Of a stretch of 64,000 nucleotides of DNA, positions 1 to 64,000 are shown one piece after another. The DNA comes from Maribacter ulvicola (GTDB lineage Bacteria > Bacteroidota > Bacteroidia > Flavobacteriales > Flavobacteriaceae). The stretch is taken from NCBI RefSeq assembly GCF_900155985.1, contig NZ_FTMA01000004.1, positions 124,001 to 188,000 of the forward strand, in the 5' to 3' direction. Below the pieces are notes generated by a model. It had not been told where the DNA came from, searched no databases, and was given only the letters and a program-made list of their open reading frames with translations. Made by a program: the position numbers and the translations under genes. Each line of letters opens with the position of its first letter. Position 1 is the stretch's first letter.

Positions 1-246
1 GAAATTATTTTGATTTCTAATATTCACCAATGTTTCTTTGCCATTTAGTTTTGGCATAAATAAATCTAAAAAAATTACATTTGGTTTTAGGGAATCGTTA
101 TTTAAAAAATGAAGTAATTCAATACCATTGTTAAACATGGTTATGTTCAAATTATCCTGTAAACTACTAATAGCTTCGGTAAAAATTTGTTGATCATCGG
201 CATCATCTTCGGCCATGAATATGTGGAAAATAGTATCCTCTTTCAT
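1..246 (-). CDS. CheY-like response regulator, partial (C-terminus outside window)
   Basis: The reverse strand reads from an ATG at 246 to the window edge without a stop (82 codons). The visible part is the first half of a receiver domain: an acidic pocket AEDDADD near residues 12-18, and the phosphoacceptor Asp in VIFLDLFMP near residues 56-64. The DDADD and NVIFLDLFMP motifs are typical of small stand-alone Rcp1-type regulators of Bacteroidetes, and the complete regulator at 42487-42927 has the same layout. It starts 16 bases after the SDR gene at 263-1138 on the same strand and may be co-transcribed. The partner kinase and output are not visible. Confidence 0.85.
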   Translation of the reverse strand, partial: MKEDTIFHIFMAEDDADDQQIFTEAISSLQDNLNITMFNNGIELLHFLNNDSLKPNVIFLDLFMPKLNGKETLVNIRNQNNF

Positions 247-262
247 CCTGTTCTAGACTTAA

Positions 263-1138
263 TTATCCTCCAATAATTTCTCCACCGTTAATATGTAAAA
301 CTTGGCCTGTCATGTAACTACTGTCAATGCTTGCAAGATAAACATATGCCGGGCCAACTTCGGCGGGTTGCCCTGGCCTGCCTAACGGTACATCTTTTCC
401 AAACTTTTCTAAATCCTCACCATTAAATGTCGCAGGTATTAAAGGAGTCCAAATGGGTCCAGGGGCTACGGCATTTACACGAATACCTTTTTGGGCCAAA
501 GATTTAGATAAGCTTCTGGTAAAAGAGACTATGGCACCTTTTGTGCTAGCATAATCAATAAGATGTTCAGACCCTCTATATGCAGTAACCGAAGTGGTGT
601 TTATTATAGTGTCTTCTGATTTTAAATACTTTATCGCAGCTTTTACCATATAGAAATATGGAAAAATATTAGTTTCGAAAGTGGTGCGAAGATTTTCTGT
701 TTTAATATGTTCAATATTATCTTCAGGAAATTGCATTGCTGCGTTATTTATAATACAATTTAAACTGCCAAAACGAGTAATGGTATTTTCTACCGCTGAG
801 ATACAAAATTGTTCGTTCTTAATATCTCCCTTAATTAAAAAACACTGCTGTCCTTCGTTTTCAACTTCTAATTTAGTGTGTTCAGCATCTTGTTCTTCAT
901 TGAAATAAACCAGGGCAATGTTAGCACCTTCTCTTGCAAAATGTACAGCTATACTTTTTCCGATACCACTATCACCACCGGTAAGAAGTACGATTTTATT
1001 CTTTAATTTTTCACTCCCTTTATAGCTCTGACGTATGGTTACAGGTGTAGGGTGCATTTCATATTCGTTGCCAGGCTGTTTTGTTTGAGCTTGACTTTTA
1101 TCAACTGTTATATTTTTCATATGCTTAGTTTTTATCAT
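263..1138 (-). CDS. SDR family oxidoreductase (YghA/YhdF type)
   Basis: A 291-residue short-chain dehydrogenase/reductase of the long type with an N-terminal extension of about 45 residues, as in the YghA/YhdF/general-stress group. The Rossmann NAD(P) motif TGGDSGIGKS lies near residues 53-62, NNAA follows in the middle, and the catalytic YASTK (Tyr and Lys) lies near 195-199. The C-terminus has the usual AYVYLASIDSSYMTGQVLHINGG pattern in outline. The start is the ATG at 1138; a second ATG six codons in is possible. The gene follows the Cys-rich copper protein by 6 bases, suggesting one operon. The substrate is unknown; a role in stress resistance is inferred from the family. Confidence 0.85.
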   Translation of the reverse strand: MIKTKHMKNITVDKSQAQTKQPGNEYEMHPTPVTIRQSYKGSEKLKNKIVLLTGGDSGIGKSIAVHFAREGANIALVYFNEEQDAEHTKLEVENEGQQCFLIKGDIKNEQFCISAVENTITRFGSLNCIINNAAMQFPEDNIEHIKTENLRTTFETNIFPYFYMVKAAIKYLKSEDTIINTTSVTAYRGSEHLIDYASTKGAIVSFTRSLSKSLAQKGIRVNAVAPGPIWTPLIPATFNGEDLEKFGKDVPLGRPGQPAEVGPAYVYLASIDSSYMTGQVLHINGGEIIGG

Positions 1139-1144
1139 TGCTAA

Positions 1145-1462
1145 TTATGCAGCAAGCTTTCTACATTCTTTGGCACATTCCAAGCAGGATTCTGCACATT
1201 TTTTACAATGTTCGTGGTCATGTTGTTGACATTGTTCTGCACACCACTCGCAAATTTCAGCGCAAAGGGCTGCTTGTTTAGATATACTTGGGCTGTCCGA
1301 AATCATTAATTTTATAGTAGTTAAACAAACGTCTACACATTGTAAACAGCAATTGGGGCAATCATTCATACTTTCTTTTCCGGTCATTTGAACTAGGCAA
1401 TTTTGACAATCAACAAAGCACTTTTGACAAGCGTCTATACAGTTTTGATATATGGAATTCAT
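1145..1462 (-). CDS. Cys-rich four-helix-bundle copper-binding protein (DUF326/Csp-like)
   Basis: A 105-residue protein with 19 cysteines, mostly spaced CxxxC or CxxC along predicted amphipathic helices (CIDACQKC, CVDVC, CAEICEWCAEQC, CKKCAESCLECAKEC) and a His-rich HDHEH segment near residue 83. This matches the DUF326 four-helix bundle family, whose cytosolic Csp3 members store many Cu(I) ions in the helix core. There is no signal peptide, so a cytosolic store or buffer is the most likely role. It precedes the stress-type SDR by 6 bases on the same strand. Copper binding is inferred from the family; no copper exporter is adjacent. Confidence 0.8.
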   Translation of the reverse strand: MNSIYQNCIDACQKCFVDCQNCLVQMTGKESMNDCPNCCLQCVDVCLTTIKLMISDSPSISKQAALCAEICEWCAEQCQQHDHEHCKKCAESCLECAKECRKLAA

Positions 1463-1641
1463 ATGTTTAAATTTTAAGATTATAGAATTTTTCTTCTATG
1501 AAGTTAAAATTTGTGATCAAATGTAATTTGCTCTTTTAATGAGAAGTTGTGCTTTAAAGCAAATGAAGAAAGATTACAGCTAAAAGAGCACGTTAACATC
1601 GCAACCAGAATTTAAACAGAATTAGCTTTTATAGCATTAAT

Positions 1642-2163
1642 TTATTCTCTTTTTACGTCTTTCATAATCCATAAATCTAATGTAGTATCATCTTTTTTAT
1701 GTAATACAGAAATATCACCGGTAGTTTCAAAAACAACAGCTTTAATTTGTTTGAGGTCGGTAACATTGGCTTCTCTCAATTTAGATCTAAGATCGCCTTC
1801 GGTTACTCTTGCCTTTCTTAAGTTAGATGAGATAATTTTTTCACCGTCCATCAATAATAATGGAGAATTATCTACCAAATTTTGAACCGTTTTGTTTCTG
1901 CGAGCTAAAGCAATAGTTATCTGTAGTAAATACACCATTATTAAGCCTACAATTCCTTCAACCATTTTTACAGATGATGATAGAATTGTAGTAGCAACAA
2001 TAGAGCCCACGGCTACGGTCATGGCAAAATCAAAACTTGACATTTTTGAAAAACTACGCTTACCTATAATGCGCGTAAGTATAATTATAGCCATATAAAT
2101 GCCAATGGCACTGGCAGAAATAAGCATTACCGTTTTCCACGAAGTATTAAATAATTCATTCAT
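1642..2163 (-). CDS. DUF421/YetF-type membrane protein
   Basis: A 173-residue protein with about three N-terminal membrane helices (residues 12-30, 42-62, 66-86) and a soluble C-terminal domain. The segment IIGKRSFSKMSSFDFAMTVAVGS is the conserved DUF421 signature, and the C-terminal part (NSPLLLMDGEKIISSNLRKARVTEGDLRSKLREANV, in outline) matches the YetF C-terminal domain. Members of this family are widespread and, in spore formers, have been tied to germination or stress; the function in flavobacteria is unknown. It stands alone between the copper protein and the SemiSWEET gene on the same strand, with about 115-180 bases on each side. Confidence 0.8.
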   Translation of the reverse strand: MNELFNTSWKTVMLISASAIGIYMAIIILTRIIGKRSFSKMSSFDFAMTVAVGSIVATTILSSSVKMVEGIVGLIMVYLLQITIALARRNKTVQNLVDNSPLLLMDGEKIISSNLRKARVTEGDLRSKLREANVTDLKQIKAVVFETTGDISVLHKKDDTTLDLWIMKDVKRE

Positions 2164-2278
2164 GCTAATATTATTTTATGATAGGTAGATTCAGGATTAA
2201 AGTTGAACAAAAAAAACAGGACCTATTTGTTCATTAGAATCAATGCTTAGCCCACATCACATTTCTTCACTTAAGTTT

Positions 2279-2539
2279 TTAAAATTTTTTTTTTCTGTAG
2301 TTGAGAATAAGGACTAGCATAGTGATATTCAATAGCGTAGAAATGCCATTAGTAATGATGATGGGGCTATCTTGTTTCATGAAGCCGTAGACGGTCCATA
2401 ACGAGACACCAATAGTGAGCACCAAAAACATTTTAGGTGAAACATCATCTACTTTTTTGGTTTTCCAGGCCTTTAGAATTTGGGGTACTGCAGCAATTGT
2501 TGTGAAAATACCTGCAAGTGTTCCAATGATTTCTTCCAT
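2279..2539 (-). CDS. SemiSWEET sugar transporter (PQ-loop, three helices)
   Basis: An 86-residue protein with three membrane helices and the PQ motif at residues 19-20 (AAVPQILKAWKTKK). The size and the single triple-helix bundle match bacterial SemiSWEETs, which dimerise to make one sugar pore. The Lys-rich end KKKF closes the protein. The start ATG at 2539 gives a natural N-terminus directly ahead of helix 1. The sugar cannot be told from sequence. It is a single gene with no adjoining sugar-catabolic genes. Confidence 0.85.
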   Translation of the reverse strand: MEEIIGTLAGIFTTIAAVPQILKAWKTKKVDDVSPKMFLVLTIGVSLWTVYGFMKQDSPIIITNGISTLLNITMLVLILNYRKKKF

Positions 2540-2744
2540 AATTGCCTTGGTTTTTAGTAGAATAAAACTACTATCTTTTAATGAGCACTGTAAGTTATTC
2601 TTTTTTGAAACTAAAATTAACTGGGCTAGTTAGCTAAAAGTAGTCCATTACAAATAATTCTTGGTTCAATTGAATTGGCGTGTTTTTTTGGAATATATTT
2701 TTTCTAATTTACTATTTCATAACTATTTAGATGAATATTCAACT

Positions 2745-3194
2745 ATGACAATTTTTACGATATTTATTTCAGGTATTATAGGAACCACGGTAATGACGGG
2801 TTTTAGTCATCTAGTAGAATTAATTACAGCGTTAAAATTTAACGAGGCGCATCTGCTTAATAGTTTTATAGATAGATCAAAATCATCAACTTCCAACATT
2901 GCTAGAAATCATTATTTAGGTTGGTTAATTCATTTTTCCATAGGTATATGCATGGCGGCGGTACTTTACTGTTGTTATTTTTATATGATTGATAGCGTTT
3001 TAGTGTGGTCTGGTGTGTTTTTAGGGTTTGTATTGGGAGTTATTGGTGTTGCGGGCTGGTCAATGATGATAAGTGTACATTCTAATCCCCCTAAAATTGA
3101 ATGGAATTATTTTTTCACTCAATTAATTATAGCGCATATAATTTTTGGAACCACGGTAACATGGCTTCTAATAAAATTTAATTTTAGTACCTAA
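2745..3194 (+). CDS. small membrane protein, unknown function
   Basis: The open frame extends back to a TTG at 2661, but the ATG at 2745 puts a hydrophobic helix directly at the N-terminus (MTIFTIFISGIIGTTVMTG), so I chose it (149 residues). Four membrane helices are likely: near residues 3-22, 65-85, 90-110 and 128-147. Polar loops between them carry no recognisable motif. The glycine-rich helix 3 (WSGVFLGFVLGVIGVAGWS) suggests close packing. The next gene, another small membrane protein, follows after 24 bases. No function is assigned. Confidence 0.6.
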   Translation: MTIFTIFISGIIGTTVMTGFSHLVELITALKFNEAHLLNSFIDRSKSSTSNIARNHYLGWLIHFSIGICMAAVLYCCYFYMIDSVLVWSGVFLGFVLGVIGVAGWSMMISVHSNPPKIEWNYFFTQLIIAHIIFGTTVTWLLIKFNFST

Positions 3195-3218
3195 ATAGAA
3201 AATGAAAAACAATTAAGG

Positions 3219-3746
3219 ATGAAAATTTCAGGATACACAAAACGAGCAATAATAGGAGGTTTAATTTCATTAGGTTTTATAGGGTTAGGCACTTTAATGC
3301 TTGGTAATTTAAGTGGTTATGAAGCTAAGGTGTTGATAAAATCAAGTTTAACCGGTTTAAATACGTTATGTAACACTATTGTATTGGCATCAGCTACAAT
3401 TCTAGCATTGATGCTTACATTGTTGGGAGTAAGTTCAGGGACCAATTCTAAGTTGAAAAATGACCACTATATGCATATAATGCAAATAGCGAAATTAGAT
3501 ACCGCAATATTTATTGCGTCACTGCTGTTTTTCTTGGTTTTTAATCTACCGGTAACTGAAAGTGATAATATACCAGCAAACTATTTTGATGCTATTTACT
3601 ATGTTACCATCACTGTCAGCGCTATATTAAGTTCCGCTTTAATAGTAGTGGTGCTAATGCTCTATAATACCATTATAAATATTATAAAAATAATAGGGTT
3701 AGGTAGGACCGATCATCCTCTTATTAAAAATGCAGATGACGACTAA
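3219..3746 (+). CDS. four-helix membrane protein, unknown function
   Basis: A 175-residue protein with four predicted membrane helices (about residues 11-30, 48-70, 92-110, 125-150) and a short polar C-terminus ending NADDD. It resembles small conserved membrane proteins seen across Flavobacteriaceae, but I recognise no named family. It starts 24 bases after the preceding membrane-protein gene, so the two may be co-transcribed. The downstream BLUF gene is convergent, with about 53 bases between them. Confidence 0.6.
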   Translation: MKISGYTKRAIIGGLISLGFIGLGTLMLGNLSGYEAKVLIKSSLTGLNTLCNTIVLASATILALMLTLLGVSSGTNSKLKNDHYMHIMQIAKLDTAIFIASLLFFLVFNLPVTESDNIPANYFDAIYYVTITVSAILSSALIVVVLMLYNTIINIIKIIGLGRTDHPLIKNADDD

Positions 3747-3799
3747 TTTTTAGAGGTCATCCTTTAAAAGGGAGCACATTAATTAGGCTACTTAAGAAT

Positions 3800-4231
3800 T
3801 TACATAGGTGGTTCTGAAATCATAGTTTTTATCTTCTTCCAGAATTGTTTTGAAGTAACATTTGTAGGTTCAATGAGGTCGGCCATTAAAATTAAATTTC
3901 TTTTAAATTGCTCGTACTCATACTTAGTGGTGTTGTTCTCGTCAATGGGGTAATAGGCCATTCCCCAATTAGGAAAAGTTCTCTTACTAATTTCGTCATC
4001 AGAAAAAAGCGTGACGTTTTTATGGCGAGGGTCTATTTTAATCTTATCATAAAGGATTTCAATTTTAGTTTTGCTACCCTCTAATAATTGCACGAAGCCA
4101 CCTTTATAATATATAAGACAGCCGGTAATGTCATCACGTTGGTTGTTTGCACGTGCCTTTTCCAGTAGTTCTTCCATTTCTGCGCCCGTTATTTTATGCG
4201 TAGCAACAGATTCATAGGTCAATGTATACAT
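3800..4231 (-). CDS. BLUF-domain blue-light photoreceptor
   Basis: A 143-residue protein made almost wholly of one BLUF domain, which binds FAD and senses blue light. The three residues of the photocycle are present: Tyr6 (LTYES), Asn30 (RANNQRDDITG) and Gln48 (GGFVQLLEG). The family blocks DDITGCLIYYKGGF, LLEGSK and DPRHKNV follow in order, and the NWGMAYY segment supplies the Trp/Met region of beta-strand 5. There is no attached enzyme or DNA-binding domain, so it is a short BLUF that should act through a partner protein. No obvious partner lies next to it: the neighbours are a membrane protein and tRNA-Arg. Confidence 0.92.
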   Translation of the reverse strand: MYTLTYESVATHKITGAEMEELLEKARANNQRDDITGCLIYYKGGFVQLLEGSKTKIEILYDKIKIDPRHKNVTLFSDDEISKRTFPNWGMAYYPIDENNTTKYEYEQFKRNLILMADLIEPTNVTSKQFWKKIKTMISEPPM

Positions 4232-4334
4232 CTAAAAAGAAATTTGGTCTAATCAGGTAAAAATAATAAAAATGTGAAAAAATGAAAGAGAGATTTAAAA
4301 AAAGGGATGGGTTGAATAAGAAAGGAGTAAAAAC

Positions 4335-4359
4335 AAAAAAGCCCCTAGAAGGGGCTTTT
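4335..4359 (-). terminator. Rho-independent terminator of tRNA-Arg
   Basis: The stem AAGCCCC (4339-4345) and GGGGCTT (4351-4357) with a five-base loop is followed, in the reverse direction, by a run of six T. It lies just after the 3' end of the tRNA. Confidence 0.85.
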
Positions 4360-4362
4360 GAG

Positions 4363-4436
4363 TGATCGCAGGAGGATTCGAACCTCCGACCGTCTGCTTA
4401 GAAGGCAGATGCTCTATCCAGCTGAGCTATGCGACC
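4363..4436 (-). tRNA. tRNA-Arg (anticodon TCT)
   Basis: On the reverse strand the cloverleaf is complete. The 7-bp acceptor stem pairs GGTCGCA with TGCGATC. The D-arm contains AGCTCAGCTGGATAGAGC. The anticodon stem-loop is CTGCCTTCTAAGCAG with anticodon TCT, and the T-arm GGAGGTTCGAATCCTCC follows. The discriminator base is A at 4363, and CCA is not encoded. TCT reads AGA, a frequent arginine codon in this AT-rich genome. Confidence 0.95.
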
Positions 4437-4540
4437 GACACCATTTTTTCAAATGTGGGTGCAAACTTAGTGATTTTTATAGACTGGTAAAACGAAAATC
4501 AATAAAATTTTTAATATTTCTTTTAAAGGCTAAAATATGG

Positions 4541-4987
4541 CTACGAATGACCTTCGTATTGATCGAAATTTTCCCACAATTGATCAAGAACTTTGTAAAA
4601 GATTTCAAACTCTTCCTTAGTGATACCCAGCGTACTAACTTTTCTCAAATCAGTAATAAAGGGCATTACTTGTTTTATAAGTGCAGAACCTTCATCGGTA
4701 ATTACTAGTTTGTATCTTTTCTGATCATCCCTAAATCTAGACTTCCGTAAGAAGCCTTTTTTGCATAATCCGCTTATAACTCTAGAAGTTGTTGCCCTAT
4801 TTCTAAAATTAGATTTAGCAATATCTGCCTGTGAAGCATCTTTGCCTTCTAAATGCACACGTTGTAATATTACCCATTGTTCAATGGTCAAATCAATATT
4901 ATTTTCTGCAAATACTTGTAGAAAGGTACTCTGTACTTTTTTTAATGTACGATCAATATATACGCCGAAGCCCTCCGTCCTGTCCAT
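4541..4987 (-). CDS. MarR family regulator of the tyrosine catabolic operon
   Basis: A winged-helix MarR protein of about 148 residues. The frame extends upstream to an ATG at 5044, but that start lies inside an inverted repeat and adds an unusual N-terminus, so the ATG at 4987 (MDRTEGFGVYIDRT) is preferred. The helix-turn-helix is near SQADIAKSNFRNRATTSRVISGLCKKGFL and the wing near RKSRFRDDQKRYKLVITDEG (in outline). It is divergent from the aminotransferase-hpd-hmgA-fahA operon. A repressor responding to an intermediate such as homogentisate (HmgR-like) is inferred from this position. The inverted repeat at 5033-5052 is its likely operator. Confidence 0.8.
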   Translation of the reverse strand: MDRTEGFGVYIDRTLKKVQSTFLQVFAENNIDLTIEQWVILQRVHLEGKDASQADIAKSNFRNRATTSRVISGLCKKGFLRKSRFRDDQKRYKLVITDEGSALIKQVMPFITDLRKVSTLGITKEEFEIFYKVLDQLWENFDQYEGHS

Positions 4988-5032
4988 AATCCTATAGTTG
5001 TTCTTCCAAAAATACAGGAGTTTATCGTTAAA

Positions 5033-5052
5033 ATTGTTGTTCATGCAACAAT
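5033..5052. promoter_or_regulatory. candidate MarR operator 1
   Basis: A perfect inverted repeat ATTGTTG-6-CAACAAT lies in the divergent gap between the MarR gene and the aminotransferase. Read on the reverse strand it matches the repeat at 6229-6248 at 15 of 20 positions, sharing TGTTGCA and CAACAAT. Confidence 0.6.
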
Positions 5053-5086
5053 ATTCGAAAAAAGTTGTATTTTTACTACAGATAAA

Positions 5087-6214
5087 ATGGTCCAAACTAC
5101 AAGGAATATGCAATTAGGTTTTAAAAAATATATATTAGAGGATAGCACCTATAAAGGTGGTGGTAAGAAAATTGTAATGCCAGATGGTATTGCTGTACAC
5201 AAGCTTTCATCTAATGAGAATCCGTTAGGATATTCGCCAAAAGTAAAAGAAGCCTTAGCTAATACACTAGATGATTTAAGTTTTTACCCAGACAATACAG
5301 ATATAAGATTACGAGAAGCTTTGGTAAAAGATTTTGACGGCGCCTTAGTTGCTGACAATTTTATCACTGCCAATAGTGGCTCAGAAATTATAGATATGAT
5401 CTCTAAGGCATTTTTAAATGAAAATGATGAGGTAATTGTGAGTCAGCCCTGCTTTCTACCGTATACTGCTTTTACCCGTTGGATGGGGGCAAAGGCGATC
5501 AATGTGCCCATGACCGAGAATTATGATTGTAATTTAGACGGTATTCTAGAGGCTGTCACAGATAAAACAAAGCTGATATTTCTGGCATCGCCAAATAACC
5601 CGTCAGGAAATTATATTCCAATGGAGGACTTAAGAAGCTTTATTGAAAAATTACCTGAGCATGTAGTGTTGGTTTTAGATGAGGTATACAGACATTTTGC
5701 CGAAGCTGAAGATTACACATCAGGCTTGCCATTTGTAGTGGAGGGTAAAAATGTAATTGCAATAAACAGTTTTTCTAAAACATATGGTTTAGCAGGTTTA
5801 CGAGTAGGTTATTGCTATGCCCCTTTAGAAATTAGTAATTATATGCGTAGAATTTGCAAGCCTTTTTTGTTGTCTACAATGGCTTTAGAAGGCGCAATTG
5901 CAGCTTTAGAAGATGTAGATTTTGTAAACAAAACGGTAGCCTTGGTAAAAGAAGAAAGAAGGTTTGTTTTGAACGGACTTGATGCTTTAAACATAAAATA
6001 CTGGCCTGCGCAAGGTAATTTTGTACTAATAGATCCGCCGATCAATGATATGGAGTTTACTTCGTTTTTAGAACAACGTGGTATCATGGTGCGTCCGGTA
6101 GGTAATTTTGGAGCTCCGGGTAAGGTTAGAATTTCATTTGGCGTAAGAGAAGCGAACAGAGCACTTTTAGCAGCGCTAGAAGTATTGATGAAAGCGGAAA
6201 CAACGACAGCTTAA
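5087..6214 (+). CDS. PLP aminotransferase, HisC-like; probable tyrosine/aromatic aminotransferase
   Basis: A fold-type I class I/II aminotransferase of 375 residues, closest in pattern to histidinol-phosphate aminotransferases. Visible blocks are KLSSNENPLGYSP near the N-terminus, SPNNPSGNYIP, VLDEVYRHF, and the PLP lysine in INSFSKTYGLAGLRVGY near residues 227-244. As first gene of a set with hpd, hmgA and fahA it most likely converts tyrosine to 4-hydroxyphenylpyruvate. The start at 5087 is an ATG; another ATG at 5108 (MQLGFKKYI) also fits and leaves more room for a promoter. A -7-like TATTTTTA lies at 5068-5075. Whether it also serves histidine synthesis cannot be told. Confidence 0.8.
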   Translation: MVQTTRNMQLGFKKYILEDSTYKGGGKKIVMPDGIAVHKLSSNENPLGYSPKVKEALANTLDDLSFYPDNTDIRLREALVKDFDGALVADNFITANSGSEIIDMISKAFLNENDEVIVSQPCFLPYTAFTRWMGAKAINVPMTENYDCNLDGILEAVTDKTKLIFLASPNNPSGNYIPMEDLRSFIEKLPEHVVLVLDEVYRHFAEAEDYTSGLPFVVEGKNVIAINSFSKTYGLAGLRVGYCYAPLEISNYMRRICKPFLLSTMALEGAIAALEDVDFVNKTVALVKEERRFVLNGLDALNIKYWPAQGNFVLIDPPINDMEFTSFLEQRGIMVRPVGNFGAPGKVRISFGVREANRALLAALEVLMKAETTTA

Positions 6215-6228
6215 AAAAATTTAACACA

Positions 6229-6248
6229 TATGTTGCAGAAGCAACAAT
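6229..6248. promoter_or_regulatory. candidate MarR operator 2
   Basis: A perfect inverted repeat TGTTGC-AGAA-GCAACA (6231-6246) lies in the 64-base gap between the aminotransferase and hpd. Its similarity to the repeat at 5033-5052 (15 of 20) suggests the same regulator controls a second promoter in front of hpd. Confidence 0.55.
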
Positions 6249-6278
6249 AAACGAAATAAAAATATAAAACCCAACAGT

Positions 6279-7409
6279 ATGTCAACAGCAACAGCAGCAC
6301 AAAACGATCACAAAGAGGCACAAGACTTTATGCCTATTAACGGTACGGATTATTTAGAACTTTATGTAAGTAACTCTAAGCAAGCAGCACATTATTATAA
6401 AACAGCATTCGGTTTTAAATCTTTAGCATATAAAGGTCTAGAAACGGGTAGTAGAGAGTTTGAATCTTATGTGGTGGAGCAAGATAAAATTAGATTGGTA
6501 CTGACCTCTCCGCTAAAAAGTGGAACAGATGTAGGTAGACATATAGACAAGCACGGTGACGGAGTAAAAGTTACTGCACTTTGGGTAGATGATGCTACAT
6601 ATGCATATCAGGAGGCTATGAAAAGAGGAGCCAAAAGTTATATGGAGCCAAAGACAGAAAAAGATGAGGATGGTGAAGTGGTAACTTCTGGGATCTATTC
6701 TTACGGTGAAGTAGTTCACATTTTTGTGGAGCGTAAAAATTACAACGGTACATTTTTACCAGGGTATAAAAAATGGGAAAGTGACTACCAACCAACTGCT
6801 ACAGGGTTAAAATTTGTAGATCACATGGTAGGTAATGTTGAAGAAGGAAGAATGAACTTTTGGGTAGATTTCTACGCCAATGTTATGGGCTTTAAGCAAA
6901 TCATGTCTTTTGACGATAAAGACATTTCTACAGATTATACGGCTCTAATGAGTAAAGTGATGAGTAACGGTAACGGGCGTATTAAGTTTCCGATCAACGA
7001 GCCGGCACCAGGTATGAAAAAATCTCAAGTAGATGAGTATTTGGAGTTCTACGAAGGTGAAGGTGTTCAACATATTGCTGTAGCAACAGATGATATCGTA
7101 AAAACAGTTTCAGATTTAAAAAGTAGAGGGGTGGAGTTTTTGACGATACCGACTACCTATTATGATGTATTGACGGATAGAGTAGGTGAAATTGATGAGG
7201 ATATTGAGTCACTAAGAAAACTAGGTATTTTGGTAGATCGTGATGATGAAGGGTATTTATTACAGATTTTCACGAAAACGGTACAAGCAAGACCAACAAT
7301 GTTCTTTGAAATCATTCAACGTAAAGGAGCTACTTCTTTTGGAAAAGGAAATTTCAAAGCATTATTTGAAGCTATTGAGCGTGAACAAGAATTAAGAGGA
7401 ACTTTATAA
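6279..7409 (+). CDS. hpd: 4-hydroxyphenylpyruvate dioxygenase
   Basis: A 376-residue non-heme iron dioxygenase that turns 4-hydroxyphenylpyruvate into homogentisate. It has two vicinal-oxygen-chelate halves. The iron ligands are visible as His182 (FVDHMVGNV), His265 (VQHIAVATDDI) and Glu344 (MFFEIIQRKG). The C-terminal FGKGNFKALFEAIEREQELRG pattern closes the active site and is typical of the family. It starts 64 bases after the aminotransferase, and the gap carries an inverted repeat. hmgA follows after 75 bases. Confidence 0.97.
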   Translation: MSTATAAQNDHKEAQDFMPINGTDYLELYVSNSKQAAHYYKTAFGFKSLAYKGLETGSREFESYVVEQDKIRLVLTSPLKSGTDVGRHIDKHGDGVKVTALWVDDATYAYQEAMKRGAKSYMEPKTEKDEDGEVVTSGIYSYGEVVHIFVERKNYNGTFLPGYKKWESDYQPTATGLKFVDHMVGNVEEGRMNFWVDFYANVMGFKQIMSFDDKDISTDYTALMSKVMSNGNGRIKFPINEPAPGMKKSQVDEYLEFYEGEGVQHIAVATDDIVKTVSDLKSRGVEFLTIPTTYYDVLTDRVGEIDEDIESLRKLGILVDRDDEGYLLQIFTKTVQARPTMFFEIIQRKGATSFGKGNFKALFEAIEREQELRGTL

Positions 7410-7484
7410 GTTCAACAAATTTCTTGCGCATTCAAGAATAGCGTATTTTTAAGAGTAGAGTATGAACTAGAACAACGAACGTAT

Positions 7485-8645
7485 ATGCCTATATATCATA
7501 AACAGGGAGCGTTGCCACCAAAAAGGCATACGCAATTTAGAAAACCAGATGGTGAATTGTACTCAGAGCAATTGTTCGGTACTATTGGCTTTGACGGTAT
7601 GTCCTCTCTTTTATATCATCATAACAGACCAACAATGGTCAAAGAGATATTGAAGAGTACAGATGTTTCTCCAAAAATTGCTTTAGAGAAGAATATACGT
7701 TCGTTGAAACTAGTGAGTTTTAACGCTCCGCCGCAAGATGATTTTTTAGAAGCAAGAGAGCCACTTTTGGTCAATAGTGATATTGTGATCGGAGTTGCGG
7801 CACCTAGAAAATCGTTACTAGCATATTTTTATAAGAATACCGATGCCGATGAAATGTTGTTCATTCATAAAGGTACTGGTACATTAAGAACCATTTTTGG
7901 GCAGATTCATTTTGAGTATGGCGATTATTTAATTATTCCTAGGGGTACAATTTATCAGATTGATTTTGATGGTGAAGAAAATCGTATTTTGTATGCGGAA
8001 TCGTATTCACCAATTTATACGCCAAAAAGATATCGCAATTGGTTTGGGCAGTTATTGGAACATTCTCCGTTTTGTGAGCGCGATTATAAGTTGCCACAAA
8101 ATTTAGAAACTTTTACAGACACCGATGAACACTTGATAAAAGTAAAGAAGCAAGGTGTTATGCATGAAATGGTCTACATTGGGCATCCTTTCGATGTTGT
8201 CGGTTGGGATGGTTATAACTTCCCGTACGGATTCTCTATTCATAATTTTGAACCCATTACAGGAAGAATTCACCAACCGCCACCAGTGCATCAGACTTTT
8301 GAGACGAATGCTTTTGTCATTTGTTCGTTTGTGCCAAGGTTGTATGATTATCATCCGCAGTCCATACCGGCGCCTTACAATCATTCAAATATAGATTCTG
8401 ATGAAATGCTGTATTATGTAGACGGGGATTTTATGAGTAGAAATGGTGTGCAACCAGGTAATATATCCTTGCATCCCGCAGGTATACCCCATGGTCCCCA
8501 CCCAGGAGCAGCAGAACGAAGCATTGGTCAAAAAGGATCGGAAGAATTAGCGGTAATGATAGACACCTTTAAGCCGTTGATGGTTACTGAAAATGCCCTA
8601 AAACTAGATGATGGCGATTATTACAAATCTTGGTTAGAAAAATAA
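7485..8645 (+). CDS. hmgA: homogentisate 1,2-dioxygenase
   Basis: A 386-residue cupin-type iron dioxygenase that opens the homogentisate ring to maleylacetoacetate. Family blocks are NFEPITGRIHQPPPVHQTFET near residues 262-283, FVPRLYDYHPQSIPAPYNHSNIDSDE (in outline) and the metal-site segment HPAGIPHGPHPG near 330-341. The length is somewhat under the roughly 430 residues of proteobacterial and animal enzymes, as is usual for the Bacteroidetes form. It is the third gene of the tyrosine operon. Confidence 0.95.
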   Translation: MPIYHKQGALPPKRHTQFRKPDGELYSEQLFGTIGFDGMSSLLYHHNRPTMVKEILKSTDVSPKIALEKNIRSLKLVSFNAPPQDDFLEAREPLLVNSDIVIGVAAPRKSLLAYFYKNTDADEMLFIHKGTGTLRTIFGQIHFEYGDYLIIPRGTIYQIDFDGEENRILYAESYSPIYTPKRYRNWFGQLLEHSPFCERDYKLPQNLETFTDTDEHLIKVKKQGVMHEMVYIGHPFDVVGWDGYNFPYGFSIHNFEPITGRIHQPPPVHQTFETNAFVICSFVPRLYDYHPQSIPAPYNHSNIDSDEMLYYVDGDFMSRNGVQPGNISLHPAGIPHGPHPGAAERSIGQKGSEELAVMIDTFKPLMVTENALKLDDGDYYKSWLEK

Positions 8646-8656
8646 AACACACACAC

Positions 8657-9892
8657 TTGACAACACTACATACATGGGTTTCGGTACCCAAAAATTCAGA
8701 TTTTTCTATCTATAACCTTCCTTTTGGTATCTTCTCTATACATGAGCAAGCATCAAAAGCTGGTATTGCCATTGGCGAACAGATTGTTGATTTGGCAGCA
8801 GTATCGGAATTGGGTTTGTTAGATGTGGATGTAAAATATTTTAGAAAATCAACCTTAAATGAGTTTATTGCGCTAGGAAAGAAAATTACCAATAAAGTCC
8901 GGTTGGATATTCAAAAGTTGTTAACGATAGAGAATTCTCCGCTTAAAAATCACCCTGAGGTTTTTGTATTACAGAAAGATGCCAAAATGCATTTACCGGT
9001 ACATGTGGGCGACTATACCGATTTTTATTCCAGCATAGAACATGCTACCAATGTGGGCAAAATGTTTCGTGACCCAGAAAATGCCTTGTTGCCGAATTGG
9101 CGTCATATTCCTGTAGGGTATCATGGTCGTGCATCATCAATTGTAGTCAGTGGCACAAATATTCACAGACCAATGGGGCAGGTGAAAACTAACGAAATGG
9201 AAACGCCAGTTTTCAAAGCCTCTGGGAAATTGGATTTTGAATTGGAAATGGGGTTCGTAGTTGGTAAAAGTACAGCACTAGGCGAACGCGTTTCCACTAA
9301 AGACGCGGCTGAGCATATTTTTGGCTTGGTATTGTTCAATGACTGGTCGGCAAGAGATATTCAGAAATGGGAATACGTGCCTTTAGGTCCTTTTTTAGGA
9401 AAAAGCTTTGCATCATCTATGTCACCTTGGATTGTTACGCTAGAAGCCCTAGAACCATTTAAAGTTCAAGGTCCGGAACAGCAACCGGAAGTCCTGTCGT
9501 ATTTAGCGTACGAGGGAAATAAAAATTATGATATTCAGTTAGAAGTAGCAATGTCTTCATCAACTTCAGATGAAACTATCATTAACACATCTAACTTCAA
9601 ATATATGTATTGGAATATGATGCAGCAATTGGCGCACCATACCGTAAACGGATGCAATATTAATGTAGGTGATGTCATGGCGTCTGGAACCATTTCAGGA
9701 AAAGATGAAAGTTCTTACGGCTCGTTATTGGAAATCTCTTGGGGCGGAAAAAAACCACTTGAATTAAAAGATGGAAGCAAACGTACATTTATAGAAGATA
9801 ATGATACAGTAATTATTCGAGGGTTCGCAGAAAAAGAAGGTAAGAGAGTAGGATTTGGAGAGGTTAGCGGAACCATTTTACCAAGTAAATAA
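8657..9892 (+). CDS. fahA: fumarylacetoacetase (TTG start)
   Basis: Fumarylacetoacetate hydrolase, the last step of tyrosine breakdown, giving fumarate and acetoacetate. The frame has no ATG near its beginning. A TTG at 8630 would overlap the end of hmgA, while the TTG at 8657 gives an N-terminus (TTLHTWVSVPKNSDFSIYN) that matches the family's WVPVP...SDFP start, so it is chosen. Conserved blocks are DYTDFYSSIEHATNVGKMFR, NWRHIPVGYHGRASS, the metal-site DFELEMGFVVG and LFNDWSARDIQKWEYVPLG. A separate maleylacetoacetate isomerase gene is not in the window. Confidence 0.92.
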   Translation: MTTLHTWVSVPKNSDFSIYNLPFGIFSIHEQASKAGIAIGEQIVDLAAVSELGLLDVDVKYFRKSTLNEFIALGKKITNKVRLDIQKLLTIENSPLKNHPEVFVLQKDAKMHLPVHVGDYTDFYSSIEHATNVGKMFRDPENALLPNWRHIPVGYHGRASSIVVSGTNIHRPMGQVKTNEMETPVFKASGKLDFELEMGFVVGKSTALGERVSTKDAAEHIFGLVLFNDWSARDIQKWEYVPLGPFLGKSFASSMSPWIVTLEALEPFKVQGPEQQPEVLSYLAYEGNKNYDIQLEVAMSSSTSDETIINTSNFKYMYWNMMQQLAHHTVNGCNINVGDVMASGTISGKDESSYGSLLEISWGGKKPLELKDGSKRTFIEDNDTVIIRGFAEKEGKRVGFGEVSGTILPSK

Positions 9893-9922
9893 AATATACA
9901 ATCCACAGTAGAAGATTATAGT

Positions 9923-10813
9923 ATGTCAAATAACGAAGAAATTAATTCTATAGATCCAAATAGCATTTCTCAACAAGAATTACACGGGTATTTATTATCT
10001 GCCGTAGCGCCAAGACCTATTTGTTTTGCTAGTACTATTGATAAAGAAGGGAATGTGAATCTGAGTCCGTTTAGCTATTTTAATCTCTTTAGTGTAAATC
10101 CGCCAATGATGGTTTTTTCACCTTCAAGAAGAGGTAGGGATAATACCACTAAACATACCTTGGAGAATGTGTTGGAGGTAAAAGAAACAGTGATTAATAT
10201 TGTGAATTTTGATATGGTAGAGCAAATGTCATTATCAAGTACCGAATATGGTGACGGTGTAAATGAATTTGTAAAAGCAGGATTTACGCAAGTACCGAGT
10301 GATAAGGTTCAGCCACCAAAAGTAGGAGAGGCTCCCGTTGCATTTGAGTGTGTGGTAGATCAAGTAATTGCATTAGGTGACGGACCGGGAGCAGGTAATT
10401 TGGTGCTAGCCAAAGTGGTTCAGATTCACGTAAAGAAAGCCTTTTTAGATGCCGAAGGAAAATTAGATACTCCTAAATTAGATTTAGTAGCACGCATGGG
10501 GGGAAATTGGTATTGTAGAGCTAGCGGTAATGCTTTGTTTGAAATTCCAAAACCAATACGCACCCTTGGAATAGGAGTTGATATGCTGCCAGAAGCTGTA
10601 CAGAACAGTATGGTGTTAACCGGGAATAATTTAGGAAGATTAGGCAATTTAGAGCAATTGCCGACAAAGGAAGAAATTGCAAAAATTGCGGAACACCCTG
10701 AGGTAACATCTATTTTAAACGGTGAAGAAGATATTATTGCTTTGCACAAGCTAGCGCAAGAATGGTTGGCCCATGACAAACCTGAAGATGCTTTGGCCTT
10801 GTTGCATTTATAA
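9923..10813 (+). CDS. flavin reductase-like FMN-binding split-barrel protein
   Basis: A 296-residue protein. The first 200 residues form a flavin-reductase-like split barrel: SAVAPRPICFASTIDKEGNVNLSPFSYFNLFS near residues 27-58, then FSPSRRGRDNTTKHTLENV and the typical GEAPVAFEC segment. The last 90 residues are a helical extension without a clear family. It lies 30 bases after fahA and ends one base from the convergent CDF gene, so it looks like the last gene of the tyrosine operon. The family binds FMN and often reduces flavin for a partner oxygenase, but no flavin monooxygenase is present here. Its step in tyrosine catabolism is not established. Confidence 0.8.
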   Translation: MSNNEEINSIDPNSISQQELHGYLLSAVAPRPICFASTIDKEGNVNLSPFSYFNLFSVNPPMMVFSPSRRGRDNTTKHTLENVLEVKETVINIVNFDMVEQMSLSSTEYGDGVNEFVKAGFTQVPSDKVQPPKVGEAPVAFECVVDQVIALGDGPGAGNLVLAKVVQIHVKKAFLDAEGKLDTPKLDLVARMGGNWYCRASGNALFEIPKPIRTLGIGVDMLPEAVQNSMVLTGNNLGRLGNLEQLPTKEEIAKIAEHPEVTSILNGEEDIIALHKLAQEWLAHDKPEDALALLHL

Positions 10814-10814
10814 T

Positions 10815-11687
10815 TTATAGACTATCTGGCTCAATATGAATTAAAATATGCTCTAAATTAGGGATGGTTTCATTTAAATAGTCTTTTAGGCGATGGGCAA
10901 TATCATGACCTTCAATGACAGTTATATTGCCATTTACCATAGCATGTAAGTCGACATGAAATTTCATTCCAGCTTTACGAATAAAACATTTTTCGGTACC
11001 CGTTATACCAGGAACCTCTAAAGATTTAATACGTATCTCTTTTAAGAGGTCATCATAACGTTGTTCGTCCATTATTTCTCCTAAAGCAGGTCTTAGAATT
11101 AGGTAGCTGTTATACAGGATAAATCCTGATGCCATAAGGGCGGCCCAATCATCTGCGGTTTCATAACCTTTGCCAAGTATTACGGCAATAGAAATGCCGA
11201 TAAATGCCATTATAGAGGTAATGGCATCACTTCTATGGTGCCAAGCATCTGCTTTTAAAGAGGTACTATTGGTTTCTTTACTTTTTTTAATAACGATACG
11301 GTACGAGGTTTCCTTCCATACGATTATCAATCCAAGCACAATTAACGTCCATGGTTTTGGTACTTTATGCGGAGTCTGTATGTTTTCTATACTTTCATAA
11401 GCGATTATTGTGGCAGAAACCACTAAAAATGCGACCACTAAAAATGTAATTATAGGTTCTATTTTTCCGTGTCCGTATGGGTGGTTTTCATCGGCAGGTC
11501 TTTTGGCATATTTAAAACCTAAGAGTATCAGAACTGAGGAGAAAATATCTGTGGTAGATTCAATGGCATCTGCAATAAGAGCATAAGAATTACCAAAAAA
11601 ACCGGCAAAACCTTTGATTAAAGCTAGGAAAATGTTGCCGATAATGCTGAAATATGTGGTTTTAATTGCGGTTTGCTCAATGCTCAT
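10815..11687 (-). CDS. cation diffusion facilitator metal exporter
   Basis: A 290-residue CDF protein with six membrane helices and a cytoplasmic C-terminal domain. Metal-site motifs are present: ADAIESTTD in helix 2 (D-x-x-x-x-x-x-D type), HPYGHGKIEP in the loop before helix 3, and KADAWHHRSDA in helix 5 (HxxxD). The C-terminal region (KCFIRKAGMKFHVDLHAMV, IEGHDIAHRLKDYL) is the dimerising ferredoxin-like domain. The HxxxD site favours Zn/Co or Fe/Mn, and the ion is not certain. It faces the tyrosine operon convergently. Confidence 0.9.
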   Translation of the reverse strand: MSIEQTAIKTTYFSIIGNIFLALIKGFAGFFGNSYALIADAIESTTDIFSSVLILLGFKYAKRPADENHPYGHGKIEPIITFLVVAFLVVSATIIAYESIENIQTPHKVPKPWTLIVLGLIIVWKETSYRIVIKKSKETNSTSLKADAWHHRSDAITSIMAFIGISIAVILGKGYETADDWAALMASGFILYNSYLILRPALGEIMDEQRYDDLLKEIRIKSLEVPGITGTEKCFIRKAGMKFHVDLHAMVNGNITVIEGHDIAHRLKDYLNETIPNLEHILIHIEPDSL

Positions 11688-11754
11688 TTAGCAAAGGTAG
11701 TATACTAATATACTCATGGTAGCTTTTTAATTTCAATTTAAGTTTTTAAATACT

Positions 11755-12297
11755 TTATAACGCTTGTTCATACGCCCCCTTCAGCCAAGAAACTAACTCC
11801 TCATTAACTTGGCTAGTATCTGTTAGTTGTACTCGGTGGGTGCACATACTGCCAAAAGGTCCAGAATCTTCTAGACGGTCCGTGGTGGGTTTATCTTTAA
11901 TTTTGAGACCTAAGTCAATTCTTGTTTTCGTAGCTGGTTTTAATAATGCGAATTGCTTTTTTCGAATAATACTAACGGTAGTTTTCTTTGGAGTAATCGT
12001 AACATCATCACCAAATGTCGTCACTGTATTTAAAATAGCGTCGTAAATAGGGAGTAAGTTTTCCTTGCCTTTATATTGTAGTTCAACAAGGTCTGCTGGT
12101 GTATTATTTTCTTCTTTAGATAAGGTGACAATTGTGTTTGCAAAGCCATGTGTAACTCCGTGCTCCTTCTTTAGAAAGTTGACACCTTCAGAATGTTTAG
12201 CAAAAGTTTTTGTTTTGAGAATAGACGTCCATTCGCTTAAAGATTTGCCTGTTTTCTCGGGCATATTATCAATCATGGTTTGCAGTGCCTTTACCAT
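11755..12297 (-). CDS. DUF4287/DUF5655 two-domain protein
   Basis: A 180-residue soluble protein. Residues 1-60 (MVKALQTMIDNMPEKTGKSL, then FLKKEHGVTHGFANTIVTLS) match the DUF4287 helical domain, in which a Lys/His-rich helix precedes HGF(A/N). Residues 80-178 (LLPIYDAILNTVTTFGDDV, KKTTVSIIRKKQFALLKPAT, RIDLGLKI) match DUF5655. Both domains are often found together in Bacteroidetes and Actinobacteria, with unknown function. It is alone, upstream of the CDF gene on the same strand. Confidence 0.7.
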   Translation of the reverse strand: MVKALQTMIDNMPEKTGKSLSEWTSILKTKTFAKHSEGVNFLKKEHGVTHGFANTIVTLSKEENNTPADLVELQYKGKENLLPIYDAILNTVTTFGDDVTITPKKTTVSIIRKKQFALLKPATKTRIDLGLKIKDKPTTDRLEDSGPFGSMCTHRVQLTDTSQVNEELVSWLKGAYEQAL

Positions 12298-12548
12298 ATT
12301 CTTAGGGATTGGTTGAGAACATCAATTTACAAAAAAAGTAGTTTTTTCCAATACTTGAAGGTAAACGAAAATGGCAACTTTCTTTTAAGCACTAGATGTT
12401 TACTATTCACATACTAAAATGGTTGATTTTAGTATTCTTTAATTAGCGGACAGTTTATAATTATTTGTTCGTAATAAAGTTTTGTGCAGATAGCACATCT
12501 TATTTGGTTATAGGATTGTAGTACCAGAATTGAGCAAGAGTATTTTGC

Positions 12549-13271
12549 CTATTCACTAAAAAAGAATTCATGTAACTCTATTAAACTACCTCGCTTTATT
12601 TGAACTAAATCTCTGGTGTCTTTAAGAAAAATACCTAATGACTTTTCATTGTAAATAAATTTCATTTCATTAGAATAATCAGTAACAACGTACATATCTC
12701 CTGTAAGTTGATAGAAGGGTATTGTTAATTTGCTTTTTAATTTTACCCCTTTATTAACAATTTTTCCTTCCGTTAAAGTTGACCGTATAAGGTGGTTGTC
12801 TTTTTCGCCTGAAGCTACTTTTACATAAGATACCATCATATTGGTCCATTCTGTTTCATCTATTAAAAACCATTTTACCTTATTAAAATCTATTCCATAT
12901 TCATTGATCCAACCGTGACTTGTAAATCCTAGTAATACTTGTTTTTTACCGTCTAATTCTGGTTTGTTATTGGGTGTAAATTCTTGAATCTTAAAAGTGA
13001 TAACCGATGTCGATGACATATCTTTAAGTTTCTTTCCTTGAAAATCAACTGTTTTAAGCGAAAAATTATTAATGTTCGGGTTGTTTGCCAATAACCATTC
13101 CGTAGCTGTAAGTTCAGCACGTTCTTTCATTTGCTCAACAGCTGCTACGCCTGCACCTATTGCAGCTAGGGCTCCTACGGCACCCGCTATTGCGACACCT
13201 TTATCTTGTGCCGTGTTTTTGTTAGGAATTAAAATAGAGAGAATAATTAAGAAGGGAATTAATTTTTGCAT
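12549..13271 (-). CDS. exported protein, unknown function
   Basis: A 240-residue protein with an N-terminal signal peptide (MQKLIPFLIILSILIPNKNT, cleavage near Ala-Gln-Asp at 21-23). A Gly/Ala-rich helix follows (GVAIAGAVGALAAIGAGVAAVEQM), which could be a second membrane or glycine-zipper segment. The rest is mostly beta-strand in character and carries no motif I recognise. Flanking gaps of about 210-250 bases suggest its own transcript. Confidence 0.6.
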   Translation of the reverse strand: MQKLIPFLIILSILIPNKNTAQDKGVAIAGAVGALAAIGAGVAAVEQMKERAELTATEWLLANNPNINNFSLKTVDFQGKKLKDMSSTSVITFKIQEFTPNNKPELDGKKQVLLGFTSHGWINEYGIDFNKVKWFLIDETEWTNMMVSYVKVASGEKDNHLIRSTLTEGKIVNKGVKLKSKLTIPFYQLTGDMYVVTDYSNEMKFIYNEKSLGIFLKDTRDLVQIKRGSLIELHEFFFSE

Positions 13272-13480
13272 GATTTATTTAAGTTGGATTATTTTTTTGA
13301 TAATAATAGGCCATACCCACCAAATCGGATAGTTCCCCCGAAATACCTTTTCAGTAGGATGGCCATAGCATTATATATAATTATTTGTGGTTGGTATTAT
13401 TAACTATTAGTAAACAGTTTCAAACCTAACACCATAAAATAGATTTTCATTACGGTTTCCCGTAAGTGACGGTATTTATT

Positions 13481-14146
13481 TTAAATTAGGCCTAAATCCT
13501 TTACAATTGCTACAAGGTGTATGGCATTATTTGCATTAAACTTAATACGTAGTTTATTCAACCGCTTTTCAATAGAGCTTAAACTGGCAGGAGAAATATT
13601 TTCCTTCCTGTATAACGCACTAATTTCATCTTGTGACAATCCCTTACTTAAATTTTCTAAAAGCGAAATGTCATAGTCGTCAATTTCTAGTTCGTTTTCA
13701 CTGCTAAAAGCATTAGAAACTTCAGGAGATAAAAATATACCGTCATTTGAAACTTCAGTAATCGCCAAGGTCAAGTTTTTTAAACCTGATCTACTTTTAC
13801 AAACATAGGCATCTATATGTTGTTGAATAAAAAGAGTACGCACGGCCTGAAGTCTGTCTTCAACAGAGTATACAATTACTTTTAACTTTGGAAAATCTGC
13901 CTTTAATTTTTCAACTAAGGCCTGACCTGAAGGATATTTTTGAGACCTATGGTCTTCTTGGAAGGAAAGGTCAGATATTACCAAATCAAATGGGTCACCA
14001 TCTATATCAGCTCTAGTTACTTTCAAGTATGCATCATCACAATATTGTACTTGGTCAATTTCTTGAACACCTAATTCGGTCAGTAATGAAAATACACCTT
14101 TGTTGATGTCTTCCATATCTTCCGCAATTAAAACTTTTTTGAACAT
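13481..14146 (-). CDS. LuxR/NarL-like response regulator
   Basis: A 221-residue two-component regulator. The receiver domain (1-130) has AEDMEDI in the acidic pocket, the phosphoacceptor Asp in DLVISDLSF near residue 61, and Lys in YVCKSRSG. The C-terminal 70 residues form a helix-turn-helix of LuxR-like type (LSKGLSQDEISALYRKENIS, SIEKRLNKLRIKFNANN), though it lacks the usual GxxNKEIA wording. It starts 3 bases after the end of the histidine kinase, which is its evident partner. Confidence 0.88.
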   Translation of the reverse strand: MFKKVLIAEDMEDINKGVFSLLTELGVQEIDQVQYCDDAYLKVTRADIDGDPFDLVISDLSFQEDHRSQKYPSGQALVEKLKADFPKLKVIVYSVEDRLQAVRTLFIQQHIDAYVCKSRSGLKNLTLAITEVSNDGIFLSPEVSNAFSSENELEIDDYDISLLENLSKGLSQDEISALYRKENISPASLSSIEKRLNKLRIKFNANNAIHLVAIVKDLGLI

Positions 14147-14149
14147 GCC

Positions 14150-15814
14150 TTAAATTATTATTGATGCCTTAAAGCCATCACCTTGCTTAGATTCAAATTT
14201 AATAGTTCCATTTAAAGAAGCGATACGGGATTCCGTATGTTGTAGGCCATTTTTTTTAAAAAGATCACAACCAACGCCATTATCACGATAAATTATGTGC
14301 ATTTTAGATCCTTCTTTTTGGAAAACCAAGGTAACAAAGGTTGCTTGGCTATGTTTGCGCATATTGGTCATAAGTTCTTGTAAAACCCTATATATAGCGG
14401 TTTTTTTAAGTTCAGAGATGTTTTCCCATGGCATTTTAGAAAGGTTTCGGGTAATTACATTAACATTGTTATTCTTATAACCAAGCAGTAAATCATTTAA
14501 TTGTAAACCAAAGTCTTTTCTTAAGTCAATTGCACTATTTTCTCGAGAAATGTCTCTTGTTTTGGTATAAATTTTTTCCATTTCGTCCAAAATAGTATTG
14601 TCAAGGTCTAAATTGTTCTCAAGAGAAGTCATTACTTTATACATATCGTTAGCTACTTCATCATGTACTTTTTTAGCAATTCTAGTTTCGGTTTTATAGA
14701 TTTCTTCAATTTTAGCTTTGCGATATCTGTTTCTATAGATAAAGTAAGAACCTATTAAAATCAGAAAAATAATTAAAGCCAGTGATTGGTAAGCCAATCG
14801 CTTACGAGATTCAATTTCCTGAAGCAGAATACTGGCTTGGGTTTTCTTTTGTTCTTCGGCAACATTATATTTTAGAAAAGCATTTTTGTTTTCTGCAACT
14901 TGTTTTGCATTGGCAATACTATCTGTCAGTTTTTTGTATTCATGAATTAACGGATTTTTGTCCATATTCATAAGCGTAGAGATGGCATCTAGTTTGAAGG
15001 AGCTACTATTTATTTTATCTGATAGAGCTAAGGCCTCTTTGGCATATGCTACTGCTTTGACCGTGTCTTTTCTATCTAAATAGTATTCAGCTAAATGGGT
15101 ATTGCTTGCATGTAGACCAATGAAATCATGGTTTTTTTTTCGTAACTGTAAAGCATACTTTAAGTTGGGTAAACCTTCTGGTAGATTTAATTTTGATTGT
15201 ACATGGCCTAAATTATCAGCTACTAACCCAATTTGATTGTCATCTTTTAGTTCCAAACGTTTTGCAAAAAGGAAGGAGTGAATAGTTAGGGCGCTTTTGT
15301 AATCATGTAAATCTTTATATATATTGGCTTTGTTATTTAGAATAACCACGCTGTCCTTTAATTTGTTAGCTATCGCTAAAGCCTTATCAAAAGTTTTTAT
15401 GGCTTCTTTAGGATTATTGGAAGTTCTATAAATTCTACCTAGCTGATTGTATAGCCCAACTCTTGAGTTAATTAAAGTGTCTTTTGAAGACATGGATTCA
15501 ATTAAGTTAATAGCTTCTACAACATGGTTTTCACTACTAAAGTTATTTCCTATTTTAAATTCTGCAATGGATAGAAGTCTTAAATCATAAATAGCGTTTA
15601 AAGTATCATTTAGTTCTAGGTCTATTTCTTTTTTTCTTGTGTAATAATGAATCCCTGACGGTAAGTCTTGTGGATGAGCAGGCTGTAAAATGGCTTGTCG
15701 ATATAATCTAGAACTATCAGAAGATATTTGTGCTATTGCATTTAATGACAAGAAAAAAGTCATAAAAGCGAAACAAAGAAAGTGTAGGAGGAATGAAACT
15801 TTTTTGTATTTCAT
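14150..15814 (-). CDS. TPR-containing sensor histidine kinase (DesK/NarX type)
   Basis: A 554-residue kinase: signal peptide (1-29), a TPR-rich periplasmic part (about 30-310), a coiled stretch, one membrane helix near residues 350-368, a HisKA_3-type segment with KKVHDEVANDMYKV (His near 393), and a C-terminal HATPase (LMTNMRKHSQA, DNGVGCD, GLQHTESRIASLNG). The short second half is usual for this class. It is translated just ahead of its response regulator. The periplasmic TPR signal is unknown. Confidence 0.88.
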   Translation of the reverse strand: MKYKKVSFLLHFLCFAFMTFFLSLNAIAQISSDSSRLYRQAILQPAHPQDLPSGIHYYTRKKEIDLELNDTLNAIYDLRLLSIAEFKIGNNFSSENHVVEAINLIESMSSKDTLINSRVGLYNQLGRIYRTSNNPKEAIKTFDKALAIANKLKDSVVILNNKANIYKDLHDYKSALTIHSFLFAKRLELKDDNQIGLVADNLGHVQSKLNLPEGLPNLKYALQLRKKNHDFIGLHASNTHLAEYYLDRKDTVKAVAYAKEALALSDKINSSSFKLDAISTLMNMDKNPLIHEYKKLTDSIANAKQVAENKNAFLKYNVAEEQKKTQASILLQEIESRKRLAYQSLALIIFLILIGSYFIYRNRYRKAKIEEIYKTETRIAKKVHDEVANDMYKVMTSLENNLDLDNTILDEMEKIYTKTRDISRENSAIDLRKDFGLQLNDLLLGYKNNNVNVITRNLSKMPWENISELKKTAIYRVLQELMTNMRKHSQATFVTLVFQKEGSKMHIIYRDNGVGCDLFKKNGLQHTESRIASLNGTIKFESKQGDGFKASIII

Positions 15815-16067
15815 TCCTCTAATGTAGAAACTTTTTAGGTAATATTATTCTAATATGGGCTTAGTTCAGCTTCTTTAAATATATAGCTCTGAATATGAAT
15901 TAGTTAATTAATTTGGGGTTAAAAATTGATATTAGAAAAAAATGAAAGAGCACAAAACCATAGCGTAATGCTTAAGTTTAAATGCTCTTTACCAACTAAC
16001 AACTTAAATATGCACTTTTAATATAGGGCACTCTATGGTTTAAACCATGCAGTGAAACCTTTATACT

Positions 16068-16736
16068 TTATGCTCTCAGTTTTTTAATTTTCGCCAATGT
16101 ATCTTTTACCAAAGTTTCTAGACCTGCATAATCTTTATTTGCTAAAATATCTTTACTAATCAATTTTGATCCCATACCAACACAAGTAACTCCGGCATCA
16201 AACCAACCTTTTAAATTGTCCTCATCTGTACTAACACCACCTGTAGGCATAATGCTTGTCCAAGGTTGAGGTCCTTTAATTCCTTTTACAAAACCGGGTC
16301 CGTAAAGAGAACCAGGGAATAATTTTACTATTTCACATCCCATTTCTTCGGCCTTATTGATTTCGGTCAATGAACCACAGCCGGGAGACCATAACACTTT
16401 TCTACGGTTACAAACTATGGCAATGTCTTCTCTTAAAGAAGGGGTTACAATAAAGTTTGCGCCTATTGACATATAGTACGAAGCAGCGGCAGCATCGGTG
16501 ATAGATCCTACACCCATGATCATACCGGGTAAATTTTTTATTGCATACTTGTTCAATTCAGAAAATACTTCAAAAGCGAAATCGCCACGAGCGGTAAACT
16601 CCATTAAACGAGCACCACCATCATAACAAGCTTGTAAAATCTTTTTACCTAACTCAATGTCTGGGTGATAGAATAAAGGTACCATACCAGATTCCTTCAT
16701 TACATTTGCTACTTCTATTCTTGAATATTGTGCCAT
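16068..16736 (-). CDS. eda: 2-keto-3-deoxy-6-phosphogluconate aldolase
   Basis: A 222-residue class I aldolase that splits KDPG into pyruvate and glyceraldehyde-3-phosphate, the end of the alginate monomer pathway. Seen are GGARLMEFTARGDFAFEVF (catalytic Glu), the GVGSITDAAAA block, TPSLREDI, and the Schiff-base lysine in VKLFPGSLYGPGF near residue 140, followed by PTGGV. It is the last gene of the kdgK-pfk-eda run, 9 bases after the PFK gene. The two upstream genes fix its role in KDG use. Confidence 0.93.
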   Translation of the reverse strand: MAQYSRIEVANVMKESGMVPLFYHPDIELGKKILQACYDGGARLMEFTARGDFAFEVFSELNKYAIKNLPGMIMGVGSITDAAAASYYMSIGANFIVTPSLREDIAIVCNRRKVLWSPGCGSLTEINKAEEMGCEIVKLFPGSLYGPGFVKGIKGPQPWTSIMPTGGVSTDEDNLKGWFDAGVTCVGMGSKLISKDILANKDYAGLETLVKDTLAKIKKLRA

Positions 16737-16745
16737 TTGATTTTT

Positions 16746-17966
16746 TTATTTCTCGGTTAAAATTTTGTTGAAATCGTAGTCTGAAGGATTGTCTACATAT
16801 TTTTTTGCGTCCTCATAATCATCTTCACCTACGTAGAATAAATTTTGAAAGCATAATTCTGCCAATTCAGAATTGATATTGACCAAGCGAGGAGCTATTT
16901 TACCATTCTCATCTTGAATTTCCGATAAAAATAATGGGGTAATTTCGCCTCTAGAATTAGCAGTGACCATACAGCCACTTTTGCCTTCGTCAAATAATTT
17001 TTTTACGCCAAGACCTAGAACCGTACAAAGGGTAAGGTCAAAACCTATAGGTCTACAGCAGCGTAATTCATAGCCTAATTCTACTGGTCTGCTTTTAATA
17101 GCTATACCTAGCTTCTTTAGTTTCTTTTGAACAAGCATATTAAAGATATGCGCCTTGCTAACATTCCCTAATTCAGGGTGCCCATGATCGTCATAGGTGA
17201 ATTTAATTTCACACTTATCCAATTCAGATTCTGGCATATTGTGGAAAACCCCTTCACTAATTAATGCAACACCGTAATGAATACCTTCAATATTACGTTT
17301 GATCATGGATGAAATAACCATACGAACCACCTTGTCAAAAGTGATAGAGGTGCGATCAAACATTTCAGGAATAATCATCATTGGGTAATGACAGCTTGCC
17401 GCAATACCAAAAGCTAAATGGCCTGCAGATCTACCCATCGTTGACATTACAAACCAGTTTTGGCTGGTACGTGCATCTTCATAGGTAGTATTACCAATGC
17501 GTACACCTTCATCCTTTGCAGAATGAAAACCAAAAGTTGGGTTTCTATCCGGTAACGGTAAATCGTTATCAATGGTTTTGGGTACGTGAATATTAGCTAT
17601 AGAAATACCTTCTTTCTTTAGATAACCGGTAATTCTGTTGGCAGTAGAAGCAGTGTCGTCACCACCTATACTTACCAACAGTTTTACATTGTTATCAATA
17701 AAAAGGCTAGTGTTTAGCTTTTCGTTTTTAGGTTTAAAACGGCTCATTATCAATGTTGAGCCACCCCTACTAAAAATCCGGTCAGCATGGAAGAAATCAA
17801 ATTCCTTGATTTGCGGATTTTCATCGAAAATTCCCTTAAATCCTTCATGCAAACCTAAAACGCGATAATTATCTTTTAAGAAAGCCTTTGCCACGGTACT
17901 GATTACGGTATTTATACCCGGTGCAGGTCCGCCACCGCAAAGAATTAAAACAGATTTTTTCGACAT
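16746..17966 (-). CDS. phosphofructokinase with pyrophosphate-type active site
   Basis: A 406-residue PfkA-superfamily enzyme. The nucleotide/PPi loop GGGPAPGINT is at 11-20, GGDD at 101-104, and PKTIDND at 129-135. In E. coli PfkA the matching positions are Gly104 and Gly124. Asp at the first and Lys at the second mark the pyrophosphate-dependent, reversible enzymes, so PPi is the likely phosphoryl donor. It sits between kdgK and eda, 35 bases after kdgK and 9 bases before eda, in one operon. A PFK is not needed to reach pyruvate by the KDG route. A reversible one could move triose phosphates made by Eda up to fructose-6-phosphate. The donor assignment rests on two residues only. Confidence 0.85.
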   Translation of the reverse strand: MSKKSVLILCGGGPAPGINTVISTVAKAFLKDNYRVLGLHEGFKGIFDENPQIKEFDFFHADRIFSRGGSTLIMSRFKPKNEKLNTSLFIDNNVKLLVSIGGDDTASTANRITGYLKKEGISIANIHVPKTIDNDLPLPDRNPTFGFHSAKDEGVRIGNTTYEDARTSQNWFVMSTMGRSAGHLAFGIAASCHYPMMIIPEMFDRTSITFDKVVRMVISSMIKRNIEGIHYGVALISEGVFHNMPESELDKCEIKFTYDDHGHPELGNVSKAHIFNMLVQKKLKKLGIAIKSRPVELGYELRCCRPIGFDLTLCTVLGLGVKKLFDEGKSGCMVTANSRGEITPLFLSEIQDENGKIAPRLVNINSELAELCFQNLFYVGEDDYEDAKKYVDNPSDYDFNKILTEK

Positions 17967-18001
17967 TTTTTTATTTTAGAAGGTCTAAAGTGGTTTTCTA
18001 A

Positions 18002-19048
18002 TTATCTAGCAACTCTACCAGAAGCATCACCGCCCATAAGTTTCTCAACTTCAGAAACCGTTACAAGGTTGGCATCACCTTTAATAGTATGCTTTAAACA
18101 AGATGCAGCAACTGCAAAGTCAAGTGCATTCTGGTCATCTTCTGGGTATTTCAATAATCCGTAGATCAAACCACCCATAAAAGAATCACCACCACCAACA
18201 CGGTCAACGATATCGGTAATTTGGTATTGACGGGTTTCGTACATTTTATTTCCATCCCAAAGAACGCCTGCCCATGTATTATGAGAAGCAGAAATAGAAC
18301 CTCTTAATGTTGTAATTACCTTTTTAGCTTTAGGGAATTTTTTCATCATCTGCTTACATACAGATAAGAAAGCTTCGGCTTTAACATCGGCACCATCTTT
18401 ATGAACATCAAGACCTTCTGGGTGAATTCCAAAATGCTTTTCAGCATCTTCTTCGTTTCCTAAAATAATATCACAGTACTTGGTTAATCCTGCCATAACT
18501 TTTTCTCTATGAGAATCGTCACAGTATGTCCAAAGTTTAGCTCTATAATTTAAATCTGTAGAGATTGTAATTCCTTTTGCACTAGCAGCTTTAACAGCTT
18601 CTAAACAAACATCTGCAGCTCCTTGAGAAATTGCAGGTGTAATACCTGTCCAATGAAACCATTCAACACCTTCGAAAACAGCATCCCAATCGATCATTCC
18701 AGATTCTATTTCTGAAATAGCTGAATGAGCTCTATCGTAAACTACTTTACTACCTCTAGATACTGCTCCGGTTTCTAAGAAATAGATTCCTAAACGATCA
18801 CCACCGTAAACAATTTTATCTACGCCAACGCCTCTTTTACGCATTTCCATCATCGCACATTCACCAATATCATTTTTTGGTAATCGTGTAACGAAATCTA
18901 CAGGAACACCATAATTAGCTAAAGATACAGCTACGTTAGATTCTCCACCTCCGTAAACTACATCAAAATTATTAGCTTGAGAAAATCTTAAAAATCCTTG
19001 AGGTGCTAAACGAAGCATGATTTCACCGAATGTTACTACTTTTTTCAT
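18002..19048 (-). CDS. kdgK: 2-keto-3-deoxygluconate kinase (PfkB family)
   Basis: A 348-residue ribokinase/PfkB sugar kinase that phosphorylates KDG to KDPG. The N-terminal block GGGESNVAVSLANYG near residues 34-48 and the C-terminal signature DRVGGGDSFMGGLIYGLL with the catalytic Asp near residue 290 are present. Eda two genes on makes KDG the clear substrate. It is the first gene of the operon, 41 bases from a TTAATCGATTAA palindrome and divergent from the LacI-type regulator. Confidence 0.93.
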   Translation of the reverse strand: MKKVVTFGEIMLRLAPQGFLRFSQANNFDVVYGGGESNVAVSLANYGVPVDFVTRLPKNDIGECAMMEMRKRGVGVDKIVYGGDRLGIYFLETGAVSRGSKVVYDRAHSAISEIESGMIDWDAVFEGVEWFHWTGITPAISQGAADVCLEAVKAASAKGITISTDLNYRAKLWTYCDDSHREKVMAGLTKYCDIILGNEEDAEKHFGIHPEGLDVHKDGADVKAEAFLSVCKQMMKKFPKAKKVITTLRGSISASHNTWAGVLWDGNKMYETRQYQITDIVDRVGGGDSFMGGLIYGLLKYPEDDQNALDFAVAASCLKHTIKGDANLVTVSEVEKLMGGDASGRVAR

Positions 19049-19088
19049 GTTGTATTATAAGTTTAATAAGTTCTGATTTACAATTGGT

Positions 19089-19100
19089 TTAATCGATTAA
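19089..19100. promoter_or_regulatory. candidate LacI-type operator for kdgK
   Basis: A perfect 12-bp palindrome TTAATCGATTAA with central CG, inside the wider GGTTTAATCGATTAACC, lies 41 bases upstream of kdgK. An identical core recurs at 19168-19179, 79 bases away. The central CG in an inverted repeat is the pattern of LacI-family operators. Confidence 0.75.
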
Positions 19101-19135
19101 CCACTTTGGGTAAAAAATAACCAAAACAGACATTT

Positions 19136-19179
19136 TTTGTTTAAGTTAATTAAAGTCTTACTTTTGGTTAATCGATTAA
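19136..19179 (+). promoter_or_regulatory. promoter and LacI-type operator of the lacI-like gene
   Basis: A consensus Bacteroidetes promoter: TTTG at 19136-19139, a 19-base spacer, and TACTTTTG at 19159-19166. The expected transcription start falls inside the palindrome TTAATCGATTAA at 19168-19179, so bound repressor would block the regulator's own promoter. The leader to the TTG start is about 25 bases. Confidence 0.75.
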
Positions 19180-19198
19180 ACAAATATATATAAACTAA

Positions 19199-20215
19199 TT
19201 GAATAAAAAAAGAACAACTTTAAAAGACATTGCAAATGTTTTAAGTATATCTACTGCAGCTGTTTCGAAAGCTTTAAATGATGATGCACGCATAAGTGTA
19301 AAAACCAAGAAAGCCGTAAAACAGGTAGCTAAAGAATTAAATTATCAACCTAATCATTTGGCAAGTGCCTTAAGAAAAGGAAAAAGTAAGTTAGTGGGTT
19401 TAATAGTGCCTAGAACTAATAGCAATTTCTTTTCTTCTGTAGTTGAGAATATGGAGGAGGTGCTTAATAAAGCAGGGTATAACATCATAATAACGCAATC
19501 TAACGAGTCATTTGAAAAAGAGTGTGACAATATTGATACCTTACTTTATCTACAAGTAGATGGTATTATAGCATCAATGGCAAATGAAACGGTGGATCTA
19601 TCATATTATGAAAAAATAAAGTCTAATGGAATCCCCTTAATTCTGTTTGATAGGGGGGAAAACGATCTGAATGTCGATTATGTTGGTATTAATGATTATG
19701 ACAGTAGTCATAAGATTATAGCGCATTTGGTAGCACAGGGCTGTAAGCGTATTGCACATATAGGCGGTTATCGTAGAACGCGAATATTTAATAACAGAAT
19801 ACGTGGTTATGTAGATGCCATAAAAAAGCATAACCTGCCACATGATGATGAGTTACTAATAGAAAGTGGTTTAACCTTGGAAGACGGTAGGCGTCAAATT
19901 GAAAAGTTACTGGCTTTAAAAAATAGACCCGATGCTGTTTACGTAGCAAGTGATTATGCTGCTTTAGGCGCATTGCAGGTTTTAAAAGAAAGAAATATTA
20001 AGGTTCCTGAAGAATTAAAATTGGTTGGTTTTGGTAATGAGCCGTTTACTTCTTTAGTGACACCATCAATTACAAGTATAAGTCAGCACAGTAAGCAAAT
20101 TGGAAAGTTGGCCGCCCAAACTTTTTTAGGTTATGTGGATAAAGATGTGGTTGAGCAGTCGTTAAATAAAATAATTCTAGATTCAGAATTAATCATACGA
20201 GATTCTTCTAAATAA
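19199..20215 (+). CDS. LacI family regulator of the KDG operon
   Basis: A 338-residue LacI/GalR protein. The helix-turn-helix and hinge are at residues 4-60 (TTLKDIANVLSISTAAVSKALNDDARIS, then NYQPNHLASALRKGKSKLVGLIVP, in outline), followed by a periplasmic-binding-protein-like sensor domain (VVENMEEVLNKAGYNIIITQ, VPEELKLVGFGNEPF). The start is a TTG at 19199, because no ATG precedes the HTH in frame. It is divergent from kdgK, and identical palindromes lie in front of both. An effector such as KDG or KDPG is inferred. The 3' end shares a bidirectional terminator with the SDR gene. Confidence 0.9.
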   Translation: MNKKRTTLKDIANVLSISTAAVSKALNDDARISVKTKKAVKQVAKELNYQPNHLASALRKGKSKLVGLIVPRTNSNFFSSVVENMEEVLNKAGYNIIITQSNESFEKECDNIDTLLYLQVDGIIASMANETVDLSYYEKIKSNGIPLILFDRGENDLNVDYVGINDYDSSHKIIAHLVAQGCKRIAHIGGYRRTRIFNNRIRGYVDAIKKHNLPHDDELLIESGLTLEDGRRQIEKLLALKNRPDAVYVASDYAALGALQVLKERNIKVPEELKLVGFGNEPFTSLVTPSITSISQHSKQIGKLAAQTFLGYVDKDVVEQSLNKIILDSELIIRDSSK

Positions 20216-20254
20216 AAAAAGCATTATCATGAATTCACGATAATGCTTTTAAAA
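20214..20254. terminator. bidirectional terminator between lacI-like gene and SDR
   Basis: Stem GCATTATC (20221-20228) and GATAATGC (20239-20246) with a 10-base loop, flanked by an A-run on the left and a T-run on the right. It can end both convergent transcripts. Confidence 0.85.
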
Positions 20255-20273
20255 AGGTATAAATATTTAATTA

Positions 20274-21035
20274 CTAAATTCCTAAAGCTTGACCGCCACC
20301 AATTTGTACAGTTTCTGCGGTAATGAAAGCAGCATCTTTACTAGCTAAGAAAGAAACCACACCGGCAACATCTTCTGGCTGGCCTAGTCTACCTAACATG
20401 ATGTTATTTGCCCATGAAGCAAAAACTTCTGGTTTCGTAGCTTTAATTTGAGCATGGAAAGGCGTATCAATAGTACCGGGAGATACTGCATTTGCTCTAA
20501 TACCATATTCAGCTAAATCTTTTGCTAATGCTCTAGTTAAGGCATGAACTCCTGCTTTAGAAGTACCGTAAATACCAGCACCTGGTCCACCGGCTGTCCA
20601 CCCAGCATTAGATGTATAGTTGATAATTGATGGGTGTTCACCTTTTTTAAGGTAAGGTATGGCAGCTCTAGAAGCAAAGAAAGCTGAATCTAGGTTCAGT
20701 GCCATTACCGATCGATAAAATTCAGTAGTCATTTCTTCAAATCGAGCTCTACCTCCTAATCCACCTGCATTATTTACAAGCGTATCTATTTTACCATATT
20801 TTTCACCTATAGCTTTAATGTTTTTTGCTACAGCTTCTTCATTGGTAACATCAAATCCTAAATACTCAGCAGTAATACCTTCTGCTGTAAGTTCTTTAAT
20901 TCGATCTGCACCAGCTGCGTCATCTATTCCATTTAAGATAACGGTATACCCATCTTGTCCTAATCTTTTAGCAACTGCAAATCCAATTCCGCCAGTTGCT
21001 CCTGTAATTACTGCTACTTTTCCTTCTGTACTCAT
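20274..21035 (-). CDS. SDR oxidoreductase, probable DEH reductase
   Basis: A 253-residue classical short-chain dehydrogenase with TGATGGIGFAVAKRL near residues 10-24, NNAGG, the catalytic YGTSKAG (Tyr and Lys near 157-161), and a C-terminal FLASKDAAFITAETVQIGGG. It lies after the MFS transporter gene (39 bases) in the alginate locus. In alginate degraders an SDR at this position reduces 4-deoxy-L-erythro-5-hexoseulose uronate to KDG, and that role is inferred here. KduD-type 2-dehydro-3-deoxygluconate dehydrogenase is the main alternative. NADH or NADPH preference is not judged. Confidence 0.85.
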   Translation of the reverse strand: MSTEGKVAVITGATGGIGFAVAKRLGQDGYTVILNGIDDAAGADRIKELTAEGITAEYLGFDVTNEEAVAKNIKAIGEKYGKIDTLVNNAGGLGGRARFEEMTTEFYRSVMALNLDSAFFASRAAIPYLKKGEHPSIINYTSNAGWTAGGPGAGIYGTSKAGVHALTRALAKDLAEYGIRANAVSPGTIDTPFHAQIKATKPEVFASWANNIMLGRLGQPEDVAGVVSFLASKDAAFITAETVQIGGGQALGI

Positions 21036-21074
21036 GATATAATTTATTTTATCTATTCTTAATTCAGTTTACTA

Positions 21075-22364
21075 TTATTTTTTGGTGCTTGGGATATATT
21101 TTTTTACGGGTTCAACCTTTTTAATCAAAACCAAAACAGCAAGAACACCTAAGACTACTGCTATGCATATAGCGATAAATGCCGGGGTATAAGAGTTGGC
21201 TGTAATTTTACCTACAAACCAGTTCATGATCATTGGTGATACTGCTGCCACTGTACCGGCCATACCTGCTAGGGTACCCACAGAAGGTCCGCTAAACATA
21301 TCACTAGATAGCGTTTGTATGTTGCCAATGGCGAATTGGAAACCAAATAAGGCTAGACCTGCAAGATATATGAAGGTCATAAAATTATCTTGTTTTACTA
21401 GGGTAATGATACCCACAAAGCCCATAAGGATGAGGATTGCCCCAAAGATAATTGTCGCTTTTCTTGAAATATCTACAGAATATTTTTTCATCAATTCACC
21501 ACATACCATACCGCCCGCAATACTTCCGACTGCTGCCATCAGATATGTAATCCACATGGTATTTGCAATCTGTTCAATGCTTAACCCAAATTTATTATTA
21601 AGATAAATAGGCATCCATGCAGCAAAGAACCACCAAATTGGCTCAATGAAAAATCTACATAACAAAATACCCCATGACTCTTTGTAGCTAAGAATAGCAC
21701 TTACGCTAAGGCTTTTCCTTTTAACGCCCGTATCTTCATCTAGAATTCTGTCGGAAAGGATCAGTTCTCTTTCTTTGTCTGTAACCCAAGGGTGCTTCTC
21801 TGGCGTAGATTTATTTAAGAACAACCAAGGAATAACCCATAGTAAGCCAATAGCACCTAAAATAATGTAAGTGGTTTTCCATCCAAATTGAGCATATAGA
21901 AATACGATTATAAAAGGTGCAATAACGTTCCCAATAGATGCACCTGCATTAAATATGCCTTGAGCAATGGCTCTTTCTTTTACGGGAAACCATTCTCCAT
22001 TACTTTTTACCGCACCGGGCCAATTACCTGCTTCTCCCAAGCCAAGTGCACCTCTAAAAATAGATAGGGACACGATACCGCCGGCAAAAGCGTGAAGTAC
22101 AGAGGCCACAGACCATACAATAATAGAAACGGTAAAGCCAAGTCTTGTTCCTATTTGGTCATATAGTTTTCCTGAAGCAAATTTACCAATGGCATATGCC
22201 GCAAGAAATATGTTGAACATAAAGGCATAATCTGCCTTGTCCATGCCCAGGTCTTTTCCCATTTCCGGCCAAAGTAAAGCGAATGCAGTTCTATCGATAT
22301 AATTGATAACTGTTGCTATAAAAATAAGCACAATAATCCACCACCTTAATCCTTTAATTTTCAT
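21075..22364 (-). CDS. MFS transporter, hexuronate (ExuT-like) family
   Basis: A 429-residue protein with 12 predicted helices, of the anion:cation symporter group of the major facilitator family. The N-terminal RWWIIVLIFIATVINYIDRTAFALLWP block and the GALGLGEAGNWPGAVKSNGEWFP block (in outline) are the family hallmark; ExuT and related uronate carriers share them. Within the alginate locus it should bring unsaturated monouronate or DEH from periplasm to cytoplasm. The gap of 120 bases after gntR shows no operator like the four others, so it may be read from the gntR promoter. Confidence 0.88.
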   Translation of the reverse strand: MKIKGLRWWIIVLIFIATVINYIDRTAFALLWPEMGKDLGMDKADYAFMFNIFLAAYAIGKFASGKLYDQIGTRLGFTVSIIVWSVASVLHAFAGGIVSLSIFRGALGLGEAGNWPGAVKSNGEWFPVKERAIAQGIFNAGASIGNVIAPFIIVFLYAQFGWKTTYIILGAIGLLWVIPWLFLNKSTPEKHPWVTDKERELILSDRILDEDTGVKRKSLSVSAILSYKESWGILLCRFFIEPIWWFFAAWMPIYLNNKFGLSIEQIANTMWITYLMAAVGSIAGGMVCGELMKKYSVDISRKATIIFGAILILMGFVGIITLVKQDNFMTFIYLAGLALFGFQFAIGNIQTLSSDMFSGPSVGTLAGMAGTVAAVSPMIMNWFVGKITANSYTPAFIAICIAVVLGVLAVLVLIKKVEPVKKYIPSTKK

Positions 22365-22484
22365 AATTCTGTGCTTTTTTTGGTTTAGTTTGTTGATGAA
22401 AATAGTTCGTCTTGATTATTTTAATAATCTAAAAACACTTTGATTTTTCACTGATTTCTTTGTCGATATACTATCGTTCTACCT

Positions 22485-23186
22485 TTAAATGTTATAACAA
22501 TACTTATAAAGTTCCTTGAAGTGAATTTTCATCATTTCTTTGGCCTTTTGAGTATTCTGCTCTTTTATAGCTTCAAATATGTCTTGATGTTCTCTTATTC
22601 TTTTTGGTCCTTGATTCTTATCACAAACATGATACTTCTCAAAATTGTTGATAATCTCTGGCGTTATAATCAACATCATTCTATTAATGGTACTATTTCT
22701 ACATGCCTGTGCAATAGCTAAATGAAAAAGCAAATCTTCCTGAACGGCGTCTTCATTGTTCAGTACTTTTTCTTTGTAAGATTCTAAAGCCGCTTCCATC
22801 TTTTTTAAATCGTCATTAGTTCTTCTTTGTGCTGCCAGTCTTACGGTTTTAAGCTCAAGTAAAATTCTTGTTTCAACCAGTGATTTAAAATCTGGATCTT
22901 CTAATCCAAGAATATCATTCATCATACCGTTCATGGCAACAGGACCAATGTCTGCTACAAAAGTTCCACTTTGCGGTTTAGATTTTAATATGCCATAGAA
23001 TTCCAGTTTCTGAATTGTTTCACGTACATTTCCTCTACTTACTCCAAAACGCTCAGATAACATACGTTCTGAAGGTAATTTATCGCCAGGTTCAAGATTT
23101 TTGTTATTTATTAAATCTCGAATGTTTGCAATAATATTATTGTGGAGTTCTTTGTGTTCATTTCTTGTTAAGATTTCTAACTTCAT
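22485..23186 (-). CDS. GntR/FadR family regulator of the alginate regulon
   Basis: A 233-residue regulator with an N-terminal winged helix (residues 10-75: INNKNLEPGDKLPSERMLSERFGVSRGNVRETIQKLE region) and a C-terminal all-helical FCD domain (90-225) with the metal/ligand histidines in LLFHLAIAQAC and REHQDIFEAI. It lies between susD and the MFS gene. The palindromic operator in front of its own gene recurs at three other alginate promoters, so it is the best candidate for the protein that binds them. The ligand, perhaps a DEH or KDG-like intermediate, is inferred. Confidence 0.88.
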   Translation of the reverse strand: MKLEILTRNEHKELHNNIIANIRDLINNKNLEPGDKLPSERMLSERFGVSRGNVRETIQKLEFYGILKSKPQSGTFVADIGPVAMNGMMNDILGLEDPDFKSLVETRILLELKTVRLAAQRRTNDDLKKMEAALESYKEKVLNNEDAVQEDLLFHLAIAQACRNSTINRMMLIITPEIINNFEKYHVCDKNQGPKRIREHQDIFEAIKEQNTQKAKEMMKIHFKELYKYCYNI

Positions 23187-23211
23187 ATATCACGTTTAAT
23201 TACTATTATAA

Positions 23212-23264
23212 ATTGGTTAACCAGATTGGTTTGTCAAATTTATAAAAATAACTGTGTTATCAAA
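23212..23264 (-). promoter_or_regulatory. gntR promoter with GntR-type operator
   Basis: On the reverse strand: TTTG (23264-23261), an 18-base spacer, and TAAATTTG (23242-23235). The operator ATTGGTTAACCAGATTGGTT and following bases occupy 23212-23239, overlapping the -7 box and the expected start site. The same arrangement occurs at 34820-34875 and 38537-38598. Confidence 0.75.
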
Positions 23265-23313
23265 TTTTTCAAGAGTTTAATCTTAGAAACTTTACTTGAA
23301 ACCTGAGTTAAGA

Positions 23314-23350
23314 AAGATTAACTGGCTTTCTCAAAAAAGCCAGCAATCTT
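23314..23350 (-). terminator. hairpin downstream of susD (possible terminator or attenuator)
   Basis: Stem AAGATT-aa-CTGGCTT (23314-23328) pairs with AAGCCAG-c-AATCTT (23337-23350). It lies about 110 bases past the susD stop and before the gntR promoter. The T-run after it is weak, so it may only slow transcription or protect the 3' end of the susCD mRNA. Confidence 0.5.
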
Positions 23351-23460
23351 AAGGAACCAACTCAAACAACTTTCTTTAAATAATGCTTTAATTTTTAATA
23401 TAGATATATTCCATAAGTTAATGCATGAACTTACAGATTGTAAAAATCAAAGCGTATAAG

Positions 23461-24791
23461 TTAATACCCTGGGTTCTGTGTAATAACACCGTCAGTAGCA
23501 AGTATTTCTGAAATTGGTATTGGAAACAAATGGTAATTAGTACTAATTGTTTCTCCCATTTCTGCATCAACAGCGCCTGTTCTTACTAAATCGAACCATC
23601 TTTGTCCTTCAAAAGCTAACTCAAGTCTTCTTTCATCAAGAATTACTTTTCTAACTTCAGCTTGTGTGGTAGCTGTACCAACTAAACTAGTTAAACCAGC
23701 TCTTGATCTTATTGGATCTAACAAAGCAAGTACATCATCAGCACTAGAACCATTTTCATTTAATGCTTCGGCATATAACAAAATAACATCTGCCAATCGA
23801 ATCTCAATCCAATCGTGTTCACCTCCTAAACCACCTTCTTTAGGAAACTTTATAGCAGTTGTACCATCTTCACTAAGGGTTACAGCCCTTCTTAAATCAG
23901 TACCACCACCGTTAGCATCGCTAGCATCAAAAGCAGCTACTAAATCGGCATCTACTGGTAAATCAGATTTTGAATCATCTCCAACAAACCAGTTCCAGAA
24001 GTCAGAACCAAAAGAATACTCGTCTACTATAGAGCTTGATACTTGCGTAGCATATATAATTTCAGAATTACCTACTTCGTTTTCAGCTCCAAAAACTTCA
24101 TTGAAATTATCTTTCAAACTAACATTTGTTGCATTTACAACTGCCGCTAATAATGGTGCGGCACTTGCATAATCACCTTGAGCTGCATAAGTTTTACCTA
24201 ATAACCCTTGAGCTGCTAATTTAGAAGCTCTTCCATCAACAATTTCAGTACTTAAAACTGCTATTGCATCATTCAAATCAGGAATAATAACATTATTGTA
24301 AACATCAGTTGCAGGCTGTCTAACCAAAGAAGCAGTATCTTCTATACTTGGAGAGGCAGATAAATTAACCGTGACATCACCAAAAACTTGCACTAATTTA
24401 AAATATGATAAAGCTCTTAAAAACTTTGCTTCACCAATTTCTACTGCGTCCGTGGAATTTTCAATTACGTTATTGGCAGATAAAATTGACTTATATGCCG
24501 CTGTATAGAAAGGGCCAAAAAATGATCTTCCATCGTTGTTAATTCATTGTCATAGACATCAAAGGCCGTATAGGGCGCTTCATCCATTAGAGCATTATCA
24601 GCTCTAAATTCACCCATTATTGCCATTGGGGTTACAGTACCAAGCTGGTAATAATATGCTGCATTTAAAACTCCTTCAAAATCAGTCAATGAATCTGAAC
24701 TCGCAATATTAGAAGGAAATTGATCTAAATCCCTGTCACATGCTGTTGTCAACAACAATGACCCCATTAATAATATATATACTTTTTTCAT
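23461..24791 (-). pseudogene. SusD-like lipoprotein, broken by a frameshift
   Basis: Surface glycan-binding SusD/RagB lipoprotein of the alginate uptake pair, in two frames. The first frame (24791 down to 24465) has a lipoprotein signal (LLTTACDRD) and reads normally to MEDHF. The second frame carries FFGPFYTAAYKSILSANNV and continues to the canonical IPISEI..ITQNPGY end. The switch lies at a T-run of six (A-run on the plus strand at 24517-24522); one extra T would restore GAT CAT TTT TTT GGC and a 443-residue protein. The length supports this: 1331 bases plus one is a multiple of three. Translation of the written sequence stops after 108 residues. It could be a real mutation, a phase-variable tract or a base-calling error. 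Confidence 0.9.
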
Positions 24792-24801
24792 TTTTACTTA
24801 T

Positions 24802-27800
24802 TTAAAAATTAAGATTCAAACCTAATGTAAAGCTCCTAACAATTGGACTAGCACCAACTTGTGCACCGTATGTTGTTGGACCTAAATAATCACCACCTGT
24901 AGTCTTTACGCCTTCAGGATTATACGACGTATAGTTATCAGCCCATAAGTACAATAGATTAGTAGCGGCACCGTAAATTCTAACAGAATTTAAACCCATT
25001 TTTTCAGTCACATCTGAATTAATTGTATAGCCCAAAGTTAAATTTCTAAGTGCTACATACGAAGCATCCTGAATCATAGCATCTGTTTGATTTCTATTTC
25101 GCTCGTAGTACTCTCCATTATGATCAGCGATCCCATCACCGTTAGGATCTAAGCTATCGTAATCTAATCTACCTCCCCATTGAGAGCCATAATAAAGAGG
25201 ATCTATATTATATACTTCAGCTCCATGAGAACCTTGAAGTTGAAATGACATATCAAAATCTTTATATCTAAAGTTATGAGACATACCCCAATAAAAATCC
25301 GGAGTGTTTTGTCCTATTTTCACTAAATCACCACCGTCTTCAACAGTTTTAGTTCTATCAATTACACCGTCATTATTCTGATCAACAACATAAGACTCAC
25401 CAGTTTGGCTGTTAGGATGTCTAGATCCATCTGCAAGATATTCCATTTCAACATCTCCGATAGTTTCTAACCCCCACATTTCACCAATTCCACCACCTAC
25501 ATAGTTTCTAAAGACAGCACCTCTACCACTTTGCCCAAAGATTACCTGAGGTAATTCAGTTAAACCACCTAAATCAGTAATTTCAGTTTCAACAGTAGAT
25601 AAATTTCCATTAAAACTCCATGAGAAATCATCATTACTAATTGCATTAACGTTTAAGACAAATTCCATACCTGAACTTCTTACATCACCAGAGTTAAGTA
25701 CTATTGAAGTAGTACCCAAAACTTCAGAAACACTTTGGTTAATTAAGATATCTTCAATATCAGAAGTATAGTAGTCTATACCTAATCTCACTCGGTTATT
25801 AAAAAAACCTAAATCAACACCATAGTTTGTTTCAGTGTTTGTCTGCCAAGTTAAATTTTCATTCGCTACGTTATTAGGAATTAAATACCCCGTTCCATAT
25901 AATGTTGCTTGAGGCTCTAAAAGGCTTAAAGCATCGTATGATCCTAAAAAGGAAGTTGTTCCTAATGAACCGGTACTAAATCTTAGTTTTAACTGACTCA
26001 AAATTTCATTATCCTCTAAAAAAGATTCATTATGAACATTCCAACCTAAAGATAATGCAGGAAACGTAGCATACTTTTTGTTCGCACCAAAACGTGAATC
26101 ACCATCTCTTCTTACAGAAACTGAAGCTAAGAAACGATCATCATATGCATAATTAATCCTTCCAAAAACACTTTCTCTCACTCTATTTTCATCACGTTCA
26201 GTTACCGTTATATCTGCAGGGTCAAACAAGTTGAAATTAAGAATAGCAGTATCTGGCACATTAGCGCCCGATAAGGCTGTTCCTTTGAAATTGGTAGATT
26301 GAAATTCCACACCTGCTACTGCAGAAATGTCATGCTTACCCAATACCTTTGCATAATTTAAAGTAGTTTCACTTAAAACAGAAGTTACTTTTAAATCAGT
26401 TTGATTCATAAATGTTTGAGAATCTCTTGCTCTTGAATCAAATCCTAATAATCTATGATTATAAATTTGAGTGTCTGTCATATCTCCACCTAAAACAGTT
26501 TTAATATTTAAACCGTCAAGGATACTATATTGAAGATAACCAGATACGTTACCGAAAAATGTTTTTTCCCAACTATCTGTATTATCCAGCTTTGCTGCAG
26601 GACCAGCATCACCAGAACCTCCAATACCATTATTCGCTCTACCATAATGCCAGTCTTGCGCTGCCATTCCTGGCTCTAAAGAATATATACTATTAGCCTC
26701 ATATCCTGAACCTCTATAACCATTATCGAAAGCAGCCAAACCTAAAGCCTGCGCTTGTTGATCTAAATCCTGTACAAAAGCAATAGACTCTGAAGTATGG
26801 TATATAGGATGAACACCATAAGATCTTAAAAGGTCTCTCATATCATGACCCAAAATATCTCTTTTAGAAGTAAACCCATTAAAATTTACTCCTGTTTTAA
26901 ACTTGTCACCTAACTTGGCATCAACATTCAAACGAGCATTCAATCTTTCAAAACCTTGTGTAATAACAACACCTTCCGCATTTTGATACCCAATAGAAGC
27001 AAAATAATTTACATCATCAGTTCCTCCGCTCATATTGAAATCATGACTGGTTGTAGTACCATTTTGAAAAAGCCAGTCTTCTGGACTTATAGCTCCAGGA
27101 GAATCTTCATAAGCACTTAATCTATATTCTAAAAAAGCAGGATCCTGAGTAGCAACAGTACTACCCCAATTACCAGCAGCAATCTCTGCTCTTGCATGAG
27201 CAGCCCATTCTGGACCAGATTGAAGGATATTGTCTCTATACTTACTTGAAGTACTCGTATAAGCATTATAACTAAAACTAGCCTTACCTGATTTCCCTTT
27301 TTTAGTAGTAATCAAAATAACACCATTTGCCCCTCTAGAACCATAAATTGCAGCAGAAGCAGCATCTTTTAATACCTCTAAACTCTCAATATCATTTGGG
27401 TTAACTGATGCTATACCTCCAGAAATAGGATAACCATCAACAACAATTAATGGATTTGATGCACCTGAAATAGATGATGCAGCCCTAATTTGAATCTTTG
27501 GATCCGCACCTGGCGCACCGTCTTGATTCTGAATTAAAACACCTGGCAACTTTCCTGCTAAAGCATCATCAACACGAGTGGCTTGCACGGCAGCAACGTC
27601 ATCGCCACCAATTTTTGCAACAGCACCTGTTAAGTGTGATTTTTTCCGAGTACCATATCCTACTACTACAACCTCTTCAAGTTGGCTGGCATCTTCGGCA
27701 AGAACAACATTTAAGGTTTGTTGACCTGTGATATTAATTGCTTTAGTAGCATATCCTATTGAAGAAAACTCTAAAACATCTCCGTTAGAAACTGTGATGG

Positions 27801-27984
27801 AGAAATTACCGTCAAAATCTGTTGAAGTACCAGTGGTAGTATTTTGTATTACAACATTGGCACCCGGTACAGGCATACTTGTTTCATCTGTTACTGTACC
27901 GGTTAAGGTATACCCGTCTTGTGCGAATAGAGATATGTTGAGAAACAACATCATCACTAATCCTAATTTTGTTTTGAAATTCAT
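24802..27984 (-). CDS. SusC/RagA TonB-dependent outer-membrane transporter (alginate oligomers)
   Basis: A 1060-residue SusC-type receptor: signal peptide (1-21), carboxypeptidase-like beta-sandwich (about 24-100, GTVTDETSMPVPGANVVIQN), TonB box region, plug domain (LEEVVVVGYGTRKKSHLTGAV, then LIVVDGYPISGGIASVNPNDIESLEVLKDAASAAIYGSRGANGVILITTKKG in outline) and a 22-strand barrel to the C-terminal aromatic end LGLNLNF. It lies 10 bases ahead of susD. With the lyases around it, it should import alginate oligomers. The leader is about 260 bases and begins at a GntR-type operator. The gene itself is intact although its SusD partner is broken. Confidence 0.95.
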   Translation of the reverse strand: MNFKTKLGLVMMLFLNISLFAQDGYTLTGTVTDETSMPVPGANVVIQNTTTGTSTDFDGNFSITVSNGDVLEFSSIGYATKAINITGQQTLNVVLAEDASQLEEVVVVGYGTRKKSHLTGAVAKIGGDDVAAVQATRVDDALAGKLPGVLIQNQDGAPGADPKIQIRAASSISGASNPLIVVDGYPISGGIASVNPNDIESLEVLKDAASAAIYGSRGANGVILITTKKGKSGKASFSYNAYTSTSSKYRDNILQSGPEWAAHARAEIAAGNWGSTVATQDPAFLEYRLSAYEDSPGAISPEDWLFQNGTTTSHDFNMSGGTDDVNYFASIGYQNAEGVVITQGFERLNARLNVDAKLGDKFKTGVNFNGFTSKRDILGHDMRDLLRSYGVHPIYHTSESIAFVQDLDQQAQALGLAAFDNGYRGSGYEANSIYSLEPGMAAQDWHYGRANNGIGGSGDAGPAAKLDNTDSWEKTFFGNVSGYLQYSILDGLNIKTVLGGDMTDTQIYNHRLLGFDSRARDSQTFMNQTDLKVTSVLSETTLNYAKVLGKHDISAVAGVEFQSTNFKGTALSGANVPDTAILNFNLFDPADITVTERDENRVRESVFGRINYAYDDRFLASVSVRRDGDSRFGANKKYATFPALSLGWNVHNESFLEDNEILSQLKLRFSTGSLGTTSFLGSYDALSLLEPQATLYGTGYLIPNNVANENLTWQTNTETNYGVDLGFFNNRVRLGIDYYTSDIEDILINQSVSEVLGTTSIVLNSGDVRSSGMEFVLNVNAISNDDFSWSFNGNLSTVETEITDLGGLTELPQVIFGQSGRGAVFRNYVGGGIGEMWGLETIGDVEMEYLADGSRHPNSQTGESYVVDQNNDGVIDRTKTVEDGGDLVKIGQNTPDFYWGMSHNFRYKDFDMSFQLQGSHGAEVYNIDPLYYGSQWGGRLDYDSLDPNGDGIADHNGEYYERNRNQTDAMIQDASYVALRNLTLGYTINSDVTEKMGLNSVRIYGAATNLLYLWADNYTSYNPEGVKTTGGDYLGPTTYGAQVGASPIVRSFTLGLNLNF

Positions 27985-28218
27985 TTGTAGTCTTGTTATG
28001 TTAATTAAGTCTGATTAAAGTATTCTAAAATGAAAATTGAGTGTTGTTTCATTTTTAGTATGTTACACTTTGTAAGTCTTTTAATTTAGACGTAGGTGTA
28101 AACCGTTTAGAAATCCTCTTACTTATTCATAAGAAATTTTAATGCAAGTGTAAAATTGTTTTTTGTCATGGAGTTAGAATTAAAATTAAGTTCGTAAAAT
28201 TTTAAGTAAGCTGTTATT

Positions 28219-28261
28219 TTGGTTATCCAAACTGGTTATCCAATTTGGTTTACCAAATATA
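28219..28261 (-). promoter_or_regulatory. susC promoter with GntR-type operator
   Basis: The reverse-strand -7 box TATATTTG (28261-28254) overlaps the edge of an operator region built from repeated half-sites: GGTTATCCAA, ACTGGTTATCC and AATTTGGTTTACC. A clear TTG at -33 is missing; only a T-run is present at the expected place. The predicted 5' leader to the susC ATG is about 260 bases. Confidence 0.65.
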
Positions 28262-28607
28262 TGTTATTTATTCGTTAAAAAAAGAGAAAACTATATTTTA
28301 ACAACTTAGCCATGCGGTGAAATTTTAAATTCCTCTTTTAAGCCCTGTAAATATTGAGAATATGATATTCTGTGAATAAATATTTTTTTTTTAAAGTGAT
28401 GAATATTTTTAGCTGTTTAGAGTACATTTCTGTTTAAAATTCATCAATAAATCGCAAGATTTGAATGGTTTTCGGCTCTAAATTTTTAAAAAATCGTTTG
28501 GTTTTAGGATAGAATAAATGAATTCAACATTTTGATTTTCATTGGTTTCTCAAGTTTTCAACCTATTTAAACTACATTGTTATAAATACGGATTTTGAGC
28601 ATTACGC
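28262..28607. other. AT-rich gap without a gene
   Basis: Between the susC promoter and the decayed ManA-like gene I see no open frame with a recognisable product on either strand, and no clear hairpin or repeat. It may hold upstream promoter sequence of susC and decayed gene remains. Confidence 0.5.
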
Positions 28608-29404
28608 ATGAATATCTTTAAGACAATTTTCTAACAGAGTTTGGAGAACTTATGAAGGAGGAGCGCTAATAGATAAAAGGAAAAAAGATACTCCAGAAGT
28701 AGATGGTAGCATGCCAGAAGAATGGATTATGTCTACGGTAACAGACAGAGGAAACGGAAGACCGGAGAATGAAGGACTTTCTCTTGTGGAGATTCCCTTA
28801 GGGATTCATTCCTTAAAGGAACTAGTGGCTTCTAACAAAGAATTATATGCTTGGTAAGGCATTAGCGGATAAATTTGGGACTACCGGAGTGCTAATTAGA
28901 ATGCTTGATTTTAAAGAACGACTAAGCATACAAGTATATCCAGAAAGAGAATATGCCAAAACCAAGTTGAATTCCGCTTTTAGTAAGATGGAGTCTTGGT
29001 ATGTTTTAAATAAGTGTAAAATAAATGGCGAGAAAAGTGTTATTTATACGGGCTTTAAAGAAGGCATTACAAAAGCATAATGGGAAACTCTTTTTGTAAA
29101 TCAAGATACTGCGGGTATACTTAATAGTCTTCACAAGATAGAAATGAACCCCGGTAATGCTTACATGATTTATGGTGGTATGCCACACGCCATTCGTATT
29201 GGTTGTTTTTTAATGGAAGTTCAAGAGCCAACAGGTTACACCATGTGGGTTGAGAAAGTTACTCCCGCAAGATTAACAATTTCAGATGAATTGATATATC
29301 TGGGGGTAGGGGAACAAAATATACTAGATTGTTTTCATTATGAGGGCTGTTCGTATGAAAAGGCAATAAAAATATCGGAAGGTTTCGCTCAATTACCATT
29401 GATG
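28608..29404 (+). pseudogene. decayed class I mannose-6-phosphate isomerase-like gene
   Basis: Three frames together give a class I phosphomannose isomerase-like protein. It opens MNIFKT at 28608, then shifts frame near 28625 into FSNRVWRTYEGGALIDKR and MPEEWIMSTVTDRGNGR. It meets a TAA at 28855-28857 and shifts again into LGKALADKFGTTGVLIRMLDFKERLSIQVYP (in outline). An in-frame TAA at 29078-29080 interrupts it before WETLFVNQDTAG, NPGNAYMIYGGMPHAI and EVQEPTGYTMWVEK. Coding similarity ends near 29400, where the sequence becomes the antisense of an Nramp fragment. Family: cupin-type isomerase with metal ligands in QVHP (here QVYP, His lost) and GGMPHAI. It is not functional. Confidence 0.75.
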
Positions 29405-29760
29405 AAATGGCATCTTTATTTTCCTTCTTTACATCTTTTAGTCCCCAATGTTGCTCTTGCACTAAATTACTTCGAGAAGCTATAAAAACACCTGTCATTG
29501 TAGTACCAACTATTCCTGCAATTACTAATCCGTTATTATCATCTTTGGGCAGTTCAGGAAAAAATTCGGTAATAGAAGTACCTGTTTCCTTAAAACCACC
29601 ATAAAGCCCAAGAAAGGTTAAGACCATACTTAGCACCAGATACAACCATAGAGGTAACACTACCAGTACCTACAACATAACCGATAATAAAAAATGCTGG
29701 GCCAAAATCTTTAAGACGTTTTTTAAATTTTCCTAAAAAGGATATATTTTCTGTTGTCAT
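29405..29760 (-). pseudogene. Nramp-like metal transporter remnant
   Basis: From the ATG at 29760 the reverse strand reads MTTENISFLGKFKKRLKDFG, then PAFFIIGYVVGTGSVTSMVVSGAKYGLNL, an Nramp helix-1 region, and stops near 29590. A second frame then gives ETGTSITEFFPELP and GLVIAGIVGTTMTGVFIASR, followed by SNLVQEQHWGLKDVKKENKDA, a segment resembling an internal Nramp loop and helix. The long stretch between these parts in a normal 400-residue transporter is missing, so there has been an internal deletion and the gene is dead. Its 3' end is fused tail-to-tail to the ManA-like remnant. Confidence 0.6.
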
Positions 29761-29849
29761 AAGTAGTGATCCAGCATTTGAAAGGTATAAAATAGTAGTT
29801 CAAGAACTCTATTTTTAACTGTGGGTTTCAGCTAAAAGCAGAGGTGACT

Positions 29850-30224
29850 TTATTCTTTATCTCCAAAATAAGATGGGCCTACGCCACTTAAGAAATCTTC
29901 TCTTACAGGGCTAAAAGTGTCAATTAATTCACCTTCTTCCAGGCAAACTGCACTATGTAAAAGGTTTGGTTCAATGTAAACTCCGTCCCCGGCTTCTACA
30001 ATTTGCTTTTCACCGTCAATTACAAATTCGAATTTTCCAGAGACACAATAGGTAGCCTGTGTATGAAAATGTTGATGAGGTGCACCTAAAGCTCCTTTAT
30101 CGAATTTTACTCTTACCATCATAATTTGGTTGTCATAACCTAAGAATTTTCTTGAAACTCCTCCGCCAAGTACTTCCCACTCCATGTCTTTTGTAATGAC
30201 GTACTTTTCGCTAAATCTCTTCAT
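29850..30224 (-). CDS. kdgF: KdgF-like cupin, unsaturated monouronate linearisation
   Basis: A 124-residue single cupin. The metal-binding set is visible: HQHFHTQ near residues 51-57 (two His and Gln) and a later His in NLLHSAV near residue 91, with a Gly-rich turn GEKQIVEAGDGVYI. KdgF proteins bind a metal through such residues and speed the conversion of 4,5-unsaturated monouronates into DEH. It follows the PL17 gene, whose product is that monouronate, by 18 bases. No signal peptide is seen, so it acts in the cytoplasm. The C-terminal FSPVREDFLSG is typical of the family. Confidence 0.9.
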   Translation of the reverse strand: MKRFSEKYVITKDMEWEVLGGGVSRKFLGYDNQIMMVRVKFDKGALGAPHQHFHTQATYCVSGKFEFVIDGEKQIVEAGDGVYIEPNLLHSAVCLEEGELIDTFSPVREDFLSGVGPSYFGDKE

Positions 30225-30242
30225 AATATTTATTTTTTGTTT

Positions 30243-32471
30243 CTATTTAAAATAATAAGAACCAGACCATTCGTAATTCTTATCGTTTATTTTTACCGTA
30301 TGTGTTGCTTCTTTTGAAGCATTTGTATTTGCTATTATAAACAATTTGTTGGTTCCTTTAACTGTAGTTATTGAAATGGCGGTATAATCAGTATTATCTA
30401 ATATAATTTTTATGGCAGAGATAGAACTATTGGAGTTTATTGCAGATTCAGAAACCGGACTGTAACTACCGTGTGCTTCTACAGTTGAGACAAAAAGTGT
30501 ATTCTCAGTATTTTTTCTGCGGATAATAAAACCAGCTTCTCTTCTTAAATTAAAGTCAGGGTCATTTGCACCTATACGCACAAACTTTAATTCGTCATCT
30601 TGTGAAGTCGCAGAGGTTAAAGTATAAAATTTGCCATTAGCTAACCAGCTTAATTTAGTGTTTTCAACTGTGGGGTTACCAGTAGCTTCTGACCATAAAT
30701 GTTGATATCCATTATCTTTTCCTAAGGGTTCTAGTATTTTGGGAACCTCATATTCGAAGTTGGTATGTAACACTTGCCCCATAAAGTAAAAAGGCAGATC
30801 ATATTGATTGGTACTATCAGATTTAACTTGTAAAATATCTAGCATAATTGGCTTTTCAAATTCTTCATCTTTTATGATGGCCATTGTTCTATGCATTTCC
30901 GTTCCGGGATATGCATTTGTTTCTATTGCACTAACAATTTGTATATCGGCATTAGAACCATCAAAAAGATACAGGTCTGGATGGTACTTGCTACCAATGT
31001 CAAATTTGCCTTGATAATGAGATTTTTCATTTTGTACCAAGGTATTATGGGCAATGGTTTGCTTGGCCCAAGTTTTATTTTCCTTTAAATAATTTCCCCC
31101 TCCTTTTTGTTCAATATTAACAAACCGGGCTAAACCGTAATCTTGTAATACCTCATCTCCATTTTCGTAGTAGGAGTATGATAACTTATCATAGTGACCA
31201 TGGCTTGAGCCTTGGGCCGCGTATTTAAAAACAAGTTCTAAATCATTACTTCGTAAAATACCCACACCACCTTGTTTTCCGTTAGGACCGTCAGATAAAT
31301 TGATTGATTTTTTATTGAATGGTTTTGCTTCTCCATTTTTTACACCAAGCGCTACAGCCAAACCAGAATCGTCTAATAGGACCTTATTTTGTTTTTCTGC
31401 AATACTTAACAATCCGGGATCCTGACCTCCAAAATAATACGAAATATCTACGGCAGTTACTAAGGCATCATTGTAATAAGACATTCCTTTTTGACCATCG
31501 TTAAGAGGAAAGAAATCTCCATCTGCATCAGATAAATTTAAAAGTGCGTTGATAGATTTTAAAAGAACACCGTCTTTGTATTCAAAGATTTTCAATTCTG
31601 GTTTTACATTATGCAATCCTTCTGCGAAAATCAAAAAAGGATACATGGCATAGCGTTGGTAATATGGACCTTCATTATAATATCCATCTGGTGAAAAGGG
31701 CTCTTCTATATTCGCTAGAAATCCGGCTTTACCTTCTTTATTTATGAATCCGCCATCATCATCTTTTGCGGTTTTGTCCATTTCTAAATTTGGAATACCA
31801 TATAGAGCACGATCAATCAACTCCTTATCGTTCATAACCAAACCGATCATACCAACAGCTGCATTACCCCACGTACTGTGGTTATGCACTCTTTGGTAGA
31901 ACTGCGGGCTATCAACTGAAATGTGATCCGCAAAAGGTCTGAACAGATTTTTCTCTAACTTTTTTCTTTCGTCGGCACTTAAGTAATTATAGATACAATC
32001 ATACGCTTGGCTAACGTAAACCAACCAATTAGAATCGTTTAAACATTGCCAAAATAATTTGCCTCTAGCATAAGACCTTGTTTTGGGGTGCAAGGGTAAT
32101 GTTTTATACATGCCTTCATACTGCAAAAGCATATCTTTTACGTACTTCGCATATTTTTCATCTTGCAATATTTGATATAAGGCTCCCGCTTGTTGCATTA
32201 CGATCATGTTACGTTTGTGACGTACATGGGTATATCCACCAGAATAATCTTTAGGGATTGGTGTAGCTATGCCCAAAGCCATTTCGGCATCTATTTCTTC
32301 CTTTAGCTTTTGAAGCGATGCATCAAATAAGGGAACGTTGCCAAGTTCTGCTCTAATTTTTGCAACACCGTCTTTTGTGAGGATTAGACTTGGGTGCTCT
32401 TGTGCAGCTGTACTGAGTGTTACCAAAATAACACAAATAAATAGCTGTATTGTTGTTGAATTTTTAATCAT
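30243..32471 (-). CDS. PL17 oligoalginate lyase
   Basis: A 742-residue heparinase II/III-type lyase with a signal peptide (1-23), an (alpha/alpha) toroid (about 30-390) and a C-terminal beta-sandwich (400-742). Family blocks are NHSTWGNAAVGMIGL with Asn197-His198, YYNEGPYYQRYAMYPF near 264-279 with the catalytic Tyr, and SSHGHYDKLSYSYYENGDEV near 410. The product of PL17 enzymes is the unsaturated monouronate, released from oligomer ends. It is the middle gene of PL6-PL17-kdgF, 5 bases after PL6. A periplasmic place of action is inferred from the signal peptide without a lipobox. Confidence 0.93.
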   Translation of the reverse strand: MIKNSTTIQLFICVILVTLSTAAQEHPSLILTKDGVAKIRAELGNVPLFDASLQKLKEEIDAEMALGIATPIPKDYSGGYTHVRHKRNMIVMQQAGALYQILQDEKYAKYVKDMLLQYEGMYKTLPLHPKTRSYARGKLFWQCLNDSNWLVYVSQAYDCIYNYLSADERKKLEKNLFRPFADHISVDSPQFYQRVHNHSTWGNAAVGMIGLVMNDKELIDRALYGIPNLEMDKTAKDDDGGFINKEGKAGFLANIEEPFSPDGYYNEGPYYQRYAMYPFLIFAEGLHNVKPELKIFEYKDGVLLKSINALLNLSDADGDFFPLNDGQKGMSYYNDALVTAVDISYYFGGQDPGLLSIAEKQNKVLLDDSGLAVALGVKNGEAKPFNKKSINLSDGPNGKQGGVGILRSNDLELVFKYAAQGSSHGHYDKLSYSYYENGDEVLQDYGLARFVNIEQKGGGNYLKENKTWAKQTIAHNTLVQNEKSHYQGKFDIGSKYHPDLYLFDGSNADIQIVSAIETNAYPGTEMHRTMAIIKDEEFEKPIMLDILQVKSDSTNQYDLPFYFMGQVLHTNFEYEVPKILEPLGKDNGYQHLWSEATGNPTVENTKLSWLANGKFYTLTSATSQDDELKFVRIGANDPDFNLRREAGFIIRRKNTENTLFVSTVEAHGSYSPVSESAINSNSSISAIKIILDNTDYTAISITTVKGTNKLFIIANTNASKEATHTVKINDKNYEWSGSYYFK

Positions 32472-32476
32472 TGTTG

Positions 32477-34813
32477 TTATTCGTTTTTTAGTAGCCCTAA
32501 ATCTGTACCATCAGTACCTTTTCCTTTTAATGGCGAGTCTGAGGGTAAGGTGTAGTGGCCGTTTTTAGAAAACGTAAGGTCAAGCTCCCACTGGTTTTCT
32601 ACTTGAAATTTCTGATCGCCGGTGACCCTTAGTTTTTCTGAATTGCTCAAAGCATTATTGAGAACTTTGACAATTGGTTCACCGACTACCAGATGCATGC
32701 TAATGGTCTTGCTATCTTTAAAAATATTGTTTTTAATATCCGTTTCTTGAACGCCATATAAGGAAATGGAAGCTTTATATTTATTTTTAGAGCCATAACC
32801 AACATGATCAAATACATTGTGCTCCATTTCTAAAAACGGTCCAAAGGTACTTTCGTCCTTACCACCTCTGTACAATCTTAATGCTGCACCTTGTAAGTCG
32901 TTAATGGCATTGTTCTTCATAATAAAATACTCTACGTTGTAAGCACCTATGTCATCGGTTTCTTTATCTAAGGCTGCAATGCTGCCAGAAATATTCTTAA
33001 AACTAGAGTTTTGTATGCTGATGGTATCGGCAAAGGTGCCTTTAGAAACGCGCAAAACATCAAAAGAGTGATTAACCACCATATCTTTAAACTCGCATCT
33101 ATCAATGAATAATTTATAATTATCTATCATAGATTTCTTACTTGTACTAATAACAGAATTACCTGCGTAATCTGGAGATTTGGTGCCGTCAAAAGTGATA
33201 TTTTCAAGAGAAAGGCTACCGCCATTCTCAATTTCAAAAGCCATCATTCTTTCAAATAAGATGGTCGCTTTTTCTTTGCCTATGGTTTTAAAAGTTAGGG
33301 GGTGGTTAATTTTCACCGCTTTGGTCAATAAGTATGTGCCACCATCTTCAAGAATGATGATATCACCTGCTTTCGTTTCTTTTACTTTATCATATAAAGT
33401 ATTGATACCTGCAGGTACATTAACAGTATTGCCAGAATTTAATGCAATAGTATGATCTGCTTTTGAGTACCATGATGCTCCCGTATTTTCTTTAGTAGCA
33501 ATTTTGGGACTGATAGCTATTTTGGATTTTATTTTGCTTGAAGTAGGAATGGGGAATCCATTTTTATCATTAACCAATTTAATTTTGGCATTTTTAAAAC
33601 CATCTTCAATACTAGTTGTTGAATTTTCACCAAGAATATTGTTCTTAAACGTTATGCCGCTAATGTCGTCGTCTATAGAGAAAACATCTTTCTTTATATC
33701 GTTGTAGATGATATTTTCTGAAAATTCTGAAGTTCTTGGTGCCTGACTTCTTTCGGCATCGCTACCTGCACCAAAAAGAATATTATCGCAGTTTACAAAA
33801 GTGTTATTATTTACTTTAGAATCGATTACGGGTACATACCTATTTGGTGGTGAATTTGGGACACCGTTCATCATCACAAAAGCACCTCTAAAACGATAGC
33901 CGGTTAAACCAACATGGTAGTTGTTAATTACTGTTTGTGTTTCATTGATAACACGAATACCGCCAGTACTTGGTTTATTATTACCAATAAAGACATTGCC
34001 GTCAACCAATGTTTCGTTACCATGGCGCATGGTCAATGTACCTGTACATTCAAAAAAAGTGTTGTATTTGAAAGTGTTGTTACAAGATTTGTTTGAGATG
34101 ATTTCATGTTCACCGTTAGTTCTGTCAAAATAATTAGATTCTACTAAGGTGTTCGATTTTTCTAATGCATGATGACTGGTGCCTATTCTTAAGGTTTCTC
34201 CTCCATTGTTCCCATAGGTTGGTCGAGGTCCAAAATAATTATGATCTATTTGATGGTTGTTTGCTCTACTATCTTCGGTATCCAAACCAACGATCATGGT
34301 AACACCCAGGTTCTTTTTGCCTGCAATATGGTTATGGTCAATTCGGTTATTTTTTCCGTAAATGGTAATCCAATAATCTTGTACTTGGCGCTCAGGGTTA
34401 TTAAAGTTATCAATTACACATTCGGTAAGACGAGAATTATTTGCCATTTGTTCCCTGCTTTTTCTGAAAGAAATAACAGCGTTGGTAGGGGTATGGCCAT
34501 TTTTGAAAACAAGACCTTTAACGATTAAATGATCACCTGCAATTCTAAGGTTAGATGCTCCGGATAAAATTACTTTTCCTTTTTCTTCCGCTATTAGTGT
34601 GATAGGTTTTTCTGCAGTACCATTCGCTTCAAGGAGTAGTTCAGCATCCATCCAAACACCATTGGCAAGAATGATGCTGTCACCAGGCTGTACTTTCTGA
34701 AGCACTTCAGTAAATTCTGCAACATTTTTTACAAAATGGGTTTGCTGCGGTTCAGTAAATGAATATGCTAGGCATGCAAAAACAGATAAGAATAGAAGAA
34801 GATATCGTCTCAT
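32477..34813 (-). CDS. PL6 alginate lyase, two-domain
   Basis: A right-handed beta-helix lyase of the chondroitinase-B/PL6 type, 778 residues from the ATG at 34813. An in-frame TTG at 34834 lies inside the operator and is rejected. The catalytic pair of the family is seen as Lys242 (IISNKS) and Arg263 (TMRHGNET). Residues 30-400 are the catalytic helix and about 440-770 a second beta-helix, as in large two-domain PL6 enzymes. An N-terminal signal peptide (MRRYLLLFLSVFACLAYS) exports it. Lys and Arg lie at the same residue numbers in the PL6 at 36152-38470. First gene of PL6-PL17-kdgF. Confidence 0.92.
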   Translation of the reverse strand: MRRYLLLFLSVFACLAYSFTEPQQTHFVKNVAEFTEVLQKVQPGDSIILANGVWMDAELLLEANGTAEKPITLIAEEKGKVILSGASNLRIAGDHLIVKGLVFKNGHTPTNAVISFRKSREQMANNSRLTECVIDNFNNPERQVQDYWITIYGKNNRIDHNHIAGKKNLGVTMIVGLDTEDSRANNHQIDHNYFGPRPTYGNNGGETLRIGTSHHALEKSNTLVESNYFDRTNGEHEIISNKSCNNTFKYNTFFECTGTLTMRHGNETLVDGNVFIGNNKPSTGGIRVINETQTVINNYHVGLTGYRFRGAFVMMNGVPNSPPNRYVPVIDSKVNNNTFVNCDNILFGAGSDAERSQAPRTSEFSENIIYNDIKKDVFSIDDDISGITFKNNILGENSTTSIEDGFKNAKIKLVNDKNGFPIPTSSKIKSKIAISPKIATKENTGASWYSKADHTIALNSGNTVNVPAGINTLYDKVKETKAGDIIILEDGGTYLLTKAVKINHPLTFKTIGKEKATILFERMMAFEIENGGSLSLENITFDGTKSPDYAGNSVISTSKKSMIDNYKLFIDRCEFKDMVVNHSFDVLRVSKGTFADTISIQNSSFKNISGSIAALDKETDDIGAYNVEYFIMKNNAINDLQGAALRLYRGGKDESTFGPFLEMEHNVFDHVGYGSKNKYKASISLYGVQETDIKNNIFKDSKTISMHLVVGEPIVKVLNNALSNSEKLRVTGDQKFQVENQWELDLTFSKNGHYTLPSDSPLKGKGTDGTDLGLLKNE

Positions 34814-34819
34814 AAAACA

Positions 34820-34875
34820 AAATTGGTTAACCAAATTGGTTGACCAAAAATAAGAATATTTGTAAGACTAACAAA
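34820..34875 (-). promoter_or_regulatory. PL6/PL17/kdgF promoter with GntR-type operator
   Basis: On the reverse strand: TTTG (34875-34872), a 19-base spacer, and TATTTTTG (34852-34845). The operator AATTGGTTAACCAAATTGGT and following bases (34820-34848) cover the -7 box and start site, leaving 7 bases to the ATG. The flanking sequence up to about 34885 is closely similar to that at 38567-38610, as if the promoter had been copied. Confidence 0.78.
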
Positions 34876-35079
34876 TATTTAACACCATATGGATGCTTAT
34901 TAATTACAAATCGATAACTGCTTGATTACGAAATCGCTAATTCAGTAAATTTTAAATAGGATAGAATTTACGTTCTGATTAGAGTTGAAACCCAGCCAAA
35001 AATGTTGATGTAAGTGGACTAAATATTACTCATTAGCTTATCTAGTTGAAGAATATATTTAGCTAATTTAAACCGGTTA

Positions 35080-36129
35080 TTAATCTACGGGTAAAGTTCC
35101 TGCACCTAGACTAGCTTCTCTAAACCACACTTCTGCATAATCGCCATTGGCATATTGCTTTGCAATATCGCCCCCATAAGTATCGGCACCAGTACTCCAT
35201 ACGATATTATCTTTAGGAGATTTACCATTGGTCTGGTTGTAAGCTCCTTGTTTAAAATATTGAATCTCACCAGCATATGCATTTTCGCGTTCTAGACCAT
35301 CACGACCTATTGAAGCATATAATGTTTTAATTTGCTCAGGTAAGGTTTTAGTAAATTCAGACGCCAATAGATTTTTGGTGAACCTTACGGTTTCATGACC
35401 GTCACTTGTAAAAGTTAAGTACATAATGCCTTTATAAACATTGATTTCATAGCTGAACTCTTCGCCAAGTTCAATACCGTTTTCAGGTTCTTTTGGAGCG
35501 GTTGTTGCATCGGATCCCACAACGGACATATCATTGCCCCAAACAGCCGATGAGTAGTCCCATCTTTTTGAATTATCACCTTTTGTGTTTATTTCATAAT
35601 TCCAGAATACAGAGCCTTTGGTATGCCCTGGAAATTTTTTGTAGAATATTTTTAGGGGTTCATTTTCGTGACCCTCATCACTATGTATTTGTCCTATCAC
35701 AACGGCATAAGAAGCGGCAACTCTAGCATCCCCAGAAGTAGATACATGTTGTACTTTTAATGTGCCGGTCAGTTTTCCGCCAGTTTCAGGAATCCAATTA
35801 GCTTTTTGACCTAGCTCTGTTCTGGTATTACTAGAGGTTCTTGAGGTAATGCCACTGTTGGGGGTTTTGTAAACTATCCAATCCGTATTTCGATCATTGG
35901 CAACATAAAAGAAATCGTCTTTAGCGTAGTCTTTAAGGTTATCCTCATAAGTACCATCTCCTAATAGAATTTTCCACTCTTCCATAAACGGAATGACATC
36001 GCTAGGATATTTTAATGCGGTGTTGTTTTCGTCTGTAGATGCTTCATTAGTGGTCGAAGATTTTTTAGAATTGTCTTTACAGGCAAATAGTGTTGCTACT
36101 GCAATTAGGGTAACTATTGATTTTTTCAT
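35080..36129 (-). CDS. PL7 alginate lyase lipoprotein
   Basis: A 349-residue lipoprotein (lipobox LFAC at 14-17) with a Ser/Thr-rich linker to about residue 40, followed by a PL7 jelly roll. The three PL7 signatures are present: RTELG at 103-107, QIH at 147-149, and YFKQGAYNQ at 291-299. These supply the catalytic Arg, Gln, His and Tyr. In PL7 enzymes QIH (rather than QVH) goes with action on polyG or mixed MG alginate, which is expected here from family knowledge. It follows the PL6 lipoprotein by 22 bases and should sit at the cell surface with it. Confidence 0.95.
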   Translation of the reverse strand: MKKSIVTLIAVATLFACKDNSKKSSTTNEASTDENNTALKYPSDVIPFMEEWKILLGDGTYEDNLKDYAKDDFFYVANDRNTDWIVYKTPNSGITSRTSSNTRTELGQKANWIPETGGKLTGTLKVQHVSTSGDARVAASYAVVIGQIHSDEGHENEPLKIFYKKFPGHTKGSVFWNYEINTKGDNSKRWDYSSAVWGNDMSVVGSDATTAPKEPENGIELGEEFSYEINVYKGIMYLTFTSDGHETVRFTKNLLASEFTKTLPEQIKTLYASIGRDGLERENAYAGEIQYFKQGAYNQTNGKSPKDNIVWSTGADTYGGDIAKQYANGDYAEVWFREASLGAGTLPVD

Positions 36130-36151
36130 TCGTAATATTTTTTTTGTGGTA

Positions 36152-38470
36152 TTAGTACATAAGTTTAAGGGGAAGGTTTTCTTGTACGACCAGTTCTCCA
36201 GAATTTTTTATTTTGTTGTTAGAAGACCTATTGTTCTTTGCTCCCCATAGACGTGCAACTAATTTTACCGGATTGTCAATGAATTTATTATTGGTAAGAT
36301 TTACATTGACAATGCCGTAAGTATTAAGAAGTAAACCTTCTTCAGCTTTTGATCCAGAATTTGTAAATGTACTATTGGTCACTATTAAATTACCGCCAAC
36401 GGTAGATTCGTCATACCCACCTCTATAGTAATCTATGACATTATGGGAAATACCATCAAATAGGCAATTGTCAATGATTATGTTTTCGGCATTATATTCC
36501 CCTTTGTCATCGGTCTCTTCAGACAGTTCAATTCCGTTTGCACAATTTTTAATCTGTGTAGAAGTAAAGGTAATGTACTCTGAAAACGACCGTTTATATG
36601 CTTTTAAAACAAAGGCGAAATTAGAGATTTCACAATCAACAATGTTTAGATTATAAAGGCTGGACATATTGTTCTTTAGACTAGCGAAAGCATATTGTAC
36701 TTTATTGCCTACGAGTTGAATGTTTTTAAGTGTAAGTTCTCCTTTCGGATTCATTTCAAATGCCGGAGTTTCAGATGCCCCCTTGTATTCAATAATTGCT
36801 TTTGCATCAGATGTAGTAGCTAGAATCGTAATAGCTTTATTGATTTTTAATGGGGAATCTATATCGTAACGTTCAGCAGATAACACAATAGTGTCTCCAC
36901 TTCTTGCAGTTGAAATTGCACTGATAAGTTCGTTACTAGAACTAGCTGAATGTGTTTTGGCGGATTCGTTCTTAGAAGCTGCGTTAGAATACCAGTCGGT
37001 GCCATATTGCGAAACATCCATCATATCCCTTTTATTAACAGGCTTACCTACAACAGCACCAACCATATTTTTGTCAGCTCTAGAATTACCGAATAAATCT
37101 GCCGTGATCTGGTCAAATTCAAATCCATTATAAAGTTCAAAGTTTGATAGCGAATTATCGGGCATTAAAATATCACCATCAGCTATAGAAGTACCAAAAT
37201 CTTTTTGCGTAAGCCCATCAACAGTTTTAAAAATACCACCTTGATTGTTTATGACATTGCTTTTAAATCTAATACCGTCTATAGAATCATGTCTAATGAT
37301 AGGTTGCTTATCGCTTTTGTCATTATAAATAAGGTTATTTGCTACTGTAGTTCGTAAAGGTGTTGCAGATCTAATTTCAGATTTAGGTAAGTTATCTTTT
37401 TGGTCCGTATTAGAACCTACACCAAATTGCCATGGCGACACACAGTTGACCCAAGAATTATTTGCTACAACAACATCTGTAACTTGTAGGTATCTATTTA
37501 ATGGTGATTTTGGAATTCCGTTCATTACGGCAAGCGGACTCCTAAATGTTTGTCCCTTTAAATTATAGAAGTAATTGTTGGTTACCCAATGTCCGGTACC
37601 AATTAAACGAACACCGCCTATTTTTTTAGAATTTTCATCCCCTATAAAAACATTACCATCAATAATACAATAGTTACCATGTCTTGTAACCAAAGAACCT
37701 TCGCTTTTATAAAACACATTATTTCTGAACTCATTGAAATTGGTTTTGCTGGATATCACTTCTACCTCGCCATTACAATGATCGAAAAAATTGTTAGCGA
37801 CCAAGGTGTGACTAGGTGCCATTGAAGTAAAGCTATTACCAAGTTGTATGGTTTCGGCACTGGGTCCGCCTTTTGGGGGTCTAGGACCAAAATAATTATT
37901 GGTAATTTTATGGTAGTTTTTTATACTGTTATTACCTGCCAAATCAACCCTAACTGTAGGTCCTCTATTAGATTTCCCTGCAATGTAGCAATGGTCAAGC
38001 TCGTTGTGTCGACCTTTGAACAATACCCATAAATCTGTTTTATTTCGTTGAGATTTGTTAAAATCTATAATGGCACTGTTGGTGATTTTACAATGGTTAG
38101 CAACCGAATCTTCACTAATACCAAAATCGATAACGGCAGAAGAAGGAGACGATCCATTGGTAAAATGAAGACCATTAACGTTTAAATACGCACCGGCAAG
38201 TTTTAAATCAGATGTTCCGGTAATTAAAACCTTGCCAGGGGTTTTAGCCCGCAATGTAATGGGTTTTTTCTCAGTACCATATGCCACAAATTTGATGTTT
38301 ATATCTTTCCAATTTCCATTGGTCATAATAATGTCATCACCGGGTTTAGCTTCGGATATTGCGGTATTCAATTCGTTAATGTCGTTTACGGTAATAGCGC
38401 GGCTGCTTGATTTTTCATCACAGGAGTACAGGAGAAAAATAAATGCTAACAATAAGAAACACTTTTTCAT
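36152..38470 (-). CDS. PL6 alginate lyase lipoprotein, second copy
   Basis: A 772-residue two-domain PL6 beta-helix lyase with a lipoprotein signal (LFLLYSC, Cys17). The catalytic pair is Lys242 (VISSKTN) and Arg263 (TRHGNYC), matching the other PL6 residue for residue. The C-terminal beta-helix (about 500-770) parallels that of the first copy. It is the first gene of PL6-PL7. Lipid anchoring here, against the soluble signal of the other copy, suggests this one works outside on polymer and the other deeper on smaller chains; that split is inference. Confidence 0.93.
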   Translation of the reverse strand: MKKCFLLLAFIFLLYSCDEKSSSRAITVNDINELNTAISEAKPGDDIIMTNGNWKDINIKFVAYGTEKKPITLRAKTPGKVLITGTSDLKLAGAYLNVNGLHFTNGSSPSSAVIDFGISEDSVANHCKITNSAIIDFNKSQRNKTDLWVLFKGRHNELDHCYIAGKSNRGPTVRVDLAGNNSIKNYHKITNNYFGPRPPKGGPSAETIQLGNSFTSMAPSHTLVANNFFDHCNGEVEVISSKTNFNEFRNNVFYKSEGSLVTRHGNYCIIDGNVFIGDENSKKIGGVRLIGTGHWVTNNYFYNLKGQTFRSPLAVMNGIPKSPLNRYLQVTDVVVANNSWVNCVSPWQFGVGSNTDQKDNLPKSEIRSATPLRTTVANNLIYNDKSDKQPIIRHDSIDGIRFKSNVINNQGGIFKTVDGLTQKDFGTSIADGDILMPDNSLSNFELYNGFEFDQITADLFGNSRADKNMVGAVVGKPVNKRDMMDVSQYGTDWYSNAASKNESAKTHSASSSNELISAISTARSGDTIVLSAERYDIDSPLKINKAITILATTSDAKAIIEYKGASETPAFEMNPKGELTLKNIQLVGNKVQYAFASLKNNMSSLYNLNIVDCEISNFAFVLKAYKRSFSEYITFTSTQIKNCANGIELSEETDDKGEYNAENIIIDNCLFDGISHNVIDYYRGGYDESTVGGNLIVTNSTFTNSGSKAEEGLLLNTYGIVNVNLTNNKFIDNPVKLVARLWGAKNNRSSNNKIKNSGELVVQENLPLKLMY

Positions 38471-38536
38471 TGTATATATGTTATTAAATAGGTTTGAAAC
38501 TAAATGTAAAAATTAGGACTATAATCTTTCTATTGA

Positions 38537-38598
38537 GTAAACCAAATTGGTTAACCAATTTGGTTTACCAAAAATACATATATTTGTAAGAATGACAA
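38537..38598. promoter_or_regulatory. divergent promoters around a perfect 32-bp palindromic operator
   Basis: Positions 38537-38568 are a perfect inverted repeat: 16 bases (GTAAACCAAATTGGTT) followed by their exact complement. For the reverse strand, TTG (38598-38596), a 19-base spacer and TATTTTTG (38576-38569) form the PL6/PL7 promoter, with the operator at its start site. For the plus strand, TATATTTG at 38579-38586 is a -7 box for the TIM-barrel/RraA pair, with TTTG at 38559-38562 (spacer 16) inside the operator. One bound regulator could block both. Confidence 0.82.
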
Positions 38599-38645
38599 CT
38601 AATTAACACAAAACCTATTGATAAAATATAAAAGAGATAGTGAAA

Positions 38646-39614
38646 ATGAGAGAAGATAAAAAAGGTATTTCTAGAAGAAATTTCGCAAAAAAGTCGGCCA
38701 TGGCATTGGCAGGCATACCATTGGTACACTTGGATAATGGCTTACTAAAACCAAAGTTGGCTGCAGATGATGCCATTGAGGTACACCTTTTTTCTAAACA
38801 TTTACAATTTCTTGATTATGACGATATGTCTGCGGCAGCCGCAGACATAGGATTTAATGGATTAGACCTAACAGTGCGCCCAAAAGGACACATTCTGCCA
38901 GAAAAGGTAAATGAAGATTTACCGGCAGCAGTAGAAGCTATGAAAAAATTTGGGTTAAAACCTAAGATGATGACCACTAACGTTTGGGATATTAAAGATA
39001 TTGATCAACAAGAAGTATTGAAGACAGCTAGCACATTTGGTTTTGAATATTATCGTACAGGTTGGTTAAGCTATCCAGAAGATACCTCTATTGATGAAAG
39101 TTTAATTCACTATGCAAACCAAGCCAAAATTTTGGAAGATTTTAATAAAGAATTAGGACTTATTGGTTGTTATCAAAATCATGCAGGTAATCATGTTGGG
39201 GCACCTATTTGGGATCTACCTACAATTTTTTCAAAAACTAACAATGAATTTTTAGGATGTCAGTATGATATAAGACATGCCGTTGTAGAAGGAGGTAAAA
39301 GTTGGGAACTAGATTTACGCCGTATTCATTCATACATTAAATCTATCGTTGTAAAAGATTTTAAATGGGGTAAGAAAAATGGTTCGTGGCAGCCTATCAA
39401 TACCCCTTTAGGTGAAGGCATGGTAGATTTCAATCGATACTTTTCACTACTTAAAAAATATAAGGTAAAGGTTCCTATTTCATTACATTTAGAATATGAT
39501 TTGGGTGGGGCAGAACATGGAGCTAAGAAGATTACAATGGATAAAAAAGAAGTATTTGCTAAGATGAAAAAGGATTTGACCTATATCCAAGAGGCATGGA
39601 AAAAAGTGGAATAG
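38646..39614 (+). CDS. sugar isomerase/epimerase-like TIM-barrel protein with Tat signal
   Basis: The frame opens with GTG at 38640; the ATG at 38646 is preferred (322 residues). A twin-arginine signal is present (ISRRNFAKKSAMALAGIPL), so the folded protein should be exported. The mature part is an AP-endonuclease-2/xylose-isomerase-like TIM barrel: NAADIGFNGLDLTVRP-like strand 1, QNHAGNHVGAPIWDLP, YDIRHAVVEGGKSWELDLRRI, IVVKDFKWGKK, PLGEGMVDFNRYF, and a final LHLEYDLGG. It is divergent from PL6/PL7 across the shared palindrome and 22 bases ahead of the RraA-like gene. Substrate unknown; a uronate or DEH-derived sugar is a guess from context. Confidence 0.85.
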   Translation: MREDKKGISRRNFAKKSAMALAGIPLVHLDNGLLKPKLAADDAIEVHLFSKHLQFLDYDDMSAAAADIGFNGLDLTVRPKGHILPEKVNEDLPAAVEAMKKFGLKPKMMTTNVWDIKDIDQQEVLKTASTFGFEYYRTGWLSYPEDTSIDESLIHYANQAKILEDFNKELGLIGCYQNHAGNHVGAPIWDLPTIFSKTNNEFLGCQYDIRHAVVEGGKSWELDLRRIHSYIKSIVVKDFKWGKKNGSWQPINTPLGEGMVDFNRYFSLLKKYKVKVPISLHLEYDLGGAEHGAKKITMDKKEVFAKMKKDLTYIQEAWKKVE

Positions 39615-39636
39615 CATAAATTTTAGATAGTATACA

Positions 39637-40353
39637 ATGACTAAAATGGCAAAGGCAACAAAAGAGAAATTAAGAAAAGTAAGTACGGCAACCGTTGCAA
39701 CTTGTTTATTTAAAAAAGGACTGAAAAATCAGTTTATACAACACGTAAAACCATTAAAACTAGGCAAGCCTACTATGGTTGGGGAGGCTTATACCTTACG
39801 TTACATACCTGCGCGCGAAGATTTAAACCCTATCACTGTATTTAGAGATCCTGAGCACTTACAAAGAGTAGCGGTAGAAGAGTGTCCACAAGGGGCTGTT
39901 ATGGTTATTGATAGTAGGCAAAATGCTAGAGCGGCATCTGCAGGATCAATTTTGGTAACAAGGCTTATGGTAAAAAATGCAGAAGGTATCGTTACTGATG
40001 GTGGATTTAGAGATTCAGCAGAAATTGCTAATTTGGATTTTTCATCATATCATAATAGACCTACCGCGCCTACCAATTTAACTTTGCACCAAGCTATTGC
40101 CATAAACGACCCTATAGGTTGCGGTGATGCAGCTGTTTTTCCAGGTGATATTATACTTGGTGATGATGACGGCGTAATGGTAATACCTGCACATCTTGCG
40201 GATGAGGTTGCAGATGAATGTATACAAATGACAATGTATGAGGAGTTTGTAATAGAACAGGTTCAAGGAGGTAGGGCAGTAATTGGTCTGTACCCTATGG
40301 TAGACGAAAGTATAAAGGCGGAGTTTGAAAAATGGAAGTCAAAAAGAAACTAA
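39637..40353 (+). CDS. RraA-like / HMG-CHA aldolase family protein
   Basis: A 238-residue protein of the RraA/4-hydroxy-4-methyl-2-oxoglutarate aldolase fold. The family blocks are ATVATCLFKKG near the N-terminus, GEAYTLRYIPAREDL, VTDGGFRDSAEI (the DGxxRD substrate/metal site, Asp and Arg), and GCGDAAVFPGDIILGDDDGVMVIP. True RraA regulators of RNase E are shorter (about 160 residues); this longer form with an intact DGxxRD site is more likely an enzyme, an aldolase or dehydratase on a 2-keto acid. It is the second gene of the palindrome-driven pair and ends at a strong terminator. Confidence 0.85.
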   Translation: MTKMAKATKEKLRKVSTATVATCLFKKGLKNQFIQHVKPLKLGKPTMVGEAYTLRYIPAREDLNPITVFRDPEHLQRVAVEECPQGAVMVIDSRQNARAASAGSILVTRLMVKNAEGIVTDGGFRDSAEIANLDFSSYHNRPTAPTNLTLHQAIAINDPIGCGDAAVFPGDIILGDDDGVMVIPAHLADEVADECIQMTMYEEFVIEQVQGGRAVIGLYPMVDESIKAEFEKWKSKRN

Positions 40354-40372
40354 TAATTTTGATATTATAAAG

Positions 40373-40412
40373 AAAGGTGGACAATTCTTTAAAGAATTGC
40401 CCACCTTTTTAT
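40373..40412 (+). terminator. terminator after RraA-like gene
   Basis: Stem AAAGGTGG-a-CAATTCTTT (40373-40390) pairs with AAAGAATTG-c-CCACCTTT (40391-40408) and is followed by T-rich sequence. It also faces the convergent peroxiredoxin gene. Confidence 0.88.
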
Positions 40413-40435
40413 TTTTAGATTATATAAAAACGATA

Positions 40436-40945
40436 TTATTCACCACCTCTAGCAGGGTAGTCATTTTTGTTGACATAATCTATTGCATTTAAAATATCGT
40501 CCCAATGAGGTCTGGCAAATGGCATAGTCTGTATAGCACTCGCATATAAAGTATTATCAGGTCTAATTAAGAACAAACCAGGTTCTGAAAATACATCGGG
40601 TTCTTTTTCAGATGTTTTTTTGGAAACATATAAACCCCATTCCCTTGCCGTTTCAATAGGCAAATTGTATCCCACAGGTAATTCTGGAATGTCCCATTCT
40701 TTACCGGCTTTTTTTGCTCGTTCTTCACTATCACTACTAATAGCAATTAAGTTAACCCCTCTATCACTAAAATCTTTTAATCTTGTAGCAAGATCTTCTA
40801 AGTAATTTTTACATACAGGGCAATGCAGTCCTCTATAGAATACGACCATAGTAAAAGATGTACTGTCTTGGTCATGTAAGCTCCATTGCGTATCATTAAT
40901 TAAGGATATTTTTAAATCAGGTACTTCTGATGTGGGTTTTATCAT
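40436..40945 (-). CDS. AhpC/TSA-family peroxiredoxin-like protein
   Basis: A 169-residue thioredoxin-fold protein with the active-site segment FYRGLHCPVCKNYLEDLATRL (CPVC, CxxC) near residues 32-52. This matches the redoxin/AhpC-TSA family with a CxxC rather than a lone peroxidatic Cys. The FLIRPDNTLYASAIQTMPFARP segment is typical of this subgroup. No signal peptide is seen, so it is cytosolic. Peroxide or disulfide reduction is inferred. It is convergent with the RraA-like gene. Confidence 0.85.
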   Translation of the reverse strand: MIKPTSEVPDLKISLINDTQWSLHDQDSTSFTMVVFYRGLHCPVCKNYLEDLATRLKDFSDRGVNLIAISSDSEERAKKAGKEWDIPELPVGYNLPIETAREWGLYVSKKTSEKEPDVFSEPGLFLIRPDNTLYASAIQTMPFARPHWDDILNAIDYVNKNDYPARGGE

Positions 40946-41052
40946 AGTTATATTATTTTATAATTAATATTACATAAAGGTATAAGAGGTACTTATTATA
41001 GATTTGTTGTATACCTTTTAGTATTAGCGCAATACGTGATTAGAGCAGGTTT

Positions 41053-41526
41053 TTAATTATTTTCTGCTAACCATTGTTCGTATTTTGCAAACTGTGAACT
41101 AGATAAAATATCCTTCAATTGACGTGTGCGCTCACTTTCAATACTGCCTAACATTTCTCCGCTTGCAGTATTGGCTTGTTTGTCTTTAAAACGCCTCATT
41201 GCAGAAGTAAAAGTGCTCATTTGTTCCTCGCTCATTTCAAGCTTGGAAAACATGGTAGCATATTCACTTTTTAAACTGTTTGACCTATTTTGAACTCCTA
41301 TATTGCTCATAGCACCAGTAGAACCGTTTACTTGCGTTGCAATTGTATGCTGTGTCATGGAAGAAGAACTGTTGTCCGTTGTACTGGCATTAGGTTCATC
41401 CTGAGCGGTATTTACTTGCTCGGTTGACTTTTCTGTAATAGAAGGCGTTTTTTTAGTGCTTGAACATGATGTCCCAACAAATGCTAGGGTTAGCATTATT
41501 ATAATAGTAGTTTTCATGATTTTCAT
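41053..41526 (-). CDS. small lipoprotein, unknown function
   Basis: A 157-residue protein with a lipoprotein signal (LAFVGTSCSSTKK). A Ser/Thr/Asn-rich stretch (28-75) follows, then a helical C-terminal region (SEYATMFSKLEMSEEQMSTFTSAMRRFKDKQ) that resembles the short helical Spy/CpxP-like segments of other exported proteins, without a clear family match. It stands alone. No function is assigned. Confidence 0.65.
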   Translation of the reverse strand: MKIMKTTIIIMLTLAFVGTSCSSTKKTPSITEKSTEQVNTAQDEPNASTTDNSSSSMTQHTIATQVNGSTGAMSNIGVQNRSNSLKSEYATMFSKLEMSEEQMSTFTSAMRRFKDKQANTASGEMLGSIESERTRQLKDILSSSQFAKYEQWLAENN

Positions 41527-41982
41527 ATTTTAAGGTTCTTGACGAAAATTATGTTTTTAAATAAATTACAATAGACGCAATCCCATTTAATATTGACTCT
41601 CCAGATCCAGTTGTTATTTTTTATCATATGAACTAGCTAAATCCACAGTTATAGTTAAGTAAAGAACAGTGATTAGGGAAGCTTATGGTTTTACAAGGTT
41701 AAATTAGCTACACCACATAGGGCACTAGCTATTCTAGGAAATATAATATTAGGCTCATCTTTCTAGTTAACTACCTATATGAAAATTTTGAACCTATTAT
41801 AGTAATGTTTAGCCATGAAAAAGATACCTTAAGTCTATGGGGTGTACCTAGTCCTGTCTTAAAAAAGGTTCTGTTAGATGCCTTAGAATTTACTAAGAAA
41901 ATTAGCGCACTAGAATTTTAACTATAAGGTATAAAAGAACAAAACCCTAATAATTCTTGTCTCTAAAGTTTCGCATTTAAAA
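41527..41982. other. intergenic stretch with one doubtful 38-codon frame
   Basis: The only coding candidate is a plus-strand frame at 41805-41921 (ATG to TAA), reading MFSHEKDTLSLWGVPSPVLK and 18 more residues ending ISALEF. It has no recognisable domain and no clear promoter, so it is not listed as a gene. No hairpin with a T-run or repeat stands out in the rest. Confidence 0.4.
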
Positions 41983-42285
41983 TTAGTACAGATCACCTCT
42001 GTTATCGTCGGTTGATAACTTAGAATTATTAATTATTAAAATGAGTTTAAGTAAATTGTGGGCAAATTTTTCAGAATATTCATTTAGGTCTGTTAAACAT
42101 TCAATTCTTTTTAAATCTAGATGTCTCTTGCGAAACTCTAATTCAAAATGTTCGTTTTCAAATTCAATAATGGGTAGAACATCTGTAAGTATGCTATACA
42201 CTTTTAAAGCTTTCCCTTTAGTGTAATAATCGAGCTGATATTGTTGTAGTACTAATAAAAGTTCATTACAATTGTTAAAAGCCAT
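41983..42285 (-). CDS. small protein, unknown function
   Basis: A 100-residue, mostly helical protein (MAFNNCNELLLVLQQYQLDY at the start, then KALKVYSILTDVLPIIEFENEHF and FAHNLLKLILIINNS). No signal peptide or known motif is seen. The codon pattern is like its neighbours. It is divergent from the CheY-like gene at 42487, with about 200 bases between. No function is assigned. Confidence 0.5.
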   Translation of the reverse strand: MAFNNCNELLLVLQQYQLDYYTKGKALKVYSILTDVLPIIEFENEHFELEFRKRHLDLKRIECLTDLNEYSEKFAHNLLKLILIINNSKLSTDDNRGDLY

Positions 42286-42486
42286 AATATATCTAATAAA
42301 TTAAAATATAGACCGTTTATTATTTAACGCGCAAAACTAAACGTAAGTATTTTACTACATATATTTATTTTACATGAAGTTTATTTGCGAAAAAAATGCT
42401 ATAGAGTTATTATTCAATTTTATTGGCAGAAAATTATGTGATTTTAGTGCATAATTTTGGTATTCATACTGGTATTATTTAAAATA

Positions 42487-42927
42487 ATGAAAAATTTAAG
42501 AATATATATTGCGGATGATGATTTTGATGATCGAGACTTTTTTATGGAAGCACTGAACAGTGTTCCTATAAAAACTGAAGTTTCTCAGTTTGACAATGGC
42601 GTTGATCTAATGGATAAATTATTCTCTGACGTTACTCTGCCACATGTCATATTCTTGGATTTATATATGCCTATTATGGATGGCTTTGAATGTCTTATGG
42701 ATATTAGAAATTTCAAAAAATTCAATACCATTTATATCATAGCATATTCTTCCATTTATAGAGATAGAGAAGTAAATCAACTTAAGCAAGATGGAGCAAA
42801 TCAGTTCCTAAAAAAATCTTCTTCTTTCAAGGAACTAAAAGAGTTGTTGTTTAAATCTTTAACAGCGGTATCAGACCGGAATAAACAAAATGAATCCAAA
42901 GCTGATTTTGTGGTATTAACAGGGTAA
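42487..42927 (+). CDS. stand-alone CheY-like response regulator
   Basis: A receiver-only protein of 146 residues from the ATG at 42487. The upstream frame to 42457 adds a hydrophobic tail that does not fit the fold. The acidic pocket is IADDDFDDRD, the phosphoacceptor Asp lies in HVIFLDLYMPIMDGFE, a Ser in AYSSIY stands at the Thr position, and Lys in FLKKSSS completes the site. Such single receivers pair with bacteriophytochrome-type or other hybrid kinases (Rcp1 group). No kinase is adjacent. The partial gene at 1-246 is of the same type. Confidence 0.88.
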   Translation: MKNLRIYIADDDFDDRDFFMEALNSVPIKTEVSQFDNGVDLMDKLFSDVTLPHVIFLDLYMPIMDGFECLMDIRNFKKFNTIYIIAYSSIYRDREVNQLKQDGANQFLKKSSSFKELKELLFKSLTAVSDRNKQNESKADFVVLTG

Positions 42928-43002
42928 TTGAGGTCTATTGCTTTTTCTAAATAATAAATTTCTTTAACTTAGATACCAAATGTATCCTTCAATATATAGT
43001 TC

Positions 43003-43443
43003 ATGATAAATATTCTAAAAAGCCTTTTGATCATCATAGTAATGATGGCTAGTAATACTGAAATATACGGACAGAAAAAATTAGCCCAACAGACCGTAAT
43101 TGATTTGCAGAAAACACCTAAATATGCATTTACACTTACTACAGAAAGGCATTTTAAGGGAGTGTTAAGTATGTATGACCTTTTGATAGAAAATAGTGTT
43201 AAGATAGAAGAATACGAGATTATAGTTAAAGGTAAAGTGGTGACCCAACTTGTAAAAAAATCAGAGTTGGATAAGGTTTTTCAAAAGTATAAAGGAAAAG
43301 TAAAAGTAAGTGTTTGTAGTGTTGCCATGGAAAAATTGGGTGTAACGGAAGAGATGTTGTTTGATGGTCTAGAGGTAACCCCAACCGCATCAGTCCGTAT
43401 GTTACAATTACAAGCCAATGGCTATAATACATTGACGTATTAA
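43003..43443 (+). CDS. exported DsrE-like protein
   Basis: A 146-residue protein with a signal peptide (MINILKSLLIIIVMMASNTE, cleavage near YGQ). The mature domain looks like the DsrE/YchN fold: ISVCSVAMEKLGVTEEMLFDGLEV-type helix and strand with one Cys, then TPTASVRMLQLQANGYNTLTY, the typical end of the Bacteroidetes DsrE-like exported proteins. Sulfur-relay or thiol chemistry is known for family members; here it is only inferred. A terminator follows at 43537. Confidence 0.7.
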   Translation: MINILKSLLIIIVMMASNTEIYGQKKLAQQTVIDLQKTPKYAFTLTTERHFKGVLSMYDLLIENSVKIEEYEIIVKGKVVTQLVKKSELDKVFQKYKGKVKVSVCSVAMEKLGVTEEMLFDGLEVTPTASVRMLQLQANGYNTLTY

Positions 43444-43536
43444 GAAAACAATTCTAACAGGAATTACATTATTTCTTCTAAAAAGTACGGTTTTCTGTAG
43501 GGTATGGTGATAACATCAATTTTATCAAGAGTAAAT

Positions 43537-43570
43537 AATAAGCCGCTAAACACAGTTTAAGCGGCTTATT
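43537..43570 (+). terminator. terminator before topB
   Basis: Stem AATAAGCCGCT (43537-43547) pairs with AGCGGCTTATT (43560-43570) around a short loop. It ends the DsrE-like transcript about 80 bases before topB. Confidence 0.8.
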
Positions 43571-43652
43571 ATATTATGGTTGTTTCTGTAAACAATTTCT
43601 ATATTTGCTGGGCGAAAACCCAAACCTAAATCTATAATAGTTAACACCTAAA

Positions 43653-45950
43653 ATGAAAGTCTGTATTGCCGAAAAGCCTTCTGTTGCACGAGAAATTGCT
43701 TCTGTCCTTGGAGCAACTTCTAAGCATGACGGGTATTACGAAGGTAATGGCTATGCGGTCACCTATACTTTTGGACATCTCTGTACGTTAAAGGAACCAA
43801 ATGATTATAAACCACACTGGAAAAGTTGGGATTTAAATAATCTTCCTATGCTGCCCGATCATTTCCAAACTAAAGTTTCAGGAGATTCGGGTGTTCAAAA
43901 ACAGTTTAAAATTATTAAACAGTTATTTGACAAGGCAGATGTAGTTATCAATTGTGGTGATGCTGGCCAAGAAGGAGAATTGATACAACGTTGGGTATTG
44001 AACGAGACAGAATATAAAGGCAAGGTAGAACGACTGTGGATTTCTTCTCTTACCACCGAAGCTATAAAAGAAGGTTTTAAGAATTTAAAGCCTTCTACAG
44101 ATTATGATAATTTATATTACGCAGGTTTTTCCCGTGCAATAGGCGATTGGTTATTAGGCATGAATGCCACTCGTTTATATACTTTGAAACACGGTGGTTA
44201 TAAACAAGTATTATCTGTAGGGCGTGTGCAAACGCCTACCTTGGCCATGTTGGTCAACAGGTTTAAAGAAATAGAGAATTTTAAACCACAACCTTATTGG
44301 GAGTTGCAGACCTTATACCGCGAGACCTTATTTAGTTATGAAGAAGGGCGTTTTCTAAAAGTAGAAGATGGGGAGAAATTGGCAAATATTGTAAAAGAAC
44401 ACGATTTTGAAATTGTTTCTACCACTAAAAAAGCAGGTAATGAATATGCCCCAAAGCTTTTTGATTTAACAGGGCTACAAGTCTATTGCAACACAAAGTT
44501 TGGTTTTAGTGCAGATGAAACTTTAAAAATCGTACAGAAGTTATATGAGCAAAAAGTGGTCACATACCCAAGAGTTGATACCACATTTTTACCCAATGAT
44601 GTATACCCGAAAATACCGGGGATACTTAAAAACTTGACCAATTACGATGCCTTGACAAAACCACTAGATGGTAAAAAATTAAAGAAAACTAAAAAGGTTT
44701 TTGATGATAGTAAGGTAACCGATCACCATGCCATCATTCCAACAGGTCAACAAATGAATCTGCAACACAATCAGCAGCAAGTTTATGATATAATTGTCCG
44801 TCGTTTTATTGCAGTGTTCTATCCAGATTGTAAGGTTTCTAATACCACTGTAATCGGTAAAGCTGAAAAAGTAAATTTTAAAACCACCGGAAAAGAAATT
44901 ATAGACAAGGGGTGGCGTGTAGTTTTTGAATCTCCTAATTCTACCGCAAAAGAACCTGGGATATTACCAAACTTTAAAAAGGGGGAAAAAGGACCGCATG
45001 AACCTTCGTTTCTTGAAAAGCAGACAAAACCACCAAAACAATATACAGAAGCATCGCTGTTGCGTGCCATGGAAACGGCAGGCAAAAAGGTTGAGGATGA
45101 AGAATTGCGCGAGCTAATGAAGGAAAATGGTATAGGCAGACCTTCTACACGTGCCAATATTATAGAAACCTTGTTCCGTAGAAAATATATTAAGCGAAAC
45201 AAAAAACAAGTCATACCAACTGTTACAGGTATTCAGTTAATTGATACCATTCAAAATGAAATGCTGAAATCTGCCGAGCTTACAGGTAAATGGGAAAAGC
45301 AGTTGAAGGATATTGAAAAAGGTACTTTTAATGCTGGGAGCTTTATTAAGCAGATGAAGCTGATGGTGGATCAATTGGTTTACGAAGTACGAAGTGAAAA
45401 TAGAAAAGCAAATATATCTGCGGTAAATAATAAAACAGTAACGACAACCAAGAAAAAGACGGTTGAGAAATCTAAAGGATTGACCGCGACGGTTTGTCCC
45501 AAATGTAAAAAAGGAACCATCCGTAAAGGGAAATCTGCCTATGGTTGTTCTGAGTTTAAGAAAACCTGCGATTTTGTAATTCCGTTTAAGTTTGAAGGTA
45601 AAACTATTTCAGAAAAACAATTGATAAGGCTATTTCATAAAGGTTCAACTATTAATTTAAAAGGTTTTAAGGTAAATAATACCTCTGTAGAGGGAGTGGT
45701 AAGATTTGACGAGAATTTTAATCTGAAATTAGAACCAAAGAAAACTAAAGTTCAGTCAAAGCCTAAATCTCTAGAAAATAGCTGTCCAAAATGCAACAAA
45801 GGCACTATCGTGAAAGGGAAAACGGCTTATGGTTGCAGCGAATACAAATCAGGTTGTGATTTTAGATTTAGTTTCAATGCTATTCGTGAACAAGCACAAG
45901 GCAGACCGCTGACCAAAGATTTAGTTAGTAAATTATTTAGGGGAGATTAA
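43653..45950 (+). CDS. topB: DNA topoisomerase III
   Basis: A 765-residue type IA topoisomerase that passes single strands and resolves recombination or replication intermediates. Toprim (1-150) starts MKVCIAEKPSVAREIASVLG with the catalytic Glu and has NCGDAGQEGELIQRW in place of the usual DPDREGE; this D-A-G form occurs in topoisomerases of this group. The catalytic Tyr is in VVTYPRVDTTFLP near residue 310, and SVGRVQTPTLAM and GIGRPSTRANIIETL are further family blocks. The C-terminus (about 605-765) holds two near-copies of a zinc-ribbon-like unit (CPKCKKGTIRKGKSAYGCSE and CPKCNKGTIVKGKTAYGCSE). Confidence 0.96.
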   Translation: MKVCIAEKPSVAREIASVLGATSKHDGYYEGNGYAVTYTFGHLCTLKEPNDYKPHWKSWDLNNLPMLPDHFQTKVSGDSGVQKQFKIIKQLFDKADVVINCGDAGQEGELIQRWVLNETEYKGKVERLWISSLTTEAIKEGFKNLKPSTDYDNLYYAGFSRAIGDWLLGMNATRLYTLKHGGYKQVLSVGRVQTPTLAMLVNRFKEIENFKPQPYWELQTLYRETLFSYEEGRFLKVEDGEKLANIVKEHDFEIVSTTKKAGNEYAPKLFDLTGLQVYCNTKFGFSADETLKIVQKLYEQKVVTYPRVDTTFLPNDVYPKIPGILKNLTNYDALTKPLDGKKLKKTKKVFDDSKVTDHHAIIPTGQQMNLQHNQQQVYDIIVRRFIAVFYPDCKVSNTTVIGKAEKVNFKTTGKEIIDKGWRVVFESPNSTAKEPGILPNFKKGEKGPHEPSFLEKQTKPPKQYTEASLLRAMETAGKKVEDEELRELMKENGIGRPSTRANIIETLFRRKYIKRNKKQVIPTVTGIQLIDTIQNEMLKSAELTGKWEKQLKDIEKGTFNAGSFIKQMKLMVDQLVYEVRSENRKANISAVNNKTVTTTKKKTVEKSKGLTATVCPKCKKGTIRKGKSAYGCSEFKKTCDFVIPFKFEGKTISEKQLIRLFHKGSTINLKGFKVNNTSVEGVVRFDENFNLKLEPKKTKVQSKPKSLENSCPKCNKGTIVKGKTAYGCSEYKSGCDFRFSFNAIREQAQGRPLTKDLVSKLFRGD

Positions 45951-46212
45951 AATTCATTAACAAACGCCATTCTAAAAGGATACATTTTTTTCGTTTTTGA
46001 ATAATATTAATTCATGACATAAATACTGAAAGTTAGGAACTAATGTAGTATTCTTGATAATATCCTAAACTGAATGGTTTAAAACAATAGTAACGATAGA
46101 ACTAAATAAGCCATATTAGATTTTAAAATATTTTGAAAATGACCAATGGGTATCAAGTAGACTCATAGCATGTTAACTGTGGCCATGATTCTTTAAAAGC
46201 ACAGCAATATCA

Positions 46213-46245
46213 CTTTTAGCAACTTAAGTATTTAATTGCTAAAAG
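46213..46245 (-). terminator. hairpin overlapping the aldehyde dehydrogenase stop codon
   Basis: Stem CTTTTAGCAA (46213-46222) pairs exactly with TTGCTAAAAG (46236-46245) around a 13-base loop. The stop of the aldehyde dehydrogenase (46239-46241) lies in the right arm. The usual T-run after the stem is absent, so terminator function is uncertain. Confidence 0.4.
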
Positions 46246-47603
46246 AGATGCTTAACCTTCTTTACAAATTTTATAGGTAAATTATATGGAGGGTATCTTA
46301 GGGGCGCCTCAAACCAATTCGATTTTTTAATGATACTCTTATGATGAGAAAACAGATCAAAAGACGCCTTACCATGATATGACCCTATGCCGCTGGCACC
46401 GACCCCTCCAAAGGGCAATTTTTTATTGGTAATTTGAATAAGGGTATCATTGATTGCACCGCCACCAAAACTATATTTGGCGATAATTTTTTTCTGAAAA
46501 GATTTTTTGTTGGAAAATACATAAGTAGCCAATGGTTTCCCGTAGTTATTGATATGCTTTTCAATATCGGCTTCCGTTTCGTAAGAGATTATAGGAAGTA
46601 TAGGTCCAAAAATCTCACCTTCCATTAATTTGCTTTCAAGTTTTGGTTCGTTGACCAAAGTGGGAGATAGGTAATTATCCTCATCATTGGTTTCGCCACC
46701 AAAAAGAAGTTCTTGTCCCTTTAGCATTTGTTTTAGCCCTAAATAATGGGTATGGCTTACAGTTCGTGCATAGTCGGTGGATTTTTCTATATTTTGACCA
46801 TAAGAATCGGTAATGCTTTTTTTCAAGGCATGGACCAATTTGTCTTTTACCGATTGGTGTACCAAAATATAATCGGTAGCGATACAGGTCTGGCCGGCGT
46901 TTAAAAACTTGCCCCAAACAATACGTTTGGCAGCTTTTGAAATAGAAGCTGTTTCATCGACAATTGTTGGATTTTTTCCTCCCAATTCTAAGGTTACGGG
47001 AGTTAAATGTTTTGCTGCACTTTCGTAAACAATTTTACCCACGCGGGAACTTCCCGTAAAAAAAATATAATTCCATTTTTGGGCTAAAAGTTCTTGTGAG
47101 GTTTCTACACCACCTTCAATAACGGTAACATGTTCTGGTTTAAAGCTTGCCGTAATAATTTCAGATAAAATTTTTGCGGTATTAGGGGTAACTTCCGAAG
47201 GTTTTACTACAGCAGTATTTCCTGCAGCAACCGCTGCTATCAAGGGCGCAATAGCCAATTGAAATGGGTAGTTCCAAGGTGCAATAATCAACACATTTCC
47301 ATAAGGTTCTTTGTAAATAAAATCTGAAGAGGGCCAATTCATTAGGCTTGCAGAGACCCGTTGAGGTTGGGCCCAAAGAGACATTTTTTTCAATGTATGC
47401 TTAATGTCTCCCAATACAAACTGTGTTTCAGCGGCTAAAGTCTCAAATTTTGGTTTTTTAAAATCGGCGTAAATGGCATCACAAATGTCATCTTCTCTCA
47501 CAATTATTTCTTGCTGAAGTCGCTTTAAGGCCTTTTTTCTAAATTCTACATCCTTTGTTTGTTGCGTATTAAAGAAATCACGTTGTTTTTGTAGTTGCTG
47601 CAT
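46239..47603 (-). CDS. NAD(P)-dependent aldehyde dehydrogenase
   Basis: A 454-residue aldehyde dehydrogenase of the short, class 3-like group (no N-terminal extension). Blocks seen: APWNYPFQLAIAPLIAAVAAGN, KPSEVTPNT, FFTGSSRVGKIV, LELGGKNPTIVDE with the catalytic Glu, NAGQTCIATDYILV with the nucleophile Cys, and EIFGPILPII. The hydrophobic C-terminus (YNLPIKFVKKVKHLF) is typical of fatty-aldehyde dehydrogenases, which may be membrane-associated. It stands alone. The substrate is inferred to be a medium- or long-chain aldehyde. Confidence 0.92.
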   Translation of the reverse strand: MQQLQKQRDFFNTQQTKDVEFRKKALKRLQQEIIVREDDICDAIYADFKKPKFETLAAETQFVLGDIKHTLKKMSLWAQPQRVSASLMNWPSSDFIYKEPYGNVLIIAPWNYPFQLAIAPLIAAVAAGNTAVVKPSEVTPNTAKILSEIITASFKPEHVTVIEGGVETSQELLAQKWNYIFFTGSSRVGKIVYESAAKHLTPVTLELGGKNPTIVDETASISKAAKRIVWGKFLNAGQTCIATDYILVHQSVKDKLVHALKKSITDSYGQNIEKSTDYARTVSHTHYLGLKQMLKGQELLFGGETNDEDNYLSPTLVNEPKLESKLMEGEIFGPILPIISYETEADIEKHINNYGKPLATYVFSNKKSFQKKIIAKYSFGGGAINDTLIQITNKKLPFGGVGASGIGSYHGKASFDLFSHHKSIIKKSNWFEAPLRYPPYNLPIKFVKKVKHLF

Positions 47604-47802
47604 GTGTAAATATATTACTTCCTATTATTGAATGGTAAAACTACTGAATAGTAAATATTTCCTATGAGCTTGTGCATTCCTAGATAGGTGCTATAGGGTA
47701 AATAATATGTACTACAGGAGTCTTGAAACATTTCCTATGGTGAACCCTTGGTGTTAAATTAAAATTATAAGAGCTGTAAAGAGGGGTTACCGACTTGAAC
47801 AC

Positions 47803-48693
47803 TTAAAGCGCTTCAAACGTTAAGTGCAGAAACAAGGTAGGCTTATCAAAAACCGAGGGTTCTGTATGTATTCCTAAGGCTACATTCATGGTAGTTTCGT
47901 TTATTTCCTTTAAGATAACAACATTACTGTAGTCTTTGAAGCCTAAATATTCACCTAGGATCAACTGTCTTTTTTCAGTAAACTGTACGGCACCAGTGGC
48001 GGCATCTATGGTAAAATCATCCTCATAAAGTTCCCACGTTGCATTGGTTACAGGGGTATAAAGCACGGTTGCCAGGGGTACGTTGTTCACATCTGCGGAG
48101 ACCGCGGTGATATGCTGCCCCTCAAAAATGCTGGCGTAAATAATTCCCATCAAGCTTTGGCCATCTTTATTATCTACCTTGTAGGTGCCATCGAATACAA
48201 AAGTAAATGTGTCATTATAGGAAGAACCTAGACCAACGGCATCCAAAAGATTATCGAAAGAAGGTAATAAAATGCCCAACCCGTCATCAATAGGTCCTGC
48301 ACCTTCCTTACCAGCGGTATAAGCTTTTTTTAGTCGCCAAGATTTCCCATCGGGTTTGGCAGAACCTCCGGTAAGTAATAGATCGAACGAGGGAGAAATG
48401 GTTACTTGTTTGGTTTCGCTAAAACTACCGTTAGCGCCGTTTACGGACATTACAACATCAAAAGTTCCCGCCTTGGTATACGAATATACAGGATCTTCTT
48501 CGGTACTACTGCCACCATCGCCAAAATCCCAGGTAATAGAGTCGGCGTTGGCTACGGTACCATTAAAGGTTACTTGAGTATCTTCTACCAAGAATTGAAA
48601 ATCTGCCAAGACCATAGGCACTTCCTCGTCATTGCTGCATTGCAGGAACAAAATACCTAAGATAAAGAGGTAGCAAGTTTTTATTTTTTTCAT
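47803..48693 (-). CDS. PKD-domain lipoprotein of the redox SusCD cluster
   Basis: A 296-residue lipoprotein from the ATG at 48693 (lipobox near ILFLQCSNDEE). The longer frame to 48804 overlaps the end of the SusD gene and is rejected. Residues 28-105 are a PKD domain (FNGTVANADSITWDFGDGGS, then YSYTKAGTFDVVMSV). The C-terminal 190 residues (KPDGKSWRLKKAYTAGKEGA, ILGEYLGFKDYSNVVILKEI) have no family I recognise but look like beta-rich binding domains of Bacteroidetes lipoproteins. It is the last gene of the run peroxidase, helix-cytochrome, SusC, SusD, PKD. A surface glycan- or ligand-binding role is inferred. Confidence 0.75.
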   Translation of the reverse strand: MKKIKTCYLFILGILFLQCSNDEEVPMVLADFQFLVEDTQVTFNGTVANADSITWDFGDGGSSTEEDPVYSYTKAGTFDVVMSVNGANGSFSETKQVTISPSFDLLLTGGSAKPDGKSWRLKKAYTAGKEGAGPIDDGLGILLPSFDNLLDAVGLGSSYNDTFTFVFDGTYKVDNKDGQSLMGIIYASIFEGQHITAVSADVNNVPLATVLYTPVTNATWELYEDDFTIDAATGAVQFTEKRQLILGEYLGFKDYSNVVILKEINETTMNVALGIHTEPSVFDKPTLFLHLTFEAL

Positions 48694-48727
48694 TTTGTTT
48701 ATTTTTATTGCGTTACCATTAATTGCT

Positions 48728-50200
48728 TCAATTCTTATCCCACCAAACCGGAGTATCAATGCGATTGGGACCTTGATTTGCAATTGCCGCGGAAACATTA
48801 ACATAGTTAGAATTCAGTTCAAAAGAAGAATATAAAAAGCGTGTGGGTAGTACGCCATTTGTCACGCCTTGTGAAAGGTTATCTGCGGTGCGTTGCTCAA
48901 TAACAGGGTATCCTGTACGCCGTATCTGTGTCCACCCTTCAAAATAATTTGGAATAACCGCTAACCACAATTGTGTGCCAATCTGTTCCTCATTGTTTAC
49001 ACCAGATAAACTTGCGACCGCAGAGCCCATGAAAGTTTCAATATCCGAAGCGTCTATTTCCCATTGCCCTAGGGCGGTCTTGATACCTTGGCGATACATT
49101 TGGTTTGCCACTACTGCATCTTCATCATATACTAGGGCCGCCTCTGCTCTAAACAGCCAAGTTTCTGCTGCACTTATAAGATAAATTTTACTATTGGGGG
49201 AAGACAAAGGAATACCAATATCTGATTTGTCCGCAAAATTGGAGGCACCAAAAGCAGTATCGTCCAAGCCATTCACCATTCCGGAATAGGTGCCGTTACT
49301 ATTTTTACTTACAAAAACAGATAATCTAGGATCTGCCGAACCCTGTAATTGATCAATCAACCTTACGGACATTTTAATTGAAGGAAACCCCGTGCGATTA
49401 TTAAACCAAGCATTACCAGTACCTTCGGTTTGGATGATGAACGCATTATGATCATTGGTTTCCATCAAAGGAGCGGTGAGACATTGGGCAACCGTGGCCT
49501 TTGACAGCGCATTGTCCGCAAAACGTATCCGCATTGCCAATCGCAACCGTACACTATTTGCAAAACGTACCCATTTTTCCATATCATTATTGAAAATGGG
49601 TTCTGAGTTAGGGTAGCCCAAAGCGGCATCTGCACCTTGTAATATTGAAATGCTAGATGTTAAACGGGCAATTAGGTCCTTGTAAATACTTTCTTGGGTG
49701 TCATAAGAGGGATGTACTATATTTTCGGTTTTTCCTTTTCCTCCTTGAGTATAAGGTATATCGCCATACGCATCGGTAGCCTTGGCATAGGCCAATACCG
49801 CAATGACATTGGCCATGGCATTACGAACGGGGTTCTGTGTTTTGGGAGAAGAGGTAATGGTCAATACTTCTTCTATGTGCCTAATGGCACCTCCGTAGAG
49901 TCCGTCGAACATGGCGTTGTAATTATTGTCGAAACCATCACCATATTGATCTGGAATTCTTGCCGTACTTCCGGCAACAAAATAATGCCCGTAGTGGCCT
50001 GCAAACCGTGAGGCAGATAGATCGGTGGTTTCTAAAAACAGGCTTCTGACCGCTTTTGTATATAGTGCGGCATCATCAATTGTGGTTACCGCATTAGGGT
50101 TACTGTAAAGGTCGTCTAACCGTTTTTCACAGGAAAATAGTACCGTAGCGATGATAGTTACCACCGCGATTTTTCTTGAAATGTGATATCGATTTTTCAT
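48728..50200 (-). CDS. SusD/RagB-like outer-membrane lipoprotein
   Basis: A 490-residue lipoprotein ([23 protein letters not shown]) of the SusD-like_2 type. Typical features are the helical repeat part ([26 protein letters not shown], then [15 protein letters not shown]), the central [11 protein letters not shown] helix and a C-terminal part ([32 protein letters not shown]). It lies 9 bases after the SusC gene. The ligand is unknown; this subfamily is often paired with transporters outside polysaccharide loci. Confidence 0.9.
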
Positions 50201-50209
50201 GATGGTTTG

Positions 50210-53200
50210 TTAAAAGTTAAGTTTAAGGTTTAGTCCGTAACTTCTTGTAGACGGTAACGAAGAGTGTTCAAAGGCCGTTCCCGTAGGTCCACTGCTGTAA
50301 CCTGCTTCGGGATCAATATCACCTGCCGCATTATATAAAAAGAAAAGGTTACGCCCAATGGCGGACAAACTAGCGGATTGTATAAAGGTATCACGTAGTA
50401 TAGTCTGTGGAAAACTGTAGGTCAGCGTAACTTCACGTACTTTTACATTACTGGCGTCTAAAACTTGATCTTTAGACACTTCATTGCTGAAAATATCAGT
50501 AAACTGTTTTAAGAATGCCGGTGCGGCAACTTCGTTCTTAAAGCCTGTATTTTCGTTGATACCATCTTCAATGATACCATTTTCCCTACCTACAAGACTA
50601 CGTTTGTCAGTTCCAAAGTAGGTACGGTAGGCGCGACCGTAAGAATAGAATTCCCCGCCTTGTTGTACACTGATCAAAGTACTTAACGATAAATTCTTAA
50701 AGCGGAAAGTATTACTGATGCCACCAAACCAATCAGGGTTTATATTTCCTAATAAAATACGCTCGCCCCTTTGTGTAAGACCGTTATCGGTAATAAGTTT
50801 TCTTCCAAAATTGTCCCTTTTGAAATCGTTTCCGTATAGTCCGCCGAATTCTTCACCAGGCCGTGCTTCTACTGAAACCGACCAAAGTCTTCCTAGTTCA
50901 ATACTAGAGAGCCCTTCGTTTAAAGATGCTACAAAAGAATTATTTTTGGTAAAGTTTACCCCCAAATTCCATTGAAAATTATCGGTTTCTACAGGAACGG
51001 CATTCAGTTGTACCTCGATGCCGTTGTTCTTTATATTTCCGGCATTGACTACCACAGTTTCAAATCCGCTTGCCCCAGAGATAGGAACCGCTTGAATCTG
51101 ATCTTTTGTATTCGTCTCAAAATAAGTGAAATCGAGCATCAATCGATTATTGAAAAAACCTAGATCAGCCCCAATTTCCCAAGATTTTGAAGTTTCTGGC
51201 CTTAAATCAAAAGAAGGCAGACTACCGGGAATTGAAGCCACGGTATAGGGTAGTGTTACCGTTTGGTCCACATTGTAAAAAGCTTGGGTACGATAAGCAC
51301 CGGTATCATTGCCGACTATGGCATGTGAAGCTCGCAGTTTTCCTTTACTGATGAATTTAGGGTTTAAACCAAAAGCTCGGCTAAACAGAAAACTCAAGTT
51401 TTCGGAATGATACCAATAGGAATTATTGTCCTTTGGTAATGCAGATGAATTATCGTTCCGTAACGAGGTGTCAAAATAAAGGTAGCCACCCCATTGAAAC
51501 TGACCCAAGGCATAATAAGATGTAATCGCTTTTTTGGTAATGCTTTCGCTACTAAAAGAATTTTTGTAATTACTGATATTATAAAAATCACGCACTTTGC
51601 TATCAAAACCATTAATATACTGGTTATTGAATGCCTCATCGCGGTGCATGGCACCCACACTGGCCGTCAATTTAAACCCGCCAATTTCTGCCTTGTAGCT
51701 CGCTAGCATATCAGAATTCCAAATTCTACTTTTTCCGTTGTTATGACTGTATTCTCCAAGTCCGCTTTTAATGGACTGCGCCCCTCTTGCACCGTGGCTG
51801 GTATAATCAAAAACACGGTAGTCCATACCCGTTCTGGCGGTAAGAGAGAAATTTTTGAACATTTTCCAATCTATGGCCAGCAATCCTTGAAAACGGTCGC
51901 GGTTATCTGTATTGCGCAGATGGTTCAGGGCCCAATATGGATTGTTAAAGGTGTTGTCTAAATTCCATTTAATTTCTTGGCCTTGGGCATTGATGGTATT
52001 GTTACGAACATCTGTCAGACGAATGTCACGCGGCATCAGAGAAAGTTGTAAGGCTGTATTCCCGTTACCTTCTGCCAAATCTGGACGGTTTTCTACTTTT
52101 GAAGTAATAAAGGTCATTTTACCGTCAATACTGAATTTATCGGTCAATTGAGATCTACCACGAATATTAAAGGTTTGTTTTCCCAAAGTATTATTACTGA
52201 CAATGCCCTGAATATCTTCGTCGGTAATTGACATTCGAAAAGAAGTTTTGTCTGAACGACCTTCAAAAGCGACGGTGTTGGCAATGGAATACCCTGTCTG
52301 ATAAAAATCTTTATATGGATTTCCTTGTGGAGAATAGCTATCTGTTTGTCCCAACCAATTGGTATATGATTGGCCCTCTAACCGTGGTCCCCAACTCCAT
52401 GAAAACGGATAATCCAATACGGGTTTCCCATCTGCGTTGATGGGTGCAAAATCATTAAAAAACCCTGTCCCGTACTCATTTTGAAAATTAGGGGTAAGCA
52501 TTATATCGGTGAACATAAATGTAGAACTTAAGCTAACCCCAATGCCAGGTCTTTTATTACCGGTTTTTGTGGTGATTAAGATGACACCATTAATACCTAA
52601 GGAACCATAGGCGGCAGAAGCGCCTGCACCTTTGAGAACGCTAATGGATGCTACATCATCTGGGTTGATATCGGAGAGCGCATCGCCGCGGTCTACCCCG
52701 CCACCTTGCCCCGTACCGCCACCGCCATTATCAATGGGGATACCATCAATGACTACTAATGGTCTGTTGTTGCCGCTAATAGTGGTAATGCCACGTAAAA
52801 CGATACGGCTAGAACCGTCGACCCCGGTATTGGATTGGGTAACCTGAAGACCCGAAACTTTTCCGTTCAGGGAATTCATTACGTTATTTTCACGAACAAC
52901 ATTTACCTGTGTTGCATCAACTTGGGAAATGGAATAGCCCAGTGATTCTTTGTCTCGTTCAATGTTCAGGGCGGTTACCACCACTTCATCTAACTTTTGA
53001 CCATCTTCTTCTAGCCTAACATTGATAATCACTTGCCCTGTTACGGGAACTTCTAAGGTTTTAAAACCTAAATAGGAAAATTCAAGTATGGCATCCTCCG
53101 CAACGTTGTTTAAGGAATAATTACCGCTGAAATCGCTCGTAGTACCAGTGGTAGTTCCTTTTACTAGAACGCTAACGCCCAATAGGGGTAGGTCAGAATC

Positions 53201-53290
53201 TTTTTCTAGTACCGTACCGGAAATGGATGTTTGGGCCATGCCTGATACAGTAAAGACCATTGCCGATAACAATCTTAATAGGTTTTTCAT
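50210..53290 (-). CDS. SusC/RagA TonB-dependent transporter (redox cluster)
   Basis: A 1026-residue receptor: signal peptide (1-19), carboxypeptidase-like domain (SISGTVLEKDSDLPLLGVSVLVKGTT), plug (KLDEVVVTALNIERDKESLG, SSRIVLRGITTISGNNRPLVVIDGIPID in outline) and a barrel to the end LGLNLKLNF. The plug carries a Gly-rich insertion (NGGGGTGQGGGVDRGDAL). It follows the beta-helix/cytochrome gene by 28 bases, so it seems to belong with the redox proteins. The imported compound is unknown. It shows no close likeness to the alginate SusC beyond family features. Confidence 0.94.
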   Translation of the reverse strand: MKNLLRLLSAMVFTVSGMAQTSISGTVLEKDSDLPLLGVSVLVKGTTTGTTSDFSGNYSLNNVAEDAILEFSYLGFKTLEVPVTGQVIINVRLEEDGQKLDEVVVTALNIERDKESLGYSISQVDATQVNVVRENNVMNSLNGKVSGLQVTQSNTGVDGSSRIVLRGITTISGNNRPLVVIDGIPIDNGGGGTGQGGGVDRGDALSDINPDDVASISVLKGAGASAAYGSLGINGVILITTKTGNKRPGIGVSLSSTFMFTDIMLTPNFQNEYGTGFFNDFAPINADGKPVLDYPFSWSWGPRLEGQSYTNWLGQTDSYSPQGNPYKDFYQTGYSIANTVAFEGRSDKTSFRMSITDEDIQGIVSNNTLGKQTFNIRGRSQLTDKFSIDGKMTFITSKVENRPDLAEGNGNTALQLSLMPRDIRLTDVRNNTINAQGQEIKWNLDNTFNNPYWALNHLRNTDNRDRFQGLLAIDWKMFKNFSLTARTGMDYRVFDYTSHGARGAQSIKSGLGEYSHNNGKSRIWNSDMLASYKAEIGGFKLTASVGAMHRDEAFNNQYINGFDSKVRDFYNISNYKNSFSSESITKKAITSYYALGQFQWGGYLYFDTSLRNDNSSALPKDNNSYWYHSENLSFLFSRAFGLNPKFISKGKLRASHAIVGNDTGAYRTQAFYNVDQTVTLPYTVASIPGSLPSFDLRPETSKSWEIGADLGFFNNRLMLDFTYFETNTKDQIQAVPISGASGFETVVVNAGNIKNNGIEVQLNAVPVETDNFQWNLGVNFTKNNSFVASLNEGLSSIELGRLWSVSVEARPGEEFGGLYGNDFKRDNFGRKLITDNGLTQRGERILLGNINPDWFGGISNTFRFKNLSLSTLISVQQGGEFYSYGRAYRTYFGTDKRSLVGRENGIIEDGINENTGFKNEVAAPAFLKQFTDIFSNEVSKDQVLDASNVKVREVTLTYSFPQTILRDTFIQSASLSAIGRNLFFLYNAAGDIDPEAGYSSGPTGTAFEHSSLPSTRSYGLNLKLNF

Positions 53291-53318
53291 ATTGGTTGGT
53301 TGATATGTTAGTATTTCA

Positions 53319-54839
53319 TTATGGGTTTAATGACGTTGTAACCTCATCTGGTTTCATTGCTAGAATATATTCTGCAACTGCAATTTTTGCGGCGTCATCG
53401 AGATAATCTTGCGGTGGCATTTCAGGATAATCTTCTCTAAGGTTTTTAGGGTTGTTAATATAATTGACGATACCTTGAGGATTGCCGTTGTGTATTGCTT
53501 GTATAATTTCTGTTGGAGGACCGATCAAGCGGTTTCCAAAAGCATGACAGCCGGCGCAGACTCCGTAATAGGTAAGTTCGCCCAATTCAGCTTTGCTTAC
53601 TGCTTTTATGGGTACAGGTTCTGGTAACATTAAAGTACGTACATCTTTTGTGTCTGTAATCTGGGCTGGCCCCCAATGATCGATGCCAAACGTGCGGTAT
53701 TTGTTCTTGTCCCTAATAGTTCCAGAGCCATTTCCATAAGCAAAAATATCAGGACCTTTAGTCTCTAATTGGGTCAACATAATTGCCTTTAGTTCCCCAG
53801 TGGTTTCATTGCCATTATCAAACATGATATTATCTAAAATAATAGTACGGTCAGGGTTGCCCTCAGAATTGGGATCATTGGCTTTAGGAGCACCTGTTGC
53901 CAAATCAACAATGGTAACACCGGTATTATTGTTACCTGTAATGATATTGTTTTCAAGGATTACGTCATCTGCAGCCATAATAAGAACACCTGTTCCTGTT
54001 GGAATTCCAGCGACCGTAGATCCGGGGGCACCAAAATTTGGTGTGTTGTTATTTACCACGAAGTTATTGCGAAAGATGACATCAAAAGTCGTTTTTATGG
54101 GAAGTCCCGGGGTAACAAATGCCAATAGTCCGCCTGTATTATCGTGTACATAATTGTTCTCGACCAAACAATGTCTTGAATTTTCAATTTCGATACCGGC
54201 GACACTATTGAATGTTTCGTTGTGGAGAACATCAACATTATCGCACATGCCTACATAGATGGCAGCATCTGCGATTTCACTTACTACATTATGTTCTATA
54301 AGTCCGTTTTTGCCAAATTGAGGAAAAATGCCATAGACGCCGGTATCAATGATCCAATTGTTTCGGATAACAAAGTTATTACCGGCCTGCCCCATGATAC
54401 CATTGCCTTTATAATCGATGATTTTAAAATTTTCGATTAGAATTCCGTTTCCGGAATAGAGAAAAGCATCGTTTATTTTCTTTTTACCGTCTAAGGTGGG
54501 CCATTCACCGTCTATGACGATACCTTGCAGTGCAATATTGTCTTTATCTATATATACGTTTTCGGAATAGGTACCGGGATAGACTCTGATTAAATCTCCA
54601 GGATTGGCATTTTTAACGGCTTCCTGTATGGATCCGCCACTTTTTACTTCAATAATTTTCCCGTTATAAGAATTTGATTGAGCAATTAAAGTGTCGTTAG
54701 TACTGCCCACGTTACGATAGGTCATACCCGGCGGTATGGGAACCGTTGCCTCGCTGTTATCTGCAAAATAGTTTTTTCCAACTAAAATTCCGATAGCCAA
54801 TAATGCAAAGGCACCTAAAAATTTAAAAATTGTTTTCAT
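53319..54839 (-). CDS. parallel beta-helix protein fused to a C-terminal cytochrome c domain
   Basis: A 506-residue exported protein. It has a signal or anchor helix (residues 7-25, no lipobox), a right-handed beta-helix (about 60-360, many NNxIxxN repeats such as GLIEHNVV and LVENNYV), and a cytochrome c domain (about 415-495). The heme site is CAGCH at 428-432 and the likely axial Met is Met474 in EMPPQDYLDD. This architecture resembles the TIGR03805-like beta-helix family, which has no known reaction. In the operon it lies 13 bases after the di-heme peroxidase. Electron transfer to or from a substrate bound on the helix is inferred. Confidence 0.87.
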   Translation of the reverse strand: MKTIFKFLGAFALLAIGILVGKNYFADNSEATVPIPPGMTYRNVGSTNDTLIAQSNSYNGKIIEVKSGGSIQEAVKNANPGDLIRVYPGTYSENVYIDKDNIALQGIVIDGEWPTLDGKKKINDAFLYSGNGILIENFKIIDYKGNGIMGQAGNNFVIRNNWIIDTGVYGIFPQFGKNGLIEHNVVSEIADAAIYVGMCDNVDVLHNETFNSVAGIEIENSRHCLVENNYVHDNTGGLLAFVTPGLPIKTTFDVIFRNNFVVNNNTPNFGAPGSTVAGIPTGTGVLIMAADDVILENNIITGNNNTGVTIVDLATGAPKANDPNSEGNPDRTIILDNIMFDNGNETTGELKAIMLTQLETKGPDIFAYGNGSGTIRDKNKYRTFGIDHWGPAQITDTKDVRTLMLPEPVPIKAVSKAELGELTYYGVCAGCHAFGNRLIGPPTEIIQAIHNGNPQGIVNYINNPKNLREDYPEMPPQDYLDDAAKIAVAEYILAMKPDEVTTSLNP

Positions 54840-54852
54840 TGTGTTGTTTTTT

Positions 54853-56043
54853 TTATGTTGATGGTTGTAGTCCAGAGGGTAAACGTTCTGGTATTTGTGG
54901 GATAAATGTTTCGTCTGTCAAAGTTTTTAAGAAGTCTACCAATCTATCCAGCTCGTAGTTAGACAGTTCGGGTTCCCAAATATGCCAATGGATAATTAGG
55001 TTTTCATCTTTTGGAACGGCATGACCACGACCTTGGGTATAGAACTCCACCGTTTCACGAAGGGTTTTAAATTTGCCGGAATGCATATATGGTGCTGTTT
55101 TGGCAATATTGCGGAGGCTTGGTACCTTAAAAGCGCCCCTAAGGGTGGTATCTTTAAAGGGTACTTGTGCCCCTGGATCTAAGGGCAGTCCGTTAGGTTC
55201 TGGAGATCCAATAACGGCAAATTGCTGGTTAGTGAAAAGGGGTGGTGTATGGCATTCGGCGCATCGGGCCACAAAAGAACGAAAAATGTTCATGCCTTCA
55301 ATTTCATTTGCGTTTAGGGCTTCGTGATAGCCGTGCGCATAATGATCATATTTACTGTTCAATGAAATCAAGGACGATTGAAAAGCAGAGATGGCGGTAT
55401 ATATTTCATGCAATTCAATTGCCTCGTGTATTTTCTTGTTAGGGTAGGCCTCTGCGAACATTACCCTATATTCCTCTATGGCGTTTAAGCTCTCTAAAAG
55501 ATGTTTTGGTGTATTGTTCATTTCTTCTGCAGCAAACAGTGGTTCTTGCATTTGTTGTTCTAACGTGGTTGCACGACCGTCCCAAAAGAGTTTTTTTAGA
55601 TAGGCAACATTCCATAAAGTAGGAGCGCCACGTTTTGTTTTCTGACCATTGTGGCCAATACTTGTAGGCAGACCGTCTGCAAATCCTTTTTTGGGATCAT
55701 GGCATGTTGCGCAAGAAACCGTGCCATCGCCAGACAAAACAGGATCAAAAAAGAGATAGCGCCCTAAATCAATTTGCTGTGGAGAAAAACCATCACGAAT
55801 TTCGGGCAGCGACGTCTGTAGGCCACCTACGCCATTATCGTGGGGAGAATCATACTGTTGGTAGAGGTTAACAGCAATACATTGGTTACTTGAGTTTTTC
55901 TTAAAACCAGGTGGACATTGGGTCTTTAATTTTAAAACGGTTACATAGGATTGGGAAACATCCTTTGAAATCAAGAAAAGCATGATGGCTATCAAGAAAA
56001 CTCCTGATAGTCCTGATTTTAATACCAAACTTTTTCTTTTCAT
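54853..56043 (-). CDS. di-heme cytochrome c peroxidase (MauG/CCP family)
   Basis: A 396-residue exported protein with an N-terminal membrane segment (11-25) and the two heme sites CATCH at 111-115 and CAECH at 261-265. The family blocks are LGRYLFFDPVLSGDGTVSC, GRATTLEQQ, LRGAFKVPSLRNIAKTAPYMHSGKF with the likely ligand Met320, and DRLVDFLKTLTDE. CCP members reduce peroxide; MauG members oxidise a protein. A CPPGFKKNSSNQC segment near 43-55 precedes the first domain and is not part of the usual CCP core. It leads the operon of helix-cytochrome, SusC, SusD and PKD lipoprotein. Confidence 0.92.
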   Translation of the reverse strand: MKRKSLVLKSGLSGVFLIAIMLFLISKDVSQSYVTVLKLKTQCPPGFKKNSSNQCIAVNLYQQYDSPHDNGVGGLQTSLPEIRDGFSPQQIDLGRYLFFDPVLSGDGTVSCATCHDPKKGFADGLPTSIGHNGQKTKRGAPTLWNVAYLKKLFWDGRATTLEQQMQEPLFAAEEMNNTPKHLLESLNAIEEYRVMFAEAYPNKKIHEAIELHEIYTAISAFQSSLISLNSKYDHYAHGYHEALNANEIEGMNIFRSFVARCAECHTPPLFTNQQFAVIGSPEPNGLPLDPGAQVPFKDTTLRGAFKVPSLRNIAKTAPYMHSGKFKTLRETVEFYTQGRGHAVPKDENLIIHWHIWEPELSNYELDRLVDFLKTLTDETFIPQIPERLPSGLQPST

Positions 56044-56178
56044 AGGTTGTGCTGAACGTTCTCAGTTTTACTATTTCCGAAGTAGACATAGGAGTGCGTT
56101 CTTACACGAATAAATAAAGAATAAGGGAAAAGTGTAGGTTCTTTGGGGGCTTTGTGATGAAAAGTAGCTATACTGTGA

Positions 56179-57024
56179 CTAATGGGACATGTTCAGCTGA
56201 AGGACATCTTCAAAAGTATTTTTATAACTAGAGGAGACAGGTAATTGTTCAAACGGTACGTTTTGTACTATTAAGGCATAACCTTTACGAGTTCTTTTGA
56301 ATGATGCGATATGTGTTTTATTAACAATATACGAACGGTGGGTTTTAATAATATTGGGATTCTTTATTTTTCCTTCTAGTTCTTTTAAGCTCATGCGAAC
56401 AACTTCCTTAGCGGGAGAGTTTCCTTTTAAATAAAAAATATCGAGATAATTTCCGGATGACTTTACATATAACAGTTGATCATACTTAATAGCTAAGATC
56501 ACTTTGTTATTTTCTCCTGTAAGAGTTAACATTTCATCCTCTTTTTTTGTGTCATATGAGGGTGGGTGCTGTGCCAGTTCTTGAAAAGATGAGAATTTAT
56601 GTTGTAATCCTAAATACCAAACAAAAAGGAGGTAGGGACCTAACATTAAAAGGGTTACATGTTTAAAGGTCAAATAATACTCAGCCAGTTTTTCAGGGAA
56701 AGTATTGAGATCGGGGCTATAGAAAAAGTATATGGACGACGTAACCAATAATAGCTCAAAAAAGCACCATAGTATTAGACCGTAAATCTTGAAATTTTGT
56801 AACCCGAAAAGGGGTTTTAACACAAATTGACTACATAAAAGAATAGCACCACCAATAAGTACATAGTTTAAATAGAGCTCTTCAGCCCAACTGTTCATGT
56901 TAAAAGGGGCATATACCATTAAGAAAATAAAAACAAAACCTACCAGAAAACCTATTAGTAGGAGTTTACTTTTGGGAGTGGCCAAAAACAATATTTCGTG
57001 TTGGAAAAACTTTTTAAGATTCAT
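56179..57024 (-). CDS. membrane LytTR transcription regulator
   Basis: A 281-residue protein with four N-terminal membrane helices (about 20-40, 52-70, 78-98, 122-145). A linker follows, and then a C-terminal LytTR DNA-binding domain (170-275): IKYDQLLYVKSSGNYLDIFY, VVRMSLKELEGKI, IIKTHRSYIVNKTHI. This is the form without a receiver domain, in which the membrane part may sense directly. It lies 135 bases upstream of the peroxidase gene on the same strand and is the best candidate regulator of that operon. Confidence 0.88.
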   Translation of the reverse strand: MNLKKFFQHEILFLATPKSKLLLIGFLVGFVFIFLMVYAPFNMNSWAEELYLNYVLIGGAILLCSQFVLKPLFGLQNFKIYGLILWCFFELLLVTSSIYFFYSPDLNTFPEKLAEYYLTFKHVTLLMLGPYLLFVWYLGLQHKFSSFQELAQHPPSYDTKKEDEMLTLTGENNKVILAIKYDQLLYVKSSGNYLDIFYLKGNSPAKEVVRMSLKELEGKIKNPNIIKTHRSYIVNKTHIASFKRTRKGYALIVQNVPFEQLPVSSSYKNTFEDVLQLNMSH

Positions 57025-57331
57025 GAAATGGAGTATTCCACATCAATTTAGCAAAAAAAAATATAGTGTTTCTGCTTTCCTTACTTTCTTCATAGTTTAT
57101 ACGTGTAAAAAGAATGAAACTCATGTTACTTTTGAAGTGGAAGTACTGTTTATGAAATTTTAGAAAAAAACAGAAATGTGTAAAAAATAGGGTAATCATT
57201 TAAAAGAGGATGCTAGTTCCTTTTTGAGAAAAATAATTTAAGAAAGAAAGGCGACAAAGATGAAAATGCACTTTTAATTTTATCTTTCACCTAATAAGTT
57301 TGCTAAGCAAAAGTTGTGGAAACTAATAATA
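57025..57331. other. gap between LytTR and hybrid two-component genes
   Basis: No convincing gene is seen on either strand. The stretch is AT-rich, with short frames only, and presumably carries the LytTR promoter and the end of the hybrid gene's transcript. I found no clear terminator hairpin. Confidence 0.4.
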
Positions 57332-60300
57332 TCAGTATTCGTTATTCATGTATTCTGAAGGAGTCATCTCAAATTGTTTCTGAAAATTACGGCCAAAACT
57401 TGTGGCCGAATTGTATCCTACTATTTCGGCTACTTCAAAAATTCTATATTTTCCTGATTTCAGAAGTTCTGCCGATTTTTTTAATCGAGCAATATTAATA
57501 AGTTCGTTTGGGCTAAGGTTAGAGATGTCTTTTATTTTACGGTACAACGTAGACCTACTCATATTCATGATTTTGGCCAACGTTTCTACATTAAGATCAC
57601 TGTCAGACATGTTTTGATAAATTACCTCATCTAATTTTTTTATAAAGGTTTCATCTGTTTTAGTATTAGCTATGCTCTTAATATGTGCTAGCGGAGAACT
57701 GGCATAGTGTTCCAATATGTTTTTGCGATTCTCAATAATGTTGGTGATGTGTACGTTAAGATGCTTAATTGAAAACGGCTTCTCGATATAAGCATCTGCA
57801 CCAGACTCCAAACCTTTCATTTTGGCTGACATTGCGCTTTTAGAGGTTAGCAAAATTACCGGTATATGGCTGGTTTCGAGATTGGTTTTTATTTTTTTAC
57901 ACAAAGTAAATCCATTAATACCAGGCATCATAACATCACTTATCACCAGCTGAATATTATTTTCTTTGAGCAGATCCAGGGCAGCCTCCCCATTTGAAGC
58001 TTTCAGCACAATATATTTTTCCCTTAATTCTTTGGCAACAAATTCTAAAAGGTCAATACTATCTTCAACTAACAAAATACAATTACTATTAGAAACAAGA
58101 GTGGTATTGTTATTATTTGGCTGACGTTTATGGGTGTATTTTGGTCTTAATCTAAACTCTCTTTCTTGATGAATAGGAAGGACTAAAACAAAGCAGTTCA
58201 TCTTATTGTCATTTGTATTTAAATTTAGACAACCATTGTGCATTTCTGTTAAGGAACGGGCTAGGGCTAACCCTATTCCTGATCCTGTTTGTCCTTCTGT
58301 TCCAGTAGCTCTATAGAACGGCTCAAATATGCGCTCTTTTAATTGACTGGGAATAAGAGGTCCGTCATTTCGTAAAATGATTGTTACATCCGTTTCATTG
58401 GCAATTAGATTAACATCTACCATTTTGTCTGCATACTTGAAGGCATTACCAAATAAGTTGCCAATAATTTTTTTAAAAGCCTCTGGGTCAACACAAGCAA
58501 TAACCTGCTTATGTTCTGATCTAAATTTAAAATTTACTTGTTTGTCTTGTATGGCCTCACCAAACCTTTCATGCATATTATCAATTAAATCTGATATGTT
58601 CGTTTCTACAAAGGTTAAATCAACTCTTTCAATTTCAGTTTTTCTAAAATCTAATAATTGATTTACAAGATCTAAAAGATGATTCGTGTTTTTTTTGATA
58701 ATTGTAAGGTTATCTTTGACATCTGGTAGTTGATTTAACTTTTTTATCACTTTTTCAAGGGGGCTTTGAATTAAAGTTAATGGTGTTCTTATTTCGTGAG
58801 ACACATTAGTGAAAAATTCTATTTTAGCTTGGTATATTTCCTTCTCTTTTCTATTGTTTAATTGTTTTATTTTTTCAGCATTATTAGCCTTAATTTTTCG
58901 AGCATAGGTTATGAACCCTGCGAAAATTATGAATCCAATAATCAATAAATATAAGATATAAGCCATCTTGCTTTTCCAAAAGACCGGTAATACTTCAATT
59001 GCCAGTGGGTGGGTTTCTTTTCCCCATACGCCACTACTATTTTTTGATTTTACAATAAATTCATAGGTGCCAGGCGCAAGTTCCGTAAAGAAAACCTTAT
59101 GATCTTTTTTAAGATAAACCCACTTATCGTTTAAGCCTTTCATTTTATACCAATATTCTGTGTTTTCTGGTGCGGTATAACTTAATGCCGCAAATTCTAG
59201 ACTAAACGAAGCTTGTTCTGGAGTCAGTTTTAAACTTTTAAGAGAAGAAATAGATTCTGTAAGCGTAGCATCTTGTTGGCCAACAAAAACATCTTTATTA
59301 TTTATTTGCAGGCTTGTGATATATATAGGGGCACGATAGGTGTTTTGAGTAAATTCTTTTGGATTAAAGCTGATCATTCCATTTACGCTTCCAAAATACA
59401 TAGTACCGTTCTTGCTCTTATGTGCAGACATATAGTTGAAATTGTCACTACTAAGTCCATCTGCTTTGGTGTATATCTTTTTTTTACCGGTAATGGGATT
59501 GAAATTCACCAAGCCTTTAGAAGTACTTATCCATAAATTACCAGAATCATCTTCTAGAATAGTATAGAAAACATTGGAAGGGAAACCATTTTGTGTGCCA
59601 AACCTTAAGAAGGTATTATTCTTGGAATCAAAAAGGTTGAGCCCATCTTCAGTACATATCCAGATGTTTTTTTTAGAGTCTTGAAAGAGGTAATTAATGT
59701 GATTGTTAGAAATACTTTGAGAATTTTCTGGACTATAGGAATAAACCGTTTTTTTATTTGTTTCTGGATTAAATGACATTATTCCGCTAAAATAGCCTCC
59801 TGTCCAAAACACACCCTCGTCATCTTCTAATAAACAATAATAACCCTGATTTGAAGGAAAAATATCAAATGGTATAAATTTTTTGGAAACACTATCAAAA
59901 GTTTTTATTCCAACCGTGCTAATGTAGTATAATTCATCATTCCTCCCTTTATAAATAGCATATACAAAATCACTAGAAATACCGTCATCCCTACCATAAT
60001 GCTCAATGATGTTGTTTGTTTTAATATCAAGTACATCTATTCCATTTTCGAACATACCAATATATAGTTTGTCTTCATTAGGGTACAGGGCATGAATATT
60101 ATAATGGGAAAGAATCCCTTTTTTATCTTTTTCTTGAGAGGTAAAGTTGGTAAATATATTGGTGGTGGGATTTAATTTATTAAGCCCGCCATCTTCTGTA
60201 CCTATCCAGAGGTTACCATATTTGTCTTCACAAATTTCTCGTATAGCATTTCCGTTTAGTGAATTTTGTGAAGATTTAGGGAAGTATTTTTTAAATGGAG

Positions 60301-61273
60301 TATATTGTTTAGGTTGGTAATTGATTCCACCAAAGTATGTGCCTGCCCATACCCCTCCTTCATTATCTACCGTTAAAGTATAAACGGCATTATCGCTTAG
60401 GGCGTATGGGTCATCATAATCTTTTGTTAGATTAATATATTCTTTAGTGAGCAAATCATAAATATGAATACCGGACTCTGAAGCTACCCATAGTTCATTT
60501 TCTCTTAAAGTAAAATCTCTTACATGGGGTTTTTCAGAACCAAAAAAGTCTACATTTTTAGATTTTTTGGTGTTGATGTCAAATGATACAATGCCATGAT
60601 TAGAAGTGCCAATCAGAATTGTTGCCGGGTCAATTGAAAAAATTTCATTGACAGTAAAGGGTTTTTCATTTGTAGAATTTGTAGTGTGTTTAAAAGCTTC
60701 AAAATCATCTGTTTCATAATTGTAATGATAAAGATGAGAGTTTGATGATGTCCAGATATCATCTCCTATTGTAAGGACATCGGTAGCATAAAAATAATCT
60801 TTTGGTAAAAACCAATGGCATTTCTCTTCAGATAAATTATATCTTACCAATGTACCGTTGGCAAGAAACCAGAGGTTACCTTTAGAATCTCCGGTTATTT
60901 CCCAAATCTGACTATTTTTGGTGCCTTCAATGAAATGAAAATTTTCATTCTGCTCATTGTATATATATAATCCGCTGGCAGTACCTACCCAAAGTTTTCC
61001 TTCATATTCATGTAAACTTAAAATGTAATTACTATTAAGGGTATTTGGTTGTTCTTCATCTCTTTGGAACAGTCTAAAATTATAGCCGTCAAATCTATTG
61101 AGTCCATTTTTGGTGCCAAACCACAAAAAACCTTTTTTATCTTGAAGAGAGCTCATTACCGTATTATGAGACAAGCCATTTTCAACCATATAATGATCAA
61201 AGTAAATTTCTTGCCCATATGTTAGAATGATGGGGAGAGTTAAAAATAGTAAGCTTAGTTTAATCTTTTTCAA
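57332..61273 (-). CDS. hybrid two-component system sensor (HTCS)
   Basis: A 1313-residue one-protein signalling chain. Order: signal peptide (1-20), about 14 two-component-regulator propeller repeats (to about 690, such as GKLWVGTASGLYIYN), a Y_Y_Y domain (to about 770), one membrane helix (ILYLLIIGFIIFAGFITYA), HisKA (FFTNVSHEIRTPLTLIQSPL), HATPase (GLALARSLTEMHNG), receiver (LVISDVMMPGINGF), and a C-terminal AraC helix-turn-helix (MSRSTLYRKIKDISNLSPNE, then VAEIVGYNSATSFGRNFQKQF). HTCS proteins sense oligosaccharides and switch on nearby loci. Its target could be the redox SusCD cluster on the same strand or a gene set outside the window. Confidence 0.96.
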   Translation of the reverse strand: MKKIKLSLLFLTLPIILTYGQEIYFDHYMVENGLSHNTVMSSLQDKKGFLWFGTKNGLNRFDGYNFRLFQRDEEQPNTLNSNYILSLHEYEGKLWVGTASGLYIYNEQNENFHFIEGTKNSQIWEITGDSKGNLWFLANGTLVRYNLSEEKCHWFLPKDYFYATDVLTIGDDIWTSSNSHLYHYNYETDDFEAFKHTTNSTNEKPFTVNEIFSIDPATILIGTSNHGIVSFDINTKKSKNVDFFGSEKPHVRDFTLRENELWVASESGIHIYDLLTKEYINLTKDYDDPYALSDNAVYTLTVDNEGGVWAGTYFGGINYQPKQYTPFKKYFPKSSQNSLNGNAIREICEDKYGNLWIGTEDGGLNKLNPTTNIFTNFTSQEKDKKGILSHYNIHALYPNEDKLYIGMFENGIDVLDIKTNNIIEHYGRDDGISSDFVYAIYKGRNDELYYISTVGIKTFDSVSKKFIPFDIFPSNQGYYCLLEDDEGVFWTGGYFSGIMSFNPETNKKTVYSYSPENSQSISNNHINYLFQDSKKNIWICTEDGLNLFDSKNNTFLRFGTQNGFPSNVFYTILEDDSGNLWISTSKGLVNFNPITGKKKIYTKADGLSSDNFNYMSAHKSKNGTMYFGSVNGMISFNPKEFTQNTYRAPIYITSLQINNKDVFVGQQDATLTESISSLKSLKLTPEQASFSLEFAALSYTAPENTEYWYKMKGLNDKWVYLKKDHKVFFTELAPGTYEFIVKSKNSSGVWGKETHPLAIEVLPVFWKSKMAYILYLLIIGFIIFAGFITYARKIKANNAEKIKQLNNRKEKEIYQAKIEFFTNVSHEIRTPLTLIQSPLEKVIKKLNQLPDVKDNLTIIKKNTNHLLDLVNQLLDFRKTEIERVDLTFVETNISDLIDNMHERFGEAIQDKQVNFKFRSEHKQVIACVDPEAFKKIIGNLFGNAFKYADKMVDVNLIANETDVTIILRNDGPLIPSQLKERIFEPFYRATGTEGQTGSGIGLALARSLTEMHNGCLNLNTNDNKMNCFVLVLPIHQEREFRLRPKYTHKRQPNNNNTTLVSNSNCILLVEDSIDLLEFVAKELREKYIVLKASNGEAALDLLKENNIQLVISDVMMPGINGFTLCKKIKTNLETSHIPVILLTSKSAMSAKMKGLESGADAYIEKPFSIKHLNVHITNIIENRKNILEHYASSPLAHIKSIANTKTDETFIKKLDEVIYQNMSDSDLNVETLAKIMNMSRSTLYRKIKDISNLSPNELINIARLKKSAELLKSGKYRIFEVAEIVGYNSATSFGRNFQKQFEMTPSEYMNNEY

Positions 61274-62156
61274 ATCGCTCGAATATCGCTATAATTTAAT
61301 AAAAGGGACCTTACAAATCATCTCATTGACACGACTATTTGGTTCAATTTAAGTATGTCACAAGCAATATTTCTTTGTAGCACATTATATATGAAACAAT
61401 TAAAACAGTTTATAAAGTATTCTTTTTTATCCCCTTGATAGAAAATTTTAATTAAGAGAATAAAAATGATTTTAAAAGAGAGGGCTTAGTTTAATGTCCA
61501 TTACTTAAAACTTGGAAAACGGTAGGCAAGCCATTACGTATCTAGAGCCTTTCAATACTATAAAAAGAGAATAGAAGGTATTTTAAGTATAACCGGAAAA
61601 ACGACTACTTAGTTTAAAATAAAATAGAGCAGAAGACCTATAGCTTCGTGAGTCCCTAGGTTTTATTGTTCTAATATATAAGTTTCATTCATAGCGTATT
61701 TGTCTACTGCTAATGTTTTAATGTGTTACAAGGCTTAAAATAGCAATTTCGAATCATTTGTACTAGATAATGAGACGTATTGAATAGAGGGTCGGAGCTA
61801 AAATTATTTTATTTGAAACACGGTTGGTCCGTTGATTTTTTTTCAGCTTTTATAAAAGAAGAACCTCCTTTAAGGTTACTTGGAGAGTTAACTATGGTAA
61901 ATAGAAATTTAGGTATTCCTTTTGGTTTTGTGAGACTATATACTATATACTATAGAAGAACGCTTCTATATAAATGGTAAACAATAACAATATAATAAGG
62001 CTATGATAATAATGAGATGTTCAACGGTATACAGAAATGGGATAGTAAATAATGAGGTAACCGTTGTGGTAGGTAAATAGGGTTAAGTAATGTCAAAGTG
62101 ATTTCTTGAAAATAAAAAAAAACCATTTACCTAATTAAAGTATTAACTAAAATTAA
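61274..62156. other. long intergenic region, no supported gene
   Basis: The 880 bases between the HTCS and the glycerate kinase hold only a 66-codon frame at 61780-61980, which begins with TTG and has no recognisable domain or promoter. No tRNA, repeat or strong hairpin is seen. The length suggests decayed genes or two divergent promoter regions. Confidence 0.5.
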
Positions 62157-63326
62157 ATGAATATAGTAGTTGCACCAGATTCTTTTAAGGAATGTCTTTC
62201 ATCGAAAAAGGTTGCCAATGCAATCTCTAAAGGGGTATTAAAAGTAATGCCGAACGCAGAGGTGTTTGAAATTCCAATTTCCGATGGTGGTGAAGGGCTT
62301 CTTGAAACAATATTATCAAATACAGAGGGGAGCTTGGTTGCTGTAGAAGTCATGAACCCTTTGTCTATCTCTATAAAAGCAACGTATGGTATTCTAAGAG
62401 ATAACCAAACCGCAATCATTGAGATGGCAACAGCCTCTGGTCTTGAATTGCTTACCGAAGAAGAAAAAAATCCAATGGTAACAAGTACATATGGTACTGG
62501 TCAATTAATAAAAGATGCTTTAGATAAAGGATGCACGAAAATTATAATTGGACTAGGGGGAAGCGCAACGAACGACGGCGGAACCGGACTTGTAAAAGCC
62601 CTAGGTGGTAGATTTTTAAATAGTAGAGATGAAGAATTGACGGAAGGCGGGGGTGGTCTTAATCAATTATTTCGAATTGATGTTTCAAATCTTGATAAGA
62701 GAATTTTAGATTGTGAAATTCTTGTTGCTTGTGATGTCTCTAACCCTTTAACAGGCTTTAATGGAGCTTCTTGGGTGTACGGAAAACAAAAGGGCGGTTC
62801 AGATAGAGATATAGAACTTTTAGATAAAAATCTAAGTCATTATGCAGCCATTATAAAAAGAGATTTAGGCTTGGATATTTTAAATGAACCAGGTTCAGGC
62901 GCTGCCGGCGGAACCGGTGCTGCATTGATGGCTTTTTTAAAAGCAGATTTAGTAAATGGAATTGAGTTGATTCTCAAAACTATTGAAATAGAAAAATATA
63001 TAGAAAAAGCAGATTTAGTACTAACAGGAGAAGGTAAAATTGATGAACAGACCTTAAGCGGGAAAACTATTATGGGCATTGCTACTATGGCAAAGCAGCA
63101 TAATGTGCCAGTAATTGTATTGACAGGTAAAGTTGGAGAAAATATTGAAGAGATATACAAAATGGGAGTTTGCGGTATATACTCAATTGTAAACCAGCCC
63201 ATGAAGTTGACCGATGCCATTAGTGGAGCCGCTAACCTTATTGAAGAATGTACTATGAATATAATTGCTACACTACAAACTTTTAGGACCATCCTAAGGA
63301 AAAGAAACAAGGTTCTCAACCCTTAA
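62157..63326 (+). CDS. garK: glycerate kinase (GarK type)
   Basis: A 389-residue glycerate kinase. The N-terminal block VVAPDSFKECLSSKKVANAISKGV, the ISDGGEGLLETIL block, GLGGSATNDGGTGLVKALGG near 130-150, and SGAAGGTGAALMAFL and DLVLTGEGKIDEQTLSGKT match this family, which phosphorylates D-glycerate at the 2-hydroxyl. The C-terminus ends with a short basic tail. It is followed after 9 bases by the UPF0261 gene. The supply of glycerate (from glucarate-type or serine-type pathways) is not visible. Confidence 0.93.
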   Translation: MNIVVAPDSFKECLSSKKVANAISKGVLKVMPNAEVFEIPISDGGEGLLETILSNTEGSLVAVEVMNPLSISIKATYGILRDNQTAIIEMATASGLELLTEEEKNPMVTSTYGTGQLIKDALDKGCTKIIIGLGGSATNDGGTGLVKALGGRFLNSRDEELTEGGGGLNQLFRIDVSNLDKRILDCEILVACDVSNPLTGFNGASWVYGKQKGGSDRDIELLDKNLSHYAAIIKRDLGLDILNEPGSGAAGGTGAALMAFLKADLVNGIELILKTIEIEKYIEKADLVLTGEGKIDEQTLSGKTIMGIATMAKQHNVPVIVLTGKVGENIEEIYKMGVCGIYSIVNQPMKLTDAISGAANLIEECTMNIIATLQTFRTILRKRNKVLNP

Positions 63327-63335
63327 TGAATTAAA

Positions 63336-64000
63336 ATGGCAATAGAATCGAATAAAAAAATACGGAATGGCCACATAATGGTTATGATAGGTTGTTTTGA
63401 CACCAAAGAGGTAGACTTTGAATATCTATACGCTTGCTTGGTGCAAAAGGGTGTTGAGGTTATTAGTATAAATACAGGAGTTTTTGGAGAAACAGATTTG
63501 TTCCCTGTGAATTACAGCGCAGAAAAAGTTGCTTTAAATGGGGGTACGAAACTTTCTGAAATACGTAAAAACAAAGATCGTGGGTCGGCTATTGATATCA
63601 TGGGAAAGGGGGCGGAAAAAATAGTCACGGATTTAGTGATTAAAGGAAAGGTTAGTGGAATTATTGGTATGGGCGGGGGCGGAGGTACGTTTATAGCACT
63701 AAAGGCAATGACGGCGGTCCCTTTCGGTATTCCTAAAATATGTTTAAGCACTTTGGCAACAAAAGACCTTTCCCAAAAAGTGGGAGTTAAAGACATTGTC
63801 TTAATCCCCACTATTGTTGATGTTACAGGACTTAATAAAATAAGTACCGTTTTAATTAGTCAGGCGGCAGGAGCTTTATGTGGTATGATGTCAACAACAA
63901 TTCAACGAAGTCAAGAGGTTAAAGGTAGTATTGCCATCAGCGTTTTTGGTAATACGACTATCGCTGCTGATGCATGTACACGAGTGTTAAAGTCTAAAGG
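63336..64000 (+). CDS. Tm-1-like ATP-binding domain protein (UPF0261), partial
   Basis: Open from the ATG at 63336 to the window end (221 codons). The start MVMIGCFDTKEVDFEYLYACLV, the Gly-rich GIIGMGGGGGTFIALKAM near 104-121 and VGVKDIVLIPTIVDVTGLN match the UPF0261/Tm-1 family. Bacterial members have an ATP-binding N-terminal half followed by a TIM-barrel half, which would lie outside the window. The plant homologue Tm-1 binds viral replicase; the bacterial function is unknown. Its pairing with glycerate kinase suggests a carbon-catabolic role, which is inference. Confidence 0.85.
   Translation, partial: MAIESNKKIRNGHIMVMIGCFDTKEVDFEYLYACLVQKGVEVISINTGVFGETDLFPVNYSAEKVALNGGTKLSEIRKNKDRGSAIDIMGKGAEKIVTDLVIKGKVSGIIGMGGGGGTFIALKAMTAVPFGIPKICLSTLATKDLSQKVGVKDIVLIPTIVDVTGLNKISTVLISQAAGALCGMMSTTIQRSQEVKGSIAISVFGNTTIAADACTRVLKSK

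Follow-up and report, generated by a model that had tools for sequence, protein, structure and literature searches.

The window examined here is a stretch of 64,000 nucleotides from Maribacter ulvicola. The following genes and features, given in window coordinates, were annotated at the locus:

57332..61273, minus strand: HTCS hybrid two-component regulator (Pfam), a neighbour outside the unit
56179..57024, minus strand: membrane LytTR regulator, 281 aa (PF04397, 5.8e-15; hydrophobic segments)
56151..56178, minus strand: LytTR-type direct repeat TCACAGTATAGCTACTTTTCATCACAAA, 28 bp, half-sites 21 bp apart
54853..56043, minus strand: MauG/BthA-type di-heme c protein, 396 aa (CCP_MauG; two CXXCH)
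53319..54839, minus strand: right-handed beta-helix protein with C-terminal cytochrome c and N-terminal anchor, 506 aa (TIGR03805)
50210..53290, minus strand: SusC TonB-dependent transporter, 1026 aa (TIGR04056, 612 bits)
48728..50200, minus strand: SusD-like_2 lipoprotein lid, 490 aa (PF12771, 1.3e-76; lipobox seen in the sequence)
47803..48693, minus strand: PKD-domain lipoprotein, 296 aa from the corrected start (PF18911, 6e-10; lipobox FLQC-SNDEE)
46239..47603, minus strand: class-3 aldehyde dehydrogenase (ALDH), 454 aa (PF00171, 5.4e-86)

The listed start of the PKD gene was too early, and the lipoprotein start, MKKIKTCYLFILGILFLQC, lies at position 48693. With this correction the intergenic gaps are 13, 28, 9 and 34 bases, with 135 bases to the LytTR gene. 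The five same-strand genes behind a membrane LytTR regulator that a previous, sequence-only reading had described were found at these positions, and its statement that the interval 47803-57024 is free of glycoside hydrolases, lyases and sulfatases also held. That reading had missed the ALDH downstream and the 28-bp direct repeat located in the gap that separates the LytTR gene from the operon. With SusC and SusD present and no CAZyme in the unit, the locus does not qualify as a polysaccharide utilisation locus. Elsewhere in the window, a 772-aa PL6 (chondroitinase B family) protein (36152-38470) and a SusC-type receptor (24802-27984) represent a separate lyase cluster.

Gene order is conserved beyond close relatives. 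The order diheme, beta-helix, SusC, SusD, PKD, ALDH was also observed in Muricauda, Gelidibacter, Maribacter, Arenibacter and Flagellimonas, and because 13 other loci of several genera repeat it, the order is not due to chance. The proposal that the redox genes and SusC/SusD form one conserved unit is likewise borne out, SusC/SusD orthologues accompanying the heme pair in 9/9 cases; SusD orthologues of at least 59% identity occur only beside the core (9/9 genomes).

The core of the locus is the diheme/beta-helix pair. A total of 84 loci were compared, 80 from one genome scan and four from relatives; the scanned loci belong to Bacteroidota (Flavobacteriaceae, Cyclobacteriaceae and others) and to Gammaproteobacteria, including Zhongshania, Parahaliea, Microbulbifer, Shewanella and SAR92. 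Because the relative L032 and L048 are one record, not every locus is independent. The diheme gene adjoins the beta-helix gene in 81/84 loci across these two phyla, and the three remaining loci comprise two contig ends and one second copy in a genome where the other copy is paired. A second beta-helix/cytochrome copy with no diheme gene nearby was seen in Microbulbifer NKW57 (L093, 5331-6869), where the L072 copy is paired. Both core genes were present in the identical 17 of 299 family genomes, always adjacent. Co-inheritance is clear only in Bacteroidota, since the Spearman correlation of pairwise distances between the two core proteins was 0.87 there and only 0.34 in Gammaproteobacteria. Gene content, gene order and the conservation of the pair are direct readings of the sequences. 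Other genomes of the same genus that were searched lacked the beta-helix gene, with weak matches to the cytochrome domain only, and the region behind the topoisomerase gene varies within the genus; the cluster was therefore probably acquired.

Over half of the 84 cores lack a nearby transporter, and several lie among housekeeping genes. SusC/SusD is missing beside the core in about half of the core-bearing family genomes (8/17 family cores had no close SusD orthologue) and in all Gammaproteobacteria. Since the core exists so widely without SusC/SusD, a redox module whose importer is optional describes the cluster better. The dependence seems to be one-way, with SusC/SusD going with the core and the core independent of SusC/SusD. 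The sole core-less SusC-SusD-PKD triplet found, in genome G228 (L135, 4132-9540), is distant (49-54% identity); it adjoins TPR/MORN and DUF3857 proteins. Within Arenibacter, the SusC-SusD-PKD cassette lies between the pair and the ALDH in three loci (L046, L047, L050) and is missing in three others (L051, L052, L059). In Arenibacter aquaticus (L040), the beta-helix gene is followed by a 366-aa SusC remnant, SusD is missing, and PKD and ALDH genes remain, representing either a decaying cassette or an assembly fault. Furthermore, unrelated TonB receptors adjoin the core elsewhere: a 927-aa SusC-like receptor stands by the core in L034 and L141 with a GDSL lipase upstream, and receptors of 752-877 aa stand beside the core in 13 gammaproteobacterial loci. 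A two-domain cytochrome c is encoded upstream of the core in 29 loci. In Kriegella (L137, 12979-15300; L042), a DUF7133 protein with a C-terminal cytochrome c is encoded directly upstream of the diheme gene.

The closest solved protein to the SusC of the cluster was BT2264 (377 bits), whose structure was determined in a peptide-loaded complex (PMC11817032, PMC7782687); this transporter therefore does not imply glycans. The cluster shares with BT2263/2264-type loci a SusC/SusD pair and a surface lipoprotein, a PKD orthologue following SusD in relatives as well, but it contains redox proteins and a LytTR regulator instead of a CAZyme or peptidase.

The ALDH gene lies 199 bases downstream of the PKD gene, a position kept in most relatives with SusC/SusD. 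A class-3 ALDH is next in the operon in relatives with or without SusC/SusD, and in Woeseiaceae a different ALDH directly follows the pair. Across loci the gene is separated from the preceding gene by 61-536 bases and may have its own promoter. The M. ulvicola enzyme scored 398 bits against the solved fatty aldehyde dehydrogenase 4qgk. Lineage-specific neighbours include a GDSL lipase, a carboxylesterase, acyl-CoA thioesterases, a CoA transferase, an acetoacetate-CoA ligase, and carotenoid-isomerase-like and Baeyer-Villiger-like enzymes. The class-3 ALDH and the lipase/esterase-type neighbours faintly hint at a substrate that is lipid-like, an ester or aromatic, and these catabolic neighbours, which vary by lineage, may be there by chance. 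In a Flavobacteriales MAG (L067, 11488-15420), the pair is immediately followed by an SDR, a carotenoid-isomerase-like flavoprotein and an alpha/beta hydrolase, and in a Maribacter MAG (L036, 1956-3548) a related flavoprotein also follows it.

With regard to regulation, the LytTR protein contains three hydrophobic segments, and in about 20 loci the gene of an orthologue immediately precedes the diheme gene; in Gelidibacter a TetR gene takes this place. The direct repeat lies directly after the LytTR stop codon and is the only site with no mismatch in the 4.5-Mb genome. A site with at most one mismatch was detected in 8/20 LytTR-bearing loci compared with 0/59 others (1.6% for shuffles), a contrast that may in part reflect shared ancestry. 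A variant site in Arenibacter retains the ATAG-TTCATCACAAA core. The 21-bp half-site spacing of the M. ulvicola repeat can be likened to that of canonical LytTR sites, which consist of 9-bp direct repeats separated by 10-13 bp (PMC11347149). Control by the HTCS regulator was rejected, as its gene does not adjoin the core in relatives, and orthologues within the genus are found at other sites. Past the window end and beyond the HTCS gene, a plus-strand gene set (L030, 2157-11045) encodes a glycerate kinase, a UPF0261 protein, an MFS transporter, a PEP-hydrolase-like protein, a cupin, a DUF7133 protein ending in a cupredoxin, and ThuA; this set may be what the HTCS regulator serves.

The diheme protein matched CCP_MauG (Pfam, 3e-55) and, in addition to its two CXXCH motifs, retains the inter-heme Trp154, the distal Gln164, Pro168 and Glu174. 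Its invariant Tyr335 aligns with Tyr463 of BthA (a position match only), the ligand of the six-coordinate heme in an enzyme reported to reduce H2O2 efficiently (PMC6405878). In an alignment with 1zzh, Tyr335 occupies the position of the Met ligand of canonical peroxidases, a placement that by sequence would put the protein among MauG/BthA-like enzymes. The AF2 model of this protein was mediocre (pLDDT 72). The CCP_MauG fold, the bacterial cytochrome c peroxidases that were its closest solved sequences by E-value, and the activity of BthA with the same Tyr ligand are each consistent with ordinary peroxide respiration or detoxification, in which the diheme protein would act as a peroxidase supplied with electrons by the beta-helix/cytochrome, and SusC/SusD would merely share the operon. 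We judge this improbable: the protein has Tyr in place of the Met ligand that canonical bacterial cytochrome c peroxidases have at the high-potential heme, the core has become linked to TonB transporters and ALDH repeatedly and independently, and an electron donor would not need the invariant, enzyme-like groove of its partner.

That partner, the beta-helix protein, scored 174.2 bits against TIGR03805, above the cut-off of 141.5 (198.4 for the Zhongshania orthologue). Its C-terminal cytochrome c has an invariant CXXCH (428-432) and an invariant Met474. A sequence search of the PDB with the beta-helix gave no match, and the profile of the protein matched cytochromes c only. The AF2 model was good (pLDDT 88), and its beta-helix domain is predicted to adopt an AlgE-type C5-epimerase fold, the best structural matches being AlgE6 and AlgE4 (VIA-align Z 32, rmsd 2.1, 280 residues). 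Groove residues Y169, Y195, E217, E219, N220 and F241 were invariant in 84/84 sequences and, together with the invariant Asp191, are common to the beta-helices paired with TIGR03806 proteins, a family represented here by five sequences. Met149, Phe172 and Met198 are invariant only in MauG-paired beta-helices, the corresponding residues in TIGR03806-paired beta-helices being K, Y and Q. Judged by strand register, the invariant residues would line the one helix face where AlgE binds its substrate. The AlgE motif is YGFDPH, and the beta-helix protein carries YGIFPQ in its place. In the AlgE numbering that we assume, and by strand register only, the catalytic Tyr would be kept and the Asp and His would be replaced by Phe172 and Gln174.

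MauG matures methylamine dehydrogenase by TTQ biosynthesis. By analogy, the diheme enzyme may modify a groove Tyr or Met of the beta-helix into a protein-derived cofactor or radical, making the beta-helix/cytochrome the working dehydrogenase. The near-obligatory one-to-one pairing of the two genes, the retained MauG-type Tyr ligand, Glu, Gln, Pro and Trp, the invariant His-Trp-His (352-354) of the diheme protein and the groove differences at positions 149, 172 and 198 all agree with such maturation. However, no Trp of the beta-helix protein is conserved above 68% and its only invariant Cys are those of the heme, so TTQ, CTQ and kynurenine chemistry is unlikely, and a Trp-derived cofactor (TTQ or kynurenine) in the beta-helix was rejected. 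Overall, maturation is considered unlikely. Quite improbable is a further extension, in which a groove Tyr/Met cofactor made by the diheme enzyme would define a new class of hemoprotein dehydrogenase on a lyase/epimerase fold, one that would work with various importers on hydrolase-resistant compounds in two phyla.

Conserved methionines of the beta-helix also bear on acquisition of copper or iron, in which the diheme enzyme, like MbnH or SACCP, would oxidise a partner protein or a metal chelate and the TonB transporter would import the metal or metallophore. Met149 and Met198 are invariant and Met288 is near-invariant, NosD was a structural neighbour of the beta-helix (Z 28), the Zhongshania TonB receptor scored best with a siderophore-receptor model (below its cut-off), and MbnH (TIGR04039) was the best NCBIfam model for the diheme protein at 227 bits. 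This score is below the TIGR04039 cut-off of 363, however, and MbnP (TIGR04052) was absent from the cluster, with only a weak partial match elsewhere; copper uptake through MbnP was rejected, this partner being missing. Furthermore, the beta-helix domain has neither a conserved Trp for kynurenine nor an invariant His, and the ALDH, lipase and esterase neighbours are unsuited to metal uptake. Metal acquisition is thus rather unlikely.

Where oxidation would take place depends on the location of the beta-helix protein. An N-terminal hydrophobic segment was present in 84/84 sequences, with no lipobox by a simple pattern test, and the segment is predicted to be uncleaved and seated in the inner membrane. 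The anchor, the Tyr at the ligand position, the conservation of the groove motif and the regulator site are all features of the encoded sequences. Because the hydrophobic anchor is conserved and a lipobox is absent, the beta-helix/cytochrome most likely sits in the inner membrane and faces the periplasm, with SusC, SusD and the PKD protein as the sole outer-membrane parts. The sequence-only reading had suggested an oxidative attack on a surface-bound polymer followed by uptake; the anchor without a lipobox in 84/84 sequences argues against this, and surface oxidation was dropped as the leading reading. Oxidation is probably periplasmic and follows uptake, an order that depends on predicted localisation only.

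We tentatively favour an inner-membrane-anchored module for periplasmic oxidation, equipped with its own importer, as plausible yet far from assured; its chemistry, its step order and a lipid-like, ester or aromatic substrate are what we infer. SusC/SusD and the PKD lipoprotein would capture a compound at the cell surface for TonB-driven uptake into the periplasm, where the beta-helix protein, held at the inner membrane, would bind it in the AlgE-like groove. The MauG-type diheme enzyme could then use H2O2 or O2 to oxidise the bound compound by way of a high-valent diheme state, while the cytochrome c domain of the beta-helix protein would exchange electrons with the respiratory chain. The cytoplasmic class-3 ALDH would finish an aldehyde product, and the membrane LytTR regulator would control the operon via the one direct repeat.

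No paper in the literature searched describes the module, in agreement with the earlier statement that no described system of this make-up was known, and mentions of MauG in Bacteroidota papers (e.g. Fjoh_2477 beside PhoX) were unrelated to it. The module is a variant of the TIGR03805/TIGR03806 pair already in NCBIfam, in which the partner is an SO2930-family diheme c-type cytochrome. The beta-helix family, the groove residues and an adjacent diheme c protein are shared, and TIGR03805 and TIGR03806 genes are adjacent in neighbouring genomes. The present module differs in its MauG-type partner, which matches MbnH/MauG models rather than TIGR03806, in the cytochrome c and lipobox-free membrane anchor of the beta-helix protein itself, in the groove Met/Phe positions, and in the attached ALDH and SusC/SusD or other TonB transporter. 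TIGR03806-like domains scoring below cut-off also form part of 1000-2700-aa open frames in many genomes of the same genus (e.g. L123, L124). To our knowledge, neither the TIGR03805 beta-helix nor its TIGR03806 partner has a known function.

Among characterized diheme enzymes, MauG and BthA resemble the M. ulvicola protein in fold, Tyr ligand position and distal Gln/Pro/Glu, with the inter-heme Trp as in MauG. The protein nevertheless scored only 204 bits with the MauG model TIGR03791 (cut-off 444), has no other mau-type gene among its annotated neighbours, contains an invariant HWHI..P segment and has a beta-helix partner. The MbnH/MbnP and SACCP/MopE systems also consist of a MauG-like diheme enzyme and a partner, and their genes often lie close to a TonB transporter, as seen for MbnH/MbnP pairs in methanotrophs (PMC3621798); they differ from the present module, which has no MbnP/MopE partner, no conserved partner Trp and a score short of the TIGR04039 cut-off. 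RoxA/RoxB and the FadCcps PA2077/PA2078 are periplasmic or secreted diheme Ccp-type oxygenases of hydrophobic carbon, and the RoxA product is an aldehyde needing oxidation (PMC5979037, PMC4496055). They are about twice the size of the 396-aa enzyme (RoxA-type proteins are ~65-72 kDa; PMC4496055), and no beta-helix partner is reported for them there. For the beta-helix domain, the AlgE mannuronan C5-epimerases that match it best in structure differ in the absence of the cytochrome c fusion.

Very few substrates are known for MauG-type diheme enzymes, and no function was found for TIGR03805 beta-helices. By tying both families to a TonB importer and an ALDH, the cluster provides a testable route to a substrate for each. 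A conserved pair repeatedly joined to importers points to an undescribed oxidation of imported compounds within the cell envelope. If this is correct, SusC/SusD systems would serve oxidative as well as hydrolytic catabolism, with oxidation taking place on the inner membrane after import.
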